A stretch of 64,000 nucleotides of DNA, from NCBI RefSeq assembly GCF_002563675.1, contig NZ_PDJC01000001.1, positions 682,001 through 746,000 of the forward strand, written 5' to 3'. This DNA is from Propionicimonas paludicola (lineage in GTDB: Bacteria; Actinomycetota; Actinomycetes; Propionibacteriales; Propionibacteriaceae). A program made the position numbers and the translations under genes. A model generated the notes under the pieces. That model saw nothing but the letters and a program-made list of their open reading frames with translations. It did no database searches and was not told where the DNA came from. How positions within the stretch are numbered: position 1 is the stretch's first letter; each line of letters opens with the position of its first letter. Below, piece by piece: positions 1 through 64,000 of the stretch.

Positions 1-309
1 GAGAGTCCGATCGAGTCCCTCACCTACGCCGAGCTGATCCTGGCCGGACTGCCGCTGCCCGTCTGTCAGCACCCAATCCCGACCCCCTTCGGCACCTTCT
101 TCCCGGACTTCTACTGGGAGCGGCAACAGCTGATCGGTGAGGCGGACGGTCGGGTCAAGTACGGCGACGCCGATGCCATCATCGCGGAGAAGGAACGCGA
201 GCAGGTCCTGCGCGATCTCGGCTATCGGATCGTCCGCTGGACCGGGCGCGAGATCATCGGCCACCCTCGGCTCGTGGTGGACCGGATCGCCCGGGCGCTC
301 GATGGCTGA
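1..309 (+). CDS. C-terminal part of DUF559-type (endonuclease-fold) protein, 5'-truncated by window
   Basis: An open frame runs from base 1 to a TGA at 307-309, giving 102 residues without a start codon, so the gene begins upstream of the window. The tail contains a Pro/Phe/Asp stretch (FFPDFYW), a glutamate in an IGEADGRVKYG segment, then an EKEREQVLRDLGYRIVRW block. This is the layout of the DUF559/VSR-like PD-(D/E)xK fold common in actinobacterial proteins that often carry an AbiEi-like N-terminal domain. The visible acidic residues and the Lys in AEKE would fit a nuclease core. Whether it is an active enzyme or an antitoxin-like protein cannot be told because the N-terminus is missing. 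Confidence 0.65.
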   Translation, partial: ESPIESLTYAELILAGLPLPVCQHPIPTPFGTFFPDFYWERQQLIGEADGRVKYGDADAIIAEKEREQVLRDLGYRIVRWTGREIIGHPRLVVDRIARALDG

Positions 310-372
310 CTTCGCGGAGTTTGTTGCGCAGTCGGTACGCTTGCCGCAGGTCGCGGCTCTTGCCGCGGCTTT

Positions 373-463
373 GGTTACCGAAAGAGCGCCGGATCGGCGT
401 CCATTCGGTAACCAGATCCGCGGTTACCGGTCGAGGGCTCGATGGGGCCGGCCATTCGGTAAC
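373..463. repeat. Tandem inverted repeats built on GGTTACCG/CGGTAACC
   Basis: The first unit is a perfect 10-bp inverted repeat, GGTTACCGAA (373-382) and TTCGGTAACC (404-413), enclosing a second perfect hairpin CGCCG-GAT-CGGCG (387-399). The second unit has GTTACCG (423-429) and CGGTAAC (457-463). The 12-mer CCATTCGGTAAC occurs twice as a direct repeat (401-412 and 452-463), 51 bp apart. It could be a regulatory binding site, a terminator for the upstream gene, or a copy of a dispersed palindromic repeat. Confidence 0.7.
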
Positions 464-505
464 GAACGGCGCGAGTCGCCCGTCGCCGCTCGCGATGGAC
501 GCGGT

Positions 506-535
506 TTGACCGGCCCGGGGCCCGCCACGTAGTCT
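506..535 (+). promoter_or_regulatory. Probable promoter of rplU-rpmA
   Basis: TTGACC (506-511) is separated by 18 bp from TAGTCT (530-535), matching the -35/-10 pattern expected for a housekeeping sigma factor. Transcription would start near 542 and give a leader of about 110 nt ahead of rplU. Confidence 0.45.
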
Positions 536-654
536 TGACCTTCGGTGTTCGCTGAAGTCGGCCCACAGTCGCTCGCGAGCACTACCAAGAGTGCAACCAC
601 ACCAGCTGGTAGGGGTGCGCTTGTCGGCGAAGCTTTTAGGGAAGTAGGTCGGAC

Positions 655-963
655 GTGTACGCGATCGTGCGCAGTGGTGGCCGCCAGCACAAGGTTGCTG
701 TCGGTGACGTCCTGGAGATCGACAAGGTCGAGGCGAAGGCTGGCGACAGCGTTGCGCTGACCCCGCTGATGTTGGTTGACGGCGAGAAGATCACCGCCGA
801 CGCCACGAAGCTGGCCAAGGTGAGTGTCTCCGCTGAGGTGATCGCCGAGACCAAGGGTCCGAAGATCCACATTCTTAAGTACAAGAACAAGACCGGCTAC
901 AAGAAGCGCCAGGGTCACCGCCAGCGGTACACCCAGGTCAAGGTCACTGGGATCGAGAGCTGA
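655..963 (+). CDS. rplU: 50S ribosomal protein bL21
   Basis: A 102-residue protein starting [13 protein letters not shown] after a GTG start, with the family-typical C-terminus rich in Lys/Arg ([19 protein letters not shown]). Length and both ends match bL21, which binds 23S rRNA domain VI and L20 in the large subunit. The start has a purine-rich Shine-Dalgarno (AGGGAAGTAGG, about 638-648). rpmA follows 10 bp downstream as in nearly all bacteria, so the two are co-transcribed. Confidence 0.97.
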
Positions 964-973
964 GGCAGCTGAG

Positions 974-1237
974 ATGGCACATAAGAAGGGCGCATCGGCG
1001 TCTCGTAACGGGCGCGATTCCAACTCGCAGCGGCTCGGTGTGAAGCGTTTCGGCGGCGAGCAGGTCAACGCCGGCGAGATCATCGTCCGCCAGCGCGGCA
1101 CCCACTTCCACCCCGGCGAGGGCGTGGGACGCGGTGGCGACGACACCCTGTTCGCGCTCCGCGCGGGCAAGGTCGAGTTCGGCACCCGGCGCGGACGCCG
1201 CGTGGTGAACATCGCCATCGAGGCGGCGGCTGAGTAA
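974..1237 (+). CDS. rpmA: 50S ribosomal protein bL27
   Basis: An 87-residue protein beginning [15 protein letters not shown] and continuing [25 protein letters not shown], the diagnostic bL27 sequence. Its flexible N-terminus reaches the peptidyl-transferase centre. The N-terminus begins directly at MAHKK, so the Firmicutes-type cleavable extension is absent, as expected for an actinobacterium. It is the last gene of the rplU-rpmA unit; a strong hairpin follows at 1256-1290. Confidence 0.97.
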
Positions 1238-1255
1238 CACCGCAACGACTTCGCG

Positions 1256-1290
1256 AACGGCGGGAGAGTCTTCGGACTTTCCCGCCGTTT
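1256..1290 (+). terminator. Intrinsic terminator after rpmA
   Basis: AACGGCGGGAGAGTC (1256-1270) pairs with GACTTTCCCGCCGTT (1275-1289) around a TTCG tetraloop: 15 pairs including one G-U. A short T-rich stretch follows (TTTCGCTTT). Confidence 0.85.
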
Positions 1291-1306
1291 CGCTTTGCCC
1301 GCCGTT

Positions 1307-1312
1307 TAGGAT
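1307..1312 (+). promoter_or_regulatory. -10 element TAGGAT, leaderless start for the LppM-like gene
   Basis: TAGGAT ends 6 bases before the ATG at 1319 and there is no Shine-Dalgarno in that gap (CGCATC). Transcription would begin at or next to the A of the start codon, giving a leaderless mRNA. No clear -35 box is visible. Confidence 0.5.
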
Positions 1313-1318
1313 CGCATC

Positions 1319-2077
1319 ATGACTCGTGCGCGGCGGATCCGACTGGCGTTCGCCGCAGTAGTGATCACTCCGCTGTTGGCCGCCTGTACTTTCACTGGCG
1401 ACATCGCAGTCACCGAGCAGGGCACGTTCACGGTGAACCTGCTTGTCAAGGACTCTTCTGACGTCTGCAGTCAGGATTTCACCCAGTCGGTCCTCGAAGG
1501 ACTCACCATCGAGAAGCTCGATGATGTCGGCTCCTGCCGGGTCACCGGCACGGCCGGGGCGGGGCTGGCTGCGGTGCTGGGCGTCACGGTGACTCATGAT
1601 GAGTCCGGCTACCGGTTGTCCACCTCTCAGGGGATGTCCTGGTGGAACCCGAATACCGTGGACCTGAAGGTGCGTTTCCCCGGTCCGATCACGGAGGTCG
1701 AGGGTGCCGAGCAGGTCGGGCCCGACGAGGTTCGAGTGGCCTACAACGGCTACGAGGACATCCCCGCGATCACCATCGCCAGCCGGTCGGGGTTCGGTCC
1801 GTCCAAGGTCGAGTGGGCGGCCGGCGCAGGACTGCTCACCGGCGTCGGACTGACCCTGCTGGTGATCTGGCTGATCCGCCTGCGACGGCGTCGGCTTCAG
1901 GTGGCGATCGACTGGCCGGCACCGGAGGGCTTCCCGGCCGGTACGGACGCCGAGAGCTCGCCCCGTCCGGACGATGCCGCCTTCTGGAGCGGCCGTGACG
2001 AGCCTGCGCCGCCGGTGGTGGGCGAGCGTCGGCGCTCCGTCGTGGACCCCTCGACCTGGGCGCCGCCACCGGGCTGA
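1319..2077 (+). CDS. LppM-like lipoprotein with C-terminal membrane anchor
   Basis: A 252-residue protein with an N-terminal export signal ending in the lipobox LLAAC (Cys about residue 22), then a beta-rich extracytoplasmic domain resembling the LppM/DUF3153 family. A transmembrane helix follows (about residues 165-187, [15 protein letters not shown]), then a short Arg-rich and Pro-rich cytoplasmic tail. Mycobacterial LppM is an envelope protein linked to phagosome interaction; no function can be read for this copy. It lies alone between the rpmA terminator and obgE and is probably transcribed from its own leaderless promoter. Lgt, needed to lipidate such proteins, is encoded at 15304. Confidence 0.7.
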
Positions 2078-2174
2078 GCCGGGGCCAAGCGGCGAGTCGA
2101 CCGCTGCCGGTAGGATTAGGGGTCGGTGCCGGCCAGTGGGCTGCCCTCCGACTCCCAATCTGCAAGGTTCTCCC

Positions 2175-3677
2175 GTGGCCATTCCCAGCTTCATCGACCA
2201 GACCGTCCTCACTGTTGCCGCCGGCAACGGTGGACACGGTTGCGCTTCGGTGCACCGCGAGAAGTTCAAGCCACTGGGTGGCCCCGACGGCGGCAACGGC
2301 GGCAACGGCGGTTCAGTGATCCTGCGAGTGGACCCCGGGCTGACCACGCTCGTCGAGTTCCATCGGCAGTCGGTGCGCCGCGCCGCGAACGGCCAGCCCG
2401 GACGTGGTGACTACGCCAACGGCGCCAACGGTGAAGACGTGGTGCTGGACGTCCCGGACGGCACCGTGGTCACCGACGCCGACACCGGCGAGCTGCTGGC
2501 CGACCTGATCGGCCCGGAGTCCGAGGTCGTCATCGCGGCCGGCGGACGCGGCGGGCTCGGCAACGCGGCGCTGGCATCCTCTGCCCGCAAGGCGCCTGGC
2601 TTCGCGCTGCTGGGCGAAGAGGGCGAGGCCCGCAAGATCCAGCTCGAGCTCAAGGTCGTTGCCGACATCGGTCTGGTGGGCTTCCCGAGTGCCGGCAAGT
2701 CCTCCCTGATCGCGGCGATCTCCCGAGCCCGGCCGAAGATCGCCGATTACCCGTTCACCACGCTGATCCCGAACCTGGGGGTTGTGGTGGCCGGTGCCAC
2801 GACTTTCACGGTCGCCGATGTCCCCGGCCTGATCGAGGGCGCCAGCCAGGGACGCGGCCTGGGTCACGACTTCCTGCGTCACATCGAGCGCTGCCAGGCG
2901 ATCGTCCATGTCATCGACTGCGCCACCTACGAGCCCGGACGCGACCCGCTCACCGACCTGGACGTGATCGAAGCCGAACTCGAGGCCCACGGTGGCCTGG
3001 AGGATCGTCCCCGGATGGTCGCCCTGAACAAGGTGGACGTTCCGGACGGCGCCGAGCTGGCCGCCCTGGTCATCGACGAGCTGAAAGCCCGTGGCCTGCC
3101 GGTCTTCGCGGTCTCCACCAAGACCGGCGTCGGCCTGCCCGCGCTGAGCTTCGCCATGGCCGAACTGGTGGCCAAGCGTCGCGCCGAGGCGCCAGCTCCG
3201 GCTCCGAAGCGGATCGTGATCCGGCCGACTCCGGTGGCCGGTGGCCCCGAGTTCCACATCGTCCGGCAGGGCGACGGCGAAGGCGGCAAGGTCTGGCGAG
3301 TCCGTGGCGACAAGCCCGAACGCTGGGTCAGGCAGACCGACTTCAACAACCCCGAGGCGGTCGGCTATCTGGCCGACCGGTTCGCCCGGCTGGGCATCGA
3401 GGAGGAGCTGCTCGCCCTGGGGGCCATCGCCGGTGATGCGGTGGCCATCGGCGGCGGCGACAACCCCGTGGTCTTCGACTTCGCACCGCAGATCGAGATC
3501 GGCGCCGAGATGCTGGCCCGCCGCGGTGAGGATCAGCGGCTGATCACGCAGCGTCCGGCCGCCCGGCGCCGCCGCGAGATGGACGCGGAGTATCACGCCG
3601 CCAAGGCGGCGCAGGCCGAGGCCGCGAGTTACCCCCTGATCGCCCTTGAGGGCCTGGGAGACGACGAGGATGACTGA
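2175..3677 (+). CDS. obgE: GTPase Obg
   Basis: A 500-residue protein, start chosen at GTG 2175 because the conserved N-terminus ([26 protein letters not shown]) begins there; the frame stays open further upstream only by chance. It has the Gly-rich Obg fold (residues 1-160), the GTPase domain with P-loop GFPSAGKSS and [10 protein letters not shown] switch II, and a C-terminal OCT domain ([16 protein letters not shown] region). Obg binds the 50S subunit and acts in late assembly and stress control. A TAGGAT -10-like box lies at 2111-2116. Its last codons overlap proB. Confidence 0.96.
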
Positions 3678-4812
3678 GGCAGCGCGGCTGCGCACGGAGA
3701 TCACGTCCGCCCACCGGTTGGTGGTCAAGGTCGGTTCCTCATCGCTCACCGACGCCTCCGGACGCCTGGATCCCACCCGCCTCGAACGGCTGGTGGACGC
3801 GCTGGCCGCCGCCCGCAGCCGCGGCCAGGACGTCGTCCTGGTCTCCTCGGGCGCCATGGCCTCCGGCATGTTGCCGCTGGGGCTGCGGCATCGTCCCCGT
3901 GACCTGGCCAGCAAGCAGGCCGCCGCCTCGGTCGGCCAGAGCCTGCTGGTGGGCCAGTACGGACGGCTGTTCGCCAAGCACGGACTCGTAGTCGGCCAGG
4001 TCCTGCTGACCGTCGAGGACGTGGCCCGCCAGGATCACTACCGCAATGCCCTGCGCACCTTCACCCGGCTCAGCGAGCTGGGCGTGGTGCCGATCGTCAA
4101 CGAGAACGACACCGTGGCCACCCACGAGATCCGGTTCGGCGACAACGACCGGCTGGCCGCTCTGGTCGCTCACCTGGTCGGCGCGGACGCCCTGGTCCTG
4201 CTCTCCGACGTGGACGCGCTGTACACCGCCCATCCGTCCTCGCCCGATGCTGAGCGGATCGGCCTGGTGGCCGATCTGGACGAGCTGGCCGTCGACACCA
4301 ACGGCAAGGGCTCCGAGGTCGGCACCGGTGGCATGGAGACCAAGCTGCAGGCGGCCCGGATCGCCACGGCCTCCGGCATTCCGGTGGTGCTGGCTTCGGC
4401 GGACGCGGTGGCCGAGGCCTTGACCGGTGAACCGGTCGGCACTCTGTTCCTGGCCACCGGTAAGCGGCGCTCCCGCAAGCTGCTGTGGCTGGCCTACGCC
4501 TCGGTGACCAAGGGCGAACTGGTCCTCGATGCCGGCGCGGTGCGCGCGGTGATCGATCGCAAGGCGTCCCTCCTGCCGGCCGGGATCGTGGCGGTGACCG
4601 GTCAGTTCCAGGCCGGCGACCCGGTCCGGTTGGTCAGTGAAGCCGGGCAGGTGATCGCTCGCGGCCTGGTCAACTACGACTCCGACGAGCTGCCGGCGAT
4701 GATCGGCCGATCCACCAAAGAGCTTGCCGAGACTCTCGGCGCACATTTCGATCGCGAGGTCGTCCACCGCGATGATCTCGTGCTCAAGCAGCGGAAGAAG
4801 AAGGCGTCGTGA
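3670..4812 (+). CDS. proB: Glutamate 5-kinase
   Basis: A 380-residue protein; ATG 3670 overlaps the end of obgE by 8 bp (translational coupling). The N-terminal amino-acid-kinase domain shows [38 protein letters not shown] and [12 protein letters not shown]. The last 100 residues form a PUA domain. It phosphorylates glutamate in the first step of proline synthesis, and the domain is the site of proline feedback inhibition in the family. Its partner proA lies one gene downstream, separated by a small membrane-protein gene. Confidence 0.96.
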
Positions 4813-5465
4813 CGTTGATTTTCGTGGTCGGTTGGGCGGCGGCACTGATCGGCATCGTCAGCGGTCTGCCGCAGCTGGCCCGACTGTTCCGGACCCGCGA
4901 TGTGAACGGGCTGTCCCTGTTCGGTTGGCAGATTCTGCTCGGCCTGAACCTCGGCTGGATGTCGCACGGCTTCCTGGTTGGTCAGGTGAATCTCTGGGTG
5001 CCGAACCTGATCGGGCTGATCACCACCGGATCGGTGCTCTTCCTGATGGCCAGCGTGCTGAAGCTCAATCTGTTCCGCGTGGCCATCCCCGGCCTGATCA
5101 CTGGTGCCTTGATGGCCATCGCCGACCTGGCCTTCGGCAGCGCGATCTTCGGCACTTTGGCGATCATCCCGGCCATCCTGGTCAACATCGGCCAGAGCGT
5201 GGAGCTGGTGCGGGCCCCGGTCGTCCACGGGGTGTCGGTGGCCACCCTGATCGCCGGCTTCGCCACCCAGCTCTCCTGGACCTGGTGGGGGATCCTGGTG
5301 CCCGAGCCGGGCACCATCATCGCGGCATCGGTGACCGGCCTGATCACCGGCTTCAACCTGCTGTGGTGGGTGCTCCGCAAGCTCGGCCTGCGAGCTTTCT
5401 GGCCACACGCAGTCGTGGTCCCCGGGACCGGCGAGATAGTTGAGGATTTATCCTTACCGGCATGA
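4809..5465 (+). CDS. PQ-loop (SemiSWEET/SWEET-like) membrane protein
   Basis: A 218-residue, largely hydrophobic protein with about seven predicted membrane segments. The N-terminal half has a clear PQ-loop signature ([22 protein letters not shown]); the second half has a degenerate one ([19 protein letters not shown]), suggesting an internally duplicated triple-helix bundle. PQ-loop proteins move sugars, amino acids or other small solutes. It starts with GTG 4809 overlapping the proB stop by 4 bp and ends overlapping the proA ATG by 4 bp, so it is translated as part of the proline block. A role in moving a proline-pathway solute is possible but is only inferred from position. Confidence 0.75.
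5449..5454 (+). promoter_or_regulatory. Possible internal leaderless promoter for proA (TATCCT)
   Basis: A TAnnnT hexamer lies inside the end of the PQ-loop gene, 7 bases before the proA ATG, the same spacing seen at other Shine-Dalgarno-less starts in the window. This could let proA be transcribed independently. There is no recognisable -35. Confidence 0.25.
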
Positions 5466-6703
5466 CCTTCGCCGAGCAGGCCGCAGCGGCCAAGCGAGCC
5501 AGCCGAGAGCTGGCCACCCTCAACCGTGGACGCAAGGACGCCGCCCTGCATGCCATGGCCGACGCCCTGCTGGCCGCCTCCGACCAGGTGTTGGCCGCCA
5601 ATGCCGTCGACGTGGCCGAAGCCCGCGCGGCCGGCACCAGCGAGTCGCTGATCGATCGGCTGGCGCTGACCCAGTCGCGGCTGGCCGGAATGGCCGAAGG
5701 CCTGCGGGCGCTGGCCGGACTGGCCGACCCGGTCGGCGACGTGGTGCGCGGCTGGACCAACGCCAATGGCGTCCGGGTGCGCCAAGTGCGGGTGCCGCTG
5801 GGCGTGGTGGGGATCATCTACGAGGCGCGGCCCAATGTCACCGCCGATGCTGCCGGCATCTGTCTGAAGGCCGGCAATGCCGCGCTGCTGCGTGGCTCGT
5901 CCTCGACCCTGAACTCCAACCGGGCCGTGGTGGCCGCCCTGCATGCCGGGCTGGTCGCGGCCGGACTGCCGGCCGAGGCCGTCCAGCTGGTCGAGGGTGA
6001 TCGCAGCGTGACCGCCGAGATGATGGCCGCCCGCGGCCTGGTGGACGTGCTGATCCCACGCGGCGGGGCCGGCCTGATCGCCGCCGTGGTGGACGGTGCC
6101 AAGGTGCCGGTGATCGAGACGGGAACCGGGAACTGCCACCTCTACGTCGACGAGGCCGCCGACCAGGACATGGCGATCGCCATCATGCTGAACGCCAAGG
6201 TGCAGCGGCCCAGTGTCTGCAACTCCCTGGAGACGCTGCTGGTCCATGCCGACATCGCACCCAGCTTCCTGCCCCGGGCACTGGCTGCCCTGGCCGAGGC
6301 GGGCGTGACCGTCCATGGCACTGCGGAGGTGCTGCCGTACTCCGAGGAGATCGTGCCGGCCGTCCCGGGCGAGTTCGACGCGGAGTACCTGTCGCTGGAT
6401 CTGGCCTGCGCGATCGTCCCTGACTTGGACGCGGCCCTGGAGCACATCCGGGTGCACAGCACCGGACACTCCGAGACGATCATCACCGACGACCGGCGGG
6501 CCGCCGATCGGTTCGTGGCCGAGGTGGACGCCGCCGCCGTCCTGGTGAACGCATCCTCGCGGTTCGTCGACGGTGGCGAGTTCGGCTTCGGGGCCGAGAT
6601 CGGTATTTCCACCCAGAAGCTGCACGCCCGCGGCCCGATGGCGCTGGCCGAGATGACCTCGACCAAGTACATCGTCGACGGTGCCGGTCAGGTTCGCGGC
6701 TGA
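5462..6703 (+). CDS. proA: Gamma-glutamyl phosphate reductase
   Basis: A 413-residue aldehyde-dehydrogenase-superfamily protein. It reduces glutamyl-5-phosphate to the semialdehyde with NADPH, the second step of proline synthesis. The catalytic cysteine sits in [11 protein letters not shown] (about Cys253), and [16 protein letters not shown] near residue 105 and the [17 protein letters not shown] block are typical of ProA. The start ATG overlaps the upstream stop (ATGA). Confidence 0.96.
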
Positions 6704-6714
6704 GCCGACCTGGA

Positions 6715-6720
6715 TAGAAT
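6715..6720 (+). promoter_or_regulatory. -10-like TAGAAT upstream of nadD
   Basis: TAGAAT lies in the 69-bp gap between proA and nadD. With the start at GTG 6773 this would leave a leader of about 45 nt. The -35 is unclear, so read-through from proA may also serve nadD. Confidence 0.3.
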
Positions 6721-6772
6721 CCGGCCATTGGTCGCGCCGAACCGAGAGCGACCGGCTGCGGGAAGGATCGCC

Positions 6773-7423
6773 GTGAGCGAGACACCGATCGCCTGGGACC
6801 AGGGCAGTGGACGCCGCCTGCGACTGGGCGTGATGGGCGGCACCTTCGACCCGATCCACCACGGACACCTGGTCGCGGCCAGCGAGGTTCAGGCCCGTTT
6901 CGACCTGGACGAGGTGGTCTTCGTCCCCACCGGACAGCCCTGGCAGAAGGCCGGACGCGAGGTGTCCCAGCCCGAGGACCGCTACCTGATGACCACCATT
7001 GCGACCGCGTCCAACCCGCGGTTCTCGGTGAGTCGGGTCGACATCGAACGTCCGGGTGCTACCTACACCGTGGACACCCTGCGCGACATCCACAGCCTGC
7101 GCGGCCCCGAGGTGGATCTGTTCTTCATCACCGGCGCGGACGCGCTGAGCAGGATCCTCACCTGGAAGGGTGTCGACGAGGTGTTCGAGCTGGCGCACTT
7201 CGTCGGGGTCTCCCGGCCCGGGGTCGAGTTGGCCGAGAGCGACATTGCGCATCTCCCCGAGGATCGGGTTACCCTGCTCGAAGTGCCGGCGTTGAGCATC
7301 AGCTCCACCGCCTGCCGGGAACGGGTGGCCGCCGGGCTGCCCATCTGGTACCTGGTGCCGGACGGCATCGTCCAGTACATCGCCAAGCGCGGGCTCTACC
7401 GCGCGCCAAGAGGAGAGCAGTGA
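6773..7423 (+). CDS. nadD: Nicotinate-mononucleotide adenylyltransferase
   Basis: A 216-residue nucleotidyltransferase. The signature [15 protein letters not shown] near residue 20 binds ATP, and [13 protein letters not shown] near the C-terminus is the second conserved motif (ISSTxxR). It adenylates nicotinate mononucleotide on the common NAD route that also uses nadABC at 26934-30264. GTG 6773 is preferred over a TTG at 6728 because GGGAAGG lies just upstream. Its stop overlaps rsfS by 4 bp; nadD-rsfS pairing is widespread. Confidence 0.95.
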
Positions 7424-7797
7424 CTGCAAGTCCGAAAGCCGTCGAGATCGCTCAGATCGCGGCCCGCGCCGCCGTGGCCAAGCTGGCTCTCGACCCGGTC
7501 GCCTTCGACGTCTCGGAGCGGCTGGCCATCACCGACATCTTCCTGATCGTCGCGGCCACCAATGAGCGCCAGGTCGGCGCCGTGGTGGACGCCATCGAGG
7601 AGGCCCTGCTGGAGGCCGGAGTGAAGACCGTGCGCCGGGAGGGGGACCGGGAGAACCGCTGGGTACTGCTGGACTTCCTGGAGACCGTCGTGCACGTCCA
7701 GCACACCGAGGAGCGGGCGCTGTACGCCCTTGAGCGGCTGTGGAAGGACTGCCCGGCCATCGATCTGGGTGAGCTCGAGCCGGCGATCGGCTCGTGA
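7420..7797 (+). CDS. rsfS: Ribosomal silencing factor RsfS
   Basis: A 125-residue protein of the Iojap/RsfS family, with [23 protein letters not shown] and the C-terminal [28 protein letters not shown] block. RsfS binds uL14 on the 50S subunit and blocks joining with 30S during starvation. GTG 7420 has a good Shine-Dalgarno (AGAGGAGA) and overlaps nadD by 4 bp; its own stop overlaps the next gene by 4 bp. Confidence 0.95.
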
Positions 7798-8405
7798 CGG
7801 CGGCCAAGGTCGTCCTGCTCCGGCACGGCATCACCGACTGGAACCACTCCGGACGGTTCCAGGGGCAGGCGGACGTCCCGCTGAACGATCGTGGCCTGGC
7901 CCAGGCGGCAGCCGCCGCCCAGGTGCTGGCCGACACCGGAATCACCAGAATCGTGTCTTCGGACCTCACTCGGGCAGTGACCACGGCCCAGGCCCTGGCC
8001 GCGGCCTGCGGGCTGCCCCTGGTCACCGATCCCCGCCTGCAGGAGATCAACGTCGGCAGTTGGGTCGGCCTGGACAACCAGCAGGTGGCCGAACTGGAGC
8101 CGACCTTTTGGGACGATCTGAAGGCCGGCCGGGACTTCCGTCGCTCGCCGACCGGAGAGACGGCAACCGAGACCGGGAACCGAGTGGCCGCAGCCATCCG
8201 AGAGTGGGCCGAGGCCTGCGACGACGACGAGACCTTGGCAATTGTTGGCCACGGCCTGGCTCTGCGGGTGGCGACAATGCACCTGATGGGGCTGGAGTAC
8301 GTCCATTCGCGGCTGTTCGCCGGCTTCGGCAACTGCCATTGGGCGGTCCTCAAGCCGGGCACCGACTACTGGCGGCTGATCAGCTTCAACAACGCTGCGC
8401 ACTGA
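7794..8405 (+). CDS. Histidine phosphatase family protein (phosphoglycerate-mutase-like)
   Basis: A 203-residue protein with the catalytic RHG motif (LLRHGITDWN, His about residue 11), a conserved Glu in LQEINVGSWVG, and the second catalytic His in IVGHGLALRV. The order nadD-rsfS-phosphatase equals that in mycobacteria, where the third gene encodes the glucosyl-3-phosphoglycerate phosphatase GpgP. Substrate cannot be read from sequence here, so cofactor-dependent mutase or another sugar-phosphate phosphatase remain possible. It is the last gene of the operon starting at obgE and converges with the next gene. Confidence 0.85.
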   Translation: MTAAKVVLLRHGITDWNHSGRFQGQADVPLNDRGLAQAAAAAQVLADTGITRIVSSDLTRAVTTAQALAAACGLPLVTDPRLQEINVGSWVGLDNQQVAELEPTFWDDLKAGRDFRRSPTGETATETGNRVAAAIREWAEACDDDETLAIVGHGLALRVATMHLMGLEYVHSRLFAGFGNCHWAVLKPGTDYWRLISFNNAAH

Positions 8406-8434
8406 GCCGCCCGCCAGAGCGGTCGCGGAGCCGC

Positions 8435-10456
8435 CTAGTTGAGGGTGATCTGGACGTCGTCCGAGCTGAGATCGGCGAGCACCGTCGTGATCCAGTCGGG
8501 GACGCCGAGGTTGCCGCCCTTCGTGTCCTTGGCGGACACGGTGACCTGAATCATCACATCCGCCGTGGCCAGTCTCGGGTCGTCGGGGTCCAGCGTCGGG
8601 CGCAGCAGCTTCAGGGTGCTCGGGCCCTTGCTCACCTTCCAGCGCACGGTGTCCAGCTGAACCTTGGTGCCCCTGGGGGCGACGGCGCCGAACCCGCAGC
8701 CGACCGGCTGGAGCTCGTGAGCGGCCAGACAGTCCTGCAGACGGGTGTTCGCCGCCGAGAGGATCTTCTCGATGCCGGTGCTGCTCAGGCTCAGGCGAAC
8801 AGCGCCCAGCTCCGGAGCCGCGGCCGGTGAACTCACCACGAACGAGTCGTCGCTGAACTGGTAGCGGTCGTCGGTGGTGGCCACCTGGTAGTGCCCGGGG
8901 AACAGCTCCACACTCCCGACCGGGACGCTGGCCCCGTTGATCACCAGGGGCAGATCGCCGGTCTTGAGCAAGGTGAGATCGACCTTGCGGGCGACGTCGT
9001 AGAGCTTCCACTCCGCGCCCACCGCATACACCGTGAACGACTGGGTCACCCTCTGTCCGCCGATCAGGTAGGACGCTTCGACCTGGGCGCGGTAGTCGGA
9101 GAGCTCCGTGGTGCGGACCGAGACCTGACGCAGTGGAGCGACCTTGTTGGACGCCGCCAGGACCTCATCGGTGAGCAGCCGCTGGTCGGCGGGACGCAGC
9201 TTGGCGAAGCCGAGCGCTTGCTGGGAGTCGTTGTGGGCCAGCGCATTCAGGTAGCCGGACACCACTGTGTCCGGGGTGCCGACCGGTGGCCCGGAGAGCG
9301 TCCCGTCCACGCTGTTGAACCGACCCTGGACGGCCAGGATCACGACCAGCGAGACGACCAGGGCGCCGATCACGGAAGCGATCACCGCACCCCGCAGTAG
9401 CCAGCGTCGCCGGGCGGCGGCCGGACGCGGCGCGCGGGCCGGGCGGCTGGGCGACGAGGTTCGCTGCTGATCGGCCGGCTGGTCGGGGCCCGCCCATGGC
9501 GACGTGCGTGGCAGGGAGTCCCAGTCGCGGTCTGGAGAGTCGTACTGGGCATAGGGCGCGCCCGGAACCGAGAACGGGCCCGGCGCCGGTGTCCGCGCGG
9601 CCGTAGGGGCGGCTCCGAGGCTCGGACGAGTGGTGGTTGCGGTGGGCCGAGTGGGCTCGGCCGCCTCCGGGCTGGTGGGCGGCTGAGGGCTCGCCGCGGA
9701 GGCCGGCCGGATCATCGCGGCTCGACTGGACGACGGCGGGAAGAAGACCGCCTCACCGGTGGTGCCGGGCAGCGGAGTCAGATCCTCGTCGGGCAGCTCG
9801 TCGTCACGGTCGTCCACCGCAGCAGGCGCAGCGACGGGAGCCTGGGGTGTAGCCACGAGTGGGAGTTCGTCGGTTGGCGGGGTGGGCGACGTCTCGGCAC
9901 TCGCGGTCGCGGCGCTCGCGGCGTCCTCATGCTCGGCGATCGGCTCAGCCTCGAGTGCGGGCGGGGCGGCGACATCGTCGTCCGCCGGTGCGGGCTGGGC
10001 CACCTGGTCATGGCCCGCTGTCGGGGGAGTCGGCTGCGACTCGGGCATCCGCAGCCAGAACGGGACGGCCGGACGCCAGTCGGCCGGCTCGTCGTCGCCG
10101 GCCGGCTGCGGCTCGGTCTCCGGCTCGGGCGTGCGCAGCCAGAAGGGGACGGCCGGGCGCCAGTCGGTGCCGCCGCCGTTCACGGTGGGCCCCGGTGGAG
10201 TCGGGGCGGCAGACGCTGTCGGCTGGGTCGACCCAGCCAGGGTGGCGGAGGGGCGCCCGTCGGGCTCGGTGGACGGTGCCACCAGGCGCAGCACCGGGGG
10301 TGCAGGCGGTGGCGGTGGGACCTCATCGGTATCGGACCAGTCCAGGGCGGGCCACTCGATGTCGTCGAGATGGACCCGGCTGTCCTCGGGCAGGCCGGAT
10401 AGCGCGTCGCCCTCGCTGTGAGGAGCGACGTCCTCAGGGCGTGCGTTATCGGTCAC
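8435..10456 (-). CDS. Pro/Ala-rich single-pass membrane protein with extracytoplasmic domain
   Basis: A 673-residue protein. The start at GTG 10456 has GGAG five bases upstream; the longer frame to 10531 would extend beyond the likely transcript start. Residues 1-340 are low-complexity, acidic/Pro/Ala/Thr-rich and presumably cytoplasmic. They contain a duplicated DWRPAVPFWLR(T/M)PE unit (about residues 96 and 125). A transmembrane helix lies near 351-375, followed by an extracytoplasmic region of about 300 residues with no family I recognise; its first part (NALAHNDSQQALGFAKL...) recalls NTF2/DUF4878-type domains. The N-terminus resembles disordered regions of actinobacterial membrane proteins, but no kinase or PASTA domain is present. 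Confidence 0.75.
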   Translation of the reverse strand: MTDNARPEDVAPHSEGDALSGLPEDSRVHLDDIEWPALDWSDTDEVPPPPPAPPVLRLVAPSTEPDGRPSATLAGSTQPTASAAPTPPGPTVNGGGTDWRPAVPFWLRTPEPETEPQPAGDDEPADWRPAVPFWLRMPESQPTPPTAGHDQVAQPAPADDDVAAPPALEAEPIAEHEDAASAATASAETSPTPPTDELPLVATPQAPVAAPAAVDDRDDELPDEDLTPLPGTTGEAVFFPPSSSRAAMIRPASAASPQPPTSPEAAEPTRPTATTTRPSLGAAPTAARTPAPGPFSVPGAPYAQYDSPDRDWDSLPRTSPWAGPDQPADQQRTSSPSRPARAPRPAAARRRWLLRGAVIASVIGALVVSLVVILAVQGRFNSVDGTLSGPPVGTPDTVVSGYLNALAHNDSQQALGFAKLRPADQRLLTDEVLAASNKVAPLRQVSVRTTELSDYRAQVEASYLIGGQRVTQSFTVYAVGAEWKLYDVARKVDLTLLKTGDLPLVINGASVPVGSVELFPGHYQVATTDDRYQFSDDSFVVSSPAAAPELGAVRLSLSSTGIEKILSAANTRLQDCLAAHELQPVGCGFGAVAPRGTKVQLDTVRWKVSKGPSTLKLLRPTLDPDDPRLATADVMIQVTVSAKDTKGGNLGVPDWITTVLADLSSDDVQITLN

Positions 10457-10508
10457 AACGACTCCACGTCCCAGCCAGGCCCCCTGCGGCTGGTGTCCGT
10501 CTTCCCCC

Positions 10509-10552
10509 ACCGGACGGCTGGGTGCCAGCACCGTCCGGTCGCTCCAAGCCTA
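10509..10552 (-). promoter_or_regulatory. TAGGCT -10 box and 5'-end hairpin of the Pro-rich membrane protein gene
   Basis: On the minus strand TAGGCT lies at 10552-10547, placing the transcript start near 10540. Immediately inside the mRNA is a perfect 9-bp inverted repeat (10509-10517 with 10531-10539, ACCGGACGG/CCGTCCGGT) that also encloses CTGG-GTG-CCAG. A stable hairpin would thus sit at the very 5' end of an about 84-nt leader. Confidence 0.5.
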
Positions 10553-10619
10553 GCGTGGCGACGGCGGGGCCGGACAGGTTAGCGAGCCGGGCGCTCCCGC
10601 ATCGGCGGTGCGGCGCCGT

Positions 10620-11510
10620 TCACCAGTCCGCGCCACGGCACGGACCGCTGCCGGCTCCTTCGAGTTGGATCGTGGCGTGCGCGATCGAGTACTCCTCGCG
10701 CAGCACGCTGGTGGCAGCGTCCAGAACGAGCGCCGGTGCCGTTCCGGGAGCCGTCACCAGGTGGGCGGTGGCCACGTCCATCCCCGAGGTCAGCCGCCAG
10801 ACGTGCAGATCGTGCACGCCGGTAACGCCGTCGAGCTCGAGCATGGAGGCCAGGATCGCGGCCGGCTCGACTCCGTCGGGGGCGTGCTCACCGAGCACGG
10901 CGATCACCTCCCGGCCGAGCAGGATCGCCCGGACCACGACGAACCCGGCGATGGCCAGGGCAATCACGGTGTCCCACCAGGCATGACCGGTCCACGCCAC
11001 CAAGGCCCCGGCCACGATCACGCCGACCGAGCCGAGGGTGTCCGCGATCACCTCCAGGTAGGCGCCCTTCAGGTTCAGGCTCTCCGCTGCGCCGGCCCGG
11101 AGCAGGAACAGGCTGATCAGGTTCACGACGAGTCCGAGCGCGCCGACCAGGAGCATGGGGCCGGCCGCGAGTTCGGTGGCAGCGCCGATCCGGCTGATCG
11201 CCTCGATGGCGATGTAGATCCCGACGCCGATCATCACCAGGACGGCCAGCCCGGAGGCGAACACCTCGGCCCGGTACGAGCCGAAAGTCCGGCGTCCGGT
11301 GCTGTCCTTGCGGGAGGCCAGCCGAGTGGCGATCAGGGCCGCACCGAGGGTGGTGACGTCAGCGGCCATATGCCCGGCGTCGGAGATCAGGGCCAGTGAT
11401 CCGGACGCCAGTCCGGCGACCAGTTCAACCACGAAAAAGGCGGCGACCAGGACGAAGGCGACGGCGAGTCGCCAGCGGTGGCGTCCGGCAGAGCTGTGGC
11501 TATGGCTCAT
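10620..11510 (-). CDS. Cation diffusion facilitator (Zn/Cd/Co efflux) transporter
   Basis: A 296-residue CDF protein with six membrane helices, a His-containing N-terminus (MSHSHS), and a C-terminal cytoplasmic domain (GVTGVHDLHVWRLTSGMDVATAHL). The helix-II metal site is intact (SDAGHMAAD). In helix V the usual HxxxD appears as ExxxD (EVIADTLGSVGVI). Start ATG 11510 overlaps the arsR stop by 4 bp, so regulator and exporter form one operon. The role is metal-induced export of a divalent cation in exchange for protons. Confidence 0.9.
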   Translation of the reverse strand: MSHSHSSAGRHRWRLAVAFVLVAAFFVVELVAGLASGSLALISDAGHMAADVTTLGAALIATRLASRKDSTGRRTFGSYRAEVFASGLAVLVMIGVGIYIAIEAISRIGAATELAAGPMLLVGALGLVVNLISLFLLRAGAAESLNLKGAYLEVIADTLGSVGVIVAGALVAWTGHAWWDTVIALAIAGFVVVRAILLGREVIAVLGEHAPDGVEPAAILASMLELDGVTGVHDLHVWRLTSGMDVATAHLVTAPGTAPALVLDAATSVLREEYSIAHATIQLEGAGSGPCRGADW

Positions 11511-11908
11511 CGTGCGGCGCCGGGCTGAGGTTCGGCCGCTGCGTGATGGGTGATGTGCTCGCGGGTGACGTCCAGCAGGAGTCGGACGTGGGAGTCCGAC
11601 AGTCGGTAGAAGACGTTGCGCCCCTCGCGTCGTCCGCTGACCACGGCGGAGGCGCGCAGCATCCGCAGTGACTGGGAGACCGTGGCCTCGGCGGTGCCGG
11701 TGGCTGCGGCCAGGTCGCAGACGCACAGCTCGCCGGCTTCCAGCAGGGCGTAGAGCAGCCGGGTTCGGGTCGGGTCGCCGAGCAGCTTGAAGATCGCGCT
11801 GACTCGGCTCAACTCCTCGGCGCCTGGTGCATTCTCAGTAGCCAGCCGCACCTTCTCGGGGTGGGCGGCCGGATCAGCGCAGCCGTCGAGACTCGCTACC
11901 GTTCCCAT
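11507..11908 (-). CDS. ArsR/SmtB-family metal-sensing repressor
   Basis: A 133-residue winged-helix protein. It carries two potential metal sites: an alpha-3 ELCVCDL motif (Cys62, Cys64; CadC-like) and an alpha-5 set Asp105, His107, His118, His121 with exactly the SmtB/CzrA spacing. The recognition helix is ATVSQSLRMLRASAVV. ATG 11908 has GAGAGG upstream; a TTG two codons earlier is less likely. A 9-2-9 palindrome sits just upstream, and the CDF exporter follows with a 4-bp overlap. Metal binding would release the repressor and induce both genes. Confidence 0.93.
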   Translation of the reverse strand: MGTVASLDGCADPAAHPEKVRLATENAPGAEELSRVSAIFKLLGDPTRTRLLYALLEAGELCVCDLAAATGTAEATVSQSLRMLRASAVVSGRREGRNVFYRLSDSHVRLLLDVTREHITHHAAAEPQPGAAR

Positions 11909-11920
11909 GAACAACCTCTC

Positions 11921-11940
11921 ATCTGAGCAGATGCTCAGAT
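11921..11940 (-). promoter_or_regulatory. Operator of the ArsR/CDF operon
   Basis: ATCTGAGCA-GA-TGCTCAGAT is a perfect 9-2-9 inverted repeat resembling the 12-2-12 imperfect palindromes bound by SmtB/ArsR repressors. It lies between a TAATAT -10 candidate (11944-11939, minus strand) and the start codon at 11908, covering the expected transcript start. Confidence 0.85.
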
Positions 11941-11994
11941 ATTAGCCCAGGTTGGCTGGACGGGCGAGCCCCGCCCAGCGGCAGGGCCGGGGCC

Positions 11995-12774
11995 TCAGGG
12001 GTTGTCGGCCCAGCGCAGCTGCGCGGCAGTGCCGACCACTCCGAGAGCGAACACCACCAGCAGCGCAATCAGGCTGACCGGGACCAGGCCTGCGCCCGAG
12101 CTACCGGACATGCCTGAGAGCGACGGGATGATCGACCACGGGAACCAGACCGCCCACCCGGTGTGGCTGAGCAGATCGCCGATCAGCAGCATGCCCAGAG
12201 CGAACCCGATCGCGGCAAGGACGTTCCGGGTGGCCACGGTCAGCCAGGCCACCACCGGGCACAGCGCGTAGCTGATCGCGGCCAGGAGCAACGCGTTCCC
12301 GACGGTGCTGGCCAGCACCTCGGCGGAGAAGCCGGGCAGGCCGAGCAGGTAGCCGATCAGCAGGCCCTCGCCCAGGGCGGCCAGCGCCAGGATCAGCCAC
12401 CAGGCCGCGGCCACGGCCAGCTTTCCCAGGGCAAACCACTCCCGTCGGATCGGCAGGGCCAGCAGGTTCTTGGCAGTCTGGTCCAGGTACTCCCGGCCGA
12501 ACAGGTAGGCGACGATGAAGGCCAGCAGCAGCATGCCGGAGGCGCCCACGATCATGGCCAGGTAGCCGGAGTAGGCCGGCCAGGTGGCCTCCAGGCCGGC
12601 CAGGTTCGCCTTGGTGCCGAGCAGGCCCAGTGAGGCCGCGCGTGCCGGATCGCGGACGATCCACATGAACAGCGCGATCGCCCACGGGGCGAACAGGATC
12701 ACGGCCAGGGTGACCCAGGGCACGCTCGAGCGGCGCAGCTTGCCGAACTCGGTGATCAGAACCTGGGTGAACAT
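11995..12774 (-). CDS. ABC-2 type transporter permease
   Basis: A 259-residue protein with about six hydrophobic segments, beginning MFTQVLITEFGKLRRSSVPW, typical of ABC-2 exporters related to bacitracin/lantibiotic-type permeases. ATG 12774 is preferred over an in-frame GTG one codon upstream because AAGGAG is 5 bases away. It overlaps the ATPase stop (TGATG). With the ATPase it would form a homodimeric or heteromeric exporter; the substrate is unknown. Confidence 0.85.
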   Translation of the reverse strand: MFTQVLITEFGKLRRSSVPWVTLAVILFAPWAIALFMWIVRDPARAASLGLLGTKANLAGLEATWPAYSGYLAMIVGASGMLLLAFIVAYLFGREYLDQTAKNLLALPIRREWFALGKLAVAAAWWLILALAALGEGLLIGYLLGLPGFSAEVLASTVGNALLLAAISYALCPVVAWLTVATRNVLAAIGFALGMLLIGDLLSHTGWAVWFPWSIIPSLSGMSGSSGAGLVPVSLIALLVVFALGVVGTAAQLRWADNP

Positions 12775-13553
12775 CACAGCTCCTTCGGATCGGTGTCGCC
12801 GGTTCTGGCCAGGAAGTAGCGCTCCAGGTCGGCGGTGAGCAGGGCCTGCTCCCGTTCGTCCGCGGTGAAGCTGTCCCGGACGTAGGCGCGCGCCCGGGCG
12901 GCGAGTTCGTTCCGGGAGGCCTCCTCGACCAGGCGTCCGTCGTGGACGATGCCGATCCGGTCGGCCAGGTGGGCCACCTCGGCCAGGATGTGCGAGGACA
13001 TGAACACGGTGACCCCGGAGTTGGCCAGCTCCCGCAGCAGTCCGCGCACTTCGACGATGCCGGCCGGATCCAGGGCATTAGCCGGCTCGTCCAGGATGAG
13101 CAGCTCGGGGGAGTGCAGCAGGGCGCGGGCCAGCGAGAGGCGCTGCTTGTTGCCCAGGGACAGCCGTCCGGCCCGGCGATCGGCGTACTCGGTGAGGCCG
13201 AGCCGCTCGATCACGGTCTCGGTGGCCGAATGCGCGGCGCCGGTGAGCCGCCGGTGCAGCTCGAGGTTCTCTCGGACGGCCAGGTTGGGGTAGGCCGTGG
13301 CCGACTCGACCAGGAAGCCGACCCGGCGCAGCCACTCCTGGTCGGTGCCGATCGGCTCACCGAACACCCGCACGGTGCCGGACGTGGGCTTGATCAGGCC
13401 GAGCAGCATTCGGATCGTGGTGGTCTTGCCGGCGCCGTTGCGTCCGAGGAAGCCGTAGATCTCGCCGCGGCGAACCTGGAGATCCAGCCCGTCCACGGCA
13501 TGCACCCGGCCATAGTGCTTGGCCAGTGCCTCGGTGGTGATCACGTCGTTCAT
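12774..13553 (-). CDS. ABC transporter ATP-binding protein
   Basis: A 259-residue ATPase with Walker A GRNGAGKTT, signature LSLGNKQR, Walker B LLILDEPANALDP and the switch His in MSSHIL. It is of the drug/antibiotic exporter subfamily (DrrA/BcrA-like). ATG 13553 overlaps the TetR gene stop by 4 bp (ATGA), so all three genes tetR-ATPase-permease form one operon. Confidence 0.95.
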   Translation of the reverse strand: MNDVITTEALAKHYGRVHAVDGLDLQVRRGEIYGFLGRNGAGKTTTIRMLLGLIKPTSGTVRVFGEPIGTDQEWLRRVGFLVESATAYPNLAVRENLELHRRLTGAAHSATETVIERLGLTEYADRRAGRLSLGNKQRLSLARALLHSPELLILDEPANALDPAGIVEVRGLLRELANSGVTVFMSSHILAEVAHLADRIGIVHDGRLVEEASRNELAARARAYVRDSFTADEREQALLTADLERYFLARTGDTDPKEL

Positions 13554-14140
13554 CGGGTGGCTCCCAGAGTGCGCAGGGCGAGGGTGGTGGCGGCCTGGAG
13601 GGCCGCCGGCAGTTCGGCGGTCGTGGTGCCGGCGAGTTCGAGCCCGTGCAGCCCACTGAGCACGAACCAGGCGGCCAGGGTCGGGTCGTCCACGTGGAAG
13701 CTGCCCTCGGCGATCCCGTCGCGGACGAGCTGCTCCATCCAGGTGAACAGGGCCGGGGTCAGGTAGTCCTCCAGCCGATCGTGCAGTGGCTGGTTCTCCG
13801 GACGGTGGATGAAGTCGGTCAGGTCGGACAAGGCGGGGTCGGTGGTCATCCCGCCCAGCACCTCGGCCAGTCCGCGGAGCCGCTCGACGGCGGGTTGGCC
13901 GGGGTCGCTGAGACGCTCGGTGAGGGCCTGGACGATCTGCTCGGCCACCGACTCGGCCACTGCCAGCACGATCTCGTCCTTGTTGGCGAAGTAGAGGTAG
14001 AAGGTCCCTTGGGCCACCCCGGCGGCCTTGACGATGTCGGCCACCGAGGTGTCGCGGACGCCCTTGGTGGCCAGCACCTGTGCCGCTGCCGCGGTGAGCT
14101 GGGCGCGCCGGGCCTTCGGATCTGCAGTTCGTGGACTCAC
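13550..14140 (-). CDS. TetR-family transcriptional regulator
   Basis: A 196-residue protein with an N-terminal TetR helix-turn-helix (VLATKGVRDTSVADIVKAAGVAQGTFYLYFANKDEIV) and a divergent ligand-binding C-terminus. GTG 14140 is the start. Being first in the operon with an ABC exporter and preceded by a perfect 7-3-7 palindrome, it probably represses its own operon until a toxic ligand binds. Confidence 0.92.
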   Translation of the reverse strand: MSPRTADPKARRAQLTAAAAQVLATKGVRDTSVADIVKAAGVAQGTFYLYFANKDEIVLAVAESVAEQIVQALTERLSDPGQPAVERLRGLAEVLGGMTTDPALSDLTDFIHRPENQPLHDRLEDYLTPALFTWMEQLVRDGIAEGSFHVDDPTLAAWFVLSGLHGLELAGTTTAELPAALQAATTLALRTLGATR

Positions 14141-14150
14141 TCCTCAATAA

Positions 14151-14167
14151 TGACTGAATGTCAGTCA
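14151..14167 (-). promoter_or_regulatory. Candidate TetR operator
   Basis: TGACTGA-ATG-TCAGTCA is a perfect 7-3-7 inverted repeat 11 bp upstream of the tetR GTG, inside a locally AT-richer patch. The position is typical for autoregulation by TetR proteins. Confidence 0.7.
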
Positions 14168-14277
14168 GTTATCAACGGAGTGCACCTCGAGCGAAACCGC
14201 AGGACGCCTCGTGATCGCGGCAGTGCCGGTCGGTGAGGGGTCCGACGTCCGGCGACTCGCTTCTCACTGGCTGGTGA

Positions 14278-14305
14278 TTGACATCGCCGGCTGGCTGCCT
14301 AGCAT
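14278..14305 (+). promoter_or_regulatory. Promoter of the CPBP protease gene
   Basis: TTGACA (14278-14283), 16-bp spacer, TAGCAT (14300-14305): the best sigma-70-type promoter in the window. The predicted leader to GTG 14369 is about 57 nt and includes a GGGAGC Shine-Dalgarno. Confidence 0.75.
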
Positions 14306-14368
14306 GGCGGCTATCCGGAGCGCTTCGGCTCGCAAAGGGCGGAGCTGCACCGATGATGGGAGCTCGCT

Positions 14369-15241
14369 GTGACAGAGAAGGTCCCTCGCCGTTCAGCGGA
14401 CTCTGCTGAACCTGGAGAAGTTGATACTCGCCCTCGCCGGGCCGGGGCCCAGTTGGCCTGGTACTTCGGCGGCCTCATCGTTGTCTACGTCGGCGGGGTG
14501 GTGGCCCTGTGGCCTGCGCCGGGCGCATCCCCGTCGCCACTCGTCTTCGTGGTGGTCATGTTCGCCCCTGCCATCGGCGCCTTTTTGGCGCACTTCTTGG
14601 CTGGCGGACGCATCCAGTGGGGACGTCCAAGCTGGTGGATCCTCGGCGGCCTGCTGCCGTGTCTGGCCGTCCTGCTGTCCTATCTCCTCGGTGCGGCGCT
14701 GGGCTGGTACCGGCTGGACCTCGGCGTCCTCGGGCTGGCGCTGGCCATGTCGCCGATCGTGGTCCTCAGCGCCTGCCTGACTGCGGTCGGTGAAGAGATC
14801 GGCTGGCGTGGCTTCTTGTGGCCGGCTGCTCGAGAGCGGGTCGGGTTCTGGTGGGCGAGCCTCTTCGTCGGCGTGATCTGGTGGCTCTATCACGTCCCGC
14901 TGATTCTGATCGGCTGGTACGGATCGACCGCAGGCCTCCCCGCCTTCACCGTGGCCATCATCGGCTTCGTGCTCTTCGTGGGCGTAATCACCGACCGGGC
15001 CCGCTCGATGTGGCCGAGCGTGATCGCTCATGGCGGCTGGAACGGCCTGGTGGCGACTTCCTTTGCGGCCACCGCAGGGGAGGTGACGACGCCCGCGTTC
15101 TCGGGAACTGATGCCCTGCTGGGGGAGTTCGGCTGGGTGGCCGCGGTGACGATGCTGTTGCTCGGGATGGGCATGGCGGCCTGGCACGTCCGCACTGGAG
15201 CCGGTTCGGTTTCGTCTCCGAGTTCGGGGTCGGTGGCCTAG
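14369..15241 (+). CDS. CPBP-family intramembrane metalloprotease
   Basis: A 290-residue protein with about seven to eight membrane helices. It contains the conserved motifs of the CAAX-protease/Abi (CPBP) family: EEIGWRG (Glu142, Glu143, Arg147), a WWLYHVP segment with the metal-binding His, and SVIAHGGWNG with the second His/Asn. All expected catalytic residues are present. Family members process prenylated proteins or provide bacteriocin self-immunity; no bacteriocin gene is adjacent, so the substrate is unknown. It has its own strong promoter and a terminator at 15246-15277. Confidence 0.88.
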   Translation: MTEKVPRRSADSAEPGEVDTRPRRAGAQLAWYFGGLIVVYVGGVVALWPAPGASPSPLVFVVVMFAPAIGAFLAHFLAGGRIQWGRPSWWILGGLLPCLAVLLSYLLGAALGWYRLDLGVLGLALAMSPIVVLSACLTAVGEEIGWRGFLWPAARERVGFWWASLFVGVIWWLYHVPLILIGWYGSTAGLPAFTVAIIGFVLFVGVITDRARSMWPSVIAHGGWNGLVATSFAATAGEVTTPAFSGTDALLGEFGWVAAVTMLLLGMGMAAWHVRTGAGSVSSPSSGSVA

Positions 15242-15245
15242 CTCG

Positions 15246-15277
15246 TGGCCTCCGTCTAGGCCCGCCGGAGGCCATTT
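15246..15277 (+). terminator. Terminator after the CPBP gene
   Basis: TGGCCTCCG (15246-15254) pairs with CGGAGGCCA (15266-15274) across an 11-nt loop and is followed by TTT. Confidence 0.6.
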
Positions 15278-15292
15278 GCCAGGCCCGGGGCG

Positions 15293-15298
15293 GATAAT
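15293..15298 (+). promoter_or_regulatory. -10 element GATAAT, leaderless start for lgt
   Basis: GATAAT ends 5 bases before GTG 15304 and no Shine-Dalgarno can fit between them, so a leaderless lgt transcript is likely. Confidence 0.45.
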
Positions 15299-15303
15299 GT
15301 GCC

Positions 15304-16140
15304 GTGCTCGCTCTCGTGCTGACCTTTCCCGGCTTCGATCCGGTGGCCTTCTCGATCGGCCCGATCGAGGTCCACTGGTACGGACTGATGTACGCCCTGG
15401 CCTTCCTGGTCGGCTACTTCCTGCTGCGCGTCCGGATCACTCAGCCGCCCTACGCCCAGGTGACCGAGCCGTCGCCGTGGACCGATGGCGCCATCTCCGA
15501 CCTGCTGCTCTACGCGATCGTCGGCGTGCTGGTCGGCGGACGTCTGGGCTACTGCCTGTTCTACCAACCGATGACCTACCTGACCCATCCGCTAGAGATC
15601 TTCGCGGTCTGGGACGGCGGGATGAGCTTCCACGGTGGGGCGCTCGGGGTGATCCTCACTCTGTGGTTGTACGCCCGGGCTCGGAAGCGTCCGTTCTTCG
15701 AGGTGACCGACCTGCTGGTGCCGGCGGTGCCGATGGGCCTGGCCTTCGGCCGGGTGGGCAACTTCATCAACGGTGAACTCTGGGGCCGTCCGGCCGATCC
15801 GGCGCTGCCGTGGGCCATGATCTTCCCGCAGGTCGACCAGGTGCCGCGGCACCCGTCCCAGCTCTACGAGTTGGTCCTGGAGGGGGTCGTGCTGTTCGTG
15901 GTGCTGTGGCTCTTCGCCCGCCGCGGGCCGGCCCGCGGCAAGGTCAGCGCCGCCTTCCTGATCGGGTATGGCTGCTTCCGGTTCCTGGTCGAGTTCACTC
16001 GCGAACCGGACAGCTTCCTGGGGCTGCTATCGCTGGGGATGAGCATGGGGCAGTGGCTGTCCCTGCCGATGATCATCGGCGGCGTGGTGCTGTGGCGCTG
16101 GGCGTCCACGCGCGCTCGGCGGGAGGCTGTGGCCGCCTGA
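15304..16140 (+). CDS. lgt: Prolipoprotein diacylglyceryl transferase
   Basis: A 278-residue integral membrane protein with the Lgt signature RVGNFINGELWGR, preceded by HGGALG and followed by HPSQLYE. It attaches diacylglycerol to the lipobox cysteine of prolipoproteins, which in this window include the proteins at 1319, 20700 and probably 21513. Length is at the short end of actinobacterial Lgt, which often have longer C-terminal tails. Confidence 0.96.
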   Translation: MLALVLTFPGFDPVAFSIGPIEVHWYGLMYALAFLVGYFLLRVRITQPPYAQVTEPSPWTDGAISDLLLYAIVGVLVGGRLGYCLFYQPMTYLTHPLEIFAVWDGGMSFHGGALGVILTLWLYARARKRPFFEVTDLLVPAVPMGLAFGRVGNFINGELWGRPADPALPWAMIFPQVDQVPRHPSQLYELVLEGVVLFVVLWLFARRGPARGKVSAAFLIGYGCFRFLVEFTREPDSFLGLLSLGMSMGQWLSLPMIIGGVVLWRWASTRARREAVAA

Positions 16141-16233
16141 GCTGAGCCGCCGGGAATCAGCCGGACCGGTCAGTCGTTCCAGCTGGAGTCCGCCGCCTTC
16201 TGCGAGCGGCCGCAATCTGACGAAGGACGAACC

Positions 16234-16920
16234 ATGGCACGCGCACTGCTAGTAGTCACCGGCGCCGATCACTTCACCCTCACCGACGGCACCGAGCATC
16301 CGACCGGCTACTGGGCCGAGGAGCTGATCGAGCTGCACCGCGGGCTGTTGGCTGCTGGGCATCAGGTCGACCTGGCCACTCCGGGCGGACGGGTCCCGGT
16401 GCCCGACGCGGCCAGCCTCGACCTGGGCACCGAGGCCGGACGGGAGCGCCAGGCCTATCTGGAAGCGATCTCCGATCAGCTGAGTCATCCATTGGTGCTC
16501 GCCGAAGTTCAGCGGGACAGCTACGACGCGATCGTGATTCCGGGCGGCCATGGGCCGATGCAGGATCTGGCCTTCGATCCGGACCTGGGTCGGCTGCTGC
16601 TGGACGCCCTGGATCGCGACGCCGTGGTGGCGGCGCTCTGTCACGGCCCGGCGGGTCTGCTCAGCGCCACCCGTCCGGACGGCACCTTCGCCTTCGCCGG
16701 ACGCCGACTGGCCGCCTTCACCGATGCCGAAGAGGTCCAGGGTGGCTTGGCGGATCGTTCGCCCTACCTGCTGCAGTCCCGGCTGACCGAGCGGGGCGCC
16801 CAGGTGGAAGCCGGTGCCCCGTGGTCGCAGACGGTCGTCGTGGACGGCCGGCTGATCTCCGGCCAGAACCCGCAGTCGTCGGTGGCCACCGCGGCCGCCG
16901 TGGTGGCAGCGCTCGCCTGA
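16234..16920 (+). CDS. DJ-1/PfpI-family protein (Hsp31-like glutamine-amidotransferase fold)
   Basis: A 228-residue protein with nucleophile elbow AALCHGPAGLL (Cys136, His137), an upstream IVIPGGHGPMQDL loop and a Glu in GYWAEEL near residue 29. These are the hallmarks of the Hsp31/class I DJ-1 group, whose members act as glyoxalase III or chaperone-like stress proteins. The start ATG 16234 has AAGGA seven bases upstream. It is monocistronic, ending in a perfect bidirectional hairpin. Confidence 0.88.
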   Translation: MARALLVVTGADHFTLTDGTEHPTGYWAEELIELHRGLLAAGHQVDLATPGGRVPVPDAASLDLGTEAGRERQAYLEAISDQLSHPLVLAEVQRDSYDAIVIPGGHGPMQDLAFDPDLGRLLLDALDRDAVVAALCHGPAGLLSATRPDGTFAFAGRRLAAFTDAEEVQGGLADRSPYLLQSRLTERGAQVEAGAPWSQTVVVDGRLISGQNPQSSVATAAAVVAALA

Positions 16921-16934
16921 GCTGAGCGCCTGTG

Positions 16935-16964
16935 GCGGTCGGGACGTGGCGGCGTCCCGACCGC
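16935..16964. terminator. Bidirectional terminator between the DJ-1 gene and carbonic anhydrase
   Basis: GCGGTCGGGACG (16935-16946) and CGTCCCGACCGC (16953-16964) form a perfect 12-bp stem with a 6-nt loop, located between two convergent genes. Confidence 0.8.
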
Positions 16965-16974
16965 TGCTGTTCGC

Positions 16975-17463
16975 TCAGGCCACTTCGTTGAGCTTGCCGG
17001 TGGCCACGTCGAAGACGAAGCCGCGGATGGCGTCCTTGTGCACGATGAACGGGCTGGCCTTGATCCGCGCAATGGACTGTCGGACGTCCTCGCCCGGGTC
17101 GGTGAACGACTCGGCGGCCCATTCCGGCTTGATGCCTGTCTCGTCCTGGATCCCGCGCTTGAAGTCATCGTCGGTGAAGGTGAGCATTCCGCAGTCGGTG
17201 TGGTGGATCAGGATGATCTCCTTGGTGCCGAGCAGTCGCTGGCTGATCGCCAGGGAGCGGATCTCGTCGTCGGTGACCACCCCGCCGGCATTGCGGATCA
17301 CGTGTGACTCGCCCTCGCCGAGCCCGAGGATGGCGTAGACGTTCAGGCGGGCGTCCATGCAGGCCACCACGGCGATCTGCCGCGAGGGCGGCAGCGGCAG
17401 CGGGCCACTGAAGCTGGCCGCGTAGGCGGCGTTGTTGGCGAGGTACTCATCGGTCACGGTCAT
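16975..17463 (-). CDS. Beta-carbonic anhydrase
   Basis: A 162-residue protein with zinc ligands Cys35 (ACMDAR, including the Asp37/Arg39 dyad), His88 and Cys91 (HHTDCG), the pattern of small mycobacterial-type beta-carbonic anhydrases. It interconverts CO2 and bicarbonate in the cytoplasm. The start ATG 17463 has GAAAGG upstream. It is monocistronic. Confidence 0.92.
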   Translation of the reverse strand: MTVTDEYLANNAAYAASFSGPLPLPPSRQIAVVACMDARLNVYAILGLGEGESHVIRNAGGVVTDDEIRSLAISQRLLGTKEIILIHHTDCGMLTFTDDDFKRGIQDETGIKPEWAAESFTDPGEDVRQSIARIKASPFIVHKDAIRGFVFDVATGKLNEVA

Positions 17464-17920
17464 GATCGGGCCTTTCGTGGGTGTGGATGTGACTGCGCTG
17501 GCCAGTCACGGCGGGAGAAGGACGAGCGACCGATCGGCAGCAGGGGTGCCGGTCGGCTGCCGCAGGGGCAGGGGTGGGTCAGAGTCGGCGAGGATCGCTC
17601 AGCGACATCGACGCGCCTGGCGGGGCCGCGGACGGGGCGCGTCCGGGATGATCCCATCGGCAAGCTCAAGGGTCGGCTCAGGCGTGATCGCGCTCGGTCG
17701 TCCACTCGTCATGGCAGGAAGCTAGCAGGCTGGTGACCCATTGTGTATACACGTGAATCCGATGGGGGCAGTTGTGCGGTGCGGCTGCCGTGCCTGGCCG
17801 ATCGCGCTGCAGCCACGCAACCAGCTGGAGATGTTTTCGCTGACCAGGCCGCTGATCATCAGCTGGCGACTATTCTCAGCTCGGGTGCGCGCGGGCGCGT
17901 CCGGGGCGAGCGGAGTCTGA
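17464..17920. other. Intergenic region between carbonic anhydrase and secreted hydrolase genes
   Basis: About 457 bp with no convincing gene. It holds a 7-bp hairpin GTGACTG/CAGTCAC (17489-17495, 17503-17509) just upstream of the carbonic anhydrase start, and a perfect 10-bp palindrome GTGTATACAC (17743-17752) in an AT-richer patch. A TATTCT -10 candidate (17871-17876) lies ahead of the hydrolase gene. Both divergent genes must have their promoters here. Confidence 0.6.
17743..17752. promoter_or_regulatory. Perfect palindrome GTGTATACAC
   Basis: A 10-bp perfect palindrome in an intergenic region between divergent genes. The form suggests a GntR- or MarR-type operator, but no regulator gene is adjacent. 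Confidence 0.35.
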
Positions 17921-20632
17921 ATGGGCAGGGTCTATCGGTCAGCTGTTGGTTGCGTGCTCGCCGGAGTGGTGGCGTTGAGCATGGTGATCACCGGGAGTGC
18001 TTCTCCCGCGGTGGCGAGTCCGGTGCCCACCGGGCCCGTACGTCCGGACGGCGCGCGGGTCGGCGCCTGGACGGTACGCAACCTGTCCGGCGATCTGTGG
18101 AAGGTGAGCTGGCGCTCCCCGCAGCGGTTGCCGATCACCTCTGACCGACCGGTGATCGTCCGCGATGCCACGCCGATCGGCACCCCGATCGTGGCCGATG
18201 GGCAGGTGGTCTCCACCGTCGTGCGGTCGGCCAAGGCTCCGGACCCGGCCAAGCTCGACGTGGTGCTGTCCGGCGACCGGATCTCTCGCCGCGGCCAGGA
18301 CGTGGCCTCGATCCGCAACACCGCGGTGAACTTCCCCGCGGGCCGGCTGCTGGACTTCGATCCGGCCACTGCCGGCGCTTACCAGACCACCACGAGCGAC
18401 TACACCGGTGACCCGGTCCCGGTGAAGGGCTTCGAGCATCCGGTCGAGTTCGTCGGCCATGTGGTGGAGCCGGCTCTGAGCGAGAACACCGGTCCGCGGG
18501 GGATTGTGCTGTTCCTGCACGGGCGGCACAGCTACTGCTACGCCGAGGCGGACTCCGAGTCGGGCTGGCCCTGCCAAGCGCCGTCCAAGGAAGTCCCTAG
18601 TCAGCTTGGCTACGACTACATCCAGCAGCGACTCGCCTCGCAGGGCTACTTCACGGTGTCGATCCGAGTGAACGGCATCAATGCCCAAGACGACATGCTC
18701 TCCGACGGCGGGGCGGACGCCCGCGCACTGCTGGTCCGCAAGCACCTGGACTACTGGGCCGAGCGCGCCACTGAGCACCACCTGGACCTGGACAAGGTCG
18801 TCCTGGTCGGACACAGCCGCGGCGGCGAGGGGGTGGCGCGGGCCGCCCTGCAGGTTCCGCTGTCGGCGCCCTATCGGGTGGTCGGCGCTGTCCTGCTGGC
18901 ACCCACCGACTTCTCCGGCCAAGCCGTGCCCTATGTGCCGACCCTGACCGTGCTGCCGTACTGCGACGGTGACGTCTATGACCTGCAGGGGCAGCGGTTC
19001 ACCGATGGGGCCCGGGATCTGGTCTCGGATGACACCGCACTGCACTCCTCGGTGATGGTGATGGGGGCCAACCACAACTACTTCAACTCCGAGTGGACGC
19101 CGGGCAGCACCGCCCCTTCCTGGGACGACTGGTCCGGAGACGAGAACGCCGTCTGCGGAGAGAAGCACCCCCAGCGCCTCTCGGCGCCTGCGCAGCGCTC
19201 TGTCGGCCTCGCCTATGTGGCCGGCGCCGTCCAGCTGTTCACCGGAACCGACACCCGCAACCTGGCCCTGCTGGACGGCGAGCGGGTGCGGGTGGCGTCC
19301 ACCGGAAGTGCGGTCGTGCTCAGTGAGAGCGTCGGCGGCGGACGCGACGTCCGGGTTCCCGGGGTCGACACCGGCACCACCGACGGCACCATGGACGCCG
19401 ACTTCTGTCGCGCGGTCAGCGATGGCAACGGTGGTCACTCGGTCTGCGGGCGCGGCGCCCGGCTGGCCGATGCGTCCCCGCACTGGCCGAGCTTCGGCGA
19501 GGTGCTTCCCGAGCGCCAGGCCCTGGAACTCGCCTGGGATGCGACCGGGCAGAGCGGCGGCATGCTGTTCGACAAGCCGCTTGACCTCACCGGGAAGACG
19601 CTTCAGCTGCGCACCATCATCGATCCGGCGCGTCCGTCGCTGCAGTTCGGCGTCCGGCTCACCGACGCCGACGGCGCCTCCGCCGACCTGGTGCCGGTCG
19701 GGGGCAACGAACAGGTGGCCTTCGACCCCACCGAGACGATCGCCCGGCTCTGGGCCCAGACCTTGACCGTGGATCCTTCGTCCGCCGGGATCGACCTGGC
19801 CAAGGTGGTGTCGGTCGAGCTGGTCTCGATCTCGCCGAAGGGCCGGGTGTGGGTGCTCGATGCCGCCGCAGTGCCGGCCGAGTTGCCGGCCGCGCCGAAC
19901 AAGCGGATCCCGCTGGTGTCGTTGGGAACCGCCACCGAACTCGAGGGCAATGACCCCAACGCTCGGACGGTGCGGGTGCCGTTCACGCTGAACGAGAAGG
20001 CCCGGCAGCGCAGCTCCTTCGTGGTGCGCGTGGCCTCCTATGACGAGCTCCAGCGCTCCGACCTGATCACGGTGAACCTGGCCCCGGGGCAGACCAAGGG
20101 GAGCATCCCGGTCGACGTGGCCGGCAATGGCCTGCCCAGTCTGGACGGGGTGTCCGGCTTCAGCCTGACCGGCTGGGGCGTCCGCGGCGTGATGACCGAC
20201 TCCTACCTCGGTCAGCTCGACATCAAGGACGACGACCCGCTGCCCAAGGTGAGCCTGCGCGTCGCGCGCAAGACCGTCCGTGAGGGCAAGAACGCCACCT
20301 GGGCGTTCACGCTCAGTGAGCCGTTCTCCGTGGACACGTCGGTCATCGTCGAGGTGGTCCGCGGCCCGAAGAAGGTGCGCGCTCTGACCGGCGCCGACGT
20401 CACCAAGAGCTGGCGTCGCGCGCACGGCGTGGGCAGCACCAGCAAGCCGCTGTACAAGCAGGGGCTGTGGATCTCCGGTGATCTGGCGGCCGGGTCGACC
20501 AAGCTGACCGTGTCGGTGCCGATCGCCAAGGACGGACGCAAGGAGCCGCGTGAGCAGCTGACCTTGAGGTTCTCCCTGCCCGAGGCCGGGGTCAGCCTCA
20601 CGCAGACCGTCTACGTGGCGGCGTCCCGGTAG
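17921..20632 (+). CDS. Large secreted alpha/beta-hydrolase with C-terminal beta domains
   Basis: A 903-residue protein. Residues 1-33 form a Sec signal peptide ending around AVASP. An alpha/beta-hydrolase domain occupies roughly 140-460, with GIVLFLHGRHSYC (oxyanion region), nucleophile VGHSRGGEG (Ser299) and a candidate catalytic His in GANHNYF (about 386). After it come a jelly-roll-like region (about 500-660) and C-terminal segments, the last of which (PKVSLRVARKTVREGKNATWAFTLSEP) resembles a Calx-beta-type domain. No LPxTG or C-terminal anchor is visible, so it is probably released. It may be an esterase or lipase; the substrate is unknown. It is monocistronic with a strong terminator. 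Confidence 0.8.
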   Translation: MGRVYRSAVGCVLAGVVALSMVITGSASPAVASPVPTGPVRPDGARVGAWTVRNLSGDLWKVSWRSPQRLPITSDRPVIVRDATPIGTPIVADGQVVSTVVRSAKAPDPAKLDVVLSGDRISRRGQDVASIRNTAVNFPAGRLLDFDPATAGAYQTTTSDYTGDPVPVKGFEHPVEFVGHVVEPALSENTGPRGIVLFLHGRHSYCYAEADSESGWPCQAPSKEVPSQLGYDYIQQRLASQGYFTVSIRVNGINAQDDMLSDGGADARALLVRKHLDYWAERATEHHLDLDKVVLVGHSRGGEGVARAALQVPLSAPYRVVGAVLLAPTDFSGQAVPYVPTLTVLPYCDGDVYDLQGQRFTDGARDLVSDDTALHSSVMVMGANHNYFNSEWTPGSTAPSWDDWSGDENAVCGEKHPQRLSAPAQRSVGLAYVAGAVQLFTGTDTRNLALLDGERVRVASTGSAVVLSESVGGGRDVRVPGVDTGTTDGTMDADFCRAVSDGNGGHSVCGRGARLADASPHWPSFGEVLPERQALELAWDATGQSGGMLFDKPLDLTGKTLQLRTIIDPARPSLQFGVRLTDADGASADLVPVGGNEQVAFDPTETIARLWAQTLTVDPSSAGIDLAKVVSVELVSISPKGRVWVLDAAAVPAELPAAPNKRIPLVSLGTATELEGNDPNARTVRVPFTLNEKARQRSSFVVRVASYDELQRSDLITVNLAPGQTKGSIPVDVAGNGLPSLDGVSGFSLTGWGVRGVMTDSYLGQLDIKDDDPLPKVSLRVARKTVREGKNATWAFTLSEPFSVDTSVIVEVVRGPKKVRALTGADVTKSWRRAHGVGSTSKPLYKQGLWISGDLAAGSTKLTVSVPIAKDGRKEPREQLTLRFSLPEAGVSLTQTVYVAASR

Positions 20633-20638
20633 TTGGGG

Positions 20639-20665
20639 CGGAAGCGAACGGCCAGTTCGCTTCCG
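20639..20665. terminator. Terminator between convergent hydrolase and lipoprotein genes
   Basis: CGGAAGCGAAC (20639-20649) and GTTCGCTTCCG (20655-20665) form a perfect 11-bp stem with a 5-nt loop. A second inverted repeat, GCCGTAGC/GCTACGGC (20672-20679, 20699-20706), overlaps the stop codon of the minus-strand gene. Confidence 0.75.
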
Positions 20666-20699
20666 TCGCGGGCCGTAGCAGCGTTCCTGCGGGCCGCGG

Positions 20700-21374
20700 C
20701 TACGGCACGTACCACTCGACGAGGGCCACAGGGACGTTCCCGATGAAGTAGACGCTGAACGGAGTCATCCATCCGTCGTTGTCCTCCTTCGAGCGGGAGA
20801 CCTCTGCCTTGATCATTGCCGGAAGATCTGCCGCCGGCACCTGGTGGAGTCCGTCGCCGGGGTTGAGCAGGACCAGCAGGTCCCCGCTGCGCAGCTTCTC
20901 CCAGGTGACCTTCGGGTTGAGTATGACCTCCGCCTCGCCGCCATCGGTGTAGGCCGGGTTCCAGCGCACTTTGTCGAGGGTCAAGATCATGTGGGGCTCA
21001 CCCGTGGCGTTCTCGCTGTAGCTGGCGCTGCGGATCACCGCGTCGAACCTCTTCACAACCGCATGGCCGGAGGAGTTCGACTGGCTCAGGAGGTCGTCTA
21101 CCAGCCGCCATCGGGCGGCGTCCTCCTCGGCCGTATGTGCTCGAGCCGACCTGGCCGCGGCATCACCCTCCGGGAGCCCCGGCAGGTCGTCGGACGGCTC
21201 CGCACTCGGTGTCGCGGTCACCGTGGCAGTCGCGGTGACGGTCGCCGTGACGGTGGCGGTGGGCGTGCTCGGTGTGGGCAGTGGCGCGGTGCACCCGGAG
21301 AGTGCCACGAGCGCGATGAACGGGAGTAGCGGCGTCCAGCGGGACACGGTGGGATTGCGTGGCGAGTCGGCCAT
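20700..21374 (-). CDS. Lipoprotein with Thr/Val/Ala-repeat linker, unknown function
   Basis: A 224-residue protein with an N-terminal signal ending in lipobox ALSGC (Cys about 28). A low-complexity linker of alternating Thr/Ala/Val follows (TATVTATVTATATVTATP), then a globular domain of about 160 residues. I do not recognise that domain; the ILTLDKVRWNPAYTDGGEAEVI segment is beta-rich. It probably sits on the outer face of the membrane, held away by the linker. It lies next to another predicted lipoprotein/secreted nuclease on the same strand. Confidence 0.75.
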   Translation of the reverse strand: MADSPRNPTVSRWTPLLPFIALVALSGCTAPLPTPSTPTATVTATVTATATVTATPSAEPSDDLPGLPEGDAAARSARAHTAEEDAARWRLVDDLLSQSNSSGHAVVKRFDAVIRSASYSENATGEPHMILTLDKVRWNPAYTDGGEAEVILNPKVTWEKLRSGDLLVLLNPGDGLHQVPAADLPAMIKAEVSRSKEDNDGWMTPFSVYFIGNVPVALVEWYVP

Positions 21375-21512
21375 GCTTCGGTTCTAGTACTTGGGCCTCA
21401 GTCGGGTGGCGGCTTTGCCGAACTCTCAGACAGTTCTCGGCCACAACGTCGGCAATCCCTGAGCGTTGCCGACGAACGAGTCGGCTCGCCAGCCGGACGT
21501 CCGGCCGATCGG

Positions 21513-22289
21513 CTAGCCGCAACGATGGAGCATCCCGGCCAGGGCGTCGCTCTCAGCTGGGGTGATCGCGAGCGCGTACGCGGCCTTGATGCCGACATAG
21601 CGCACGGCATAGGTGCACTGGGCGGACGGGATCGGACGCCAGGAGGCGGCATCGGAGCCACCCTTGGCCTGGTTCGTCGCGCCACTGGTGGCGACCAGGT
21701 TGCGCAGATCATTGGCGAAGGTCAGCCGCTGGTCGTCGGTCCAGTCGCGAGCGCCGTCCCGCCAGGCCACGCTGAGGGCGACGATGTGGTCGATCTGGAC
21801 GAGTGGAGCCTGCTGCTGAGACTTCGCGTCGGTGAGGGTGGTCGGCGTCCCTGAGTACGGGTCGATCCAGGTGCCGGCCAGCAGATCGTGATCGCAGCCT
21901 CGCTGCGTCCCCACCCGATACGGTGCCGACCTGGCGACGTCACGCAACAGGACGTCGTCGCGCTGATTGCAGCCGTTGTGGTCGGTGTCGGTCCAGGCCG
22001 GCCCGAAGGCGATCCGCCGGTAGTCGGCATTGCCTCGCCGCGGCTCGCGAACCTGGAGGGCGGGCAGCGCCGCCCGGGCCGCAGCGATGTCGGCTGCTGA
22101 GCTCGTCCAGGTTTGCCCGGTCGCACTTGGGGCGCCCGTCGGATGCGCTGAGGTCGAGCGGGTGGGCTTTGGGATCACCGAAGGAGCCGTCGATTGCTGG
22201 CAGCCGGCCAGCGCCATCACGGCAACGATGATCGCGGTGGTGGCCCGCCAGGTCCTGCTCTGGACATCCAGCTGACTGCGCATGGTCAT
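21513..22289 (-). CDS. Secreted HNH (DUF1524-type) nuclease, probable lipoprotein
   Basis: A 258-residue protein with signal sequence and lipobox (ALAGCQQS, Cys about 30), a Ser/Thr/Pro linker, then the extracellular nuclease domain of the DUF1524/HNH type. It has the catalytic segment QIDHIVALSVAWRDGARDW and downstream FANDLRNLVATSGATNQAKGGSDAASW, which supplies the Asn/His-type residues. Homologues in corynebacteria and streptomycetes are secreted nucleases. Start 22289 is tentative because an in-frame ATG lies two codons later and neither has a strong Shine-Dalgarno. It might feed nucleotides or pair with DNA uptake, but this is inference only. Confidence 0.85.
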   Translation of the reverse strand: MTMRSQLDVQSRTWRATTAIIVAVMALAGCQQSTAPSVIPKPTRSTSAHPTGAPSATGQTWTSSAADIAAARAALPALQVREPRRGNADYRRIAFGPAWTDTDHNGCNQRDDVLLRDVARSAPYRVGTQRGCDHDLLAGTWIDPYSGTPTTLTDAKSQQQAPLVQIDHIVALSVAWRDGARDWTDDQRLTFANDLRNLVATSGATNQAKGGSDAASWRPIPSAQCTYAVRYVGIKAAYALAITPAESDALAGMLHRCG

Positions 22290-22405
22290 CGGTGCGCTGA
22301 CTTCAGCATGGGTGTCGAGCCTTTCCCTCGGGCGATGAGCAGTAGGCGCTCCCCGATCTGCGCAACGAGAAGCCGGCCAACTGGGCGCCGTCGGCCGTCA
22401 TGCAG

Positions 22406-22450
22406 AAAGCCGCCCCGAACCAGGATTATTCACCTAGTCGGAGCGGCTTT
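22406..22450 (-). terminator. Terminator of tRNA-Ala
   Basis: On the minus strand, nine bases after the tRNA, AAAGCCGC-T-CCGA pairs with TCGG-G-GCGGCTTT over a 19-nt loop (22438-22450 with 22406-22418). Confidence 0.65.
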
Positions 22451-22458
22451 CGCGGTTG

Positions 22459-22531
22459 TGGAGCTAAGGGGATTCGAACCCCTGACCTCTTCCATGCCAT
22501 GGAAGCGCGCTACCAACTGCGCCATAGCCCC
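22459..22531 (-). tRNA. tRNA-Ala (GGC anticodon)
   Basis: The minus strand folds as a full 73-nt cloverleaf. The acceptor GGGGCTA pairs with TAGCTCC (one G-U) with discriminator A. The D-arm is GCGCAGTTGGTAGCGC, the anticodon stem CTTCC/GGAAG has loop ATGGCAT (anticodon GGC), and the T-arm is CAGGGGTTCGAATCCCCT-like. The 3' CCA is not fully encoded. Confidence 0.97.
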
Positions 22532-22553
22532 AAGTCCCTGAGGACGAGGCCAT

Positions 22554-22559
22554 ACTCTA
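22554..22559 (-). promoter_or_regulatory. -10 element TAGAGT of tRNA-Ala
   Basis: On the minus strand TAGAGT lies about 22 bases upstream of the tRNA 5' end, which gives a leader of about 16 nt. A TTGGTG 19 bp further upstream could be the -35. Confidence 0.4.
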
Positions 22560-22606
22560 CCCAACACAGGGCATAGAACACCAAATCGAGCGTGCCGGAC
22601 GGCTCG

Positions 22607-23311
22607 TCACAGCCCGTTCACCGCCTCGGCGGACCGCTGTGGATGCCTGGCCAGCCAGGACCGATGCGTCCAGATCAACGCGACCAGCCAGGTCGCACCC
22701 AGGCTCCAGCCCAGGGCGACGTCGCTGGGCCAGTGGTGGCCCAGGTAGACCCGGCTCAGGCCCATAGCCACGATCCAGGTGGTAGCCACCACGACGGCAA
22801 CCACCCGCACCCAGGCGCGCCGGGCCAGCCAGCAGGTGAGGTAGGCCAGGGCGCCGATGATGGCGGTGCTGTTCAGGGTGTGGCCGGACGGGAAGCTGAA
22901 GCTGTCCTCATAGGGCGCCACGGCGCCGGCGATGTCGGGGCGGGCCAGCCGGAAGATCGCCTTGAGCGACTCGGTGGTGCCCACCGAGCACACCGGGACG
23001 ATCAGCATCACCGTCCAGATCGAGGCTCGCCGATAGACAAGGAACAGCGTGGTGGTGGCGACCAGCCCGATGATCAGCATGGGGACGGTCCGGCCCAGGT
23101 TGGTGAAGTCGGTGACCAGTTGCCCACCCAGCGGCGTCCGGACCGCAAGGAACCAGTTGTGAATGGCCAGATCGGTCTGGCCGACCCAGCCCAGGCTCAG
23201 GCGTCCGATCACGATCAGCAGGTCGACCACCAGTAGGGTCGCCAGCGCCACCTTTAGCCGCGGACGGCGCGCGCCAGTCTCCGGCACGACGGCAACCTCG
23301 GCGTGGCTCAT
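22607..23311 (-). CDS. PAP2-family phosphatase (undecaprenyl-diphosphatase-like)
   Basis: A 234-residue protein with five to six membrane helices and the complete acid-phosphatase tripartite motif: KAIFRLARP (KxxxxxxRP), FPSGHT, and SRVYLGHHWPSDV (SRxxxxxHxxxD). Family members dephosphorylate undecaprenyl pyrophosphate or phosphatidic acid at the outer membrane face. The exact substrate is not determined by the sequence. It diverges from the OsmC gene. Confidence 0.9.
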   Translation of the reverse strand: MSHAEVAVVPETGARRPRLKVALATLLVVDLLIVIGRLSLGWVGQTDLAIHNWFLAVRTPLGGQLVTDFTNLGRTVPMLIIGLVATTTLFLVYRRASIWTVMLIVPVCSVGTTESLKAIFRLARPDIAGAVAPYEDSFSFPSGHTLNSTAIIGALAYLTCWLARRAWVRVVAVVVATTWIVAMGLSRVYLGHHWPSDVALGWSLGATWLVALIWTHRSWLARHPQRSAEAVNGL

Positions 23312-23416
23312 GACTCCCGAGGCTACCGAATCCTAGGTATTGCCGGAATCTGTGGGGTTCCGGGCCGGTTTGGGTATGTGAGTGGTGAACAGCTCGCCCC
23401 GACGAAAGGCATCAAC

Positions 23417-23839
23417 ATGACGGTCAGTTCCGCGCAGGCACATTGGGAAGGCTCCCTCTTCGAAGGTCGAGGCGAGGTCGAGTTCCTCAACTCCAGCCTG
23501 GGCAGCGTCGAGGTCGACTGGAAGTCGCGCGCCGGTGAGGGTGGCACCACCACCACTCCCGAAGAGCTCATCGCCGCCGCGCACTCCGCCTGCTACTCCA
23601 TGGCCCTCTCGCATGCACTGGCTGGCAACGGGACACCGCCGGCCAGCATCGACACCAAGGCTGCGGTGACCTTCGTCGCCGGCCAGGGCATCACCGGCAT
23701 CACCTTGACCGTGCAGGCCTCGGTTCCCAACCTGACCCCGGCCGAGTTCGCCACCTTCGCTGAGGGCGCCAAGGCCGGGTGCCCGGTCTCGGTCGCTCTG
23801 GCCGGTACCCAGATCACCCTGGACGCGACCCTCGTCTGA
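23417..23839 (+). CDS. OsmC-family peroxiredoxin-like protein
   Basis: A 140-residue protein with the two redox cysteines of OsmC (Cys59 in HSACYSMAL, Cys122 in KAGCPVS) and the GGTTTTPEELIAAAHS block. It reduces organic hydroperoxides. ATG 23417 is chosen because GAAAGG lies seven bases upstream and the conserved N-terminus begins there; the frame extends upstream without a start signal. A DoxX gene follows in the same direction after a hairpin. Confidence 0.93.
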   Translation: MTVSSAQAHWEGSLFEGRGEVEFLNSSLGSVEVDWKSRAGEGGTTTTPEELIAAAHSACYSMALSHALAGNGTPPASIDTKAAVTFVAGQGITGITLTVQASVPNLTPAEFATFAEGAKAGCPVSVALAGTQITLDATLV

Positions 23840-23847
23840 GCTGTGAC

Positions 23848-23876
23848 ATGGCGGCGGCCACACCGGCCGCCGCCAT
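23848..23876 (+). terminator. Terminator after the OsmC gene
   Basis: ATGGCGGCGGCC (23848-23859) and GGCCGCCGCCAT (23865-23876) form a perfect 12-bp stem with a 5-nt loop; there is no T-tract, so it may attenuate rather than fully stop transcription into the DoxX gene. Confidence 0.6.
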
Positions 23877-23901
23877 CGCTTAACCGAACCTGGAGGTTCG
23901 C

Positions 23902-24276
23902 ATGGAGATCGTGATGTGGGTGGCCACCGGCATTCTGGCCGCTGCCTTCCTGTCCGCTGGGCTGTTCAAGCTCAGTCAGCCCAAGGAACGCCTGGCCAGC
24001 TCCGGAATGGGCTGGGTGGAGGACTTCCATCCTGCGGCCGTCAAGCTGATCGCGGCCGCCGAGGTGGCCGGAGCGATCGGACTGGTCGTTCCGCCGCTGG
24101 TGCACATCGCTCCCGTGCTGTCCCCGATCGCCGCCGCCTGCCTGGCCGTGACTATGGCCGGGGCGGCATTGATCCATCTACGCCGTCGCGAGTTCCGCGG
24201 ACTGATTCCGGCCTTGGTGCTGATGTTCCTGGCGATCTTCGTCGCGGTCGGACGCTTCGCCATCGTCCCGTTCTGA
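23902..24276 (+). CDS. DoxX-family membrane protein
   Basis: A 124-residue protein with four hydrophobic helices and the DoxX-like LSAGLFKLSQPKERLASSGMGW N-terminal half. Family members associate with oxidative-stress or redox functions, which fits its place behind OsmC, but no reaction can be assigned. A GGAGG Shine-Dalgarno precedes ATG 23902. It converges with glgP only 4 bp away. Confidence 0.8.
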   Translation: MEIVMWVATGILAAAFLSAGLFKLSQPKERLASSGMGWVEDFHPAAVKLIAAAEVAGAIGLVVPPLVHIAPVLSPIAAACLAVTMAGAALIHLRRREFRGLIPALVLMFLAIFVAVGRFAIVPF

Positions 24277-24280
24277 TCGC

Positions 24281-26824
24281 TCAGGCGCGCCAGATCCGGC
24301 TCAGATAGTCGCGCATCGAGCGGTCGGAGGAGAAGAAGCCAGTCCGAGCCACATTCAGGATCGCCATCTTCGACCAGGCCTCCTGGTCGGCGTAGGCAGC
24401 CTCGACGGCAGCCTGCGCGTCCACATAGGAGGCGAAGTCGGCCAGGGCCATGAACCGGTCGTGGTAGAGCAGGTTCGAGACCACCGGCTCGAAGGCGTTC
24501 CGGTCGCCGCCGGAGAATGCCCCGGACGCAATCAGATCGATCGCTGCCTTCAGCTGCGGGTTCGACTCGTAGTAGGACCCCGGCTGGTAGCCCGACGCCC
24601 CCAGAGCGGCCACCTCGGGCTCGGTCATCCCGAAGCCGAAGAAGTTGTCGTCGCCGACCAGCTGGCGGATCTCCACGTTCGCGCCGTCGTCGGTGCCGAT
24701 GGTCAGCGCGCCGTTCAGGGCGAACTTCATGTTGCCGGTGCCGGAGGCCTCCATGCCGGCCAGCGAAATCTGCTCCGACAGGTCGGCCGCCGGGATCAGC
24801 TTCTCGGCCAGGGTCACGTTGTAGTTGGCCGGGAAGGCGATCTGCAGCCGTCCGGCCACCCGCGGGTCGGTGTTCACGGTCTCGCCGACCTTGTTGATCA
24901 GGTAGATGATCTCCTTGGCCAGCCGGTAGCCCGGGGCCGCCTTGGCGCCGAACACGACGGTGCGCGGGGTGATCGTGGTGGGGTCGACCCGCTCGTGAAT
25001 GATCTGCTCGTACAGGCTGACGATGTGCAGGATTTTCAGGGTTTGCCGCTTGTACTCGTGCAGCCGCTTGACCATGACGTCGAGCAGGTGATCTCCGGAG
25101 AGCTCGATCCCGTCGCGGGCCCGGAGCAGGGCGTAGAGCCGCTCCTTGTTGGTCTGCTTGGCCTCCCGGAAGGCCTTGCGGAAGTCCTCGTCCTGGGCGT
25201 ACGGCTCGAGCTCGGCCAGCCGGTCCAGGTCGGTCACCCAGCCCACGCCGAGCGCGTCGGTGATCAGCTGGGACAGCCACGGGTTGGCCAGCCGCAGGAA
25301 GCGCCGCGGGGTCACGCCGTTGGTGACGTTGGTGAACTTCTCCGGCCAGTACTCGCTGAACGCCGGCAGCACCTTGTCGGCCAGCAGCTGGGAGTGCAGC
25401 GCGGCCACCCCGTTCACCTTCATGCCGGCCACGGTGGCCAGGTAGGCCATCCGCACCGAGCGGTCCGGGTAGTCGGTGACGATCGACATCGAGCGGGCCC
25501 GCAGCTCGTCGTTGGGGAACCGCTCGCGCACCTCGGCCAGGAACGCGTCATTGATCTGGTAGATGATCTCCAGGTGCCGGGGCAGCAGCCGTCCGAGCAG
25601 GTCGACCGGCCAGACCTCAAGCGCCTCGGGCAGCAGAGTGTGACAGGTGTAGGCGAAACATCGCTTGGTGACGTCCCAGGCCTCGTCCCATTCCCACTTG
25701 TGCTCGTCGACCAGGATCCGCATCAGTTCAGGCACGGCGATCACCGGGTGGGTGTCGTTCAGCTGGAAGGTGACCCGTTCGGGTAGGTCGTGCAGATCGA
25801 AGCCGGGCTCCATCACCTGGTTGATGAAGTCGCGGATCGAGCAGGCCACGAAGAAGTACTGCTGCTGCAGGCGCAGTTCCTTGCCCTGCGGGGTGGAGTC
25901 CTCGGGGTAGAGCACCTTGGTGATGTTCTCGGCGAAGGTCTGCGCGCGGACCGCCTCGGCGTAGTCGCCGGCGTTGAAGATGGCCAGGTCGAAGGCCTTG
26001 GTGGCCTGGGCGCTCCACAGCCGCAGCGTGTTCACTCGGCCGTTCTGGTAGCCGGGAACCATGTAGTTGTACGGCAGGCCGAGCACATTCCAGGACGGCA
26101 CCCAGCGGGTCCGCTCGACGTCTCCATCGCGGTAGGTCTCGGTGTAGCCGCCGAAGTCGACCTGGACGGCGGCTTCGGGGTGCGGGAAGCCCCAGGGCTC
26201 ACCCAGCGACAGCCAGGTGTCGGGCTGCTCGACCTGGCGGCCGTCGACGAAGGTCTGCTTGAAGATCCCGTACTCGTAGCGAATGCCGTAGCCGATGCAG
26301 GGGATGCTCATCGTGGCCAGCGAGTCGACGAAGCAGGCCGCGAGCCGTCCCAGGCCGCCGTTGCCCAGGCCGGGCTCGACTTCCTGGGCGCGCAGGGTGA
26401 CCAGATCCAGGCCACAGGCGGCCATGGCCTTCTCGGCGATCTCGCCCAGGTCGGTGGCCAGCAGCGCGTTGCCTAGCTGGCGTCCGAGCAGGTACTCCGC
26501 CGACAGGTAGCCGACCGCCTTCTCCTTGGTCTCGCGCTGGTGCCGGGTGGTCTCCAGCCAGCGCGCCATCAGGTAGTGCCGGACGGTCCTGGCCAGCGCC
26601 AGGTACTGGTCGTTCACGGTCGAGCGGGACAGGGCTACGCCCTGGCCGGTGTTGAGTTCGCGCAGGAACTCCTTCACGAAGCCGTCCACGGTGGCCGGCG
26701 GCGCCGTGACCGGCGCCAGCGCGAGCGGATGGGTGGGCGTCGTCATCGGCCCATAGCGGTGAATCTCGGTGGACGGCGTCTCGTCCGCCGGAGCCTGGCC
26801 AGCCAGTACCTGATCACTACTCAT
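24281..26824 (-). CDS. glgP: Glycogen/starch/alpha-glucan phosphorylase
   Basis: An 847-residue GT35 phosphorylase. It has the N-terminal AVGYLSAEYLLGR region, catalytic-site FQLNDTHP and the pyridoxal-phosphate lysine motif EASGTGNMKFALNG near the C-terminus. Length matches the E. coli GlgP/MalP type. It releases glucose-1-phosphate from alpha-1,4-glucans. The start ATG 26824 is chosen as the first methionine; an alternative lies 26 codons later (MTTPTHPL), and the extra N-terminal residues are not conserved. A TACGGT hexamer 7 bases upstream suggests a leaderless transcript. Confidence 0.95.
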   Translation of the reverse strand: MSSDQVLAGQAPADETPSTEIHRYGPMTTPTHPLALAPVTAPPATVDGFVKEFLRELNTGQGVALSRSTVNDQYLALARTVRHYLMARWLETTRHQRETKEKAVGYLSAEYLLGRQLGNALLATDLGEIAEKAMAACGLDLVTLRAQEVEPGLGNGGLGRLAACFVDSLATMSIPCIGYGIRYEYGIFKQTFVDGRQVEQPDTWLSLGEPWGFPHPEAAVQVDFGGYTETYRDGDVERTRWVPSWNVLGLPYNYMVPGYQNGRVNTLRLWSAQATKAFDLAIFNAGDYAEAVRAQTFAENITKVLYPEDSTPQGKELRLQQQYFFVACSIRDFINQVMEPGFDLHDLPERVTFQLNDTHPVIAVPELMRILVDEHKWEWDEAWDVTKRCFAYTCHTLLPEALEVWPVDLLGRLLPRHLEIIYQINDAFLAEVRERFPNDELRARSMSIVTDYPDRSVRMAYLATVAGMKVNGVAALHSQLLADKVLPAFSEYWPEKFTNVTNGVTPRRFLRLANPWLSQLITDALGVGWVTDLDRLAELEPYAQDEDFRKAFREAKQTNKERLYALLRARDGIELSGDHLLDVMVKRLHEYKRQTLKILHIVSLYEQIIHERVDPTTITPRTVVFGAKAAPGYRLAKEIIYLINKVGETVNTDPRVAGRLQIAFPANYNVTLAEKLIPAADLSEQISLAGMEASGTGNMKFALNGALTIGTDDGANVEIRQLVGDDNFFGFGMTEPEVAALGASGYQPGSYYESNPQLKAAIDLIASGAFSGGDRNAFEPVVSNLLYHDRFMALADFASYVDAQAAVEAAYADQEAWSKMAILNVARTGFFSSDRSMRDYLSRIWRA

Positions 26825-26933
26825 GCGGGTCACCGTAACCAACTCACGTAACAGGTGCGAAAACGTCACCGCAAAGTCCACGACGGTTTCGGGGGCCTGG
26901 CCCCCGAGCGATCGGTGCGGTATACCGCCCGAC

Positions 26934-27779
26934 TCAGGCCAGGTAGTCCAGGCCAATGTCCAGGACGTGCGCCGAATGAGTGAGCCAGCCGACCGAGATC
27001 AGATCGACCCCGGCTTCGGCGATCGGCACGGCGCTGGCCGGCGTGATTCGTCCGGACGCCTCGGTGATCAGCCGGCCGTCGACAATGGCCACCGCCTCGC
27101 GCAGCAACTCGGGTCCCATGTTGTCGAGCAGGACGGCGTCAGCGCCCACCTCGAGCAGTTCGCTCAGCTGGGACAGCGAGTCGACCTCGACCTCGATCTT
27201 GACCAGGTGTCCGACCCCGGCTTTGGCCGCGAGCACCGCCGCCCGGACGCTGCCGGCGGCGGCGATGTGGTTGTCCTTGATCAGGACGGCATCGTCCAGG
27301 CCGAAGCGGTGGTTGGCGCCCCCGCCGGCCAGCACGGCGTGCTTCTGCAGGGCGCGCAGCCCGGGCAGGGTCTTGCGGGTGTCGACCACGCGGGCCTTGG
27401 TGTGGGCGATCGCGTCGGCGATGGTGGCGGTGCCGGTGGCCACCCCGGAGAGGTGGCCGAGGAAGTTCAGGGCCACCCGCTCGCCGGTGAGCAGGCCGCG
27501 GGCCGGTCCGGTGATGGTGGCGATCACGGTGCCCGGGGCCACCCGGCTGCCGTCGGGCAGCAGGTCGTGCACGTCGATCCGCGGATCGACCAGTTCCCAG
27601 GCCAGCCGGGCGCACTCGCCGCCGGCGATCACTCCGGGCTCGCGGGAGACCAGGGCGACCCGGGCCTCCTGGTCGGCCGGGATGATGGCGTCGGTGGTGA
27701 GGTCGCCGGCCCGTCCCAGGTCCTCCAGGAGGGCGGCGCGGACCAGCGGCTCGATCATCAACCGCGGCAGCATCCTCAT
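26934..27779 (-). CDS. nadC: Nicotinate-nucleotide pyrophosphorylase (quinolinate phosphoribosyltransferase)
   Basis: A 281-residue QPRTase with EDLGRAGDLTTDAI at the N-terminus, RKTLPGLRALQKHAVLAGGG and the IEVEVDSLSQ/DNM motifs of the barrel. It converts quinolinate and PRPP to nicotinate mononucleotide, the third step after NadB and NadA. ATG 27779 overlaps the nadB stop by 4 bp. Confidence 0.96.
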   Translation of the reverse strand: MRMLPRLMIEPLVRAALLEDLGRAGDLTTDAIIPADQEARVALVSREPGVIAGGECARLAWELVDPRIDVHDLLPDGSRVAPGTVIATITGPARGLLTGERVALNFLGHLSGVATGTATIADAIAHTKARVVDTRKTLPGLRALQKHAVLAGGGANHRFGLDDAVLIKDNHIAAAGSVRAAVLAAKAGVGHLVKIEVEVDSLSQLSELLEVGADAVLLDNMGPELLREAVAIVDGRLITEASGRITPASAVPIAEAGVDLISVGWLTHSAHVLDIGLDYLA

Positions 27780-29290
27780 CGCTGGCCGCCGACCGGGGCC
27801 AGTGCGGTGTCCACTCGATCGCCGGGCAGGCTGAGCAGGTGCTCGGCGGTCTCGGCGGTCTGCGGGAAGTCGGTGCGCGTGTGGCCGCCCCGGGACTCCT
27901 CACGGCGCAACGCGGCTCCGACCAGCAAGGTGGCCACCAGCCCGGCGTCGTGCTCACGCAGCGGCTTCAGTTCGTCCAATGCGACGGCCAGGCCGGCCGC
28001 GTCCCGCAGCACCCCGGCCGCGCGGCTGGTGATGGTGCGCACCTGGTCGACTACCGGGTCGGGCTGCCAGCCATCGTCGATCCGGCGGGCCGGAACGGCC
28101 GGCGGCAGGCCTGCTCCCGCGCCAGTGGACTTCCAGCCCTGGGCCACCCAGCGGCCGCAGACAACGGCCTCCAGCAGCGAGTTGCTGGCCAGCCGGTTGG
28201 CGCCGTGCAGTCCGGTTGAGGCGACCTCGCCGGCTGCGTACAGCCCGGGGACGGTGCTGTGCCCGGCCAGATCAACCAGCACCCCACCCATGTGGTAGTG
28301 GGCGGCCGGACGAACCGGCAGCAGATCGCGGGTGGGATCCAGGCCGGCCTCGCGGGCGGTGGCGTAGATCGAACCGAACAGCGTGGCGAAGCGTTCTCCG
28401 GGATCCTTGGTGGCGTCCAGGAAGACCCGATGGCCGGCCTGCAGCTGGGCCCACTCGGCGCGGGACACCACGTCGCGAGCCGACAGCGGGTTGCGCAGCA
28501 CCCATTCGCCGGCCTCATTGACCAGGATCGCGCCCTCACCGCGGACGGCCTCGCTGACCAGCGGCATCGGGTCGATGCCGACGTCCAGCGCGGTCGGGTG
28601 GAACTGCACCATCTCGATGTCGCGCAGCACCGCGCCGGCCCGATGCGCCAGCGCCAGGCCCTGGCCGCGCGAGGGCAGCGGGTTGGTGGTGTGGCTGAAT
28701 AGGCCGCCGATCCCGCCGGTGGCCAGCAGCACGGTGTCGGTGTGCACCTCGAAGGGTCCGTCCGGGCCGTCCACCAGGACGCCGCAGGCGGCTCCGTCCC
28801 TGGTCAGCACGGCCAGCGCGGGGGAGTGATCCCACAGCGCCACCGAGGGCAGCCGGCGGGCCTGGTCGACAACGGTCTCCAGCAGCACGGCACCGGTCCG
28901 GTCGCCGTCGGCATGGACGATCCGGCGGCGGCTGTGCGCGCCCTCCAGACCCAGTCGCAGCGTCCCGCCGGCGTCCCGGTCGAAGCCGGCGCCCAGGCCG
29001 GTCAGCCAGGCGATGGCCTCCGGTGCGGCTCCGGTGATCGCCGAGACCACGCTCGGCTCGCAGAGCCCGGCACCGGCGGCCAGCGTGTCGGAGGCGTGCA
29101 GTTCGGGGTCGTCGTCCGCGCCCACCGCAGCGGCCATGCCGCCTTGGGCCCAGCCGGTCGAGGTGCCGGTGGAGACCGCGCCGGCGCTGAGCACGATGCA
29201 CGGCTGCGGGCTGAGTTCGATCGCCGCGCTCAGTCCGGCCAGCCCGGCGCCGATGATGACCGGGCAGCCGGCCTCGATGTCGCGGCTCAT
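27776..29290 (-). CDS. nadB: L-aspartate oxidase
   Basis: A 504-residue flavoprotein. The N-terminal dinucleotide-binding motif is GAGLAGLSAAIEL, followed by STGTSTGWAQGGMAAAVG and the FHPTALD/AAHYHMGGV blocks of the succinate-dehydrogenase/aspartate-oxidase family. It oxidises L-aspartate to iminoaspartate, the first step of NAD synthesis. It is coupled on both sides by ATGA overlaps with nadA and nadC. Confidence 0.95.
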   Translation of the reverse strand: MSRDIEAGCPVIIGAGLAGLSAAIELSPQPCIVLSAGAVSTGTSTGWAQGGMAAAVGADDDPELHASDTLAAGAGLCEPSVVSAITGAAPEAIAWLTGLGAGFDRDAGGTLRLGLEGAHSRRRIVHADGDRTGAVLLETVVDQARRLPSVALWDHSPALAVLTRDGAACGVLVDGPDGPFEVHTDTVLLATGGIGGLFSHTTNPLPSRGQGLALAHRAGAVLRDIEMVQFHPTALDVGIDPMPLVSEAVRGEGAILVNEAGEWVLRNPLSARDVVSRAEWAQLQAGHRVFLDATKDPGERFATLFGSIYATAREAGLDPTRDLLPVRPAAHYHMGGVLVDLAGHSTVPGLYAAGEVASTGLHGANRLASNSLLEAVVCGRWVAQGWKSTGAGAGLPPAVPARRIDDGWQPDPVVDQVRTITSRAAGVLRDAAGLAVALDELKPLREHDAGLVATLLVGAALRREESRGGHTRTDFPQTAETAEHLLSLPGDRVDTALAPVGGQR

Positions 29291-30264
29291 TTCGCCGCTC
29301 CGATCGCCAGCATCCGCTCCACCGAGCGGCGGGCGGCCTCGGCGACGTCCGCGGGGACGGTCACCTCATTGGTCATGGTCTCCAATGCGTGCCGGATCGA
29401 GCCCAGCGTGTTCCGCTTCATGTGCGGACACAGGTTGCACGGTCGGACGAAGTCGACCTCGGGGTAGAGCTGGGCCACGTTGTCACTCATCGAGCACTCG
29501 GTGATCAGCGCCACCTGCGTGGGCGCCTTGGCGTCCACGTAGTCGACCATCTGCGCGGTGGAGCCGGCGTAGTCGGCGGCGTCCACCACCTCGGGCGGAC
29601 ACTCCGGGTGCGCCAGCACGGTGACGCCGGGGTAGTCGGTGCGGATCTGAGCGATGTCCAGCGGAGTGAACCGCTCGTGGACCTCGCAGGCGCCCGGATG
29701 GGTGATCACCTCGACCCCGGTCTGCCGGGCCACGTTCGCGGCCAGGAAGCGGTCGGGGATCATGATCACCTTCGGCACGCCCAGGCTCTCGATAACCTTC
29801 ACGGCGTTGCCCGAGGTGCAGCAGATGTCGGACTCGGCCTTCACCGCGGCAGAGGTGTTCACGTAGGTGACCACCGGGACGCCCGGATGGGCCGCCCGCA
29901 GCGCCCGGACATCGGCCGGGGTGATCGACTCGGCCAGCGAACAGCCCGAGCGCAGGTCGGGGATCAGTACGGTCTTGGACGGGTTCAGCAGCTTGGCGGT
30001 CTCGGCCATGAAGTGCACTCCGGCAAGCACGATCACGTCCGCGTCCACGTCCACGGCCTTGCGGGCAAGGGCGAGCGAGTCGCCCACGATGTCGGCCACG
30101 CCGTGGAAGATCTCCGGACGCATGTAGTTATGCGCCAGGATCACGGCGTTGCGTTCGGCCTTCAGCCGAAGGATCGCCTCCACGTCGTCGCCCATGGTCG
30201 TCCACTCGGCAAGTGGCACCACGTGACTGACGCGGGGATAGAGGTCGGCAGCGATGCTGGTCAT
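29287..30264 (-). CDS. nadA: Quinolinate synthase
   Basis: A 325-residue protein with NAVILAHNYMRPEI and three cysteines expected to ligate the 4Fe-4S cluster: SGCSLAES, ICCTSGN and CNLCPHMK. It condenses iminoaspartate with dihydroxyacetone phosphate to quinolinate. It is first in the nadABC block; ATG 30264 has GGAAGGATCC upstream and a palindromic operator candidate at 30286-30308. Confidence 0.96.
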   Translation of the reverse strand: MTSIAADLYPRVSHVVPLAEWTTMGDDVEAILRLKAERNAVILAHNYMRPEIFHGVADIVGDSLALARKAVDVDADVIVLAGVHFMAETAKLLNPSKTVLIPDLRSGCSLAESITPADVRALRAAHPGVPVVTYVNTSAAVKAESDICCTSGNAVKVIESLGVPKVIMIPDRFLAANVARQTGVEVITHPGACEVHERFTPLDIAQIRTDYPGVTVLAHPECPPEVVDAADYAGSTAQMVDYVDAKAPTQVALITECSMSDNVAQLYPEVDFVRPCNLCPHMKRNTLGSIRHALETMTNEVTVPADVAEAARRSVERMLAIGAAK

Positions 30265-30285
30265 GGGATCCTTCCGTCCGGCAGC

Positions 30286-30308
30286 CTTATGCTACATCTG
30301 AGCAAAAG
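30286..30308 (-). promoter_or_regulatory. Candidate NrtR operator upstream of nadA
   Basis: The inverted repeat CTTATGCT (30286-30293) / AGCAAAAG (30301-30308) pairs at seven of eight positions across 7 bp. On the minus strand it covers a TAGCAT -10 candidate. It lies between nrtR and nadA, where an NrtR-type repressor would be expected to act. Confidence 0.55.
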
Positions 30309-30340
30309 ACCCGGCCCGGTTTATTCCAGCACGTGGAAAG

Positions 30341-31237
30341 TCAGCGGCCCCGGCTGATCGGGAGCTTGGTTCCGGCGACCTGCCGCTCGGCCAGCACCTG
30401 GCGGCGGAACCGGTAGAGCCGGGCCGGACGTCCGCCGGTCTCGGCCAGCTGTCCGCCGGTCTCCTCGACCAGGGCCTGCTGCTCGATCATCCGCCGGAAG
30501 TTCTGGGTGTGGATCTCATGGCCGGAAAGGGCCTCCACGCACTCCTGCAACTGGCGCAAGGTGAAGTCTTGGCGCATCAGTTCGAACACCACCGGGCGGT
30601 AGCCGATCTTGGCCCGTAGCCGAGCCATCCCGGTGGCCAGCACCCGGCGATGGTCGCCGGCCATCCGGTCGCCGGGGGCCAGCCTGGTTGGGTCGGCGAT
30701 GGGCGACTCGGGCACCAGGCCGGCCTCGTAGAGCAGTTCGTAGCGGTTCAGGATGAGCTCGGGACGCCACGGGTGCGGGTCCAGGCCGAAGCCGATGCTG
30801 ATCCGCTGGTGGCGTTGCCGGCGCAGTTCCGGCTCCTCGTCAGCCCAGGCCAGCAGGGTCGGCACCATCGGATCGACATGGGTGGACGGCATCCCGCGCC
30901 GGTCCTCCCAGCCGAACAGCTGATACCAACTGGTCCAGCCACCAATGCCGGGCTGTCCGGCCGTGGTCAGGCCCAGGTAGGAGACCGAGATCGGACGTCC
31001 GCCGCGCTCGTCGCGGTCCAGGTCGGCGAAGGTGTACAGCTGCTCGAGGAAGCCCAGGCTCAGCCCGGTCAGCTCCTCCACCCAGGCCCGGGTGGCAGCT
31101 TGCAGCGAGCGATGGCTGGGCAGCAGCGGACCGGCCGGCAGCCGGGGCGGATCACCGAGGGTGAGCACCGTGGGGGAGCCGTTGCGCATGGCCACGACAA
31201 CGGCGAGCAACTCCGCGCTCACCGGGTATCCGCTCAT
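30341..31237 (-). CDS. nrtR: NrtR-like transcriptional regulator of NAD metabolism (Nudix fold plus winged helix)
   Basis: A 298-residue protein with an N-terminal Nudix-like domain and a C-terminal winged helix (DFTLRQLQECVEALSGHEIHTQNFRRMIE, then GGRPARLYRF). The Nudix box is degenerate: the first catalytic Glu of REhxEE appears as Ala (RAWVEE), so hydrolysis is probably lost while ligand binding remains, as in NrtR. Such proteins sense ADP-ribose or NAD-related ligands and repress NAD genes. It sits directly upstream of nadABC on the same strand. GGAGGAGG precedes ATG 31237, and TATTCT (31263-31258) is a -10 candidate. Confidence 0.85.
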   Translation of the reverse strand: MSGYPVSAELLAVVVAMRNGSPTVLTLGDPPRLPAGPLLPSHRSLQAATRAWVEELTGLSLGFLEQLYTFADLDRDERGGRPISVSYLGLTTAGQPGIGGWTSWYQLFGWEDRRGMPSTHVDPMVPTLLAWADEEPELRRQRHQRISIGFGLDPHPWRPELILNRYELLYEAGLVPESPIADPTRLAPGDRMAGDHRRVLATGMARLRAKIGYRPVVFELMRQDFTLRQLQECVEALSGHEIHTQNFRRMIEQQALVEETGGQLAETGGRPARLYRFRRQVLAERQVAGTKLPISRGR

Positions 31238-31298
31238 GGGCGACCTCCTCCGCGGTCAGAATAGCGGCGCACTCGTTCGCGGGGCTGGCAGGCGTTGT

Positions 31299-31304
31299 TA
31301 GGCT
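31299..31304 (+). promoter_or_regulatory. -10 element TAGGCT, leaderless start for DUF2207 gene
   Basis: TAGGCT ends 6 bases before ATG 31311; CGACGC between them has no Shine-Dalgarno. Confidence 0.5.
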
Positions 31305-31310
31305 CGACGC

Positions 31311-33101
31311 ATGAACCGGGTCTGGCGTTCCCTGCTGGTGTTGTTGCTGTCGTTCGGCTGGTTGGCGGCGGTGCCGACGGCCGCGCACGCCGACGATTCC
31401 GACGATCGGGTCACCGACTACAAGGTGGTGGCCACCTTCGATGCGTCCGGCACGGCCGCAGTGCAGCTGGACCTGAGCGTGGACTTCGGTGACACCGAGG
31501 GTCACGGACCGTATCTGGTGTTCCCGCTGCGTCAGGAGATCGCGGGCGACCTGGACCATTGGCGAATGATCGACGTCCAGGTGGGCCAGGTGACCAGCCC
31601 CAGCGGTGCGGACGCGACGCTGGAGAGCGAAGAGTCCGACGGCAACCTGGTGATCCGGGTGGGGAGCGAGGGCCGGACCTTCACCGGCATCCAGACCTAC
31701 CAGGTGAACTACACGGTCAAGGGCCTGATCGCCGCCCGCCAGGCCACGTCCGGCGTGGACGAGGTGAACTGGAACGCGCTGGGCGATGGCTGGAAGATCC
31801 CCGTCGATCGGGCCGAGGTGACCGTGGTCGGCCCGGTGGACGTCACCCGAACCGGCTGCTTCTCCGGCAGCCTGTACGACACCCCGTGCCAGAGTGCCCA
31901 CAACGGGACCGCCGCAACCTTCTCTGCGGAGAACCTCGGCGATGGCTCCGGCATGCAGGTGGTGGCCGGCTTCCCGGCCGGCACGTTCACCGACGTAGCG
32001 CCGCGCTACACCAAGCGCTACACCGTCCAGAACATGTTCCCGGCCAACCCGTACACCATCTCGGTGACCGCGCTGCTGAGCGTGCTGGGCCTGGGCCTGC
32101 TGATCAAGCGGACCCGTCGTCGTGATGAGGTCTTCGTGGGGCTGACCCCGGGAGTGGTCCCGGCTCCGGGCCAGCAGGCGACGGTCGGCGCTGCCGACGG
32201 CGATGCGCCGGTGGCAGTGGCCTTCACTCCGCCCAAGGAGGTGCGTCCCGGTGAAGCGGGGACGCTGCTGGACAACGTGGCCGACGACCGCGACGTGACC
32301 GCCACGATCGTCGACCTGGCCGTCCGCAATCAGATCCAGATCACCCAGACCGCTCCCGAGGAGTGGACCTTCATCCGCCGCTTCAACGCCGAGGATCAGC
32401 TCGCCGACTACGAAGAGGAGCTGCTGGAGCGGTTGTTCGCCGGCAGCAACCGGGTGACCACCGAGGATCTCCGCAATGAGAGCTATGCCGGGATGCTCAC
32501 CGAGGTGCGCGGCAACCTGTACCGGCGGGTCGTCGATCTGCAGTGGTACCAGGCCAACCCGTCTCACGTGCGCGCTGCCGCCATTGGTGGCGGGATCGCA
32601 CTGATCGTGGTGGGTGCCGGCCTCGGCTTCCTTGCCGGCTTCCTTGGCTGGGGCCTGATCGGCCTGGCCGGGGTGATCGTCGGCGTGGGCGTCCTGGCCC
32701 GCAGCAACCACTTCGGCCGTCGCACCGCGACCGGCTCGGCGGTGCTGGCTCAGACCAAGGGCTTCGAGCTCTACCTGACCACCGCCGAGGCCGACCAGAT
32801 CAAGTTCGAGGAGGGCATCGACGTGTTCTCCCGCTACCTGCCCTACGCGATCGTGTTCGGGGTGGCCGAGCGCTGGACGAAGATCTTCCAGGAGCTGGCC
32901 GACCAGGGTCGCTACACCTTCAACCCGTACTGGTACGCCGGGTACGGCTTCGCGCCCCGGCTGGACCAGTTGGGCTCTTCGCTGAACTCCCTGGGCTCGA
33001 CGATGTCCAGTTCGCTGCAGGCGGCCACAGCAGCCACCAGCGGTGGCTCCGGCTTCTCCGGCGGTGGCGGCTTCGGTGGAGGTGGCGGCGGCACCTGGTG
33101 A
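31311..33101 (+). CDS. DUF2207-family membrane protein
   Basis: A 596-residue protein with a signal peptide (to about AHADD), then a beta-rich extracytoplasmic domain containing the YLVFPLRQEI and TYQVNYTVKG segments typical of DUF2207. Next come one membrane helix (about 245-260), a cytoplasmic region, two more helices (about 420-465), a conserved block (GFELYLTTAEADQIKFEEGIDVFSRYLPYAIVFGVAERW) and a Gly-rich tail (GGGGFGGGGGGTW). Domain order and tail are those of the YciQ/DUF2207 family. Function is unknown. Confidence 0.85.
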   Translation: MNRVWRSLLVLLLSFGWLAAVPTAAHADDSDDRVTDYKVVATFDASGTAAVQLDLSVDFGDTEGHGPYLVFPLRQEIAGDLDHWRMIDVQVGQVTSPSGADATLESEESDGNLVIRVGSEGRTFTGIQTYQVNYTVKGLIAARQATSGVDEVNWNALGDGWKIPVDRAEVTVVGPVDVTRTGCFSGSLYDTPCQSAHNGTAATFSAENLGDGSGMQVVAGFPAGTFTDVAPRYTKRYTVQNMFPANPYTISVTALLSVLGLGLLIKRTRRRDEVFVGLTPGVVPAPGQQATVGAADGDAPVAVAFTPPKEVRPGEAGTLLDNVADDRDVTATIVDLAVRNQIQITQTAPEEWTFIRRFNAEDQLADYEEELLERLFAGSNRVTTEDLRNESYAGMLTEVRGNLYRRVVDLQWYQANPSHVRAAAIGGGIALIVVGAGLGFLAGFLGWGLIGLAGVIVGVGVLARSNHFGRRTATGSAVLAQTKGFELYLTTAEADQIKFEEGIDVFSRYLPYAIVFGVAERWTKIFQELADQGRYTFNPYWYAGYGFAPRLDQLGSSLNSLGSTMSSSLQAATAATSGGSGFSGGGGFGGGGGGTW

Positions 33102-33154
33102 GGCGGGACGTCCACCTCGGCGTCCAGGCAGCGCGCGATTTAGGCGGGTGTGAC

Positions 33155-33160
33155 TAGGCT
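33155..33160 (+). promoter_or_regulatory. -10 element TAGGCT for the DMT transporter gene
   Basis: TAGGCT lies 32 bases upstream of ATG 33193, the same hexamer seen at 31299 and 60525. AGGACG serves as Shine-Dalgarno. Confidence 0.4.
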
Positions 33161-33192
33161 GTGCCCGGCCGTACCCGACCAGACAGGACGAC

Positions 33193-34176
33193 ATGACCCT
33201 GCTGCCATTGTCCGTACCCGGCGTTCGGTTGTTCGAACCGAACATCGGGTTGGGAATCCTGATCGTCGCGATCGCATCTTTCGCCTTCGCCTCCGGGGCC
33301 ACCGTCCAGCACCTCGCGGTCGGCCGGACGGTCACCGCAGGTGCCGAGAACCGGTCGATGGGGCTGCGGCAACTCCTCAGCCTCCTGGTGAACCCGCGCT
33401 GGCTGCTCGGACTGGGGATCGTCGCCCTCGGGGCCACCATGCACATCGTGGCGTTGATGATGGCTCCGGTGACCGTGGTGCAGCCGGTCGGCATTCTCGC
33501 GGTGCCCTGGTCGGTTCTGCTGGCCGCCAAGATCCACGGCTTCAAGCCCACTCGTCAGATCTGGATCGCCGTGGCGTTGACCATCGTGGGCATCGTGGCG
33601 TTCACCGTGATCTCGGCCAGCTTCGCCGCTCCCGTGGTGGCTCTGCCGCCGACGATGATCATCGTGTTCTGTGTGGCGGTCTACCTGATCGGGGCGACGC
33701 TGGGGCTGATCGGCGGCTTCGGTCCGGCCCGGCTGCGCTGCCTGGCCTGGGCCACCGGCGGCTCGTTCTTCTACGGACTGTCCTCGGCGCTGGTGAAGAC
33801 GACCTCAGAGCTGCTCGCCGCCGGCGACTACCTGCACAGTCCGCTGTTCTGGGTGGTGGTCAGCTTCCTGCTCTGCAGCTACGCGACCGGCGGCTGGATG
33901 GTCCAGCAGGGCTACGCCAACGGTCCGGCCGAGATCGTGGTGGGTTCGATGACGACGACTGACCCGATCGTGGGGGTCACCTTCGGCATGGTGGTGCTCG
34001 GTGAGGGGGCGCTGCTCACCGTGGCGCCATCGCTGGGCATGCTGATCTCGGGGGCGGTGGCGATCTCCGGGGTGGTGCTGCTCTCCCGGTTCCATCCCGA
34101 GTCGCACAAGTATCTGGCTGCGGCTCCGGCGGCGTCCGAACCGTCGTCGGTGGCCGCCGTGGACGAGCCGGTCTAG
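33193..34176 (+). CDS. DMT-superfamily (EamA/NIPA-like) membrane transporter
   Basis: A 327-residue protein with nine to ten membrane helices. The repeated halves each carry EamA-like features (TVVQPVGILAVPWSVLLAAKIHG; TTTDPIVGVTFGMVVLGEG). The substrate is unknown. Its TAG stop shares the four bases CTAG (34173-34176) with the stop of the opposite-strand gene. Confidence 0.78.
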   Translation: MTLLPLSVPGVRLFEPNIGLGILIVAIASFAFASGATVQHLAVGRTVTAGAENRSMGLRQLLSLLVNPRWLLGLGIVALGATMHIVALMMAPVTVVQPVGILAVPWSVLLAAKIHGFKPTRQIWIAVALTIVGIVAFTVISASFAAPVVALPPTMIIVFCVAVYLIGATLGLIGGFGPARLRCLAWATGGSFFYGLSSALVKTTSELLAAGDYLHSPLFWVVVSFLLCSYATGGWMVQQGYANGPAEIVVGSMTTTDPIVGVTFGMVVLGEGALLTVAPSLGMLISGAVAISGVVLLSRFHPESHKYLAAAPAASEPSSVAAVDEPV

Positions 34177-34862
34177 CCCGAGATCGGCAAGGCGGACAGC
34201 TGGTCGCGGATTCCCGTCACCATGGCCAGCGTCGTATCGCCGCGGTCGGCGGCGAACCGCACCCAGCCGCGCACTTCCTGGCCTGCGAGGATCGGCTCGA
34301 AGGTCAGCGCCGGGGTCTGTGCGGACACCTGCGCCGGAGTGCGGACCTTGCCGGTGGTGTCGATCACGTTCAGTGAGTAGTCGAGGATGCCGGTGGTCAC
34401 CTTGATCCGGACCAACACCTCGAGTCCGCTGGCATCCCAGTGGTGCTCAACCACTTCCCAGCTGCCCGCCGGATCCCCGCCCGGCGCAATGAAAGGCTGC
34501 CCCGGTTCAGGAGTGGCGCTGCGTCCGGGTTCGCTGCTCTGGCCGGCCGACGTCGTCGGTGAGGGGCTGGCCGACGGCGGGGTGTTGGGCCGCCAGATGG
34601 TGGTGTAGACGATCAGAGCGGCCACCAGGACGACCGCCACCCCGGCCAGGATCGGCCACGGCGAGCGGGCCGGCGCGAACTGCTCGACCTGCACCTTCGG
34701 CAACCCGCCGGAGTGGGGACCGGGTGGAGGCGGCGCCGCCTGAGGGCCGCGGTTGGCATAGGAGGCATCATCGCTGGAGCCCAGCGGGGCCGGGGTCCAG
34801 TCGGGCGCGGGCCGCCCGCTCTGCGGCTCGGGTGCAGTCGGCGGCACTGACGGGTTGGACAT
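34173..34862 (-). CDS. Pro-rich single-pass membrane protein, unknown extracytoplasmic domain
   Basis: A 229-residue protein. The N-terminus (1-70) is Pro/Ser-rich and cytoplasmic, followed by one helix (WPILAGVAVVLVAALIVYTTIW, about 73-94), a Ser/Thr/Pro linker and a small domain of about 100 residues with a beta-rich pattern (VLVRIKVTTGILDYSLNVID). The overall plan resembles the protein at 8435. ATG 34862 is preferred over an upstream start because TAGCCT (34875-34870, minus) ends 7 bases before it, suggesting a leaderless transcript. Confidence 0.7.
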   Translation of the reverse strand: MSNPSVPPTAPEPQSGRPAPDWTPAPLGSSDDASYANRGPQAAPPPPGPHSGGLPKVQVEQFAPARSPWPILAGVAVVLVAALIVYTTIWRPNTPPSASPSPTTSAGQSSEPGRSATPEPGQPFIAPGGDPAGSWEVVEHHWDASGLEVLVRIKVTTGILDYSLNVIDTTGKVRTPAQVSAQTPALTFEPILAGQEVRGWVRFAADRGDTTLAMVTGIRDQLSALPISG

Positions 34863-34869
34863 CGCGCCC

Positions 34870-34875
34870 AGGCTA
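34870..34875 (-). promoter_or_regulatory. -10 element TAGCCT, leaderless start
   Basis: The hexamer ends 7 bases before ATG 34862 on the minus strand, with no Shine-Dalgarno between. Confidence 0.45.
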
Positions 34876-34977
34876 CCCGGTTCAGCCCATGGCTCGGATG
34901 TGGATGCGACCGGGTTCGGAGGCACGTCTTGTGGATCAGTGAACCTGACTCAGCCCGGAGGCCGACGATGACCGGGC

Positions 34978-35961
34978 ATGAGCATCCCGCAGCAGCAGCC
35001 CCGGCTATCGGTGCGCAACTTGGACGACCTGGTCGGCGTCGTCCCGTACTTGATCGGCTTCCACCCGCAGGAGTCCCTGGTCGTGATGATCCTCAACGGC
35101 GGACGAGTGGAACTCACCGCACGGGTGGATCTGGCGCCGATCTCGGAGCCGTCCGCGCTGGCCGAGTTCTGGTCGAGACTCGATCTGCGATTCCCACTGG
35201 CCGAGCCCTGGTTCCTCACTTTCAGCGAGGATCGGGAGTTGTCCTGGTCGGTGCTGGATCGCTGCGCGCTTTTAGTCGGTGAGCACCGGCTGGGCCGGGT
35301 GGTGGCCGTCGTCGGCGACTACTGGGAGGCGGACCGGCCCGGTGGTCCGGCCGGTGCCGTCCGAGCCAGCCCGAGTGCGGCCGAAGCCGCGCTGCTCGGG
35401 CTGCCGGCCCGGGCCTCCCGAGCCGAGCTGGCCGCGTTGGTGGCCGGCCCGGACGATGACGACCTCGACCACCTGGCCGAGCGTTTCGCCACCCTCGCCG
35501 AGTTCCTCGACCAGCGTGGCGGACGGGCGCGGCGGGCCATTCTCGATCGGCTGTTGCGTGCTGCGGGGCCGCTCTCGGATGAGGACGCCGTGATGGCGGC
35601 CATCCTGGTCAGCGAGCCGGCCCGGCAGCTGAGCGTCCTGCGCAGGCTGAGTCGGCAGAATGCCGAGCAGCAGGTCGAGCTGTGGGTCTCAGTGATCGGC
35701 CGCGCGCTGACCCCGTATCGGCCTGGCCCGCTGGGCCTGCTCGGGATGGCCGCCTGGCTGACCGGCAATGGCGCGCTGATGACGATCTGCCTGGAACAGC
35801 TGGAGATGGTCGATCCGCTGGGCCCGCTGGCCACCCTGCTGGACTGGCTGAACCTCAGGGTGCTGCCGCCCGACCTCTGGCCGAGCCATCGACGGGCCTT
35901 GCTCAGTGCGGTCGCCGACCACCTCACGGTGGTGGGGGCGGCGGCCACTCCCGGCGGCTGA
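34978..35961 (+). CDS. DUF4192-family protein
   Basis: A 327-residue soluble protein opening with the DUF4192 pattern LVGVVPYLIGFHPQESLVVMIL, followed by a helical C-terminal half ending in a GLLGMAAWLTGNGALMTICLEQ-like block typical of this actinobacterial family. Function is unknown. It precedes the leuS leader on the same strand, separated by about 60 bp from the leuS promoter. Confidence 0.8.
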   Translation: MSIPQQQPRLSVRNLDDLVGVVPYLIGFHPQESLVVMILNGGRVELTARVDLAPISEPSALAEFWSRLDLRFPLAEPWFLTFSEDRELSWSVLDRCALLVGEHRLGRVVAVVGDYWEADRPGGPAGAVRASPSAAEAALLGLPARASRAELAALVAGPDDDDLDHLAERFATLAEFLDQRGGRARRAILDRLLRAAGPLSDEDAVMAAILVSEPARQLSVLRRLSRQNAEQQVELWVSVIGRALTPYRPGPLGLLGMAAWLTGNGALMTICLEQLEMVDPLGPLATLLDWLNLRVLPPDLWPSHRRALLSAVADHLTVVGAAATPGG

Positions 35962-36024
35962 GCCGGCCGACCGTGGGGGTGGTCACCAGAGATCGGTGCG
36001 AAGCCGGTCCGGCGACCAATCGGA

Positions 36025-36030
36025 TACCAT
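36025..36030 (+). promoter_or_regulatory. -10 element TACCAT of the leuS leader
   Basis: TACCAT ends 8 bases before the GTG of the leader peptide, so the transcript would begin at or next to that codon and the leader peptide would be translated leaderlessly. Confidence 0.45.
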
Positions 36031-36038
36031 GGGGCACT

Positions 36039-36068
36039 GTGCACAGCGCATCCCTGCTTCTTCTTTAG
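36039..36068 (+). CDS. leuS leader peptide (MHSASLLLL)
   Basis: A nine-codon reading frame GTG...CTG CTT CTT CTT TAG, ending in four consecutive Leu codons directly before a pause-type hairpin and an intrinsic terminator ahead of leuS. This is the arrangement of a ribosome-mediated attenuator. Low charged tRNA-Leu would stall the ribosome on the Leu codons, disturb the first hairpin and favour read-through into leuS. CTT is a rare Leu codon in this GC-rich genome, and three in a row would sharpen the response. Confidence 0.85.
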   Translation: MHSASLLLL

Positions 36069-36130
36069 CCGCGACTGCTTAGGCAGACGCGGCGGCCCCT
36101 GGCGAGCCTGACGGCCCGCAGGGGTTTTTT
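36068..36130 (+). promoter_or_regulatory. leuS transcription attenuator (pause hairpin plus terminator)
   Basis: Hairpin 1: GCCGCG-A-CTGC (36068-36078), loop TTAG, GCAG-A-CGCGGC (36083-36093). Hairpin 2 (terminator): CCCCT-G-GCG-A-GCC (36096-36108), loop TGAC, GGC-C-CGCAGGGG (36113-36124), followed by six T (36125-36130). A possible antiterminator pairs TTAGGC (36079-36084) with GCCTGA (36106-36111), which would disrupt both. The 4-Leu leader peptide ends at the base of hairpin 1. Confidence 0.85.
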
Positions 36131-36163
36131 CATGTTTCGCCACCAGCGAGGAGAGTTCAGAAA

Positions 36164-38635
36164 GTGACCACCGAATCGGTCCGGGTCGGCTACGACGCCG
36201 CCGCCGCTCAGGAGAAATGGCAGCGGTTCTGGGAAGCCGACGGCACGTTCACCCCACTCGACGACGGCTCGCGTGAGCGGCGCTACATGCTCGACATGTT
36301 CCCCTACCCGTCCGGCGACCTGCACATGGGCCATGCCGAGGCCTTCGTGATGGGCGACATCGTTGCCCGTTACTGGAAGCTGTGCGGCTACGACGTGATG
36401 CATCCGATCGGCTGGGACTCCTTCGGGCTGCCCGCCGAGAACGCCGCCATCGCCCGCGACGCTCACCCGGCCGACTGGACCTACGCCAACATCGACACCC
36501 AGGCCGGCTCCTTCAAGCGCTACGGACTGGGCTTGGACTGGTCGCGCCGGCTGCACACCTCCGACCCGGAGTACTACCGCTGGACCCAGTGGCTGTTCCT
36601 GCGCTTCTACGAGCGCGGTCTGGCCTACCGCAAGGACAGCTACGTCAACTGGTGCCCGAACGACCAGACAGTGCTGGCCAACGAGCAGGTCGTCCAGGGA
36701 CTGTGTGAGCGCTGCAGCGCCGTGGTCACCAAGCGCAAGCTCACCCAGTGGTACTTCAAGATCACCGACTACGCGCAGCGGCTGCTCGATGACATGTCAC
36801 TGATCGAGGGGCATTGGCCCGATCGAGTGCTGACCATGCAGCGCAACTGGATCGGACGCTCCGAGGGCGCCTACGTCGACTTCCAGGTCGAGGGACGCGA
36901 GGAGCCGGTCCGGGTCTTCACCACCCGTCCGGACACCCTCTACGGTGCCACCTTCTTCGTGGTGGCCCCCGAGGCCGCCCTGGCCGCAGAGATCGTCACC
37001 GACGAGCAGCGTCCGGCGTTCGAGGAGTACCTGGAGGCCACCAAGCGGGCCACCGAGATCGAGCGGCAGTCCTCCGAGCGTCCCAAGTCGGGCGTGTTCC
37101 TGGGCGTCCACGCCATCAACCCGGTGAACAACGAGCTGCTGCCGATCTACGCGGCCGACTACGTGCTGGCCGACTACGGCACCGGCGCAGTGATGGCCGT
37201 CCCGGCTCACGACCAGCGCGACCTCGACTTCGCCAAGGCGTTCAACCTGCCGGTGCGGGTGGTCGTCGAGACCGGCTTGCCTGATCCGGCCGAGACCTTC
37301 GTGGCCACCCCGGGCGACGGCAGCTATGTGAACTCCCCGGTGCTGGAGGGCCTGGCCGACAAGAAGGCCGGTATCGCGGCTATCACCGCCAGCCTGGCCG
37401 AGCAGGGACGTGGCGAGTCCGCGGTCACCTTCCGGCTGCGCGACTGGCTGCTCAGCCGGCAGCGCTTCTGGGGCTGCCCGATTCCGATCATCCACTGCGC
37501 CACCTGTGGTGAGGTGCCGGTGCCCGACGATCAGCTGCCGGTCCGGCTGCCCGACCTGCGCGGTGCGGCTCTGGCTCCGAAGGGCACCAGCCCGCTGGCC
37601 TCGGCCACCGACTGGGTGAACGTCTCCTGCCCGAAGTGCGGCGGTGCGGCGCAGCGGGACACCGACACCATGGACACCTTCGTGGACTCGTCCTGGTACT
37701 ACTTCCGTTACTGCTCGCCGAACTACACCGAGGGTCCGTTCGACCCGGCCGAGGTGGCCAAGTGGATGCCGGTGGCCCAGTACGTCGGCGGTGTCGAGCA
37801 CGCGATCCTGCATCTGCTGTACTCGCGGTTCTTCACCAAGGTGCTCTCCGACATCGGCCTGGTCGACTTCCCGGAGCCGTTCATGTCCTTGATGAACCAG
37901 GGACAGGTGATCAACCAGGGCAAGGCCATGAGCAAGTCGCTGGGCAACGGGGTGGACCTGGGCAAGCAGATCGACGAGTTCGGGGTGGACGCCATCCGCA
38001 CCACCGTGGTCTTCGCCGGCCCGCCGGAGGACGACATCGACTGGGCCGACGTCTCGCCCGGCTCGACCCTGAAGTTCCTGCAGCGGGCCTTCCGGCTGGC
38101 CCAGGACGTCGCCAGCCCGGTCGACACCGATCCGGCCTCCGGTGATCTGAACCTGCGTCGGGCCACCCACCGCTCGGTCGCCGATGTCACCGAAGCGCTG
38201 GAGTCCAAGCGGTTCAACGTGGCCGTGGCCCGAATCATGGAGCTGGTCAACGCCACCCGCAAGGCGATCGACGCCGGGCCTGGTGCCGCTGATCCGGCCG
38301 TCCGTGAGGCCGCCGAGGCTGTCGCGGTGATCCTCAGCCCGATCGCGCCCTATGTGGCCGAGGAGATGTGGGAGCTGCTCGGTCATACGCCGTCGGTGGC
38401 CGCGGCATCCTGGCCGAAGGTCGATCCGGCGCTGCTGGTTGCTGAGCAGGTCACCTGTGTGGTGCAGGTGCAGGGCAAGGTTCGCGCCAAGCTGGACGTC
38501 TCGCCGAGCATCTCCGCCGAAGAACTCGAGGCGGTCGCGCTGGCCGATCCGGGCGTGCAGCGGGCCTTGGACGGCCGCGCCGTGCGCCAGGTGATCGTCC
38601 GGGCGCCCAAGCTGGTCAGCATCGTCCCGGCCTGA
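36164..38635 (+). CDS. leuS: Leucyl-tRNA synthetase
   Basis: An 823-residue class I synthetase. HIGH-type motif HMGH lies in [13 protein letters not shown]. The CP1 editing domain shows [18 protein letters not shown] and [16 protein letters not shown], and the KMSKS motif is AMSKS ([11 protein letters not shown]). The C-terminal domain ends [14 protein letters not shown]. Length is close to the bacterial norm. GTG 36164 has GAGGAGAG upstream. Expression is predicted to be controlled by the preceding Leu-codon attenuator. A strong hairpin follows. Confidence 0.97.
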
Positions 38636-38645
38636 TCGTTAGCGG

Positions 38646-38677
38646 GCTCTGGGCCGCGCGTGGTGCGCGCCCGGAGC
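38646..38677 (+). terminator. Hairpin terminator after leuS
   Basis: GCTCTGGGC (38646-38654) pairs with GCCCGGAGC (38669-38677), one T-G, and continues as GCGC/GCGC around a GTGGT loop after a single bulged C. No T-tract follows. Confidence 0.6.
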
Positions 38678-38786
38678 TCGCGGCGGAGACTTCTTCGTTC
38701 GCACTCTGCGCCGCCTTCTGAGGTGCTACGGTCGCGCCATCGAGCGCATTTCGCGTGGCGCAAGGACGCATCCCGAGGGAGCGCAG

Positions 38787-39293
38787 ATGGCTGAGCAGAC
38801 AGAGATTCCCGCTTCGGCAGCGCGTGCGCGCACGGGCCTCCTCGCCCTGGTTGTCCTGCTCCATATCGCTGGCGTAGTGGTGAACTTGAACGCGGTTATC
38901 TCCGGCCGTAGCCCCAACCTCATGGAGTCGGTGGTCGCCGCAGCGTATGCAGCGAGCTGGTTCGCGTTCGCAGTGGTTGCCGGCTGGACGTCGGGCAGTC
39001 GGATGGTCAGGACGCTTGCGATCCTGTGGGCTGCCGTCCTCGCCATCTTCGGGCTCGCGCTCGCCGTCCGTGACGTAGAGCTCCTCCCGCAGGGGCTCCG
39101 CTCGGCGTTCATCCCCGTCCTGGCCGTACTGGCAACCCCGCTCTACGGTGCTTCTGGCGCGCTCCGAGTCGTTGATCCCTTGGTCGCGCTGCTGATCTGC
39201 ACGGCCGTGCTGGGCTTGAGCTGTTGCGTGGTCGCGTGGCTGGCCGCTCGGGCTGCCCAGCGGCGAGCATCATCGACGCAGGTCGCCGCCTGA
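38787..39293 (+). CDS. Four-helix membrane protein of unknown function
   Basis: A 168-residue protein with four predicted membrane helices (about 18-38, 47-68, 73-95 and 132-152) and short charged ends. I do not recognise a family. GGGAGCGCAG precedes ATG 38787. It lies between leuS and comEA; the codon use is similar to its neighbours. Confidence 0.6.
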   Translation: MAEQTEIPASAARARTGLLALVVLLHIAGVVVNLNAVISGRSPNLMESVVAAAYAASWFAFAVVAGWTSGSRMVRTLAILWAAVLAIFGLALAVRDVELLPQGLRSAFIPVLAVLATPLYGASGALRVVDPLVALLICTAVLGLSCCVVAWLAARAAQRRASSTQVAA

Positions 39294-39334
39294 GCTCCTG
39301 TTGAGCGCCCGCACGTGCAGCAGTCGCCAACGGT

Positions 39335-39361
39335 TGTGGATCGCCGTGCCGCTCATCCACA
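39335..39361. repeat. Inverted DnaA-box-like pair upstream of comEA
   Basis: TGTGGAT (39335-39341) and ATCCACA (39355-39361) are exact reverse complements; the longer forms TTGTGGATC and TCATCCACA each differ from the DnaA box TTATCCACA/TTGTGGATAA by about one base. They lie 50 bp upstream of comEA. Confidence 0.35.
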
Positions 39362-39410
39362 GCCAATGCTCGGCTGAACGTCTGACAGACATGCTGCCCA
39401 CTGTGAGGGC

Positions 39411-40241
39411 GTGAGGATTCCCGCCGAAGCTGAGTTGAGCGAGGTGGTTCGGGCTCGGCTCGAGCACCTGCTGTCCGAGCTGGAGCCTGCCGTGACCGGT
39501 GAGCCGAGGCGGGCGTGGGCTCCGAAGTCGTCCAGCGTCCCTAGCCAGGAGCCTGCGGTTCCGGTGGGGGAGTCGGCCGCTGGGGCGGGCGTGGCGGCGT
39601 CCGCTCCAGCGGTGGTGGCGCGGGTGTTGAGCTTCGGGCGTGAGCATCTGGTCGCGGTGGTGCTGATCTTGGTGGTGGGGACGGTCTGGACCGGCTACAG
39701 CCTGTTCCAGGCGCGGACGACGCCGGTGGCTGCGGCCGTGGCTCCGACGATCCTGGCCATGCCCACTCCTACCCCCACGCCGACGCCGAGTCCGGCATCG
39801 GTGCTGGTCCACGTGCTCGGCAGTGTGCACCGGCCGGGGGTGGTCCAGTTGGATGAGGGCAGTCGGGTGCAGGATGCGATCGCGGCGGCCGGTGGCCTGA
39901 CCGGCGACGCCGATCCCGGTGAGCTCAACCTGGCGGCGGTGTTGGTGGACGGCTCGCAACTGAAGATCGGCACCAAGAAGCACCCCGGTGGCGAGCTCCG
40001 ATCCGGTGCCACTGGTGAGCCTGGTAGCCCTGCGGGCGGGGCTGCGGAGGCGAAGATCTCGCTGAACACCGCCACCGTGGCCCAGTTGGACACGCTGCCC
40101 GGGATCGGGCCGGTGACTGCGCAGAAGATCCTCGACTGGCGCACCGAGCACGGCAAGTACACCGCCATCACCGAGCTGCAGGAGGTGGACGGAATCGGCC
40201 CCAAGACCTATGCCGACCTCGCCGCGCGCGTCCGGCTCTGA
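39411..40241 (+). CDS. comEA: ComEA-like DNA-binding competence protein
   Basis: A 276-residue protein. It has a cytoplasmic N-terminus of about 75 residues and a membrane helix near 80-102 (VAVVLILVVGTVWTGYSLF). A SLBB-like domain follows (VLVHVLGSVHRPGVVQLDEG..), then a C-terminal helix-hairpin-helix pair (LNTATVAQLDTLPGIGPVTAQKILDWR; LQEVDGIGPKTYADL). It binds incoming double-stranded DNA outside the membrane and passes it to ComEC. GTG 39411 is the likely start; the weak initiation region leaves some doubt. It overlaps comEC by 32 bp. Confidence 0.92.
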   Translation: MRIPAEAELSEVVRARLEHLLSELEPAVTGEPRRAWAPKSSSVPSQEPAVPVGESAAGAGVAASAPAVVARVLSFGREHLVAVVLILVVGTVWTGYSLFQARTTPVAAAVAPTILAMPTPTPTPTPSPASVLVHVLGSVHRPGVVQLDEGSRVQDAIAAAGGLTGDADPGELNLAAVLVDGSQLKIGTKKHPGGELRSGATGEPGSPAGGAAEAKISLNTATVAQLDTLPGIGPVTAQKILDWRTEHGKYTAITELQEVDGIGPKTYADLAARVRL

Positions 40242-42528
40242 CATCGACTATCGACCGCCGCTGCTGGCGTTGGCCGCGTGGCTGGGCGCCTGGCTGGGCA
40301 CCGGGCTGTCGCCCCTGATCGCCCTGCTGGGGATCGCCGTGGCCGGGTTGTTCGCCGCCTTGCTGAGGCGCCGTCCGCTGATCGCCGCCGTCGCTATCAC
40401 GCTGGCCTGTTGTGCAGGCCTGGCCACGCTGCATAGCTGGTCGGTGCACTCCAACCCGGTGGCCGAACTGGCCAATGACGGTGCGGTGGTGGTCGCCGAT
40501 CTCGAGGTCCACCAGGGTCAGCTCAGCGACAGTTCGCCCGGCGGACCGACCTGGATCGCGACTGCCCGGCTGGTCGCGGTGGAGGGACGCGGGCAGCTGT
40601 GGCAGTCCGGAGCTGAGCTGCGGGTATCGGCCACCGGTGCGCTGCTCGACGTGTGGGAGGAACTGCCGGTGGGCAGCACCGTCCGGGCCACGGTGAAGCT
40701 CGGCCCCACCGACCCGATCGACCAGGTCAGCGGCTGGGGCAGCCTGCGTTCACCGCCGACGGTGCTGGCCGACCCGGGCCCGGTGGACGCCGCGGTGAAC
40801 CACGTCCGGGCAGGCCTGCGGACGGCCGTGGCCGGCCTCCCCGAGGAACCGCGGGGGTTACTGCCGGGCCTGGTCCTGGGCGATACCTTGCAGATGCCGT
40901 CCACCCTGGTCGCCGAGTTCACGGTGGCCGGGCTGACCCACCTCACGGCGGTGTCCGGGGCCAACCTGATGTTGCTGTTGGCGGCGGTTTACTGGCTCGG
41001 CGGACGGCTGGGCGTCCTCGGCTGGTGGCGGCGCGGTCTGGGGCTGCTCACGGTGGCCGCCTTCGTGGTGCTGTGCCGGGGCGAGCCCAGCGTGCTGCGG
41101 GCGGCGGCCATGGGGCTGGTCGGGCTGGCTGCCCTGGGCTGGGCCAGCGCCGGGCAGGGGCTGCGCTACTTGTCCTGGGCGATCGTCGGGCTGGTCATGT
41201 TCGATCCGTGGCTGTCCCGCTCGGTCGGCTTCGTCTTGTCGGTGCTGGCCAGTGCCGGGATCATCTGGTGGGCCCGGCGTTGGTCGAAGGTGCTGGCGAC
41301 GTGGCTTCCGGGCTGGCTGGCCGAGGCGATCGCGGTGCCGATCGCGGCCCAGCTGGCCACCCAGCCGGTGGTCACCGCGATCTCGGGACAAGTGAGCGTG
41401 GTCGGCGTGCTGGCCAATCTGGTGGCCGCGCCGCTGGTCGGACCGGCCACCGTGCTGGGGTTCGCGGCGGCCGGGCTTTCGGTGATCGTCCCGCCGGCCG
41501 CGGTGGCGCTCGGCTGGGCCGGCGGCGGCTTCGCCCAGGTGCTGTGCTGGGTAGCTCACGCGGCGACCGCGTTCCCGGGGGCGGCCGTCACCTGGCCGGC
41601 CAGCCCGGCCGGACTGGCTCTGCTGGTGGTCGGCTGTGGCGTCCTGTCCTTGGCGGCGCCGCTGATGTGGGCTCGCCCGTGGCTGAGTGTGCTGGTCGGC
41701 TTGGCTCTGGTGTTCGCGCTGATCCGGGCCCCGAGTGTGCCGGGTTGGCCGGCCAAGGACTGGCTGGTGGTCAGCTGTGATGTGGGTCAGGGGGACGCCA
41801 CCGTGTTGCGGGCCGGGCCGGATGCGGCAGTCGTGGTGGACACCGGCCCCGACCCAGCTCTGGTGGATCGCTGCTTGTCCCAGCTCGGGATCACCCGGGT
41901 GCCGTGGCTGATCCTCACTCATCTGCACGCCGACCACGCCGCCGGAGTGGCCGGAGTGGCCAGGGGACGCCGCGTCGAGCGGCTGCTCTACTCGGGCGTG
42001 GAGACTCCGACCGGCAACTGGAGAGAGGCGCTGGCTGCCCTGCCCGAGGTGCCGCGCGTCGTCGCCGGTCCGGGGACGGTGATCGGGGCCGGCCAGGTCC
42101 GGGTGCAGGTGCTATCCCGGCGTCCGCTGCTGGCCCCCGGCGTCGATGATCAGGACTCGTCCGAGGAGAACGACTCCTCGCTGGTGATGCGGGCCGAGCT
42201 ACCCGGCCTGCGCGTGGTGCTGGCCGGCGACGTCGAGCCGGCCGGACAGGACGCCGCGCTGGCCACCGGCGCCGACCTGAGCGCCCAGGTGCTGCTGGTG
42301 CCGCACCACGGATCGGCGCGACAGTCCGAGGGCTTCCTGCGCTCGATCGGCGCTTCGGTGGCCCTGATCAGCGTCGGCGCACACAACGACTACGGCCACC
42401 CGGCGGCCCGCACCCTGTCCACCGTCGGCTCCACCGGCGCCCGGGTCTTCCGCACCGACCGCAACGGAGCCATCGCGGTGGCGTCCGGTCCGGACGGGCT
42501 GCTGGTCACCACCCAGCGCCCGTCCTGA
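40210..42528 (+). CDS. comEC: ComEC DNA uptake channel / metallo-hydrolase
   Basis: A 772-residue protein. The N-terminal membrane and OB-type (DUF4131) region is followed by the competence domain with LPGLVLGDTLQMP and FTVAGLTHLTAVSGANL and about ten helices. The C-terminal metallo-beta-lactamase domain (from about residue 515) has DVGQGDATVL, LTHLHADHAAG and VLLVPHHGS, a complete metal-binding set. It carries single-stranded DNA across the membrane and may degrade the other strand. ATG 40210 has no clear Shine-Dalgarno, so it is probably coupled to comEA. Confidence 0.93.
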   Translation: MPTSPRASGSDIDYRPPLLALAAWLGAWLGTGLSPLIALLGIAVAGLFAALLRRRPLIAAVAITLACCAGLATLHSWSVHSNPVAELANDGAVVVADLEVHQGQLSDSSPGGPTWIATARLVAVEGRGQLWQSGAELRVSATGALLDVWEELPVGSTVRATVKLGPTDPIDQVSGWGSLRSPPTVLADPGPVDAAVNHVRAGLRTAVAGLPEEPRGLLPGLVLGDTLQMPSTLVAEFTVAGLTHLTAVSGANLMLLLAAVYWLGGRLGVLGWWRRGLGLLTVAAFVVLCRGEPSVLRAAAMGLVGLAALGWASAGQGLRYLSWAIVGLVMFDPWLSRSVGFVLSVLASAGIIWWARRWSKVLATWLPGWLAEAIAVPIAAQLATQPVVTAISGQVSVVGVLANLVAAPLVGPATVLGFAAAGLSVIVPPAAVALGWAGGGFAQVLCWVAHAATAFPGAAVTWPASPAGLALLVVGCGVLSLAAPLMWARPWLSVLVGLALVFALIRAPSVPGWPAKDWLVVSCDVGQGDATVLRAGPDAAVVVDTGPDPALVDRCLSQLGITRVPWLILTHLHADHAAGVAGVARGRRVERLLYSGVETPTGNWREALAALPEVPRVVAGPGTVIGAGQVRVQVLSRRPLLAPGVDDQDSSEENDSSLVMRAELPGLRVVLAGDVEPAGQDAALATGADLSAQVLLVPHHGSARQSEGFLRSIGASVALISVGAHNDYGHPAARTLSTVGSTGARVFRTDRNGAIAVASGPDGLLVTTQRPS

Positions 42529-42542
42529 GCCGTCCGAGACCG

Positions 42543-42644
42543 CTATGCCCGCCGGCGACGCCGGATCAGCAGGCTGCCCAGTCCGATGCTGAGCAGACCG
42601 GCGGCCGGCACCCACCAGCCGATCGAGTTGCCGGTGTAGGCCAG
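42543..42644 (-). other. Cell-wall sorting signal (LAYTG, helix, Arg tail)
   Basis: LAYTG is encoded at 42644-42630, followed by a hydrophobic segment (WWVPAAGLLSIGLGSLLI) and RRRRRA at the C-terminus. LAxTG is the motif preferred by class E sortases of high-GC actinobacteria. Confidence 0.85.
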
Positions 42645-45600
42645 GCCGGATCCCGCGAACTCGTTGGTCACCGAGACCGCGAGCTGCTGCATGGTGTTCG
42701 GCGAGTCGGCCGTCACCGAGACGGCGGTGGCGGGGGAGTCGTGATCGATGCGGACGGTGATCGCACCGCCCCGATCCGTCTCCCGGGCCCAGCACTGAGT
42801 GCCGGCCGGGAGCAGCACGGGGTTGCCCTCGGCGTCGTTCAGGGTGGCCGAGCCGGCCCCGGTGATCTTCAGGGCACCTTCTGCAACCGTGGTGCCCTCG
42901 CGCTGGCAGGTGACCTGCATGGTGAAGGTCTTCCCGCGTGCGGCCACCGCGCCGGGGCCAGTGAGCTTCTTGGTCACCGTGAGCTCGCCTGCGGAGTACT
43001 CCGCCGCGATCCCGGCCACCGCCACCGTCCCCTGCTCGCCGGTCACCTCGACGCTGCTGGGCAGAGCGTTGGCACCCTCGGCCGACAGCGGACGCACTGT
43101 GCAGTGCGCCCCGACCGGGATCGGACCGAGCACCGGACTGCTGGCCGAACTCTGACCGGGCACCGGCGTGATCGTGACCGTGGTGGAGAACACGCTGCCG
43201 GAGGCCCCAGCCAGGGTGCAGTCCACCTGAGCGGTGATCGGCTTGGCGAAGCGGCCGGCTCCCACTCCGGTGAAGTCGGCGACCAGCCGCAGACTGCTGG
43301 TGTGGAAGGCATTGGTCACATTCACCTCGACCGGGTCGGCGCCGACGGTGAAGGTGGGCTGGTCGATGCCGATCTCGTCCGATGCGACGGCCAAGGAGCT
43401 GGCCGACTCGCTGATGGCGCAGGACGCACCCCGCGGAACCGCCGCGAACTCCGCGGTTCCGTCGCCGGTGATGGTCCGAGTGTCCCCGCCCGGGATCGCC
43501 ACGGTCTTGGTCTGCCCGTCCACCTGCTGCGAGCAGCTCAGCCGCACGGTGTAGGTACCGCTCACGAACGGCTCGGATCGGCTCGGCTGTCCGTCGACCA
43601 GCAGGTGCTTGGTCACTCGGACCGAGCCGGTGGCGAAGTCGTTGGTCAGCTGCGCGGTGTTGGCTCCGGTCGCGGCGATGGTCAGGTTCGCCGGCTCGCC
43701 TGCCTGGGTGGCACCGCCGGTAGCGGACTCGCTGACCGTGCAGTGCGCGCCGACCGGGATCGGTCCCAGCTCGGAGCTGGTCAGGCCGGTGGCCGTCGAG
43801 AGGCTCAGCTGATCATTGCGGTAGACCAGCCACGGCTCGTCCACCCCCCGCTCGTCCAGCGTGCAGGAGACCGAGAAGCCGAACGGGTAGGTGGCGAAGT
43901 CGGACGCCCCGTCGCCGGTCACCGACTTCTGCACGACCAGCGGCCGGGTGTGGTAGTCGTCGATGGCGGTGATGGTCGCCGGCGTGGCACCGACACTCAC
44001 CGGTCCGGCCGTCGCCGTGTCGGCCGTGCGGTAGCTGAGTGCCTGTGGCGTCAGGCTGGCATCGGTCTGCTCCAGACTGCACCGGGCGCCGAGCGGCAGG
44101 CCGGTGAAGGTGAACGAGTCGGCGCCGGTGAGCTCGACGGTGTTGCCGCCGGGCACCGAGATCGGCGTCCAGGTGCCGTTGACCAGCCGCTCACAGCTGA
44201 GCTGCGCGGTGAACTTCGCCGAGGCGAACGGGGTGGCAGTGGTCGGCACTCCGTCCAGTTGGACCTCGACCGCAGCGGTGATGGAGCCCAGTCCGAACTC
44301 GTTGGTCATCGTCACGGCATTCTCGTCGGTGTCGGCGATCCGAATGGACGCGGCCGCGGCAGGCTGCGATGCGCCGCCGGTGCCGGTCTCGGTGACCGTG
44401 CAGTCCGCACCGACCGGGATCGGACCGAGCGGATCGCTGACCAGGCTGGTGTCGCGGGACAAGGTGATCTTGTCGGCCGAGAACACCGAGTGGGCGTGAT
44501 CCTCAGCATCGGTCAGCGAGCAGCTGACCGAGAACACCGAGTCGGCATTGGCCCAATCCGGCGCCCCCTCACCGGTCAGCTTCTTGGTGATCGTCAGCAG
44601 GCCGGTGTGGAAGTCGTTGGTGACCCGGGCCTGTGCCACGTCGCCGGCCGGGACCGGGTCGGGCTGGCTGATCTCGACCTGCCCGGCAGGCAGAGCGAAG
44701 TCGGAGGCGACCTCTCGCACCGAGCAGGACGCGCCTGCGGGCAGCCCGGTGTAGGTGGCCGAGCCGGAGCCGGTGATGGTGCGCTCGCTGCCTCCGGGGA
44801 TGTCGATTGCCACGGAGTCGCCGTTGACGATCCGCGTGCAGGACAGGGCCACGCGGTAGTCCCCGCCGGCGTAGGGCTGCGCGGACGAGCTGGTGCCGTC
44901 CACCATGATGGCCTTGCTGACCCGGACCGAACCCAGCTGGAAGTCGTTCACCATGCTGATGGCGGTCGGCGTGGCCGTCCCGGTGCTGACCCGGAACGTG
45001 GCCGGCTCGGCTGCCGTGGTTGCGCCGCCGGTGCCGGTCTCGGTCACCGTGCAGTCCGCTCCGCCGGCAAGCCGGGACAGCTGCCAGACCGGCTCGGCCT
45101 TGCTGACCTCGTCGGTGCCGTCGTAGACCACGGCCGGAGCGGTGTCATCGTCCTGGTCGGTGTCCAGAGTGCAGCGGGTGTGCAGGATGAAGGTCTGGTT
45201 GCCCCAGGCGGTGGCGCCGTCGCCGGTCAGCCTCTTGGTGATCGTGGCTGCTCCGGAGCCGTACCTGTCGATGAACTCCAGGCTGCCGGGGGTGGCTGAG
45301 ATGCCGGCTTCGGCCGTATCGGACGACGTGGGCTCGGCGGTCCCGACCGCCACCTGCACAACCGAGTTCCGTCCCGGTGCGCTCTCCTGCACGGTGCACT
45401 GCGCCCCCAGCGGCAGCCCGGAGAACGTCCGGGTCTCGCCGTTGGCCAGACCGAAGGATCGATCGGCGGGGGCCAGCAGGTTGCCCTGGTCCCGATAGGT
45501 GCAGGAGGCAGTGAAGCCGTAGCCGCCCGGGTAGCTGATCGGCAGGCCGTTGGCATCGCGCGCATCGCCGGCATCGACGGTCTTGGTGATGGTCAGCGAC

Positions 45601-48600
45601 CCGACCGCGAACACATTGGTCATGGTCAGGCTGGCCGCATTGCCGCTGTCCGGACGATCCGGAATCGTCACCTCGGCCGGGTCGGCGGGCTCGGTGGCCC
45701 CGCCGGCATCGGTCTCGCGCACCTGACAGGTGGCGCCGACCGGGATCGGGCCGAGCGTGGCCGAGGTCGGATGCTCGTCGGTCAGCGAGATCTTGTCGTT
45801 GGTGTAGACCGGCTCGTCCAGGCCAGGCAGCGTGCAGCTGGCGGCGAAGGTGAACGGGCCCTTGCCGTAGGCCGCACCGGGTCCGGCCAATGCCTTGGTG
45901 ATGGTGAGTGAACCGGTGTGATAGTCGTTGGTGACCGTCACCTCGGTGACCCCGCTGGACGGCACCGTCGTGCGTGCCGCGGGGGAGAAGCCCACGCCGT
46001 TGGCGGCCGGGCTGGACGCCGTCTCGGTGACCTCACAGGAGGCTCCGGTCGGCAGCCCGGTGTAGTCGGCGCGGAACTGGTTGTCGGCATTCAACGTGCG
46101 TTCGGCTCCGCCGGGCACCTCGAGCTCGACGTCCTCGCCGTTGACCTGACGGGTGCAGCTCAGGATCACCGTGGCCTGCGCAGCGTCCAGCTGGGTGGCC
46201 CAGTCGTCGCCGGGGGCAGAGCCGTCCACGGTGAACGCCTTGCTCACCCGGACGGTGCCGGCAGCGAAGGTGTTGGTGATGCTGGCCCGAGTGGTGCTGT
46301 CGGCGGCGATGGTCACGGTCTGCGGCTCGGGATGGCTCGTGGCTCCACCCCAGGCGGTCTCGGTGAGCCGGCAGCTCGATCCGGCCACCAGCTTGTCGAT
46401 CAGCCAGACCGGGGAGTCCTTGCTCAGCGTGTTGCTGGCCTGGAACACCGGCTGCGGGTCGGTCTCGGGATCCGCGTCCAGGTCGGCGGTGCACCGCACG
46501 TCCACCGAGAACTCGGTGGTGCCCCAGGCGTCCGCTCCGGCGCCGGCGAGCAGCTTGGTCACTTCCAGGGAACCGGTGCGGTAGCTGTTGGTGAAGTCCA
46601 CCCGGTTCACGGCCGGGTCGTCGGCACCGAACATCCCGGAGCCGCGCACCAGAGTGACGGTGGTCTCGGTGCTCTTGGCGGACGTCGGCGTGCCGCCGTC
46701 CTGAGTCACCGTGACTGCGGTGCCGGCGGCACCGGCGCTACCGACCTGAGTGAGGGTGCACGAGGCCCCGGCCGGCAAGCCGGTGAAGGAGCGGCTGGTC
46801 CACTCGCCATTGGCCTGGTGAGTCAGGCTGAAGGTGCTGGACCAGACGGTCGTCCCGTTGAGCTCACAGCGAGCGGTGTAGTCGAAGGTGCCGGTGTGCG
46901 CCACGTCCTTTTCGGGGTCCTTGGCGCCGCCGTTGTCGACGGTGTTGGTGACGGTGAACCCGGCGTACTCGAAGGAGTTGGTGACGCTCAGGTCGAGGCT
47001 TTGCAGGGTCTGCGGGGTGCCTGCGGTGACGACGGCAGCGGTGTCCCAGTCATGTCGGTCGACCGCGCTGGACGTAGCCGACTTCGAGTCGGTCTCGGTG
47101 GCCCAGCAGTGGCTGCCCAGCGGGACCCGGGACGGGGCGCCGTCGGCATCGGTGACGTTCACCCGCTGGCCGCCGCGGATGGTGAGCTGCCGGGAGAACA
47201 CCGGGGTGCGGGCATCGCCGATCAGGGCCTCACAGCTGACCTGCACTCCGAACTCAGCCTCGGTGGCCCAGGGCTCGGCGGCGGCTGCGCCGGACAGAGC
47301 CTTACTGAGGTAGACCGTGCCGGCGCTGAACTGGTTGGTCAGGCCTGCCACGTTGGCCGAAGCGGTGTCGTCGATCGTGATCGTGACCGGATCAGGAGTG
47401 AAGTCGGCCTTGCCGGAGTCCACTTCGCTGACCTGGCAGGCTGCTCCGACCGGGATCGGGCCGATCGCGGCGGAGTTCAGCACAGTGTCGGTGGCGCTGG
47501 TGCGTCGCAGCGAGATCCCGGACTGCTCGAAGACGGTGGTGCTGGTGCCGGCGACCGGCATGGTGCAGGACACGTCGAACCGGAACGGTCCGTCACCGAA
47601 GGATGCCTGTCCGGCGCCCTCCAGCTGCTTGCGGATGGTCATGGTCCGGGTATGGAAGTCGTTGGTGACGGTGATCGACTGCGGAGTCGACGGGTTGTTG
47701 CCGACGGTCACGCCCGCGCTGATCGATGTGGACTGCGCCGTCGGGCTCGAGGAGACCTCGGTGGCCGAACAGCTGGCTCCGGTGGGCAGGTTGTCGTAAC
47801 GGGCCTGGCCGTTGCCGCTGATGGTGCGGACGCCGTCTTGGCTGTCCCCGAGCGGGAAGGAGTCACCGGGGATGTCGATCGCCACGCTGGAGCCGTTGTA
47901 GGGACGGGTACAGGCGAGCTTCACCTGGTAGCTACCGGACGTCCATGGGCTGGCCGTGGTGCTGGTCCCGTTCACGGTCAGGGCCTTGGCCACCGTCACC
48001 GCACCGAGGGTGAAGGTGTTGGTCAGGCTGACCGCCTGCTCGCTCGTGCCCACGGTGAACGTGGTCGGACTGATCGTCTTGCTGTTGCCGCCGCCGGTCT
48101 TCGGCTCCGAGACAGTGCAGCTCGCCGAGCTGACCAGATCGGGCACCGTCCAGCTCTGGCCAGCGGCCAGGTCCTGGGTGGCGCTGTAGACGGTGCTGCT
48201 ACTGGCATCGGCCAGGGTGCAGGTCAGGTTCGCCGTGAACGTCCCGGTGCCCCACAGGGCCGCGCCGGAGCCGGCCACCGACTTGGTGATCTTCACCGAG
48301 CCGGTCGTGTACTTGTTGGTGAAGGTGAGCCGGGTTGCGGTTGCGTCCCCGCTGACCAGGGTGAAGGCCTTTGTGGTCGCGGCGCTGGTCGTGTCAGTGC
48401 TGCCGGACTGGAATCGCACATCGGTGCCGGCCGCACTGCGGCTGTTGGTCTCGGCCACCGTGCACTGGGCGCCGGTGGGCAGGTTGCTGAAGGTCCGCGA
48501 CGCGCCGGCGGCCAGGGTGAAGCTGCGGTCGGCCGCGTTGCTGAGCACCTCCGCGCCCTTGAACGTGCAGCTCGCAGTGAAGGCGGCCGCCTTGTAGGTG

Positions 48601-51600
48601 ATCGCCGCGCCGGCGGCGTTCTTGGCGGACGAGGAGACCTGCTTGGTCACCGTGAACCCGGCATAGTCGAACTGGTTGGTGAAGCTCGCCGTGGTCACGT
48701 TCGCCGTCTCGGCGTTCTCGGTGATGGTCAGGTGATCCGGGGACGTGGTGTCGGTGGCTCCGGCTGCCGAAGACTCGGTCACCGCGCAGGTCGAGCCGAA
48801 CGGGATCGGCCCCAGCGGCGCCGAGTCCAGGCTGGTCTGCCCCGCGGTCGGAGTGAGCGTGATTCCGGTGGCGCTGAACACCGATCCGAAGCCGTCCTGG
48901 GTGCAAGACACGTCGAAACGGAACGGGCCGGTGCCCCAGGTGGTGTTGGCGGCGCCGGTGATTTCCTTGTGGATCACCAGTTTGCCGGCGGCGAAGGCAT
49001 TGGTCAGGTTCAGCTGTGCGACGGTGCCGTCTCCGACGGTCGCCGAGCCGACGCTGGCGGTGGGCTGCGGCTGGTCGGTGACACTCGAGGTTCCCTCGAC
49101 CACCGTGCAGCTGGCGCCCTGCGGCAGGCCGTCCCATTGGACGTGGCCGGCGCCGGTGATCGTCTTGGCCGCGAAGCCCGCACCGAGCCGGGCGTCCAGG
49201 TCCAGGTCCTCGGCGACGCCGTCGTTGTTGAGGTCCTTGGTGCAGGTCAGCGTCACCGGGAAGCTTCCGGTCGACCACGGGGCCAGCCCGGCCGCGTTGG
49301 TGCCGTTGGCGGTGATGGCCTTGGTCAGCTTCACCGAGCCGGTGTTGAAGGTGTTAGTCACCGTCACGACCTGGTTGCCGGTCCCTATGGTCGGGTTGGG
49401 CAGGTCGATGGTGGTGGCGTTGGCGCCGCCGTTCTTGGCCTCACTGATCGCGCAGTGAGCACCGGTGGGCAGATTGCGGAGCTCCCAGTTCTGGCCCGCG
49501 CTCAGCGACCTGGTGTCGTCGAACACGGTCACCTCGGGGCTCGACGCGTCGGCGTCGGCATCGAAGGTGCACTGGGCGCGCACAGTGAACTTGCCGGTGC
49601 CCCAGGCGGTCTTGCCATCGCCCTGAGTGGCCTTGGTGATGTCCAGTCCGCCGGTGGTGTAGCGGTTGGTGAAGGTCACCGCAGAGGCGGACGCAGTGTC
49701 GGCACGATGCACCAGCGTGAAGTCGGTGCTGGTGGTGCCGGTGTCGACGCTGTCCTCGTCTTGGACGGTTCGCACCGCGGTGCCGGCGGCACCGCGAGCG
49801 TCGGTCTCACGGACGGTGCACTCGGCTCCAGTGGGCAGCTCGCCGAACTCCTTGGTGCCGTTGGCGGCCAGGGTGAAGCTGCGCTGCTCGGGGGTGAGGA
49901 ACTCGGTGCCGCCGATCGTGCAGGACGCCGTGAAGGCGTAGCTGCCGGTGTAGGCGATCGGCTGGCCGGCGGCGTCCACTGCATCGCTGGTGACCAGCTT
50001 GGTGACGCTGAAGCCGGAGAAGGTGAAGTCGTTGACGATCACGGCGGTGCGGGTCGCGTCGGCCTCAACCGGCTTCAGAGTGGCCCAGCTGCCGTCGACA
50101 GAGCTGCCCGAGCTCTGCAGATCCGGCCCGGCCTGGGCCGAACTCGTGGTGGCCCATCCCTTGTCGGTCTCGGTCACCGTGCAGATCGCGCCCTGCGGGA
50201 TCGGGCCGAGCAGGGCCGAGCTGAACTCGGTCTGGTCGCCCGAGCGCTGCAAGGTGACGTCCTTGGCCTCGAAGACGTTTCCTTGGCTGCCGGCCAGGGT
50301 GCAGGTGACGTCGAAGCTGTACGGAGCGCCGCCCCATGCCGCCGCGGCCTCACCGGCGAGCTTCTTGGTGATCTGGACGTGGCCGTAGCCGAACTCATTG
50401 GTGACGGTCTGGGTCCGGGTCTCGGCGTTGCCGACCACCACGGGATCGGAGTAGCTGGTGGAGCTCAGCTGCGGCTGGTCGGGGGTGTCGGTGGGGTACT
50501 GCACCGTCCCCTCGGTCGCCGCGCAGGAGGCGCCCTCGGGCAGGCCGGACCACTCCACGTGGCCGGCGCCGACGATCGTCTTGGTGGCGTCGGTGACCGG
50601 AATCGACTCGGCGATCCCGTCGTCGTTTAGATCCTTGGTGCAGGCCAGTGTCATCGGGAAGCCGGTGCTGGCCCACGGCTCGGCCGTGGTGTTGCCACCT
50701 TCGACCACCAGCGACTTCTGGACCCGAACGGTTCCGGTGTGGAAGGTGTTGCTCACTGCCACCTGGCCGGTGGTGCCATTGCCGATGAGGGCAGTGCCCT
50801 GGCTGCTGGTGGTGGTCGACCCGACCGTGAAGGACTGCTGGTTGGCTCCGGCCGACTTCGGCTCAGTGATCACACAGCTGGCCCGGTTGGGCAGATCCTC
50901 GATCAGCCACGACTGTCCGGCAGTGAGCTGCTTGGTGACGTCGAGGATGGTCGCGTTGCCGGCATTGTCGGTGGCTCCGGCCAGGGTGCACACCGCCCGC
51001 AGCGTGAAGGTGCCGCCGTCCCAGGTGCCCTTGCCGGCACCGTCGGTGGTCTTGGTGATGTTCAGCTTGCCGGTGGTGTAGCGGTTGGTGAAGGCAGCCA
51101 CGTTGGCGCCGGGGTCGTTCAGGTCGCCGGTGGCCCGGACCAGGGTGAACGACCTGGTCGAGGTGGAGCCGGTGGCCGAATCGGAGACCGTCTGGTTCTT
51201 GGTGATCGTCCAGTCCGTCGAGGCGGCGTTGGCGGCATTGGTCTCGCTGACCGTGCAGTTGGCGCCGGCCGGGAGATCGGTGAAGGTCTTGGACTCCCCG
51301 TCCTTCAGCGAGAACGTGCTCGTGGCCAGCGCGGTCGCGGTGGAGGTGAGCCCGTTGTTGTAGGTGCACGAGGCGCTGAAGCCGTAGCTGGGGGTGTACT
51401 TCACGCCCAGCCCATTGGTGTCCTTGGCGCCGCCGTTGTCGACAGTCTTGGTCACCGTGAAGCCGGTCAGCGAGAAGGTGTTGGTGAACGCGGCGGTCTT
51501 GGTGCTGCCACCGTCGAGCACATTGTCGATCGGGTCGAGGCTGACGCTGGCCGGCGTTGTGTGGATCGCGCCGGCGGCATTGGTCTCGGTCACCGTGCAG

Positions 51601-54600
51601 GCCGATCCCACCGGGACCGGGCCGACCACCGCGGAGGCGAAGGTGCTTTCGGTGTTGGCCCGCTTGGCGGTCACGTCGCTCTTGCTGAACACCGTGGTCG
51701 GCGTGCCGTTGAGTGGCAATGTGCAGGTCACGCCGAAAGTGAAGGTGCCGCCACCCCAGCGGGTGGCGCCGTCCCCGTCCACCGACTTGGAGACCTTGAG
51801 GTTTCCGTAGCCGAAGTAGTTGGTGACGTTCAGGGTGTAGGTCCCGGTACCGCTGATGGAGGTCGGGCTGCTGGGAACGACCACCGTGTACGGCGGCTGC
51901 GTCGGGGTGCCGGTCGGGTAGGTCACGCCGGTCTCGGCCACGGTGCAGTCGGCCTGCGTCGGGATCGACCACGACAGGCTGCTGGCGCCGGTGATCGTCC
52001 CCGACTTGGTGATGGTCTCGGTCGACCCGCCGATGTCCCGGGTGCAGGTGAGCGTGACGTCGAACTTGGTGCTGCTCCAGGGCAACTTGCCGGCGACGTC
52101 GCTGGAGGTGGTGGTGGTTCCGGCCCGGGTGAGCTTCTGGACCTTGGCCATGCCCTGGGTGAAGGTGTTGGTCACCGTGGAGGTGGCCGTGGTGCCGTCA
52201 CCCACCGTGGGCTTCTGGTTGGTGTAGGTGGTCGTGTTGGCGCCACCGTCAACGGTCTCGCTGACACTGCAGGACGCCCCGCTGGGCAGCTGCGAGATCG
52301 TGGACGACTTCTTGTTGGTTGAGCTGCTCAGACCGCTCAGTTCACTGGTGCTCCAGCCGAGAGTGACGGTCCCGTCGTAGACCGTCGAGCTGGCAGCGCC
52401 GGTCTGGGCGACCGCAGAGGTACAGGTCAGTCGAAGCGTGAACGGCTGGTAGGCCCAGGCCTTGGCCGCACTGAGCAGCCCCGCATTCGAGATGTCCAGC
52501 GCCTTGGTGAGGGTCACCGCCCCGACGCCATAGGTGTTGGTGATGGCTGCGACGTTGGCCGCGGGATCGCCGGTGGCGTTCGACGGATCACCCTTGACCA
52601 GAGTGAAGGTGCTGGTGGCGCCACTGACCGTGGCATTGCTCTGGCCGGCACGCTTGACCACGATGCCCGTGCTGGTGGCGGCACCGGTGTCGGTCTCGGT
52701 CACCGTGCAGCTGGCTCCGGTGGGCAGGTGGTCGTAGGTCTTCTCGCCCCACCGGGTGGTGCCGGTCTCGCTGGAGGTGCTGCCGCTCAGCGTGAAGGTG
52801 TCGGAGAGCACCGTGCTGCCGTTGAAAGTACAGCTGGTGGCGAAGGTGAAGGTGGGCTTGTAGGTGAGGTAGGCGCCGGCCTGGTCCTTCGCTCCACTGG
52901 TGACGACGTCCTTGGTGACCGTGAAGCCGGCGTAGCTGAACGCGTTCGTCGCAGTGATGCCGAGGTTCTGGACGGCCTCAGGGGAGGCCAGCACCTGGGC
53001 GGCGTGATCGAAGTCTGCCTTGTCCACCGAGGCGTCCACGGCCCCGTTGGTGGTGGTTTCACTTGCCCAGCAGTGGGTGCCGTAGGGGAACAGGATGGCC
53101 TGCCCATTGCCGTCGGTCAGCTGGACGCTCTGGCCACCCTTCACCTGGACGGTGCCGTCGTAGGAGTAGGGGCCGGTCGCGGTCTTGCCGCACTTCACGG
53201 CCAGACCGAAGGTGGCGCCGGTCGCCCAGGACGCACCCGCGGCGTCCCCGGTGAGCACCTTCGAGACGGTGACGGTGCCGGCCGAGAAGTAGTTCTCGAA
53301 GCTCGTGGAGTTCACATCGGAGGCGGCGTCGTCCTTGGTGATCACGACGGTGTTCGCGCCCGGAGTGGCGTCCGCCCCGCCGGTGGCGGTCTCGGTGACC
53401 TGGCAGCTGGCTCCGAAGGGCAGCGGACCGATCACGGACGAGGCGAGGCTCGGCGTGGTCACGGCGACATTGGATGCGGTGAAGACGGTGGTGCCGTCCA
53501 GGGTGCAGCTGACCCCGAACTTCGCCGAGCTGAAGAAGCCGGCGCCGACCCCGGACAGGGTCTTGTGGATCTGCAGCTTGCCGGCCCGGAAGTCGTTGGT
53601 GATCCCGATGGCGGCGGTGGTGGCATTGCCCACGCTGACCGGGTCGGTGACGGTCACTGTCGGGTCGGGCTGGCCGGGTACCGAGCCGGCGCCGTCCTCG
53701 GTCGCGGAGCAGGTGGCACCGGTCGGAAGGTCGGTGTAGGTGGTGGTGAATCCGCCGGCCTTGGTGAGCGTGCGGGTGGCGTTGTGCGGGACGTCGACCG
53801 GCACGCTCTCGCCGTTGACCTGCCGGGTGCAGCTCAACGTGACCGGGAACTCGCCGCTGACCCACGGCTCGGCGCTGGTGGGCGCCCCGTTCGCCGTAAT
53901 CGTCTTGGTGACCTTCACCGAGCCGGTGGTGAAGGTGTTGGTGATGGTCACCTTCGCCGGATCGGACGGGTCGTCGCCGACCACGAAGCTGCCCCCGACG
54001 ATCGCACTGGAGTTGGCTCCGCCAACCTTCGCCTCGGTGACCGTGCAGCTGGCTCCGGTGGGCAGGTTGGTGACGCTCACCGGCGCGGACTTGTCCAGGC
54101 TGATTTCGCCGTCGAAGACGGTCTCGGGCACCGCATCGGGGTGAGTACAGGTGAGCTGGGCGGCGAATGCCTCGTCATCCCACAAGCCGGTGGGGTCGAC
54201 GGCGACCTTGGTCAGCTCCACGGCTCCGACGCTGAAGTGGTTGGTGTAGTCGACCACGGTGGCCTCCGCGTCGCCGGCCACCAGGCTGAAGCGCGCGGTT
54301 GCCCCGTCGGTCTCCGGCCGGCTACCACCAGTGACCTCGACGGTGGTGTCGGTGGCCGACCGGACGTCCTGCTCGGTCACCGCGCAGGTGGCGCCGGCCG
54401 GCAGATGCTCGAAGGTCATCGTTCCGCCATCGCGCAGAGTGAAGCTGCGCTGGACGGCCGGCAAGACCTCGGTGCCGTTGAGCGTGCACGATGCGGTGTA
54501 GCCGAAGTCCTTGAACGAGACCGGCTGGCCGGCCGCGTCGCGGGCCACCGGGCCGGTGACGGTCTTGGTGACGCTGAACCCGGCATCGCGGTAGGTGTTG

Positions 54601-57600
54601 GTGACGGCCAGGGTGGGCAGAGCCGGACCGGCCCAGCCATTGCTGACGTTGGCGATGTCGGCATAGCTGTTGGTGGCGATCACAGAGGTTGCGCTGGAGG
54701 TGGCTCCCTGTGCGGAGTCCTCGTCAAAGCGGCAACTGGCGAACAGCGGCAGGTTGCTGGAGCCGTCGAGGTTGTAGCCGACGGTGGTGCCGGTTCCGGT
54801 TCGTCCGGGGACGGGCAGGCTCAGGCTGCCAGCGGCCGGATCGGAGAGGGTGAGCGGGCCGGCATCGTCGGAGCAGGTCAGCGTTCCGGAGTAGGAGTTC
54901 GGCAGGGCAGCGGTCCAGGCGCTGCCGTCGGGGACGGTCACCGTCTTGGCCAGGTTCAGCTTGCCGCTGGCGATCGCCACACCGACCTTTCGCGGCTCAG
55001 TGATCAGTGAAGCGCGAGCCGGGTAGGCAGGGGTGTCCGCCGTCGCAGAGACCTCAGCGGTCCGCGAGCCGACCGCCACCGAGTTCCACGCGATCGGCTC
55101 CACCGTGGTCGGATCGGTGAGCGCAGTGTGGGCCGGGGTGATCGTGTCGAAGGTCACCTGCACGGCTCCACCGGGAGCGACGCCGACCTGCGGATCGTCG
55201 TAGGAGATGACCACCTTGATCGCCTTCACGCTGGCCGCGCGGGCATGGTCGGCGCCCGTGGGGTCGGCGAAGTCGGCGTTCTCGAAGCGGGTCCAGGCGA
55301 TGCCGCAGTTGGCGGCATGGTCGGGGTTGGTGTCGTTGAGGATGTCGGACTTGTTGCACGAGGGCGAGCCGGCCGTCGTCGAGTAGTACGTGGCCACCCG
55401 GTAGCCGGAGCCATCCAGGCTCACCCGGACGTTGCCGGCGAACAGCGGCCTGAACTTCGACTTGCGCGAGGTCCCGATGGTGACCCCGGTGTCGCCGACG
55501 GCGGGCAGGACGTCCAGGGCGCTGATCGTGTTGGCCAGGACGTTGCCGCCGTTGATCATCGACAGACGCCAGCGTTCGGTGCCGCCCGGCCGGGTGATCG
55601 GCACGCAGGGAGCGGCGTAGTAGCCGTCGTCGGGCTGATCGCAGTCGGCCAGTGCCGTGCTGCTGCCGGTGGAGATCACCCCCAGATCGTCGACATTGGC
55701 CTGGGTGGCATCCGGGTCACCGGCCGCCACACCCTTGACCGACTTGGTCACGGTCATCGGGGTCGATGCGGCAGCCCGGACCTGGGTGGAACTGGTGCAG
55801 CCTTCGACGTCGGAGGTCTCTTCCTGAGCCAGGCCGTCAACGGTGTACTGACAGGTCTCGAAGCGGCGATCGGAGATCACCGTCGCGGTGTTCGAGACGA
55901 TGGTTCCGGCTTGCAGGTAGTCGCGGAACTTCAGGTTCGCGGTGATCAACAGCACCGCGCCGGGTCGCAGGATGAAGCCCTCCGGCACGGTGATCTGCAG
56001 CTTGCCGGTATCGGTGTCCAGTGATGCCGCGAAACCGGGGACCGCCAGTCCGTCCACGGTGAAGGTGAACGGTTCGGCTGCGGTGGACGCCTGCAGTGCC
56101 GAGCTGCTGACGCCGTGATCCAGCTCGACGGTGCCGACCTGGTCCAGGAGCCGCAGGCCGGTGATGTTCCACTGCCCGGTGTTGGTGATCTTCAGCTTGA
56201 AGGGGATCGGCTCACCCAGGTCGAAGCCGCGCACCGGCGCGTCGGCGCTGGGCCGGCCCGGCGTCTTCTCGATCGAGATCTGGTTCACCCGATGCCTGAG
56301 CAAGGTGGTGCTGGTGCTCGTCGCCGACGCCGCGTAGGGGGCATCGGTCTCCAGCCAGCCGGCGGTGGCCTGGGCCACCACACGGTTGGTGATCTGGCCC
56401 TGCACCGACTCGCCGGGGGCGGTCATCAGCCCCGGACGAGTGGTCGGGACGGCCGTGGTCGAGCCCCCGTCATTGCCATAGACCAGGGAGGCCCGGCGGG
56501 TCACGTTGAGGTTCACCTGCACCCGTGGCGAGGCGGGCCGCTCCCACTGGACGACCTGCTGGTTGGCGTCCACGCTGCGGGCGCCGATCCGGACGCCGCG
56601 GACGTCGCCGGCGCTGATCCCGGACGGGAGGCTCAGCGTCACTTTGCCGCTGCTCGCCGAGGTCCAGTCCCCGCTGTGCCAACAGGCCGACAGGTCCGTC
56701 GAGCCGGCGCACTGGTAGCCGAGCACGTTGCCCGCGGCGTCATAGGACCACTCGATGCCGGTCAGCACCGACAGCTGCAGCTGGTTCACCGGCGCCGGCA
56801 CCTCGACTGCCGGAATCGAGCTGAGGTCGAAGGCGTTCCAGAAGGTCGCGGTGTCGTCGGTGAGGGTGAGCAGCGTGGTTCGGGCGGTACCGCTGGGACG
56901 CCCGGACAGGGCCACCGTGTACTCGTTGGACTCGTCTTCGTAGCGGTTGGCCGGCGTGATCGTCTTTCCGGCCGCGACGGCATAGGTCGGCTGGGCGATG
57001 GCGAACTTGGCGCTCGCGGTGGCCTCCGGGGTGTTGGCGTTGGTGCCACCGGGGCTGACGATGGTGGCGATGGCGGTGTTGGTGACCGCAGCGATCGGGC
57101 CGACCGGCTCATTGCTGGTGCGCAGCCGCGCGCGCAGCTGGTAGGTGAGCTGCACGGTGGCCACCGATCCGGTGTCGATCAGCTTCGCCGAGGGCTCGCG
57201 CAGGCTCTCCAAGTGTCCGTAGTGGACGGTCACGCCGACCACGTCGGCCAGCTCGGCCGGGGTCATGGCCTCCGCCTGATCCAGGCTCAGCCCGTCCTGG
57301 GCGGAGATCGCGGTGCCGTCCCAGTGCTGCAGGTCGACGCTGACCTGGCCGCGCTCGAGGTCGGCGGGCAGTTCGCCGCCGCGCAGCTGGTACAGGTTCA
57401 GGTAGTTGTAGGCGCCCCAATCACCCAGGTGTGGGTTCGGGTCGGCAAGGGTCAGCTCGGGGACCAGCGAGGCGGTGGTGTTGGTCGCGGTGAGTGTGCT
57501 GGTGATCAGCGGGTACTGACTCTGATCGGTGGACGCCAGTTGCGGCAGCCCGAGCAGGTCCTGATCGAAGCTCTTGCTCAGCGACACATTCAGGGGACGG

Positions 57601-60494
57601 TCGTAGATCGTGACGGCGGCGGAGGCCTCGTCGGTGTAGGACTCGACGCCGTTCTTGGTCGGGACGCTCAGTTCGCCGGTCGCCGTGACCTGGTTGTCCA
57701 CCACCCCGGGATCCCCGGAGTTGTAGGTGTAGGGGTGGCTGGTGCCGAGCACGTACTGAGACGGGTCGCTACGCAGCGTATTGCGCAGCCGCATGTCCAG
57801 CTGGATGCGCCGGCTCGGCGTCGAGCCGGAGCCGATCGCGAGAGCCCCGGACGTGTTGGCGCTACCGGGGCTGAAGGTCAGCCGCATGCTCTGGGTCTTG
57901 GCCTGCTCGTCCGCGCTCAGCGTGTAGCCGGGGAAGGTGCCGTCGCAGGCGCTGCTGGTCGGGCACGCCCGGTCGGTCACCGAATGCCAGGCGCCCTCGT
58001 AGTACAGCTCGACCGCACTGACCCTGTCCTCGGCGATCAGTGGATCCAGGCTGCGGGTGATCGGCTGGATCCGCACCAGGTCGAAGGCGTCGTAGCTGGA
58101 GCCGGCCAGGTTCTCGGCGCCGCGCGGGTCGTCGGTGATGATCATCCGCGACATGCGCAGAGCGTCGGTGTCCCAGCTGAGTCGGGTCGTCCGCAGGTCC
58201 TGGGACAGCGCGTCGATCGTGCTGGTGGTCAGCCATGACTTGCTCACCAGGTCGGGTGCACCGGAACCGCCGCCGTTGGTGCTCGAGTGAAGGGTCACCG
58301 TGGCCGTGGGGGAGGTGGCGCTCTCGGTGCTCTGCGCCGCCTCCGGGTTCTCGACCTCGACGGTGGACACATTGGTGACCTCGAGGTCCTCGGACGGGTC
58401 AGTGGAGGTCTGCGGGTCGTCGCGCAGGGTGGAACGCAGCATCACTTCGAAGCGCGGCGCCACGGTGTAGCCGACCGGCAGCAACTCGCCGTTGGTCGCC
58501 GTGAAGGTGAACCGCAGCCCGGCGATGGCTTCCGGCTCGACCGATGCGCTGCTCGGCGCGAATGACCACCCTGACTTCGGGCCGGCCTGGCTGGCCAGTG
58601 TCGTCCAGGTGCCGGACTCGGCGTCGAGGTACTCGACCTTCAGCGTCGAGCCAGCGGGAATGTCGGTGGAGACGATGCGCCGCAGGTCGAATCGGCGCCA
58701 GAACTCCGGGGTCTGGTCGGTCAGGCTCAGTCGAGTGGAACCGACAGTGGACGAGGGGGCAACCTCTCCGCCCAGTTCCACGGTCATGGTCGACCCTGGT
58801 GCTGCCCACAGGCTGGCCCGGGAGAACCGCTTGGACGCGCTGGCCGCGACGCGTTGCGGCAGCATGGTGACCTGATCGCTGGTGGTCTCGGTGGCGTGGC
58901 TGGTCGGCAGGCTGGTGTCCTCGGTGCTGGCCACTGCGGCTGCGGTGTTGCGGACCTGGGCCTCCTGGGTGACCTGGCCGGCCTTCACCCGGAACACCAC
59001 GACGGCTGCACTGTGTGAGTCGATCCCATCGCCGGGAGCGGTGAACACGACGCTGAAGGACCGCACCACCGCGCCCTCGGCCGGGCTCGGCAGGGTATCC
59101 GGAGTGGTGCTGGTGAGCGTCTGCGTGGTGTCGTCGGCGTAGCGGTAGGTCACCTCTGCCGAGGTTGCGCCTGCGGGCCAGCCGGCCTCAGATCCGGCAC
59201 CGGTGACGAAGCCGGAGAACGTCAGGCCCTGGGCGATCAGGTCGGGATCGGTGGCCGCGGCCGGCTCATCGATCCGCAGCGTGTGCACTGGAACCAACCC
59301 ATTGGTGGCGGTGAGGTTCACGGTGGTCGAGTCGCCGCTGACCAGCTCGGCGGCGGCAATCTGCTTGCTGATTTGCACGCTCACCGGCGACTTCTTGAAG
59401 GTGAGACTCGCCGAGTCGGTCGCAGTCTTGGACGTTCCGGCGTAGCTGACCGTGGCAGCTGCCTGGTTCGCCACAGTGAGGGACGCGCCGTCGGCCAGGC
59501 CGGTGAAGGCGGTGCCACGGGTCTTGGTGGCCAGCACTACTCGTCCCGACGAGCCGGGAGCGACCAGCGAGCCGTGCGTGGTGAAGCTGATCCTGAGCCC
59601 GGTGATGTCGGCCAGGCCGCCCGACGGCAGCAGCGTGCCGGGATCGCTGGGGATCGGGGTCGCGGTACCGGCATGCCAGGTCGTCCCGTCGAACCAGTCG
59701 AGCTGGACGCGGTCGGCATCCGAAGGTGGCTGCAGGCTCTCGATGCCGGTGAGCTCCAGTACGTCGAACGGCGTCGCCTGGGCCGGGTCGGCCGGTTCGG
59801 CGAGCTGGACGGTGTCGACGCTCACATTGGAGGTGTTGGCCGCCGTCAGGGTGTAGCGCACTGGCCGCCCGGGGAGGGCCGGCTGCAGCGCGGTCGGGCT
59901 CACCACCTTGCTGGTGGTGACCCGCAGTACCGGCGGGATGCTCAGCTTCACTGCGGTGGTGTCTCTGACCGGATCGGTGTTGTCGGCGGTCACTTGCAGG
60001 TCGGCGTTCACCGTCGAGCCGTCCAGGTTGGCCGACGTGTCGGCCGGAAGGACGGCCTTGATCGTGATCGCCACCAACTGGCCGGCCGCCAGACCGCCAT
60101 TGCTGAAGGTTGCCGTCAAGTCTTGACCGGAGACCGAGGCGTTTGCCACCGCCGGAGAAATGGTGAATGGGTTATCCGCAAACTGGAGTGGGGTGGGCAG
60201 CTTGAATGCCAATTTTGCATTGGTGCATTCGCCGGTGTTGGGGCTGCTGCATTGAATATTGACGGTGTAGCTGAGGGAGTCGCCAGCGCCAATGGTGGGG
60301 ACGTCGTTGGCATGTCCGGACACGTAGCTGTCGAGTGTGATCTCGCCGCTTGATTCAGCCAATGCTGTTGTGGGAAGCCCAAACGCAATCAGAAGGAGGC
60401 TGAGAATCAGGATTAGGGCAGAGCGGAGGCTGTGCTGGCGGATGGGCAACGGTCGACTCCCGGGGTCGCAGATCGGCAGAATCGGGGTCGTCAC
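42543..60494 (-). CDS. Giant sortase-anchored surface protein with 35 DUF5979-like repeats (about 5983 aa)
   Basis: One uninterrupted frame of about 5983 codons. Residues 1-46 carry a basic region and a hydrophobic signal peptide ending in TALA. GTG 60494 is preferred because a TTGGAC-18-TAGGCT promoter places the transcript start near 60513, downstream of the longer ORF start at 60644. Residues 47-1970 contain about eight large beta-rich domains resembling DUF11/fimbrial-type modules. Residues 1972-5948 are 35 repeats of about 114 residues, each opening with (V/I)TK, carrying two Cys, a Cys-x3-Glu motif and a terminal TN(D/T)(F/Y). The end is LAYTG (5951-5955), helix and RRRRRA: a class E-type LAxTG sorting signal. 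It is probably a very long wall-attached adhesin or stalk. No sortase is in the window. It sits between comEC and holA, on the opposite strand to both. Confidence 0.9.
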   Translation of the reverse strand: MTTPILPICDPGSRPLPIRQHSLRSALILILSLLLIAFGLPTTALAESSGEITLDSYVSGHANDVPTIGAGDSLSYTVNIQCSSPNTGECTNAKLAFKLPTPLQFADNPFTISPAVANASVSGQDLTATFSNGGLAAGQLVAITIKAVLPADTSANLDGSTVNADLQVTADNTDPVRDTTAVKLSIPPVLRVTTSKVVSPTALQPALPGRPVRYTLTAANTSNVSVDTVQLAEPADPAQATPFDVLELTGIESLQPPSDADRVQLDWFDGTTWHAGTATPIPSDPGTLLPSGGLADITGLRISFTTHGSLVAPGSSGRVVLATKTRGTAFTGLADGASLTVANQAAATVSYAGTSKTATDSASLTFKKSPVSVQISKQIAAAELVSGDSTTVNLTATNGLVPVHTLRIDEPAAATDPDLIAQGLTFSGFVTGAGSEAGWPAGATSAEVTYRYADDTTQTLTSTTPDTLPSPAEGAVVRSFSVVFTAPGDGIDSHSAAVVVFRVKAGQVTQEAQVRNTAAAVASTEDTSLPTSHATETTSDQVTMLPQRVAASASKRFSRASLWAAPGSTMTVELGGEVAPSSTVGSTRLSLTDQTPEFWRRFDLRRIVSTDIPAGSTLKVEYLDAESGTWTTLASQAGPKSGWSFAPSSASVEPEAIAGLRFTFTATNGELLPVGYTVAPRFEVMLRSTLRDDPQTSTDPSEDLEVTNVSTVEVENPEAAQSTESATSPTATVTLHSSTNGGGSGAPDLVSKSWLTTSTIDALSQDLRTTRLSWDTDALRMSRMIITDDPRGAENLAGSSYDAFDLVRIQPITRSLDPLIAEDRVSAVELYYEGAWHSVTDRACPTSSACDGTFPGYTLSADEQAKTQSMRLTFSPGSANTSGALAIGSGSTPSRRIQLDMRLRNTLRSDPSQYVLGTSHPYTYNSGDPGVVDNQVTATGELSVPTKNGVESYTDEASAAVTIYDRPLNVSLSKSFDQDLLGLPQLASTDQSQYPLITSTLTATNTTASLVPELTLADPNPHLGDWGAYNYLNLYQLRGGELPADLERGQVSVDLQHWDGTAISAQDGLSLDQAEAMTPAELADVVGVTVHYGHLESLREPSAKLIDTGSVATVQLTYQLRARLRTSNEPVGPIAAVTNTAIATIVSPGGTNANTPEATASAKFAIAQPTYAVAAGKTITPANRYEDESNEYTVALSGRPSGTARTTLLTLTDDTATFWNAFDLSSIPAVEVPAPVNQLQLSVLTGIEWSYDAAGNVLGYQCAGSTDLSACWHSGDWTSASSGKVTLSLPSGISAGDVRGVRIGARSVDANQQVVQWERPASPRVQVNLNVTRRASLVYGNDGGSTTAVPTTRPGLMTAPGESVQGQITNRVVAQATAGWLETDAPYAASATSTSTTLLRHRVNQISIEKTPGRPSADAPVRGFDLGEPIPFKLKITNTGQWNITGLRLLDQVGTVELDHGVSSSALQASTAAEPFTFTVDGLAVPGFAASLDTDTGKLQITVPEGFILRPGAVLLITANLKFRDYLQAGTIVSNTATVISDRRFETCQYTVDGLAQEETSDVEGCTSSTQVRAAASTPMTVTKSVKGVAAGDPDATQANVDDLGVISTGSSTALADCDQPDDGYYAAPCVPITRPGGTERWRLSMINGGNVLANTISALDVLPAVGDTGVTIGTSRKSKFRPLFAGNVRVSLDGSGYRVATYYSTTAGSPSCNKSDILNDTNPDHAANCGIAWTRFENADFADPTGADHARAASVKAIKVVISYDDPQVGVAPGGAVQVTFDTITPAHTALTDPTTVEPIAWNSVAVGSRTAEVSATADTPAYPARASLITEPRKVGVAIASGKLNLAKTVTVPDGSAWTAALPNSYSGTLTCSDDAGPLTLSDPAAGSLSLPVPGRTGTGTTVGYNLDGSSNLPLFASCRFDEDSAQGATSSATSVIATNSYADIANVSNGWAGPALPTLAVTNTYRDAGFSVTKTVTGPVARDAAGQPVSFKDFGYTASCTLNGTEVLPAVQRSFTLRDGGTMTFEHLPAGATCAVTEQDVRSATDTTVEVTGGSRPETDGATARFSLVAGDAEATVVDYTNHFSVGAVELTKVAVDPTGLWDDEAFAAQLTCTHPDAVPETVFDGEISLDKSAPVSVTNLPTGASCTVTEAKVGGANSSAIVGGSFVVGDDPSDPAKVTITNTFTTGSVKVTKTITANGAPTSAEPWVSGEFPVTLSCTRQVNGESVPVDVPHNATRTLTKAGGFTTTYTDLPTGATCSATEDGAGSVPGQPDPTVTVTDPVSVGNATTAAIGITNDFRAGKLQIHKTLSGVGAGFFSSAKFGVSCTLDGTTVFTASNVAVTTPSLASSVIGPLPFGASCQVTETATGGADATPGANTVVITKDDAASDVNSTSFENYFSAGTVTVSKVLTGDAAGASWATGATFGLAVKCGKTATGPYSYDGTVQVKGGQSVQLTDGNGQAILFPYGTHCWASETTTNGAVDASVDKADFDHAAQVLASPEAVQNLGITATNAFSYAGFTVTKDVVTSGAKDQAGAYLTYKPTFTFATSCTFNGSTVLSDTFTLSGSTSSETGTTRWGEKTYDHLPTGASCTVTETDTGAATSTGIVVKRAGQSNATVSGATSTFTLVKGDPSNATGDPAANVAAITNTYGVGAVTLTKALDISNAGLLSAAKAWAYQPFTLRLTCTSAVAQTGAASSTVYDGTVTLGWSTSELSGLSSSTNKKSSTISQLPSGASCSVSETVDGGANTTTYTNQKPTVGDGTTATSTVTNTFTQGMAKVQKLTRAGTTTTSSDVAGKLPWSSTKFDVTLTCTRDIGGSTETITKSGTITGASSLSWSIPTQADCTVAETGVTYPTGTPTQPPYTVVVPSSPTSISGTGTYTLNVTNYFGYGNLKVSKSVDGDGATRWGGGTFTFGVTCTLPLNGTPTTVFSKSDVTAKRANTESTFASAVVGPVPVGSACTVTETNAAGAIHTTPASVSLDPIDNVLDGGSTKTAAFTNTFSLTGFTVTKTVDNGGAKDTNGLGVKYTPSYGFSASCTYNNGLTSTATALATSTFSLKDGESKTFTDLPAGANCTVSETNAANAASTDWTITKNQTVSDSATGSTSTRSFTLVRATGDLNDPGANVAAFTNRYTTGKLNITKTTDGAGKGTWDGGTFTLRAVCTLAGATDNAGNATILDVTKQLTAGQSWLIEDLPNRASCVITEPKSAGANQQSFTVGSTTTSSQGTALIGNGTTGQVAVSNTFHTGTVRVQKSLVVEGGNTTAEPWASTGFPMTLACTKDLNDDGIAESIPVTDATKTIVGAGHVEWSGLPEGASCAATEGTVQYPTDTPDQPQLSSTSYSDPVVVGNAETRTQTVTNEFGYGHVQITKKLAGEAAAAWGGAPYSFDVTCTLAGSQGNVFEAKDVTLQRSGDQTEFSSALLGPIPQGAICTVTETDKGWATTSSAQAGPDLQSSGSSVDGSWATLKPVEADATRTAVIVNDFTFSGFSVTKLVTSDAVDAAGQPIAYTGSYAFTASCTIGGTEFLTPEQRSFTLAANGTKEFGELPTGAECTVRETDARGAAGTAVRTVQDEDSVDTGTTSTDFTLVHRADTASASAVTFTNRYTTGGLDITKATQGDGKTAWGTGKFTVRAQCTFDADADASSPEVTVFDDTRSLSAGQNWELRNLPTGAHCAISEAKNGGANATTIDLPNPTIGTGNQVVTVTNTFNTGSVKLTKAITANGTNAAGLAPWSTGSFPVTLTCTKDLNNDGVAEDLDLDARLGAGFAAKTITGAGHVQWDGLPQGASCTVVEGTSSVTDQPQPTASVGSATVGDGTVAQLNLTNAFAAGKLVIHKEITGAANTTWGTGPFRFDVSCTQDGFGSVFSATGITLTPTAGQTSLDSAPLGPIPFGSTCAVTESSAAGATDTTSPDHLTITENAETANVTTASFTNQFDYAGFTVTKQVSSSAKNAAGAAITYKAAAFTASCTFKGAEVLSNAADRSFTLAAGASRTFSNLPTGAQCTVAETNSRSAAGTDVRFQSGSTDTTSAATTKAFTLVSGDATATRLTFTNKYTTGSVKITKSVAGSGAALWGTGTFTANLTCTLADASSSTVYSATQDLAAGQSWTVPDLVSSASCTVSEPKTGGGNSKTISPTTFTVGTSEQAVSLTNTFTLGAVTVAKALTVNGTSTTASPWTSGSYQVKLACTRPYNGSSVAIDIPGDSFPLGDSQDGVRTISGNGQARYDNLPTGASCSATEVSSSPTAQSTSISAGVTVGNNPSTPQSITVTNDFHTRTMTIRKQLEGAGQASFGDGPFRFDVSCTMPVAGTSTTVFEQSGISLRRTSATDTVLNSAAIGPIPVGAACQVSEVDSGKADFTPDPVTITIDDTASANVAGLTNQFSAGTVYLSKALSGAAAAEPWATEAEFGVQVSCEALIGDARTPVFSRQLTIRGGQRVNVTDADGAPSRVPLGSHCWATETDSKSATSSAVDRHDWDTAAVVTAGTPQTLQSLDLSVTNSFEYAGFTVTNTVDNGGAKDPEKDVAHTGTFDYTARCELNGTTVWSSTFSLTHQANGEWTSRSFTGLPAGASCTLTQVGSAGAAGTAVTVTQDGGTPTSAKSTETTVTLVRGSGMFGADDPAVNRVDFTNSYRTGSLEVTKLLAGAGADAWGTTEFSVDVRCTADLDADPETDPQPVFQASNTLSKDSPVWLIDKLVAGSSCRLTETAWGGATSHPEPQTVTIAADSTTRASITNTFAAGTVRVSKAFTVDGSAPGDDWATQLDAAQATVILSCTRQVNGEDVELEVPGGAERTLNADNQFRADYTGLPTGASCEVTETASSPAANGVGFSPAARTTVPSSGVTEVTVTNDYHTGSLTITKALAGPGAAYGKGPFTFAASCTLPGLDEPVYTNDKISLTDEHPTSATLGPIPVGATCQVRETDAGGATEPADPAEVTIPDRPDSGNAASLTMTNVFAVGSLTITKTVDAGDARDANGLPISYPGGYGFTASCTYRDQGNLLAPADRSFGLANGETRTFSGLPLGAQCTVQESAPGRNSVVQVAVGTAEPTSSDTAEAGISATPGSLEFIDRYGSGAATITKRLTGDGATAWGNQTFILHTRCTLDTDQDDDTAPAVVYDGTDEVSKAEPVWQLSRLAGGADCTVTETGTGGATTAAEPATFRVSTGTATPTAISMVNDFQLGSVRVSKAIMVDGTSSSAQPYAGGDYRVALSCTRIVNGDSVAIDIPGGSERTITGSGSATYTGLPAGASCSVREVASDFALPAGQVEISQPDPVPAGDVAQARVTNDFHTGLLTITKKLTGEGAPDWANADSVFSVSCSLTDAEDHAHSVFSADKITLSRDTSLVSDPLGPIPVGADCTVTETGTGGASQPAAAASIRIADTDENAVTMTNEFGLGSITAAVEVQLDGVPTTATPFASAKFTAQLSCERLVNGTWTPISVPGGNTVELTGADSFTFTGLPLGARCSLEQTDASLTPQALSYRTADTATAGPVSVGATPATITAIDDYHTRPLVVQKSVTGDGASDFATYPFGFSVSCTLDERGVDEPWLVYRNDQLSLSTATGLTSSELGPIPVGAHCTVSESATGGATQAGEPANLTIAATGANTAQLTNDFATGSVRVTKHLLVDGQPSRSEPFVSGTYTVRLSCSQQVDGQTKTVAIPGGDTRTITGDGTAEFAAVPRGASCAISESASSLAVASDEIGIDQPTFTVGADPVEVNVTNAFHTSSLRLVADFTGVGAGRFAKPITAQVDCTLAGASGSVFSTTVTITPVPGQSSASSPVLGPIPVGAHCTVRPLSAEGANALPSSVEVTGEQGTVAVAGIAAEYSAGELTVTKKLTGPGAVAARGKTFTMQVTCQREGTTVAEGALKITGAGSATLNDAEGNPVLLPAGTQCWARETDRGGAITVRIDHDSPATAVSVTADSPNTMQQLAVSVTNEFAGSGLAYTGNSIGWWVPAAGLLSIGLGSLLIRRRRRA
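42651..54581 (-). repeat. 35-copy DUF5979-like domain array in A-B-C-D(-E) super-repeat order
   Basis: Reading from the N-terminal side (54581 downward), repeats can be typed by internal signatures. A: GFTVTK..., FTLxxGD, ends TNRY. B: short W/G insert and GGAN motif. C: SGxFPVTLSCTRxxNG. D: GPFxFxVSCTL with LGPIPxGA. E: GGQxV and GTHCWATET. The order is ABCDE ABCD ABCD ABCD ABCDE ABCD ABCD CD CDE. The type E copies begin near 53281, 47320 and 42992. Both Cys are present in all 35 copies. Confidence 0.8.
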
Positions 60495-60930
60495 GACGCT
60501 CGGCGTTCGACCTGAGCGAAGCCTAAGGGTGGAATTGTGGCGCGTCCAACTGAAGTCTGGAAAATCCATCATTCGGATGCATTTCTGGCCCGACTCGGCG
60601 GGTTTCCGGTCACCCGAATGGGGGAACATGGCTGATGCTGGCACCCTTTTGGGGGACTTGGGTCGGCGATGGTGTGGCGGGGTGTCAGCCCGAGGTCGGG
60701 GCTGTGCGCCGGGCTGGGTTCACCGGATCTGGGCTCGGCTTCGACGAAGACGCTGTCGCGTCTCGGCCTGGTCGCCGAGTGTTGACGTCTGCGGGGGCCG
60801 CAAATTCGAGAATGACGATCGATGGCATTTGGAATCTCGATCCGGTGAATTCCCCGAATTCGACGCTAATTCCTTGTGGGAGCCACTTCCGGGTCGAGAG
60901 TGACCGAAATGCTCGGCCCGGAGTGAGCCC
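60495..60930. other. Intergenic region between the giant gene and holA
   Basis: About 436 bp without a supported gene. It contains the giant gene's promoter (60520-60549) and an AT-richer patch around 60800-60880 that has GAATTC-CCC-GAATTC (two restriction-like palindromes making an inverted repeat) and ATCGAT/TTCGA elements. The holA Shine-Dalgarno GGAG is at the end. The lower GC patch is unlike its surroundings and could mark a junction of the inserted giant gene. Short open frames here have no recognisable product. Confidence 0.5.
60520..60549 (-). promoter_or_regulatory. Promoter of the giant surface-protein gene
   Basis: On the minus strand TTGGAC (60549-60544), 18-bp spacer, TAGGCT (60525-60520). 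Transcript start is expected near 60513, giving a leader of about 19 nt before GTG 60494. Confidence 0.5.
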
Positions 60931-61935
60931 ATGTCCGACGAGCCTGGCATGCTAGGCGCCGTGGAACAGGGAAGATCGTTCGGATGCTCACTATTGGTTA
61001 CCGGCCCGGAGTCATTGCTGGCTGAGCGGGCGGTGGCCGACTTCGTCGAGCGGGCCCTGGCTGAACGACCCGATGCAGCCGTGAACCGGCTGGAGGCGGC
61101 CAACCTTGACGCGGGGGCACTGGCCGAGGCCACCGGTGGCTCACTGTTCGCCTCTGCGAGCATCGTTGTGCTCAACGACCTGGCCTCGCTCCCCGAACAG
61201 CTGAACGACCAGCTGCTGGCCCAGGCCGGCAATCCGGGGCCAGATCTGGCCCTGGCGATCGTCCATGGTGGGGGAGTCAAGGGCAAAGGCCTGCTGGATC
61301 GGCTGAAGAAGCTGCGTCCCGAACTTGTCGACTGCCAAAGCCTCAAGCCCTGGAACCTGCCCCAGTTCGTCAACGCCGAGGTCCGCCGAGCCAAGGGGCG
61401 GGCCGATACTGCCGCCTGCGAAGCCATGGTGGACGCCGTGGGCACCGACCTGCGGGCGTTGGCCGCGGCCGTCCGGCAACTGCTCGATGACTCCGCCGAA
61501 CGGACGATTACCGAGGCAGCCGTGCGTCGCTACTTCGGCGGACGCGCTGAGGTGACTGGCTTCGCGGTGGCCGACGACACCATGGCCGGAAACGGCGAAG
61601 GCGCGCTCGGCAAGCTGCGTTGGGCCTTGGCCACCGGAGTGGCTCCGGTGCAGGTGACCAGCGCGCTGTCGTCCAGCCTGCGCGGGCTGGGTAAGTACTT
61701 GGATGGGCGCGATCTGCGGCTGTCCGACCCGGATCTGGCCAAGCTGGCCGGGGTGCCGCCGTGGAAGCTGAAGGATCTGTCCCGGCTGTCCCGGGATTGG
61801 AAGCCCGGCGGCGTTGCCCAGGCCATTCAGGCGGTTGCGGTGGCCGATGCGCAGATCAAGGGCGCGGCCAGCGATCCGGGGTTCGCCTTGGAGCAGGCGG
61901 TGCTGAAGGTGATCTCCTACCGCGGCCGGCGCTGA
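60931..61935 (+). CDS. holA: DNA polymerase III subunit delta
   Basis: A 334-residue protein with the clamp-loader delta pattern: LLVTGPESLLAERAV near the N-terminus, LKPWNLPQFVNAEVRRAKGR in the middle, and the C-terminal collar-like region (GALGKLRWALATGVAPVQVTSALSSSLRGLGKY). It opens the beta clamp during loading. ATG 60931 has GGAG seven bases upstream; ATG 60949 and GTG 60961 are in-frame alternatives. comEC-holA-rpsT is a standard actinobacterial order, here split by the giant gene. Confidence 0.92.
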   Translation: MSDEPGMLGAVEQGRSFGCSLLVTGPESLLAERAVADFVERALAERPDAAVNRLEAANLDAGALAEATGGSLFASASIVVLNDLASLPEQLNDQLLAQAGNPGPDLALAIVHGGGVKGKGLLDRLKKLRPELVDCQSLKPWNLPQFVNAEVRRAKGRADTAACEAMVDAVGTDLRALAAAVRQLLDDSAERTITEAAVRRYFGGRAEVTGFAVADDTMAGNGEGALGKLRWALATGVAPVQVTSALSSSLRGLGKYLDGRDLRLSDPDLAKLAGVPPWKLKDLSRLSRDWKPGGVAQAIQAVAVADAQIKGAASDPGFALEQAVLKVISYRGRR

Positions 61936-61970
61936 ACCCGGCCGACCGGCTCAGGGCGTCCGGGAACGCC

Positions 61971-62000
61971 GAACGCCGCTCGGTCACCCGAGCGGCGTTC
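61971..62000. terminator. Bidirectional terminator between holA and rpsT
   Basis: GAACGCCGCTCGG (61971-61983) and CCGAGCGGCGTTC (61988-62000) form a perfect 13-bp stem with loop TCAC between convergent genes. Confidence 0.85.
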
Positions 62001-62010
62001 GAGGGAAAGA

Positions 62011-62271
62011 TCAGAGTGCGGCGGCCTTGGAGGCGATCGCCGACTTGCGGTTCGCAGCCTGGTTGGCGTGAATGACGCCCTTGCTTACGGCCTTGTCCAG
62101 GGCGCGGGTCGCGACCTTGGCCAGCTCCTGGGCCTTGGCGGTGTCGCCGGCCTCGAGAGCCTCGTTGAACTTGCGGACCTGGGTACGCAGGCCCGACTTC
62201 ACGGCCTTGTTCCGCAGCCTGGCCTTCTCGTTGGTCAGGATCCGCTTCTTCTGAGACTTGATGTTCGCCAC
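62011..62271 (-). CDS. rpsT: 30S ribosomal protein bS20
   Basis: An 86-residue, Lys/Arg-rich protein starting [25 protein letters not shown] after GTG 62271, with the family-typical [29 protein letters not shown]-terminal part. It binds 16S rRNA early in 30S assembly. The longer frame upstream to 62328 is not conserved. It is on the opposite strand to holA and lepA, as in mycobacteria. Confidence 0.96.
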
Positions 62272-62481
62272 GCCGGTGAGCTCTCTTCGCTGGTATTGAT
62301 GCAATGCGCCGCGCGGACGCGACTGCAAACACTACCAGTCACCGGCTCGCCGCCTCAAATCGTCGTGGCTGGCTCCACCGTCCGTCCGCGCATCACGTGC
62401 GTTGACCTCGATTGTGCCAGAGTCGGCTGACCGGGTGCGTCCGGTATCGTGTGCTGGCTGCCCCGTAGACGAAGAAAGCGC

Positions 62482-64000
<1,519 letters not shown>

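Follow-up and report, generated by a model that had tools for sequence, protein, structure and literature searches.

The window (the whole 64,000-nucleotide stretch of DNA that was analysed) carries on its minus strand a frame of 6,033 open codons (42543..60644, with the GTG start at 60644 as listed), encoding a surface protein of 6,033 aa. All features of this protein given below lie on the minus strand. The protein starts with a probable signal peptide, a hydrophobic stretch running to TTALAE (residues 75-97; 60354..60422; read from the sequence), and continues with a conserved head (residues 90-1893; 54966..60377). A divergent first DUF5979 domain, R00 (54582..54965), has Lys, C-x3-E, and Asn, and is followed by a tandem DUF5979 stalk, R01-R35 (42657..54581), with the domain types arranged as ABCD-E-(ABCD)4-E-(ABCD)2-(CD)2-E. 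At the C terminus, the sorting motif LAYTG (42630..42644) precedes a hydrophobic segment and RRRRR, as read from the sequence, so that an LPXTG-like motif, a hydrophobic segment, and a basic tail are all found. Three orthologues carry LAYTG or LAFTG, and the NCBIfam LAXTG and LAVTG models matched the C terminus under their cut-offs. LAXTG is the substrate motif of class E sortases, and the genome search matched two enzymes of this kind outside the window, one of class E (255 bits versus a cut-off of 160) and a weaker class-E-like sortase. On the plus strand, the protein is flanked by comEC (40210..42525) and a holA-like gene (60931..61932; DNA_pol3_delta_C at 25.9 bits, just below the cut-off of 27), which lie outside the system.

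A Pfam profile search of this genome yielded 36 matches to PF19407 (DUF5979) at E <= 0.001, every one inside the 6,033-aa frame. By the curated cut-off, 35 of the 36 scored >25 bits singly, and R00 scored 24.3 bits alone and 25.3 bits with its neighbours. The first-pass annotation of this DNA had described a 35-domain array. Its tandem domains stood (its repeats 1-35 are R01-R35), and the number became 36 with R00, which lies upstream of the span it had covered. Three domains are of type E, namely R05 (52929..53279), R22 (46962..47321), and R35 (42657..42989).

Lys was found in 33/36 repeats, the Glu of C-x3-E in 33/36, and both Cys in 36/36, while the Asn column held Asn in 33 repeats, Asp in two (R27 and R31), and Ala in one (R34). 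A complete triad, that is Lys, Glu, and Asn or Asp in this order, was present in 33/36 repeats and missing from R23, R31, and R34. The flanking motifs once ascribed to every repeat were common but not universal, with (V/I)xK in 28/35 (plus four LxK) and (T/S)Nx(F/Y) in 29/35, and on residue counts the former estimate of about 32 triads and 35 Cys pairs was corrected to 33 and 36. Across all 36 repeats, R23, R31, and R34 were indeed the sole ones without Lys, and the same three were without Glu. If three Lys and three Glu losses were independent over 36 repeats, the chance of their falling on the same three would be 1/7140. In R23 (type A; 46575..46961), Lys was replaced by Asn and Glu by Gln, with Asn retained, and the loss was absent from the same domain in two orthologues (G012 and G017). 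R31 (type C; 43947..44288) carried Val for Lys, Gln for Glu, and Asp for Asn. The loss was common to G012 and G010, the two orthologues retaining the block. In R34 (type D, penultimate; 42990..43298), Ala, Pro, and Ala replaced Lys, Glu, and Asn; Lys and Glu were gone at the same site in 4/4 orthologues compared, and Asn was retained there in G012. The first-pass annotation had listed these substitutions correctly, including the missing Asn of R34, except that it overlooked the Asn to Asp change in R31. Its observation on R27 (type A; 45255..45602), in which Asp occupies the putative bond-forming Asn position with Lys and Glu intact, also held. Since R23, R31, and R34 belong to different types (A, C, and D), they do not represent one duplicated loss. 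Thr/Gln in one orthologue suggested that the triad-less class might use ester-bond chemistry, an idea set aside in view of Val in the window protein and Leu in another orthologue.

Residue coupling was determined over a sample of 779 DUF5979 domains for 21 pairs of conserved columns. The top four couplings were Cys-Cys (1.00), Lys-Glu (0.87), Lys-Asn (0.55), and Glu-Asn (0.50), with the fifth at 0.085. Both Lys and Glu were present in 758 domains and neither in 10, with two domains lacking Lys only and one lacking Glu only, and the Lys-Glu coupling persisted after clustering. Asn was present in 4/9 of the Lys-less domains with a called residue. On the tree, there were seven Lys changes and six Glu changes. 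Among the five independent pairs on supported branches, Glu changed in the same direction in a mean of 3.7, in the opposite direction in 0.0, and remained unchanged in 1.3. The median p of the tree sign test was 0.125, and could not reach 0.05 because there were only five independent pairs. The joint loss in this sample and at orthologous positions favors the earlier suggestion that Lys and Glu would work together. The coupling provides structure-independent sequence evidence that Lys-Glu-Asn and Cys-Cys each act as a unit throughout DUF5979. In a search of mainly open-access papers, we found none on the coevolution of isopeptide residues in tandem adhesins, and DUF5979 appeared by name in a single paper.

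Compared to the PDB, the 36-repeat profile matched best to 5u5o from Mobiluncus mulieris (E 8.4e-9), and the Lys, both Cys, the C-x3-Glu, and the Asn coincided in the alignment. R18 alone, in a single-sequence search of the PDB, gave nothing convincing (best E 0.15). The 5u5o protein has a Lys-Asn isopeptide bond by mass spectrometry and crystallography and a disulfide by mass spectrometry, the latter only partly formed in the crystals (PMC10619420). DUF5979 is listed as a CnaB-like isopeptide family in Table 1 of PMC12617251 (solved structure 4BUG, Lys610/Glu680/Asn715), and the 36 matches found here have Lys, Glu, and Asn in the listed order. The aligned residues of 5u5o and this listing support the initial reading of Lys, Glu, and Asn as a probable isopeptide triad. 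The window protein differs from the family in having 3/36 copies without Lys and Glu, and in having the Cys pair in every copy versus 687/779 of those sampled. For the major pilin Spy0128 (3b2m) and the T-antigens (8f70, 6bbt), a domain also aligned across nearly the whole profile with the same Lys-Glu-Asn order, but the second Cys was missing in the printed alignments. The 7,651-aa giant adhesin of M. mulieris (PMC10619420; 5u5o/5u6f) is likewise a single sortase-anchored chain with dozens of tandem Ig-like domains and an N-terminal region of >2,000 residues, and the Lys, C-x3-Glu, Asn, and Cys of its isopeptide domain match these repeats. However, it has 18 ester-bond and 33 isopeptide domains, a predicted thioester domain, and LPxTG (PMC10619420), whereas the window protein has a LAYTG anchor and the ABCD domain order. 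The ester-bond motif HxDxxDxxQ of the TIE (thioester-isopeptide-ester) adhesins had no match anywhere in the 6,033-aa protein, and a sequence-level search found neither TQxx(FWY)W nor a Pfam thioester-domain match.

Together, these results indicated that the locus very probably encodes a secreted, sortase-anchored giant fibrillar protein with 36 CnaB-like Ig domains, 33 of them closed by isopeptide bonds. Within each of the 33 domains, the first-strand Lys would bond to the last-strand Asn (Asp in one) with assistance from the Glu of the C-x3-E strand, and the Cys pair in all 36 domains would be available for a disulfide. Tension would be carried by these bonds via the first and last strands, and an inextensible, protease-resistant tether is therefore expected. 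If folded in this way, the tether would keep the conserved head, possibly adhesive, at a distance from the wall, to which the class E sortase would join the protein at LAYTG. Bacterial tethers of this kind are known, and the protein adds a large new example, in which the four-domain pattern is unusually regular. Spy0128 and the T-antigens are polymerised pilins, and major pilin backbone proteins are among the closest chains in the PDB, raising the idea of a polymerised pilus with the repeats as its subunits instead of a single-chain stalk. This is hardly credible for one chain of 6,033 aa that carries a sorting motif of its own, in a genome whose two sortase matches are class E and weaker class-E-like, with none in the window. 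It is also improbable that Lys, Glu, and Asn are kept for non-covalent contacts of an Ig-like fold, namely hydrogen bonds and a buried salt bridge, with no covalent bond. The weaker coupling of Asn compared to Lys-Glu would agree with such a role, and a hydrogen-bonded pair might explain the replacement of Glu and Asn by Gln and Asp in R31 and two orthologues. However, the closest solved relative (5u5o) is bonded at the aligned residues, Asp accounts for 6/9 of the non-Asn letters in the Asn column, and DUF5979 is among the isopeptide-forming families listed in PMC12617251.

For the triad loss in R31 and R34, we lean towards drift, in that domains near the anchor may sit in the wall with little load or protease, and the rest of the triad would decay after the first loss. 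Both sites were within the final five domains of the orthologues having them, and the Lys column was freely variable at each (V/L/T at the R31 site and A/W/V/V at the R34 site). Less in line with drift, R23 is located mid-stalk, Gln and Asp were kept in 3/3 R31-type domains, and R35, the last domain before the wall anchor, has a full triad. Selection for domains that unfold under force, serving as limited-extension buffers near the wall of an otherwise inextensible stalk, seems rather unlikely. It would account for the penultimate domain without Lys and Glu retaining both Cys in 4/4 orthologues, and it draws on a passage of PMC12617251 reporting that under AFM the isopeptide CnaB domains of Spy0128 were inextensible and CnaA-like ones partly unfolded. 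However, a shared ancestral loss gives the same pattern, and no such domain was found in the Leifsonia relative (Leifsonia sp. Leaf264, the one locus returned by a single-repeat search for related loci).

The head showed 50-56% identity across three genomes of the genus. In the alignment of covering heads, eight Lys were invariant (246, 427, 605, 802, 1024, 1227, 1460, and 1634). An acid came after each Lys, and Asn or Asp after that in most rows, with the partners picked by eye; the Asn position of unit 2 was ragged, and in unit 8 the acid was far off. These units possibly resemble CnaA-type triads and may form cross-links, judging from the residue pattern. DUF7507 matched 6/9 aligned heads at E <= 0.01 (best 1.6e-12), and the window's own head scored 17.8 bits, under the Pfam cut-off of 27. 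The CnaA-like domains CLIPPER (DUF11) and DUF7507 have a Lys-Asp-Asn order similar to the pattern of the eight units, but the Lys-to-Asn spacing in the head is longer than in the examples listed in PMC12617251. The head profile had weak, implausible matches in the PDB (best E 0.49), and no ligand-binding domain was recognised in the protein by Pfam and PDB profile searches. A speculative extension, unlikely to be correct, would make the ectodomain a graded covalent cable, with eight shock-yielding CnaA-type head domains, an inextensible fixed-register ABCD CnaB stalk with type-specific interfaces, and disulfide-only triad-less fuses at set wall-near sites.

The type order N-ABCD-E-(ABCD)4-E-(ABCD)2-(CD)2-E was common to near orthologues, and the ABCD order was not found in the 12 domains of a further genome (G503). 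This shared order, the penultimate loss of Lys and Glu, and the conserved head with eight invariant Lys are newly noted here. The fixed order and the shared triad-less sites raise the question of whether domain order encodes stalk mechanics. One molecule offers a natural series of 33 domains with and three without the complete triad, all of one family with the same Cys pair, so that what the bond contributes mechanically and against proteolysis can be tested directly. Compared to G017, nonsynonymous differences per site were fewer than synonymous differences in the head and six ABCD blocks. Antisense frames also overlie the region (for example 45918-50630, 1,570 aa), and were presumed to be shadow ORFs; in one genome (G428) the longest frame used was antisense, and it contributed no data to the order comparison.

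The giant surface protein of the window was encoded by a 6,033-aa open reading frame on the minus strand (42543-60644), in which a Pfam profile search found 36 DUF5979 matches; the 3.26 Mb genome held no DUF5979 match outside this frame at E <= 0.001. DUF7601, a further CnaB-like family from the same table of PMC12617251 as DUF5979, also matched three stretches of the protein. We delimited 36 tandem repeats (R00-R35) of 99-135 aa. The first-pass annotation had counted 35, which correspond to R01-R35, and missed R00 (54582-54965, minus strand) beyond its span. Its terminal motifs, (V/I)xK at the start and (T/S)Nx(F/Y) at the end, had been ascribed to every repeat, but were present in 28 and 29 of its 35 repeats respectively. 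Two Cys were found in 36/36 repeats, and the first-strand Lys in 33/36. The Glu of C-x3-E was found in 33/36, being absent from R23, R31, and R34. These three repeats lacked both Lys and Glu and the remaining 33 had both, so the earlier statement that the same three alone lacked either residue held over all 36. At the last-strand position 33 repeats had Asn, R34 had Ala, and R27 and R31 had Asp; the annotation had seen R34 and R27, but not R31. The observation as a whole was thus partly confirmed, its core and the interpretation being right.

Lys, Glu, and Asn at these places form the triad of CnaB-type intramolecular isopeptide bonds. DUF5979 is listed among CnaB-like isopeptide families in PMC12617251, with 4BUG (Lys610, Glu680, Asn715) as the example. 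A profile of the 36 repeats matched 5u5o, the 46E-47I construct of an M. mulieris adhesin (PMC10619420), at 8.4e-9 and 4bug weakly (0.034). Another profile, built from 70 more varied rows with R31 as the first, ranked T-antigen pilins top (8f70, 5.1e-12) and 5u5o in fourth place (3.2e-5), and gave 4bug 0.0028. Counted along the alignment, K175, C200, C228, E232, and N288 of 5u5o coincided with the repeat columns for Lys, the first and second Cys, Glu, and Asn; setting K175 as Lys6842, these are residues 6842, 6867, 6895, 6899, and 6955 in the numbering of PMC10619420, which names Lys6842-Asn6955 as the isopeptide and counts Glu6899 as one of the acidic residues there. The same source describes a Cys6895 disulfide, detected by mass spectrometry but just partly formed in crystals; the partner is printed there as Cys6887, versus 6867 by alignment to the 5u5o sequence. 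The alignment argues for the proposed isopeptide reading of the triad. The M. mulieris adhesin has the triad and both Cys columns in common with our repeats, and a giant isopeptide adhesin is a kind already known; new here were the supra-repeat order, the common triad-less places, and the possible CnaA-like head.

The joint loss of Lys and Glu had been taken as a sign that they work together, and we followed it across the family. DUF5979 was searched in overlapping samples, with a match in 15/30 genomes of the genus, 39/147 of the family, 96/391 of the order, 39/394 of the class, and 31/396 of the phylum; loci were chosen mostly from the best-scoring among the matches listed and are not a random sample. 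The set omitted loci L024 and L026-L029, which overlap later loci, as well as L001-L022 from the genome of the window itself. The 786 domain matches from 134 sources, window included, became 779 after removal of six partial or X-bearing domains and one identical domain. Glu was counted as present when found at C+4 (734), one residue later (32), or as Asp (2), and the other 11 domains were scored as losses. Of the 779 domains, 759 had Lys, 12 had another residue, and 8 were unaligned at this column; these 8 were excluded from the table and included R08 of the window, though its Lys is there. Among the resulting 771 domains, 758 had both residues, 1 Lys alone, 2 Glu alone, and 10 neither. Phi was 0.87 for Lys-Glu, 0.55 for Lys-Asn, and 0.50 for Glu-Asn; the Cys pair gave 1.00 (687 both, 92 neither, 0 single, over 779), and the rest of the 21 conserved-column pairs gave at most 0.085. 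This coupling points, from sequence alone, to a Lys-Glu-Asn unit and a Cys-Cys unit across DUF5979. Asn was kept in 4/9 Lys-less domains in which that column could be read. The 32 domains with Glu shifted by one position (C-x4-E, often S/G/D-E-D) came from 18 loci, including L045, L055, L100, and L101; Lys and Asn were each present in 31/32 such domains and unaligned in one, and C-x4-E would be an alternative register for the catalytic Glu.

Relatedness among the domains reduced these numbers. Clustering at 672 to 176 clusters left 10 to 6 joint losses, with 1 Glu-only and 2 Lys-only. On a tree built without the triad columns Lys changed 7 times and Glu 6 times, the losses being confined to few lineages. 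Supported branches gave 5 independent Lys-differing pairs; averaged, Glu changed in the direction of Lys in 3.7 of them, against it in 0.0, and not at all in 1.3 (sign test, median p 0.125, the best reachable with so few pairs); the control columns (both Cys and Pro57) scarcely tracked Lys. By position, there were five joint events (the R31 line, the R34 line, R23, L035, and L060, the last also without the Cys pair), two Lys-only losses (L059 and L095), and one Glu-only loss (L064). As a rough figure assuming random placement, the chance of at least 5 joint events on 400 to 1,500 equal branches was 1.5e-9 to 2e-12.

Clustering of all-against-all scores assigned the repeats to types N, A, B, C, D, and E. 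The window genome and G012, another genome compared, had the order N-ABCD-E-ABCDx4-E-ABCDx2-CD-CD-E; G017 had this order minus CD-CD, G010 had N-ABCD-E-ABCDx3-CD-CD-E, and Leifsonia had N-ABD-EE-ABD-EE. No ABCD-type order was found among the 12 domains of G503, which is more distantly related. In the three genomes having the CD-CD block, the R31 place read V/Q/D, L/Q/D, and T/Q/D (Lys/Glu/Asn places). The penultimate domain (R34) read A/P/A in the window, W/Q/N in G012, V/T/A in G017, and V/A/(unaligned) in G010; the R23 loss was absent from G012 and G017. Plain ancestry can explain these common Lys/Glu-less places, which are not by themselves a sign of selection. Elsewhere, SpaA D1 is described as without the triad and RrgB D1 as without the bond (PMC3132780).

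The protein ended in LAYTG, a hydrophobic segment, and RRRRR. A class E sortase (255 bits against a cut-off of 160) and a second, weaker sortase match lay in the genome outside the window. The analysis showed the residues of the repeats, their order and coupling, the anchor motif, and homology to a domain whose isopeptide is proven. The stalk would hold some 33 isopeptide and 36 disulfide bonds. By AFM, Spy0128-type CnaB domains are described as inextensible and CnaA-like ones as giving partly (PMC12617251, PMC6232131, PMC3132780); a stalk so cross-linked would be an inextensible tether keeping the head off the wall. An antisense open frame of 1,570 codons lay opposite the stalk (45918-50630, plus strand) and is probably a shadow ORF.

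Nine heads aligned over residues 90-1893, the other eight being 31-56% identical to that of the window. Eight of its 35 Lys (residues 246, 427, 605, 802, 1024, 1227, 1460, and 1634) were invariant among the sequences that cover them (one in 7/7, one in 8/8, and the other six in 9/9). Each was followed by Asp/Glu and then, near the unit end in most rows, by Asn/Asp, with partners picked by eye; unit 2 was ragged at Asn, and in unit 8 the acid lay farther away. Lys-Asp-Asn is the order given for CnaA-like families (PMC12617251), although the Lys-to-Asn spacing of the window was longer. DUF7507 matched 6/9 heads at E <= 0.01 (best 1.6e-12), with the window's own head below the cut-off. The head may therefore hold up to eight further cross-link domains, a reading less secure than that of the stalk. 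Conserved head Cys (54966-60377, minus strand), such as residues 894 and 900 or 1598 and 1616, may form further disulfides.

Compared to the G017 orthologue, pS exceeded pN in the head (0.491 and 0.315) and in six ABCD blocks (0.44-0.50 and 0.18-0.29), and thus the gene looked maintained. By match, it lay between comEC and a holA-like gene. Both flanked it in G017, and comEC adjoined it in G010; neither was found beside it in the stretches fetched from G012. In G001 (L172, G001:C19), a close relative with HolA and ComEC matches 94% and 82% identical, the two genes were 59 bp apart without the giant gene between them, and DUF5979 had no match at E <= 0.001. Since the comEC-holA distance differed among nine genus members (about 0 to 9.6 kb), the site was variable. 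Other sequence lay between the two matches in G006 (L176, about 9.6 kb) and G018 (L178, about 6.6 kb), with no giant-protein match there at E 1e-4. Two further genus members, each with 13 DUF5979 matches, had other giant open frames with DUF5979 domains, of 7,506 aa (G014:C20; L101, L102) and 4,985 aa (G013:C37; L100).
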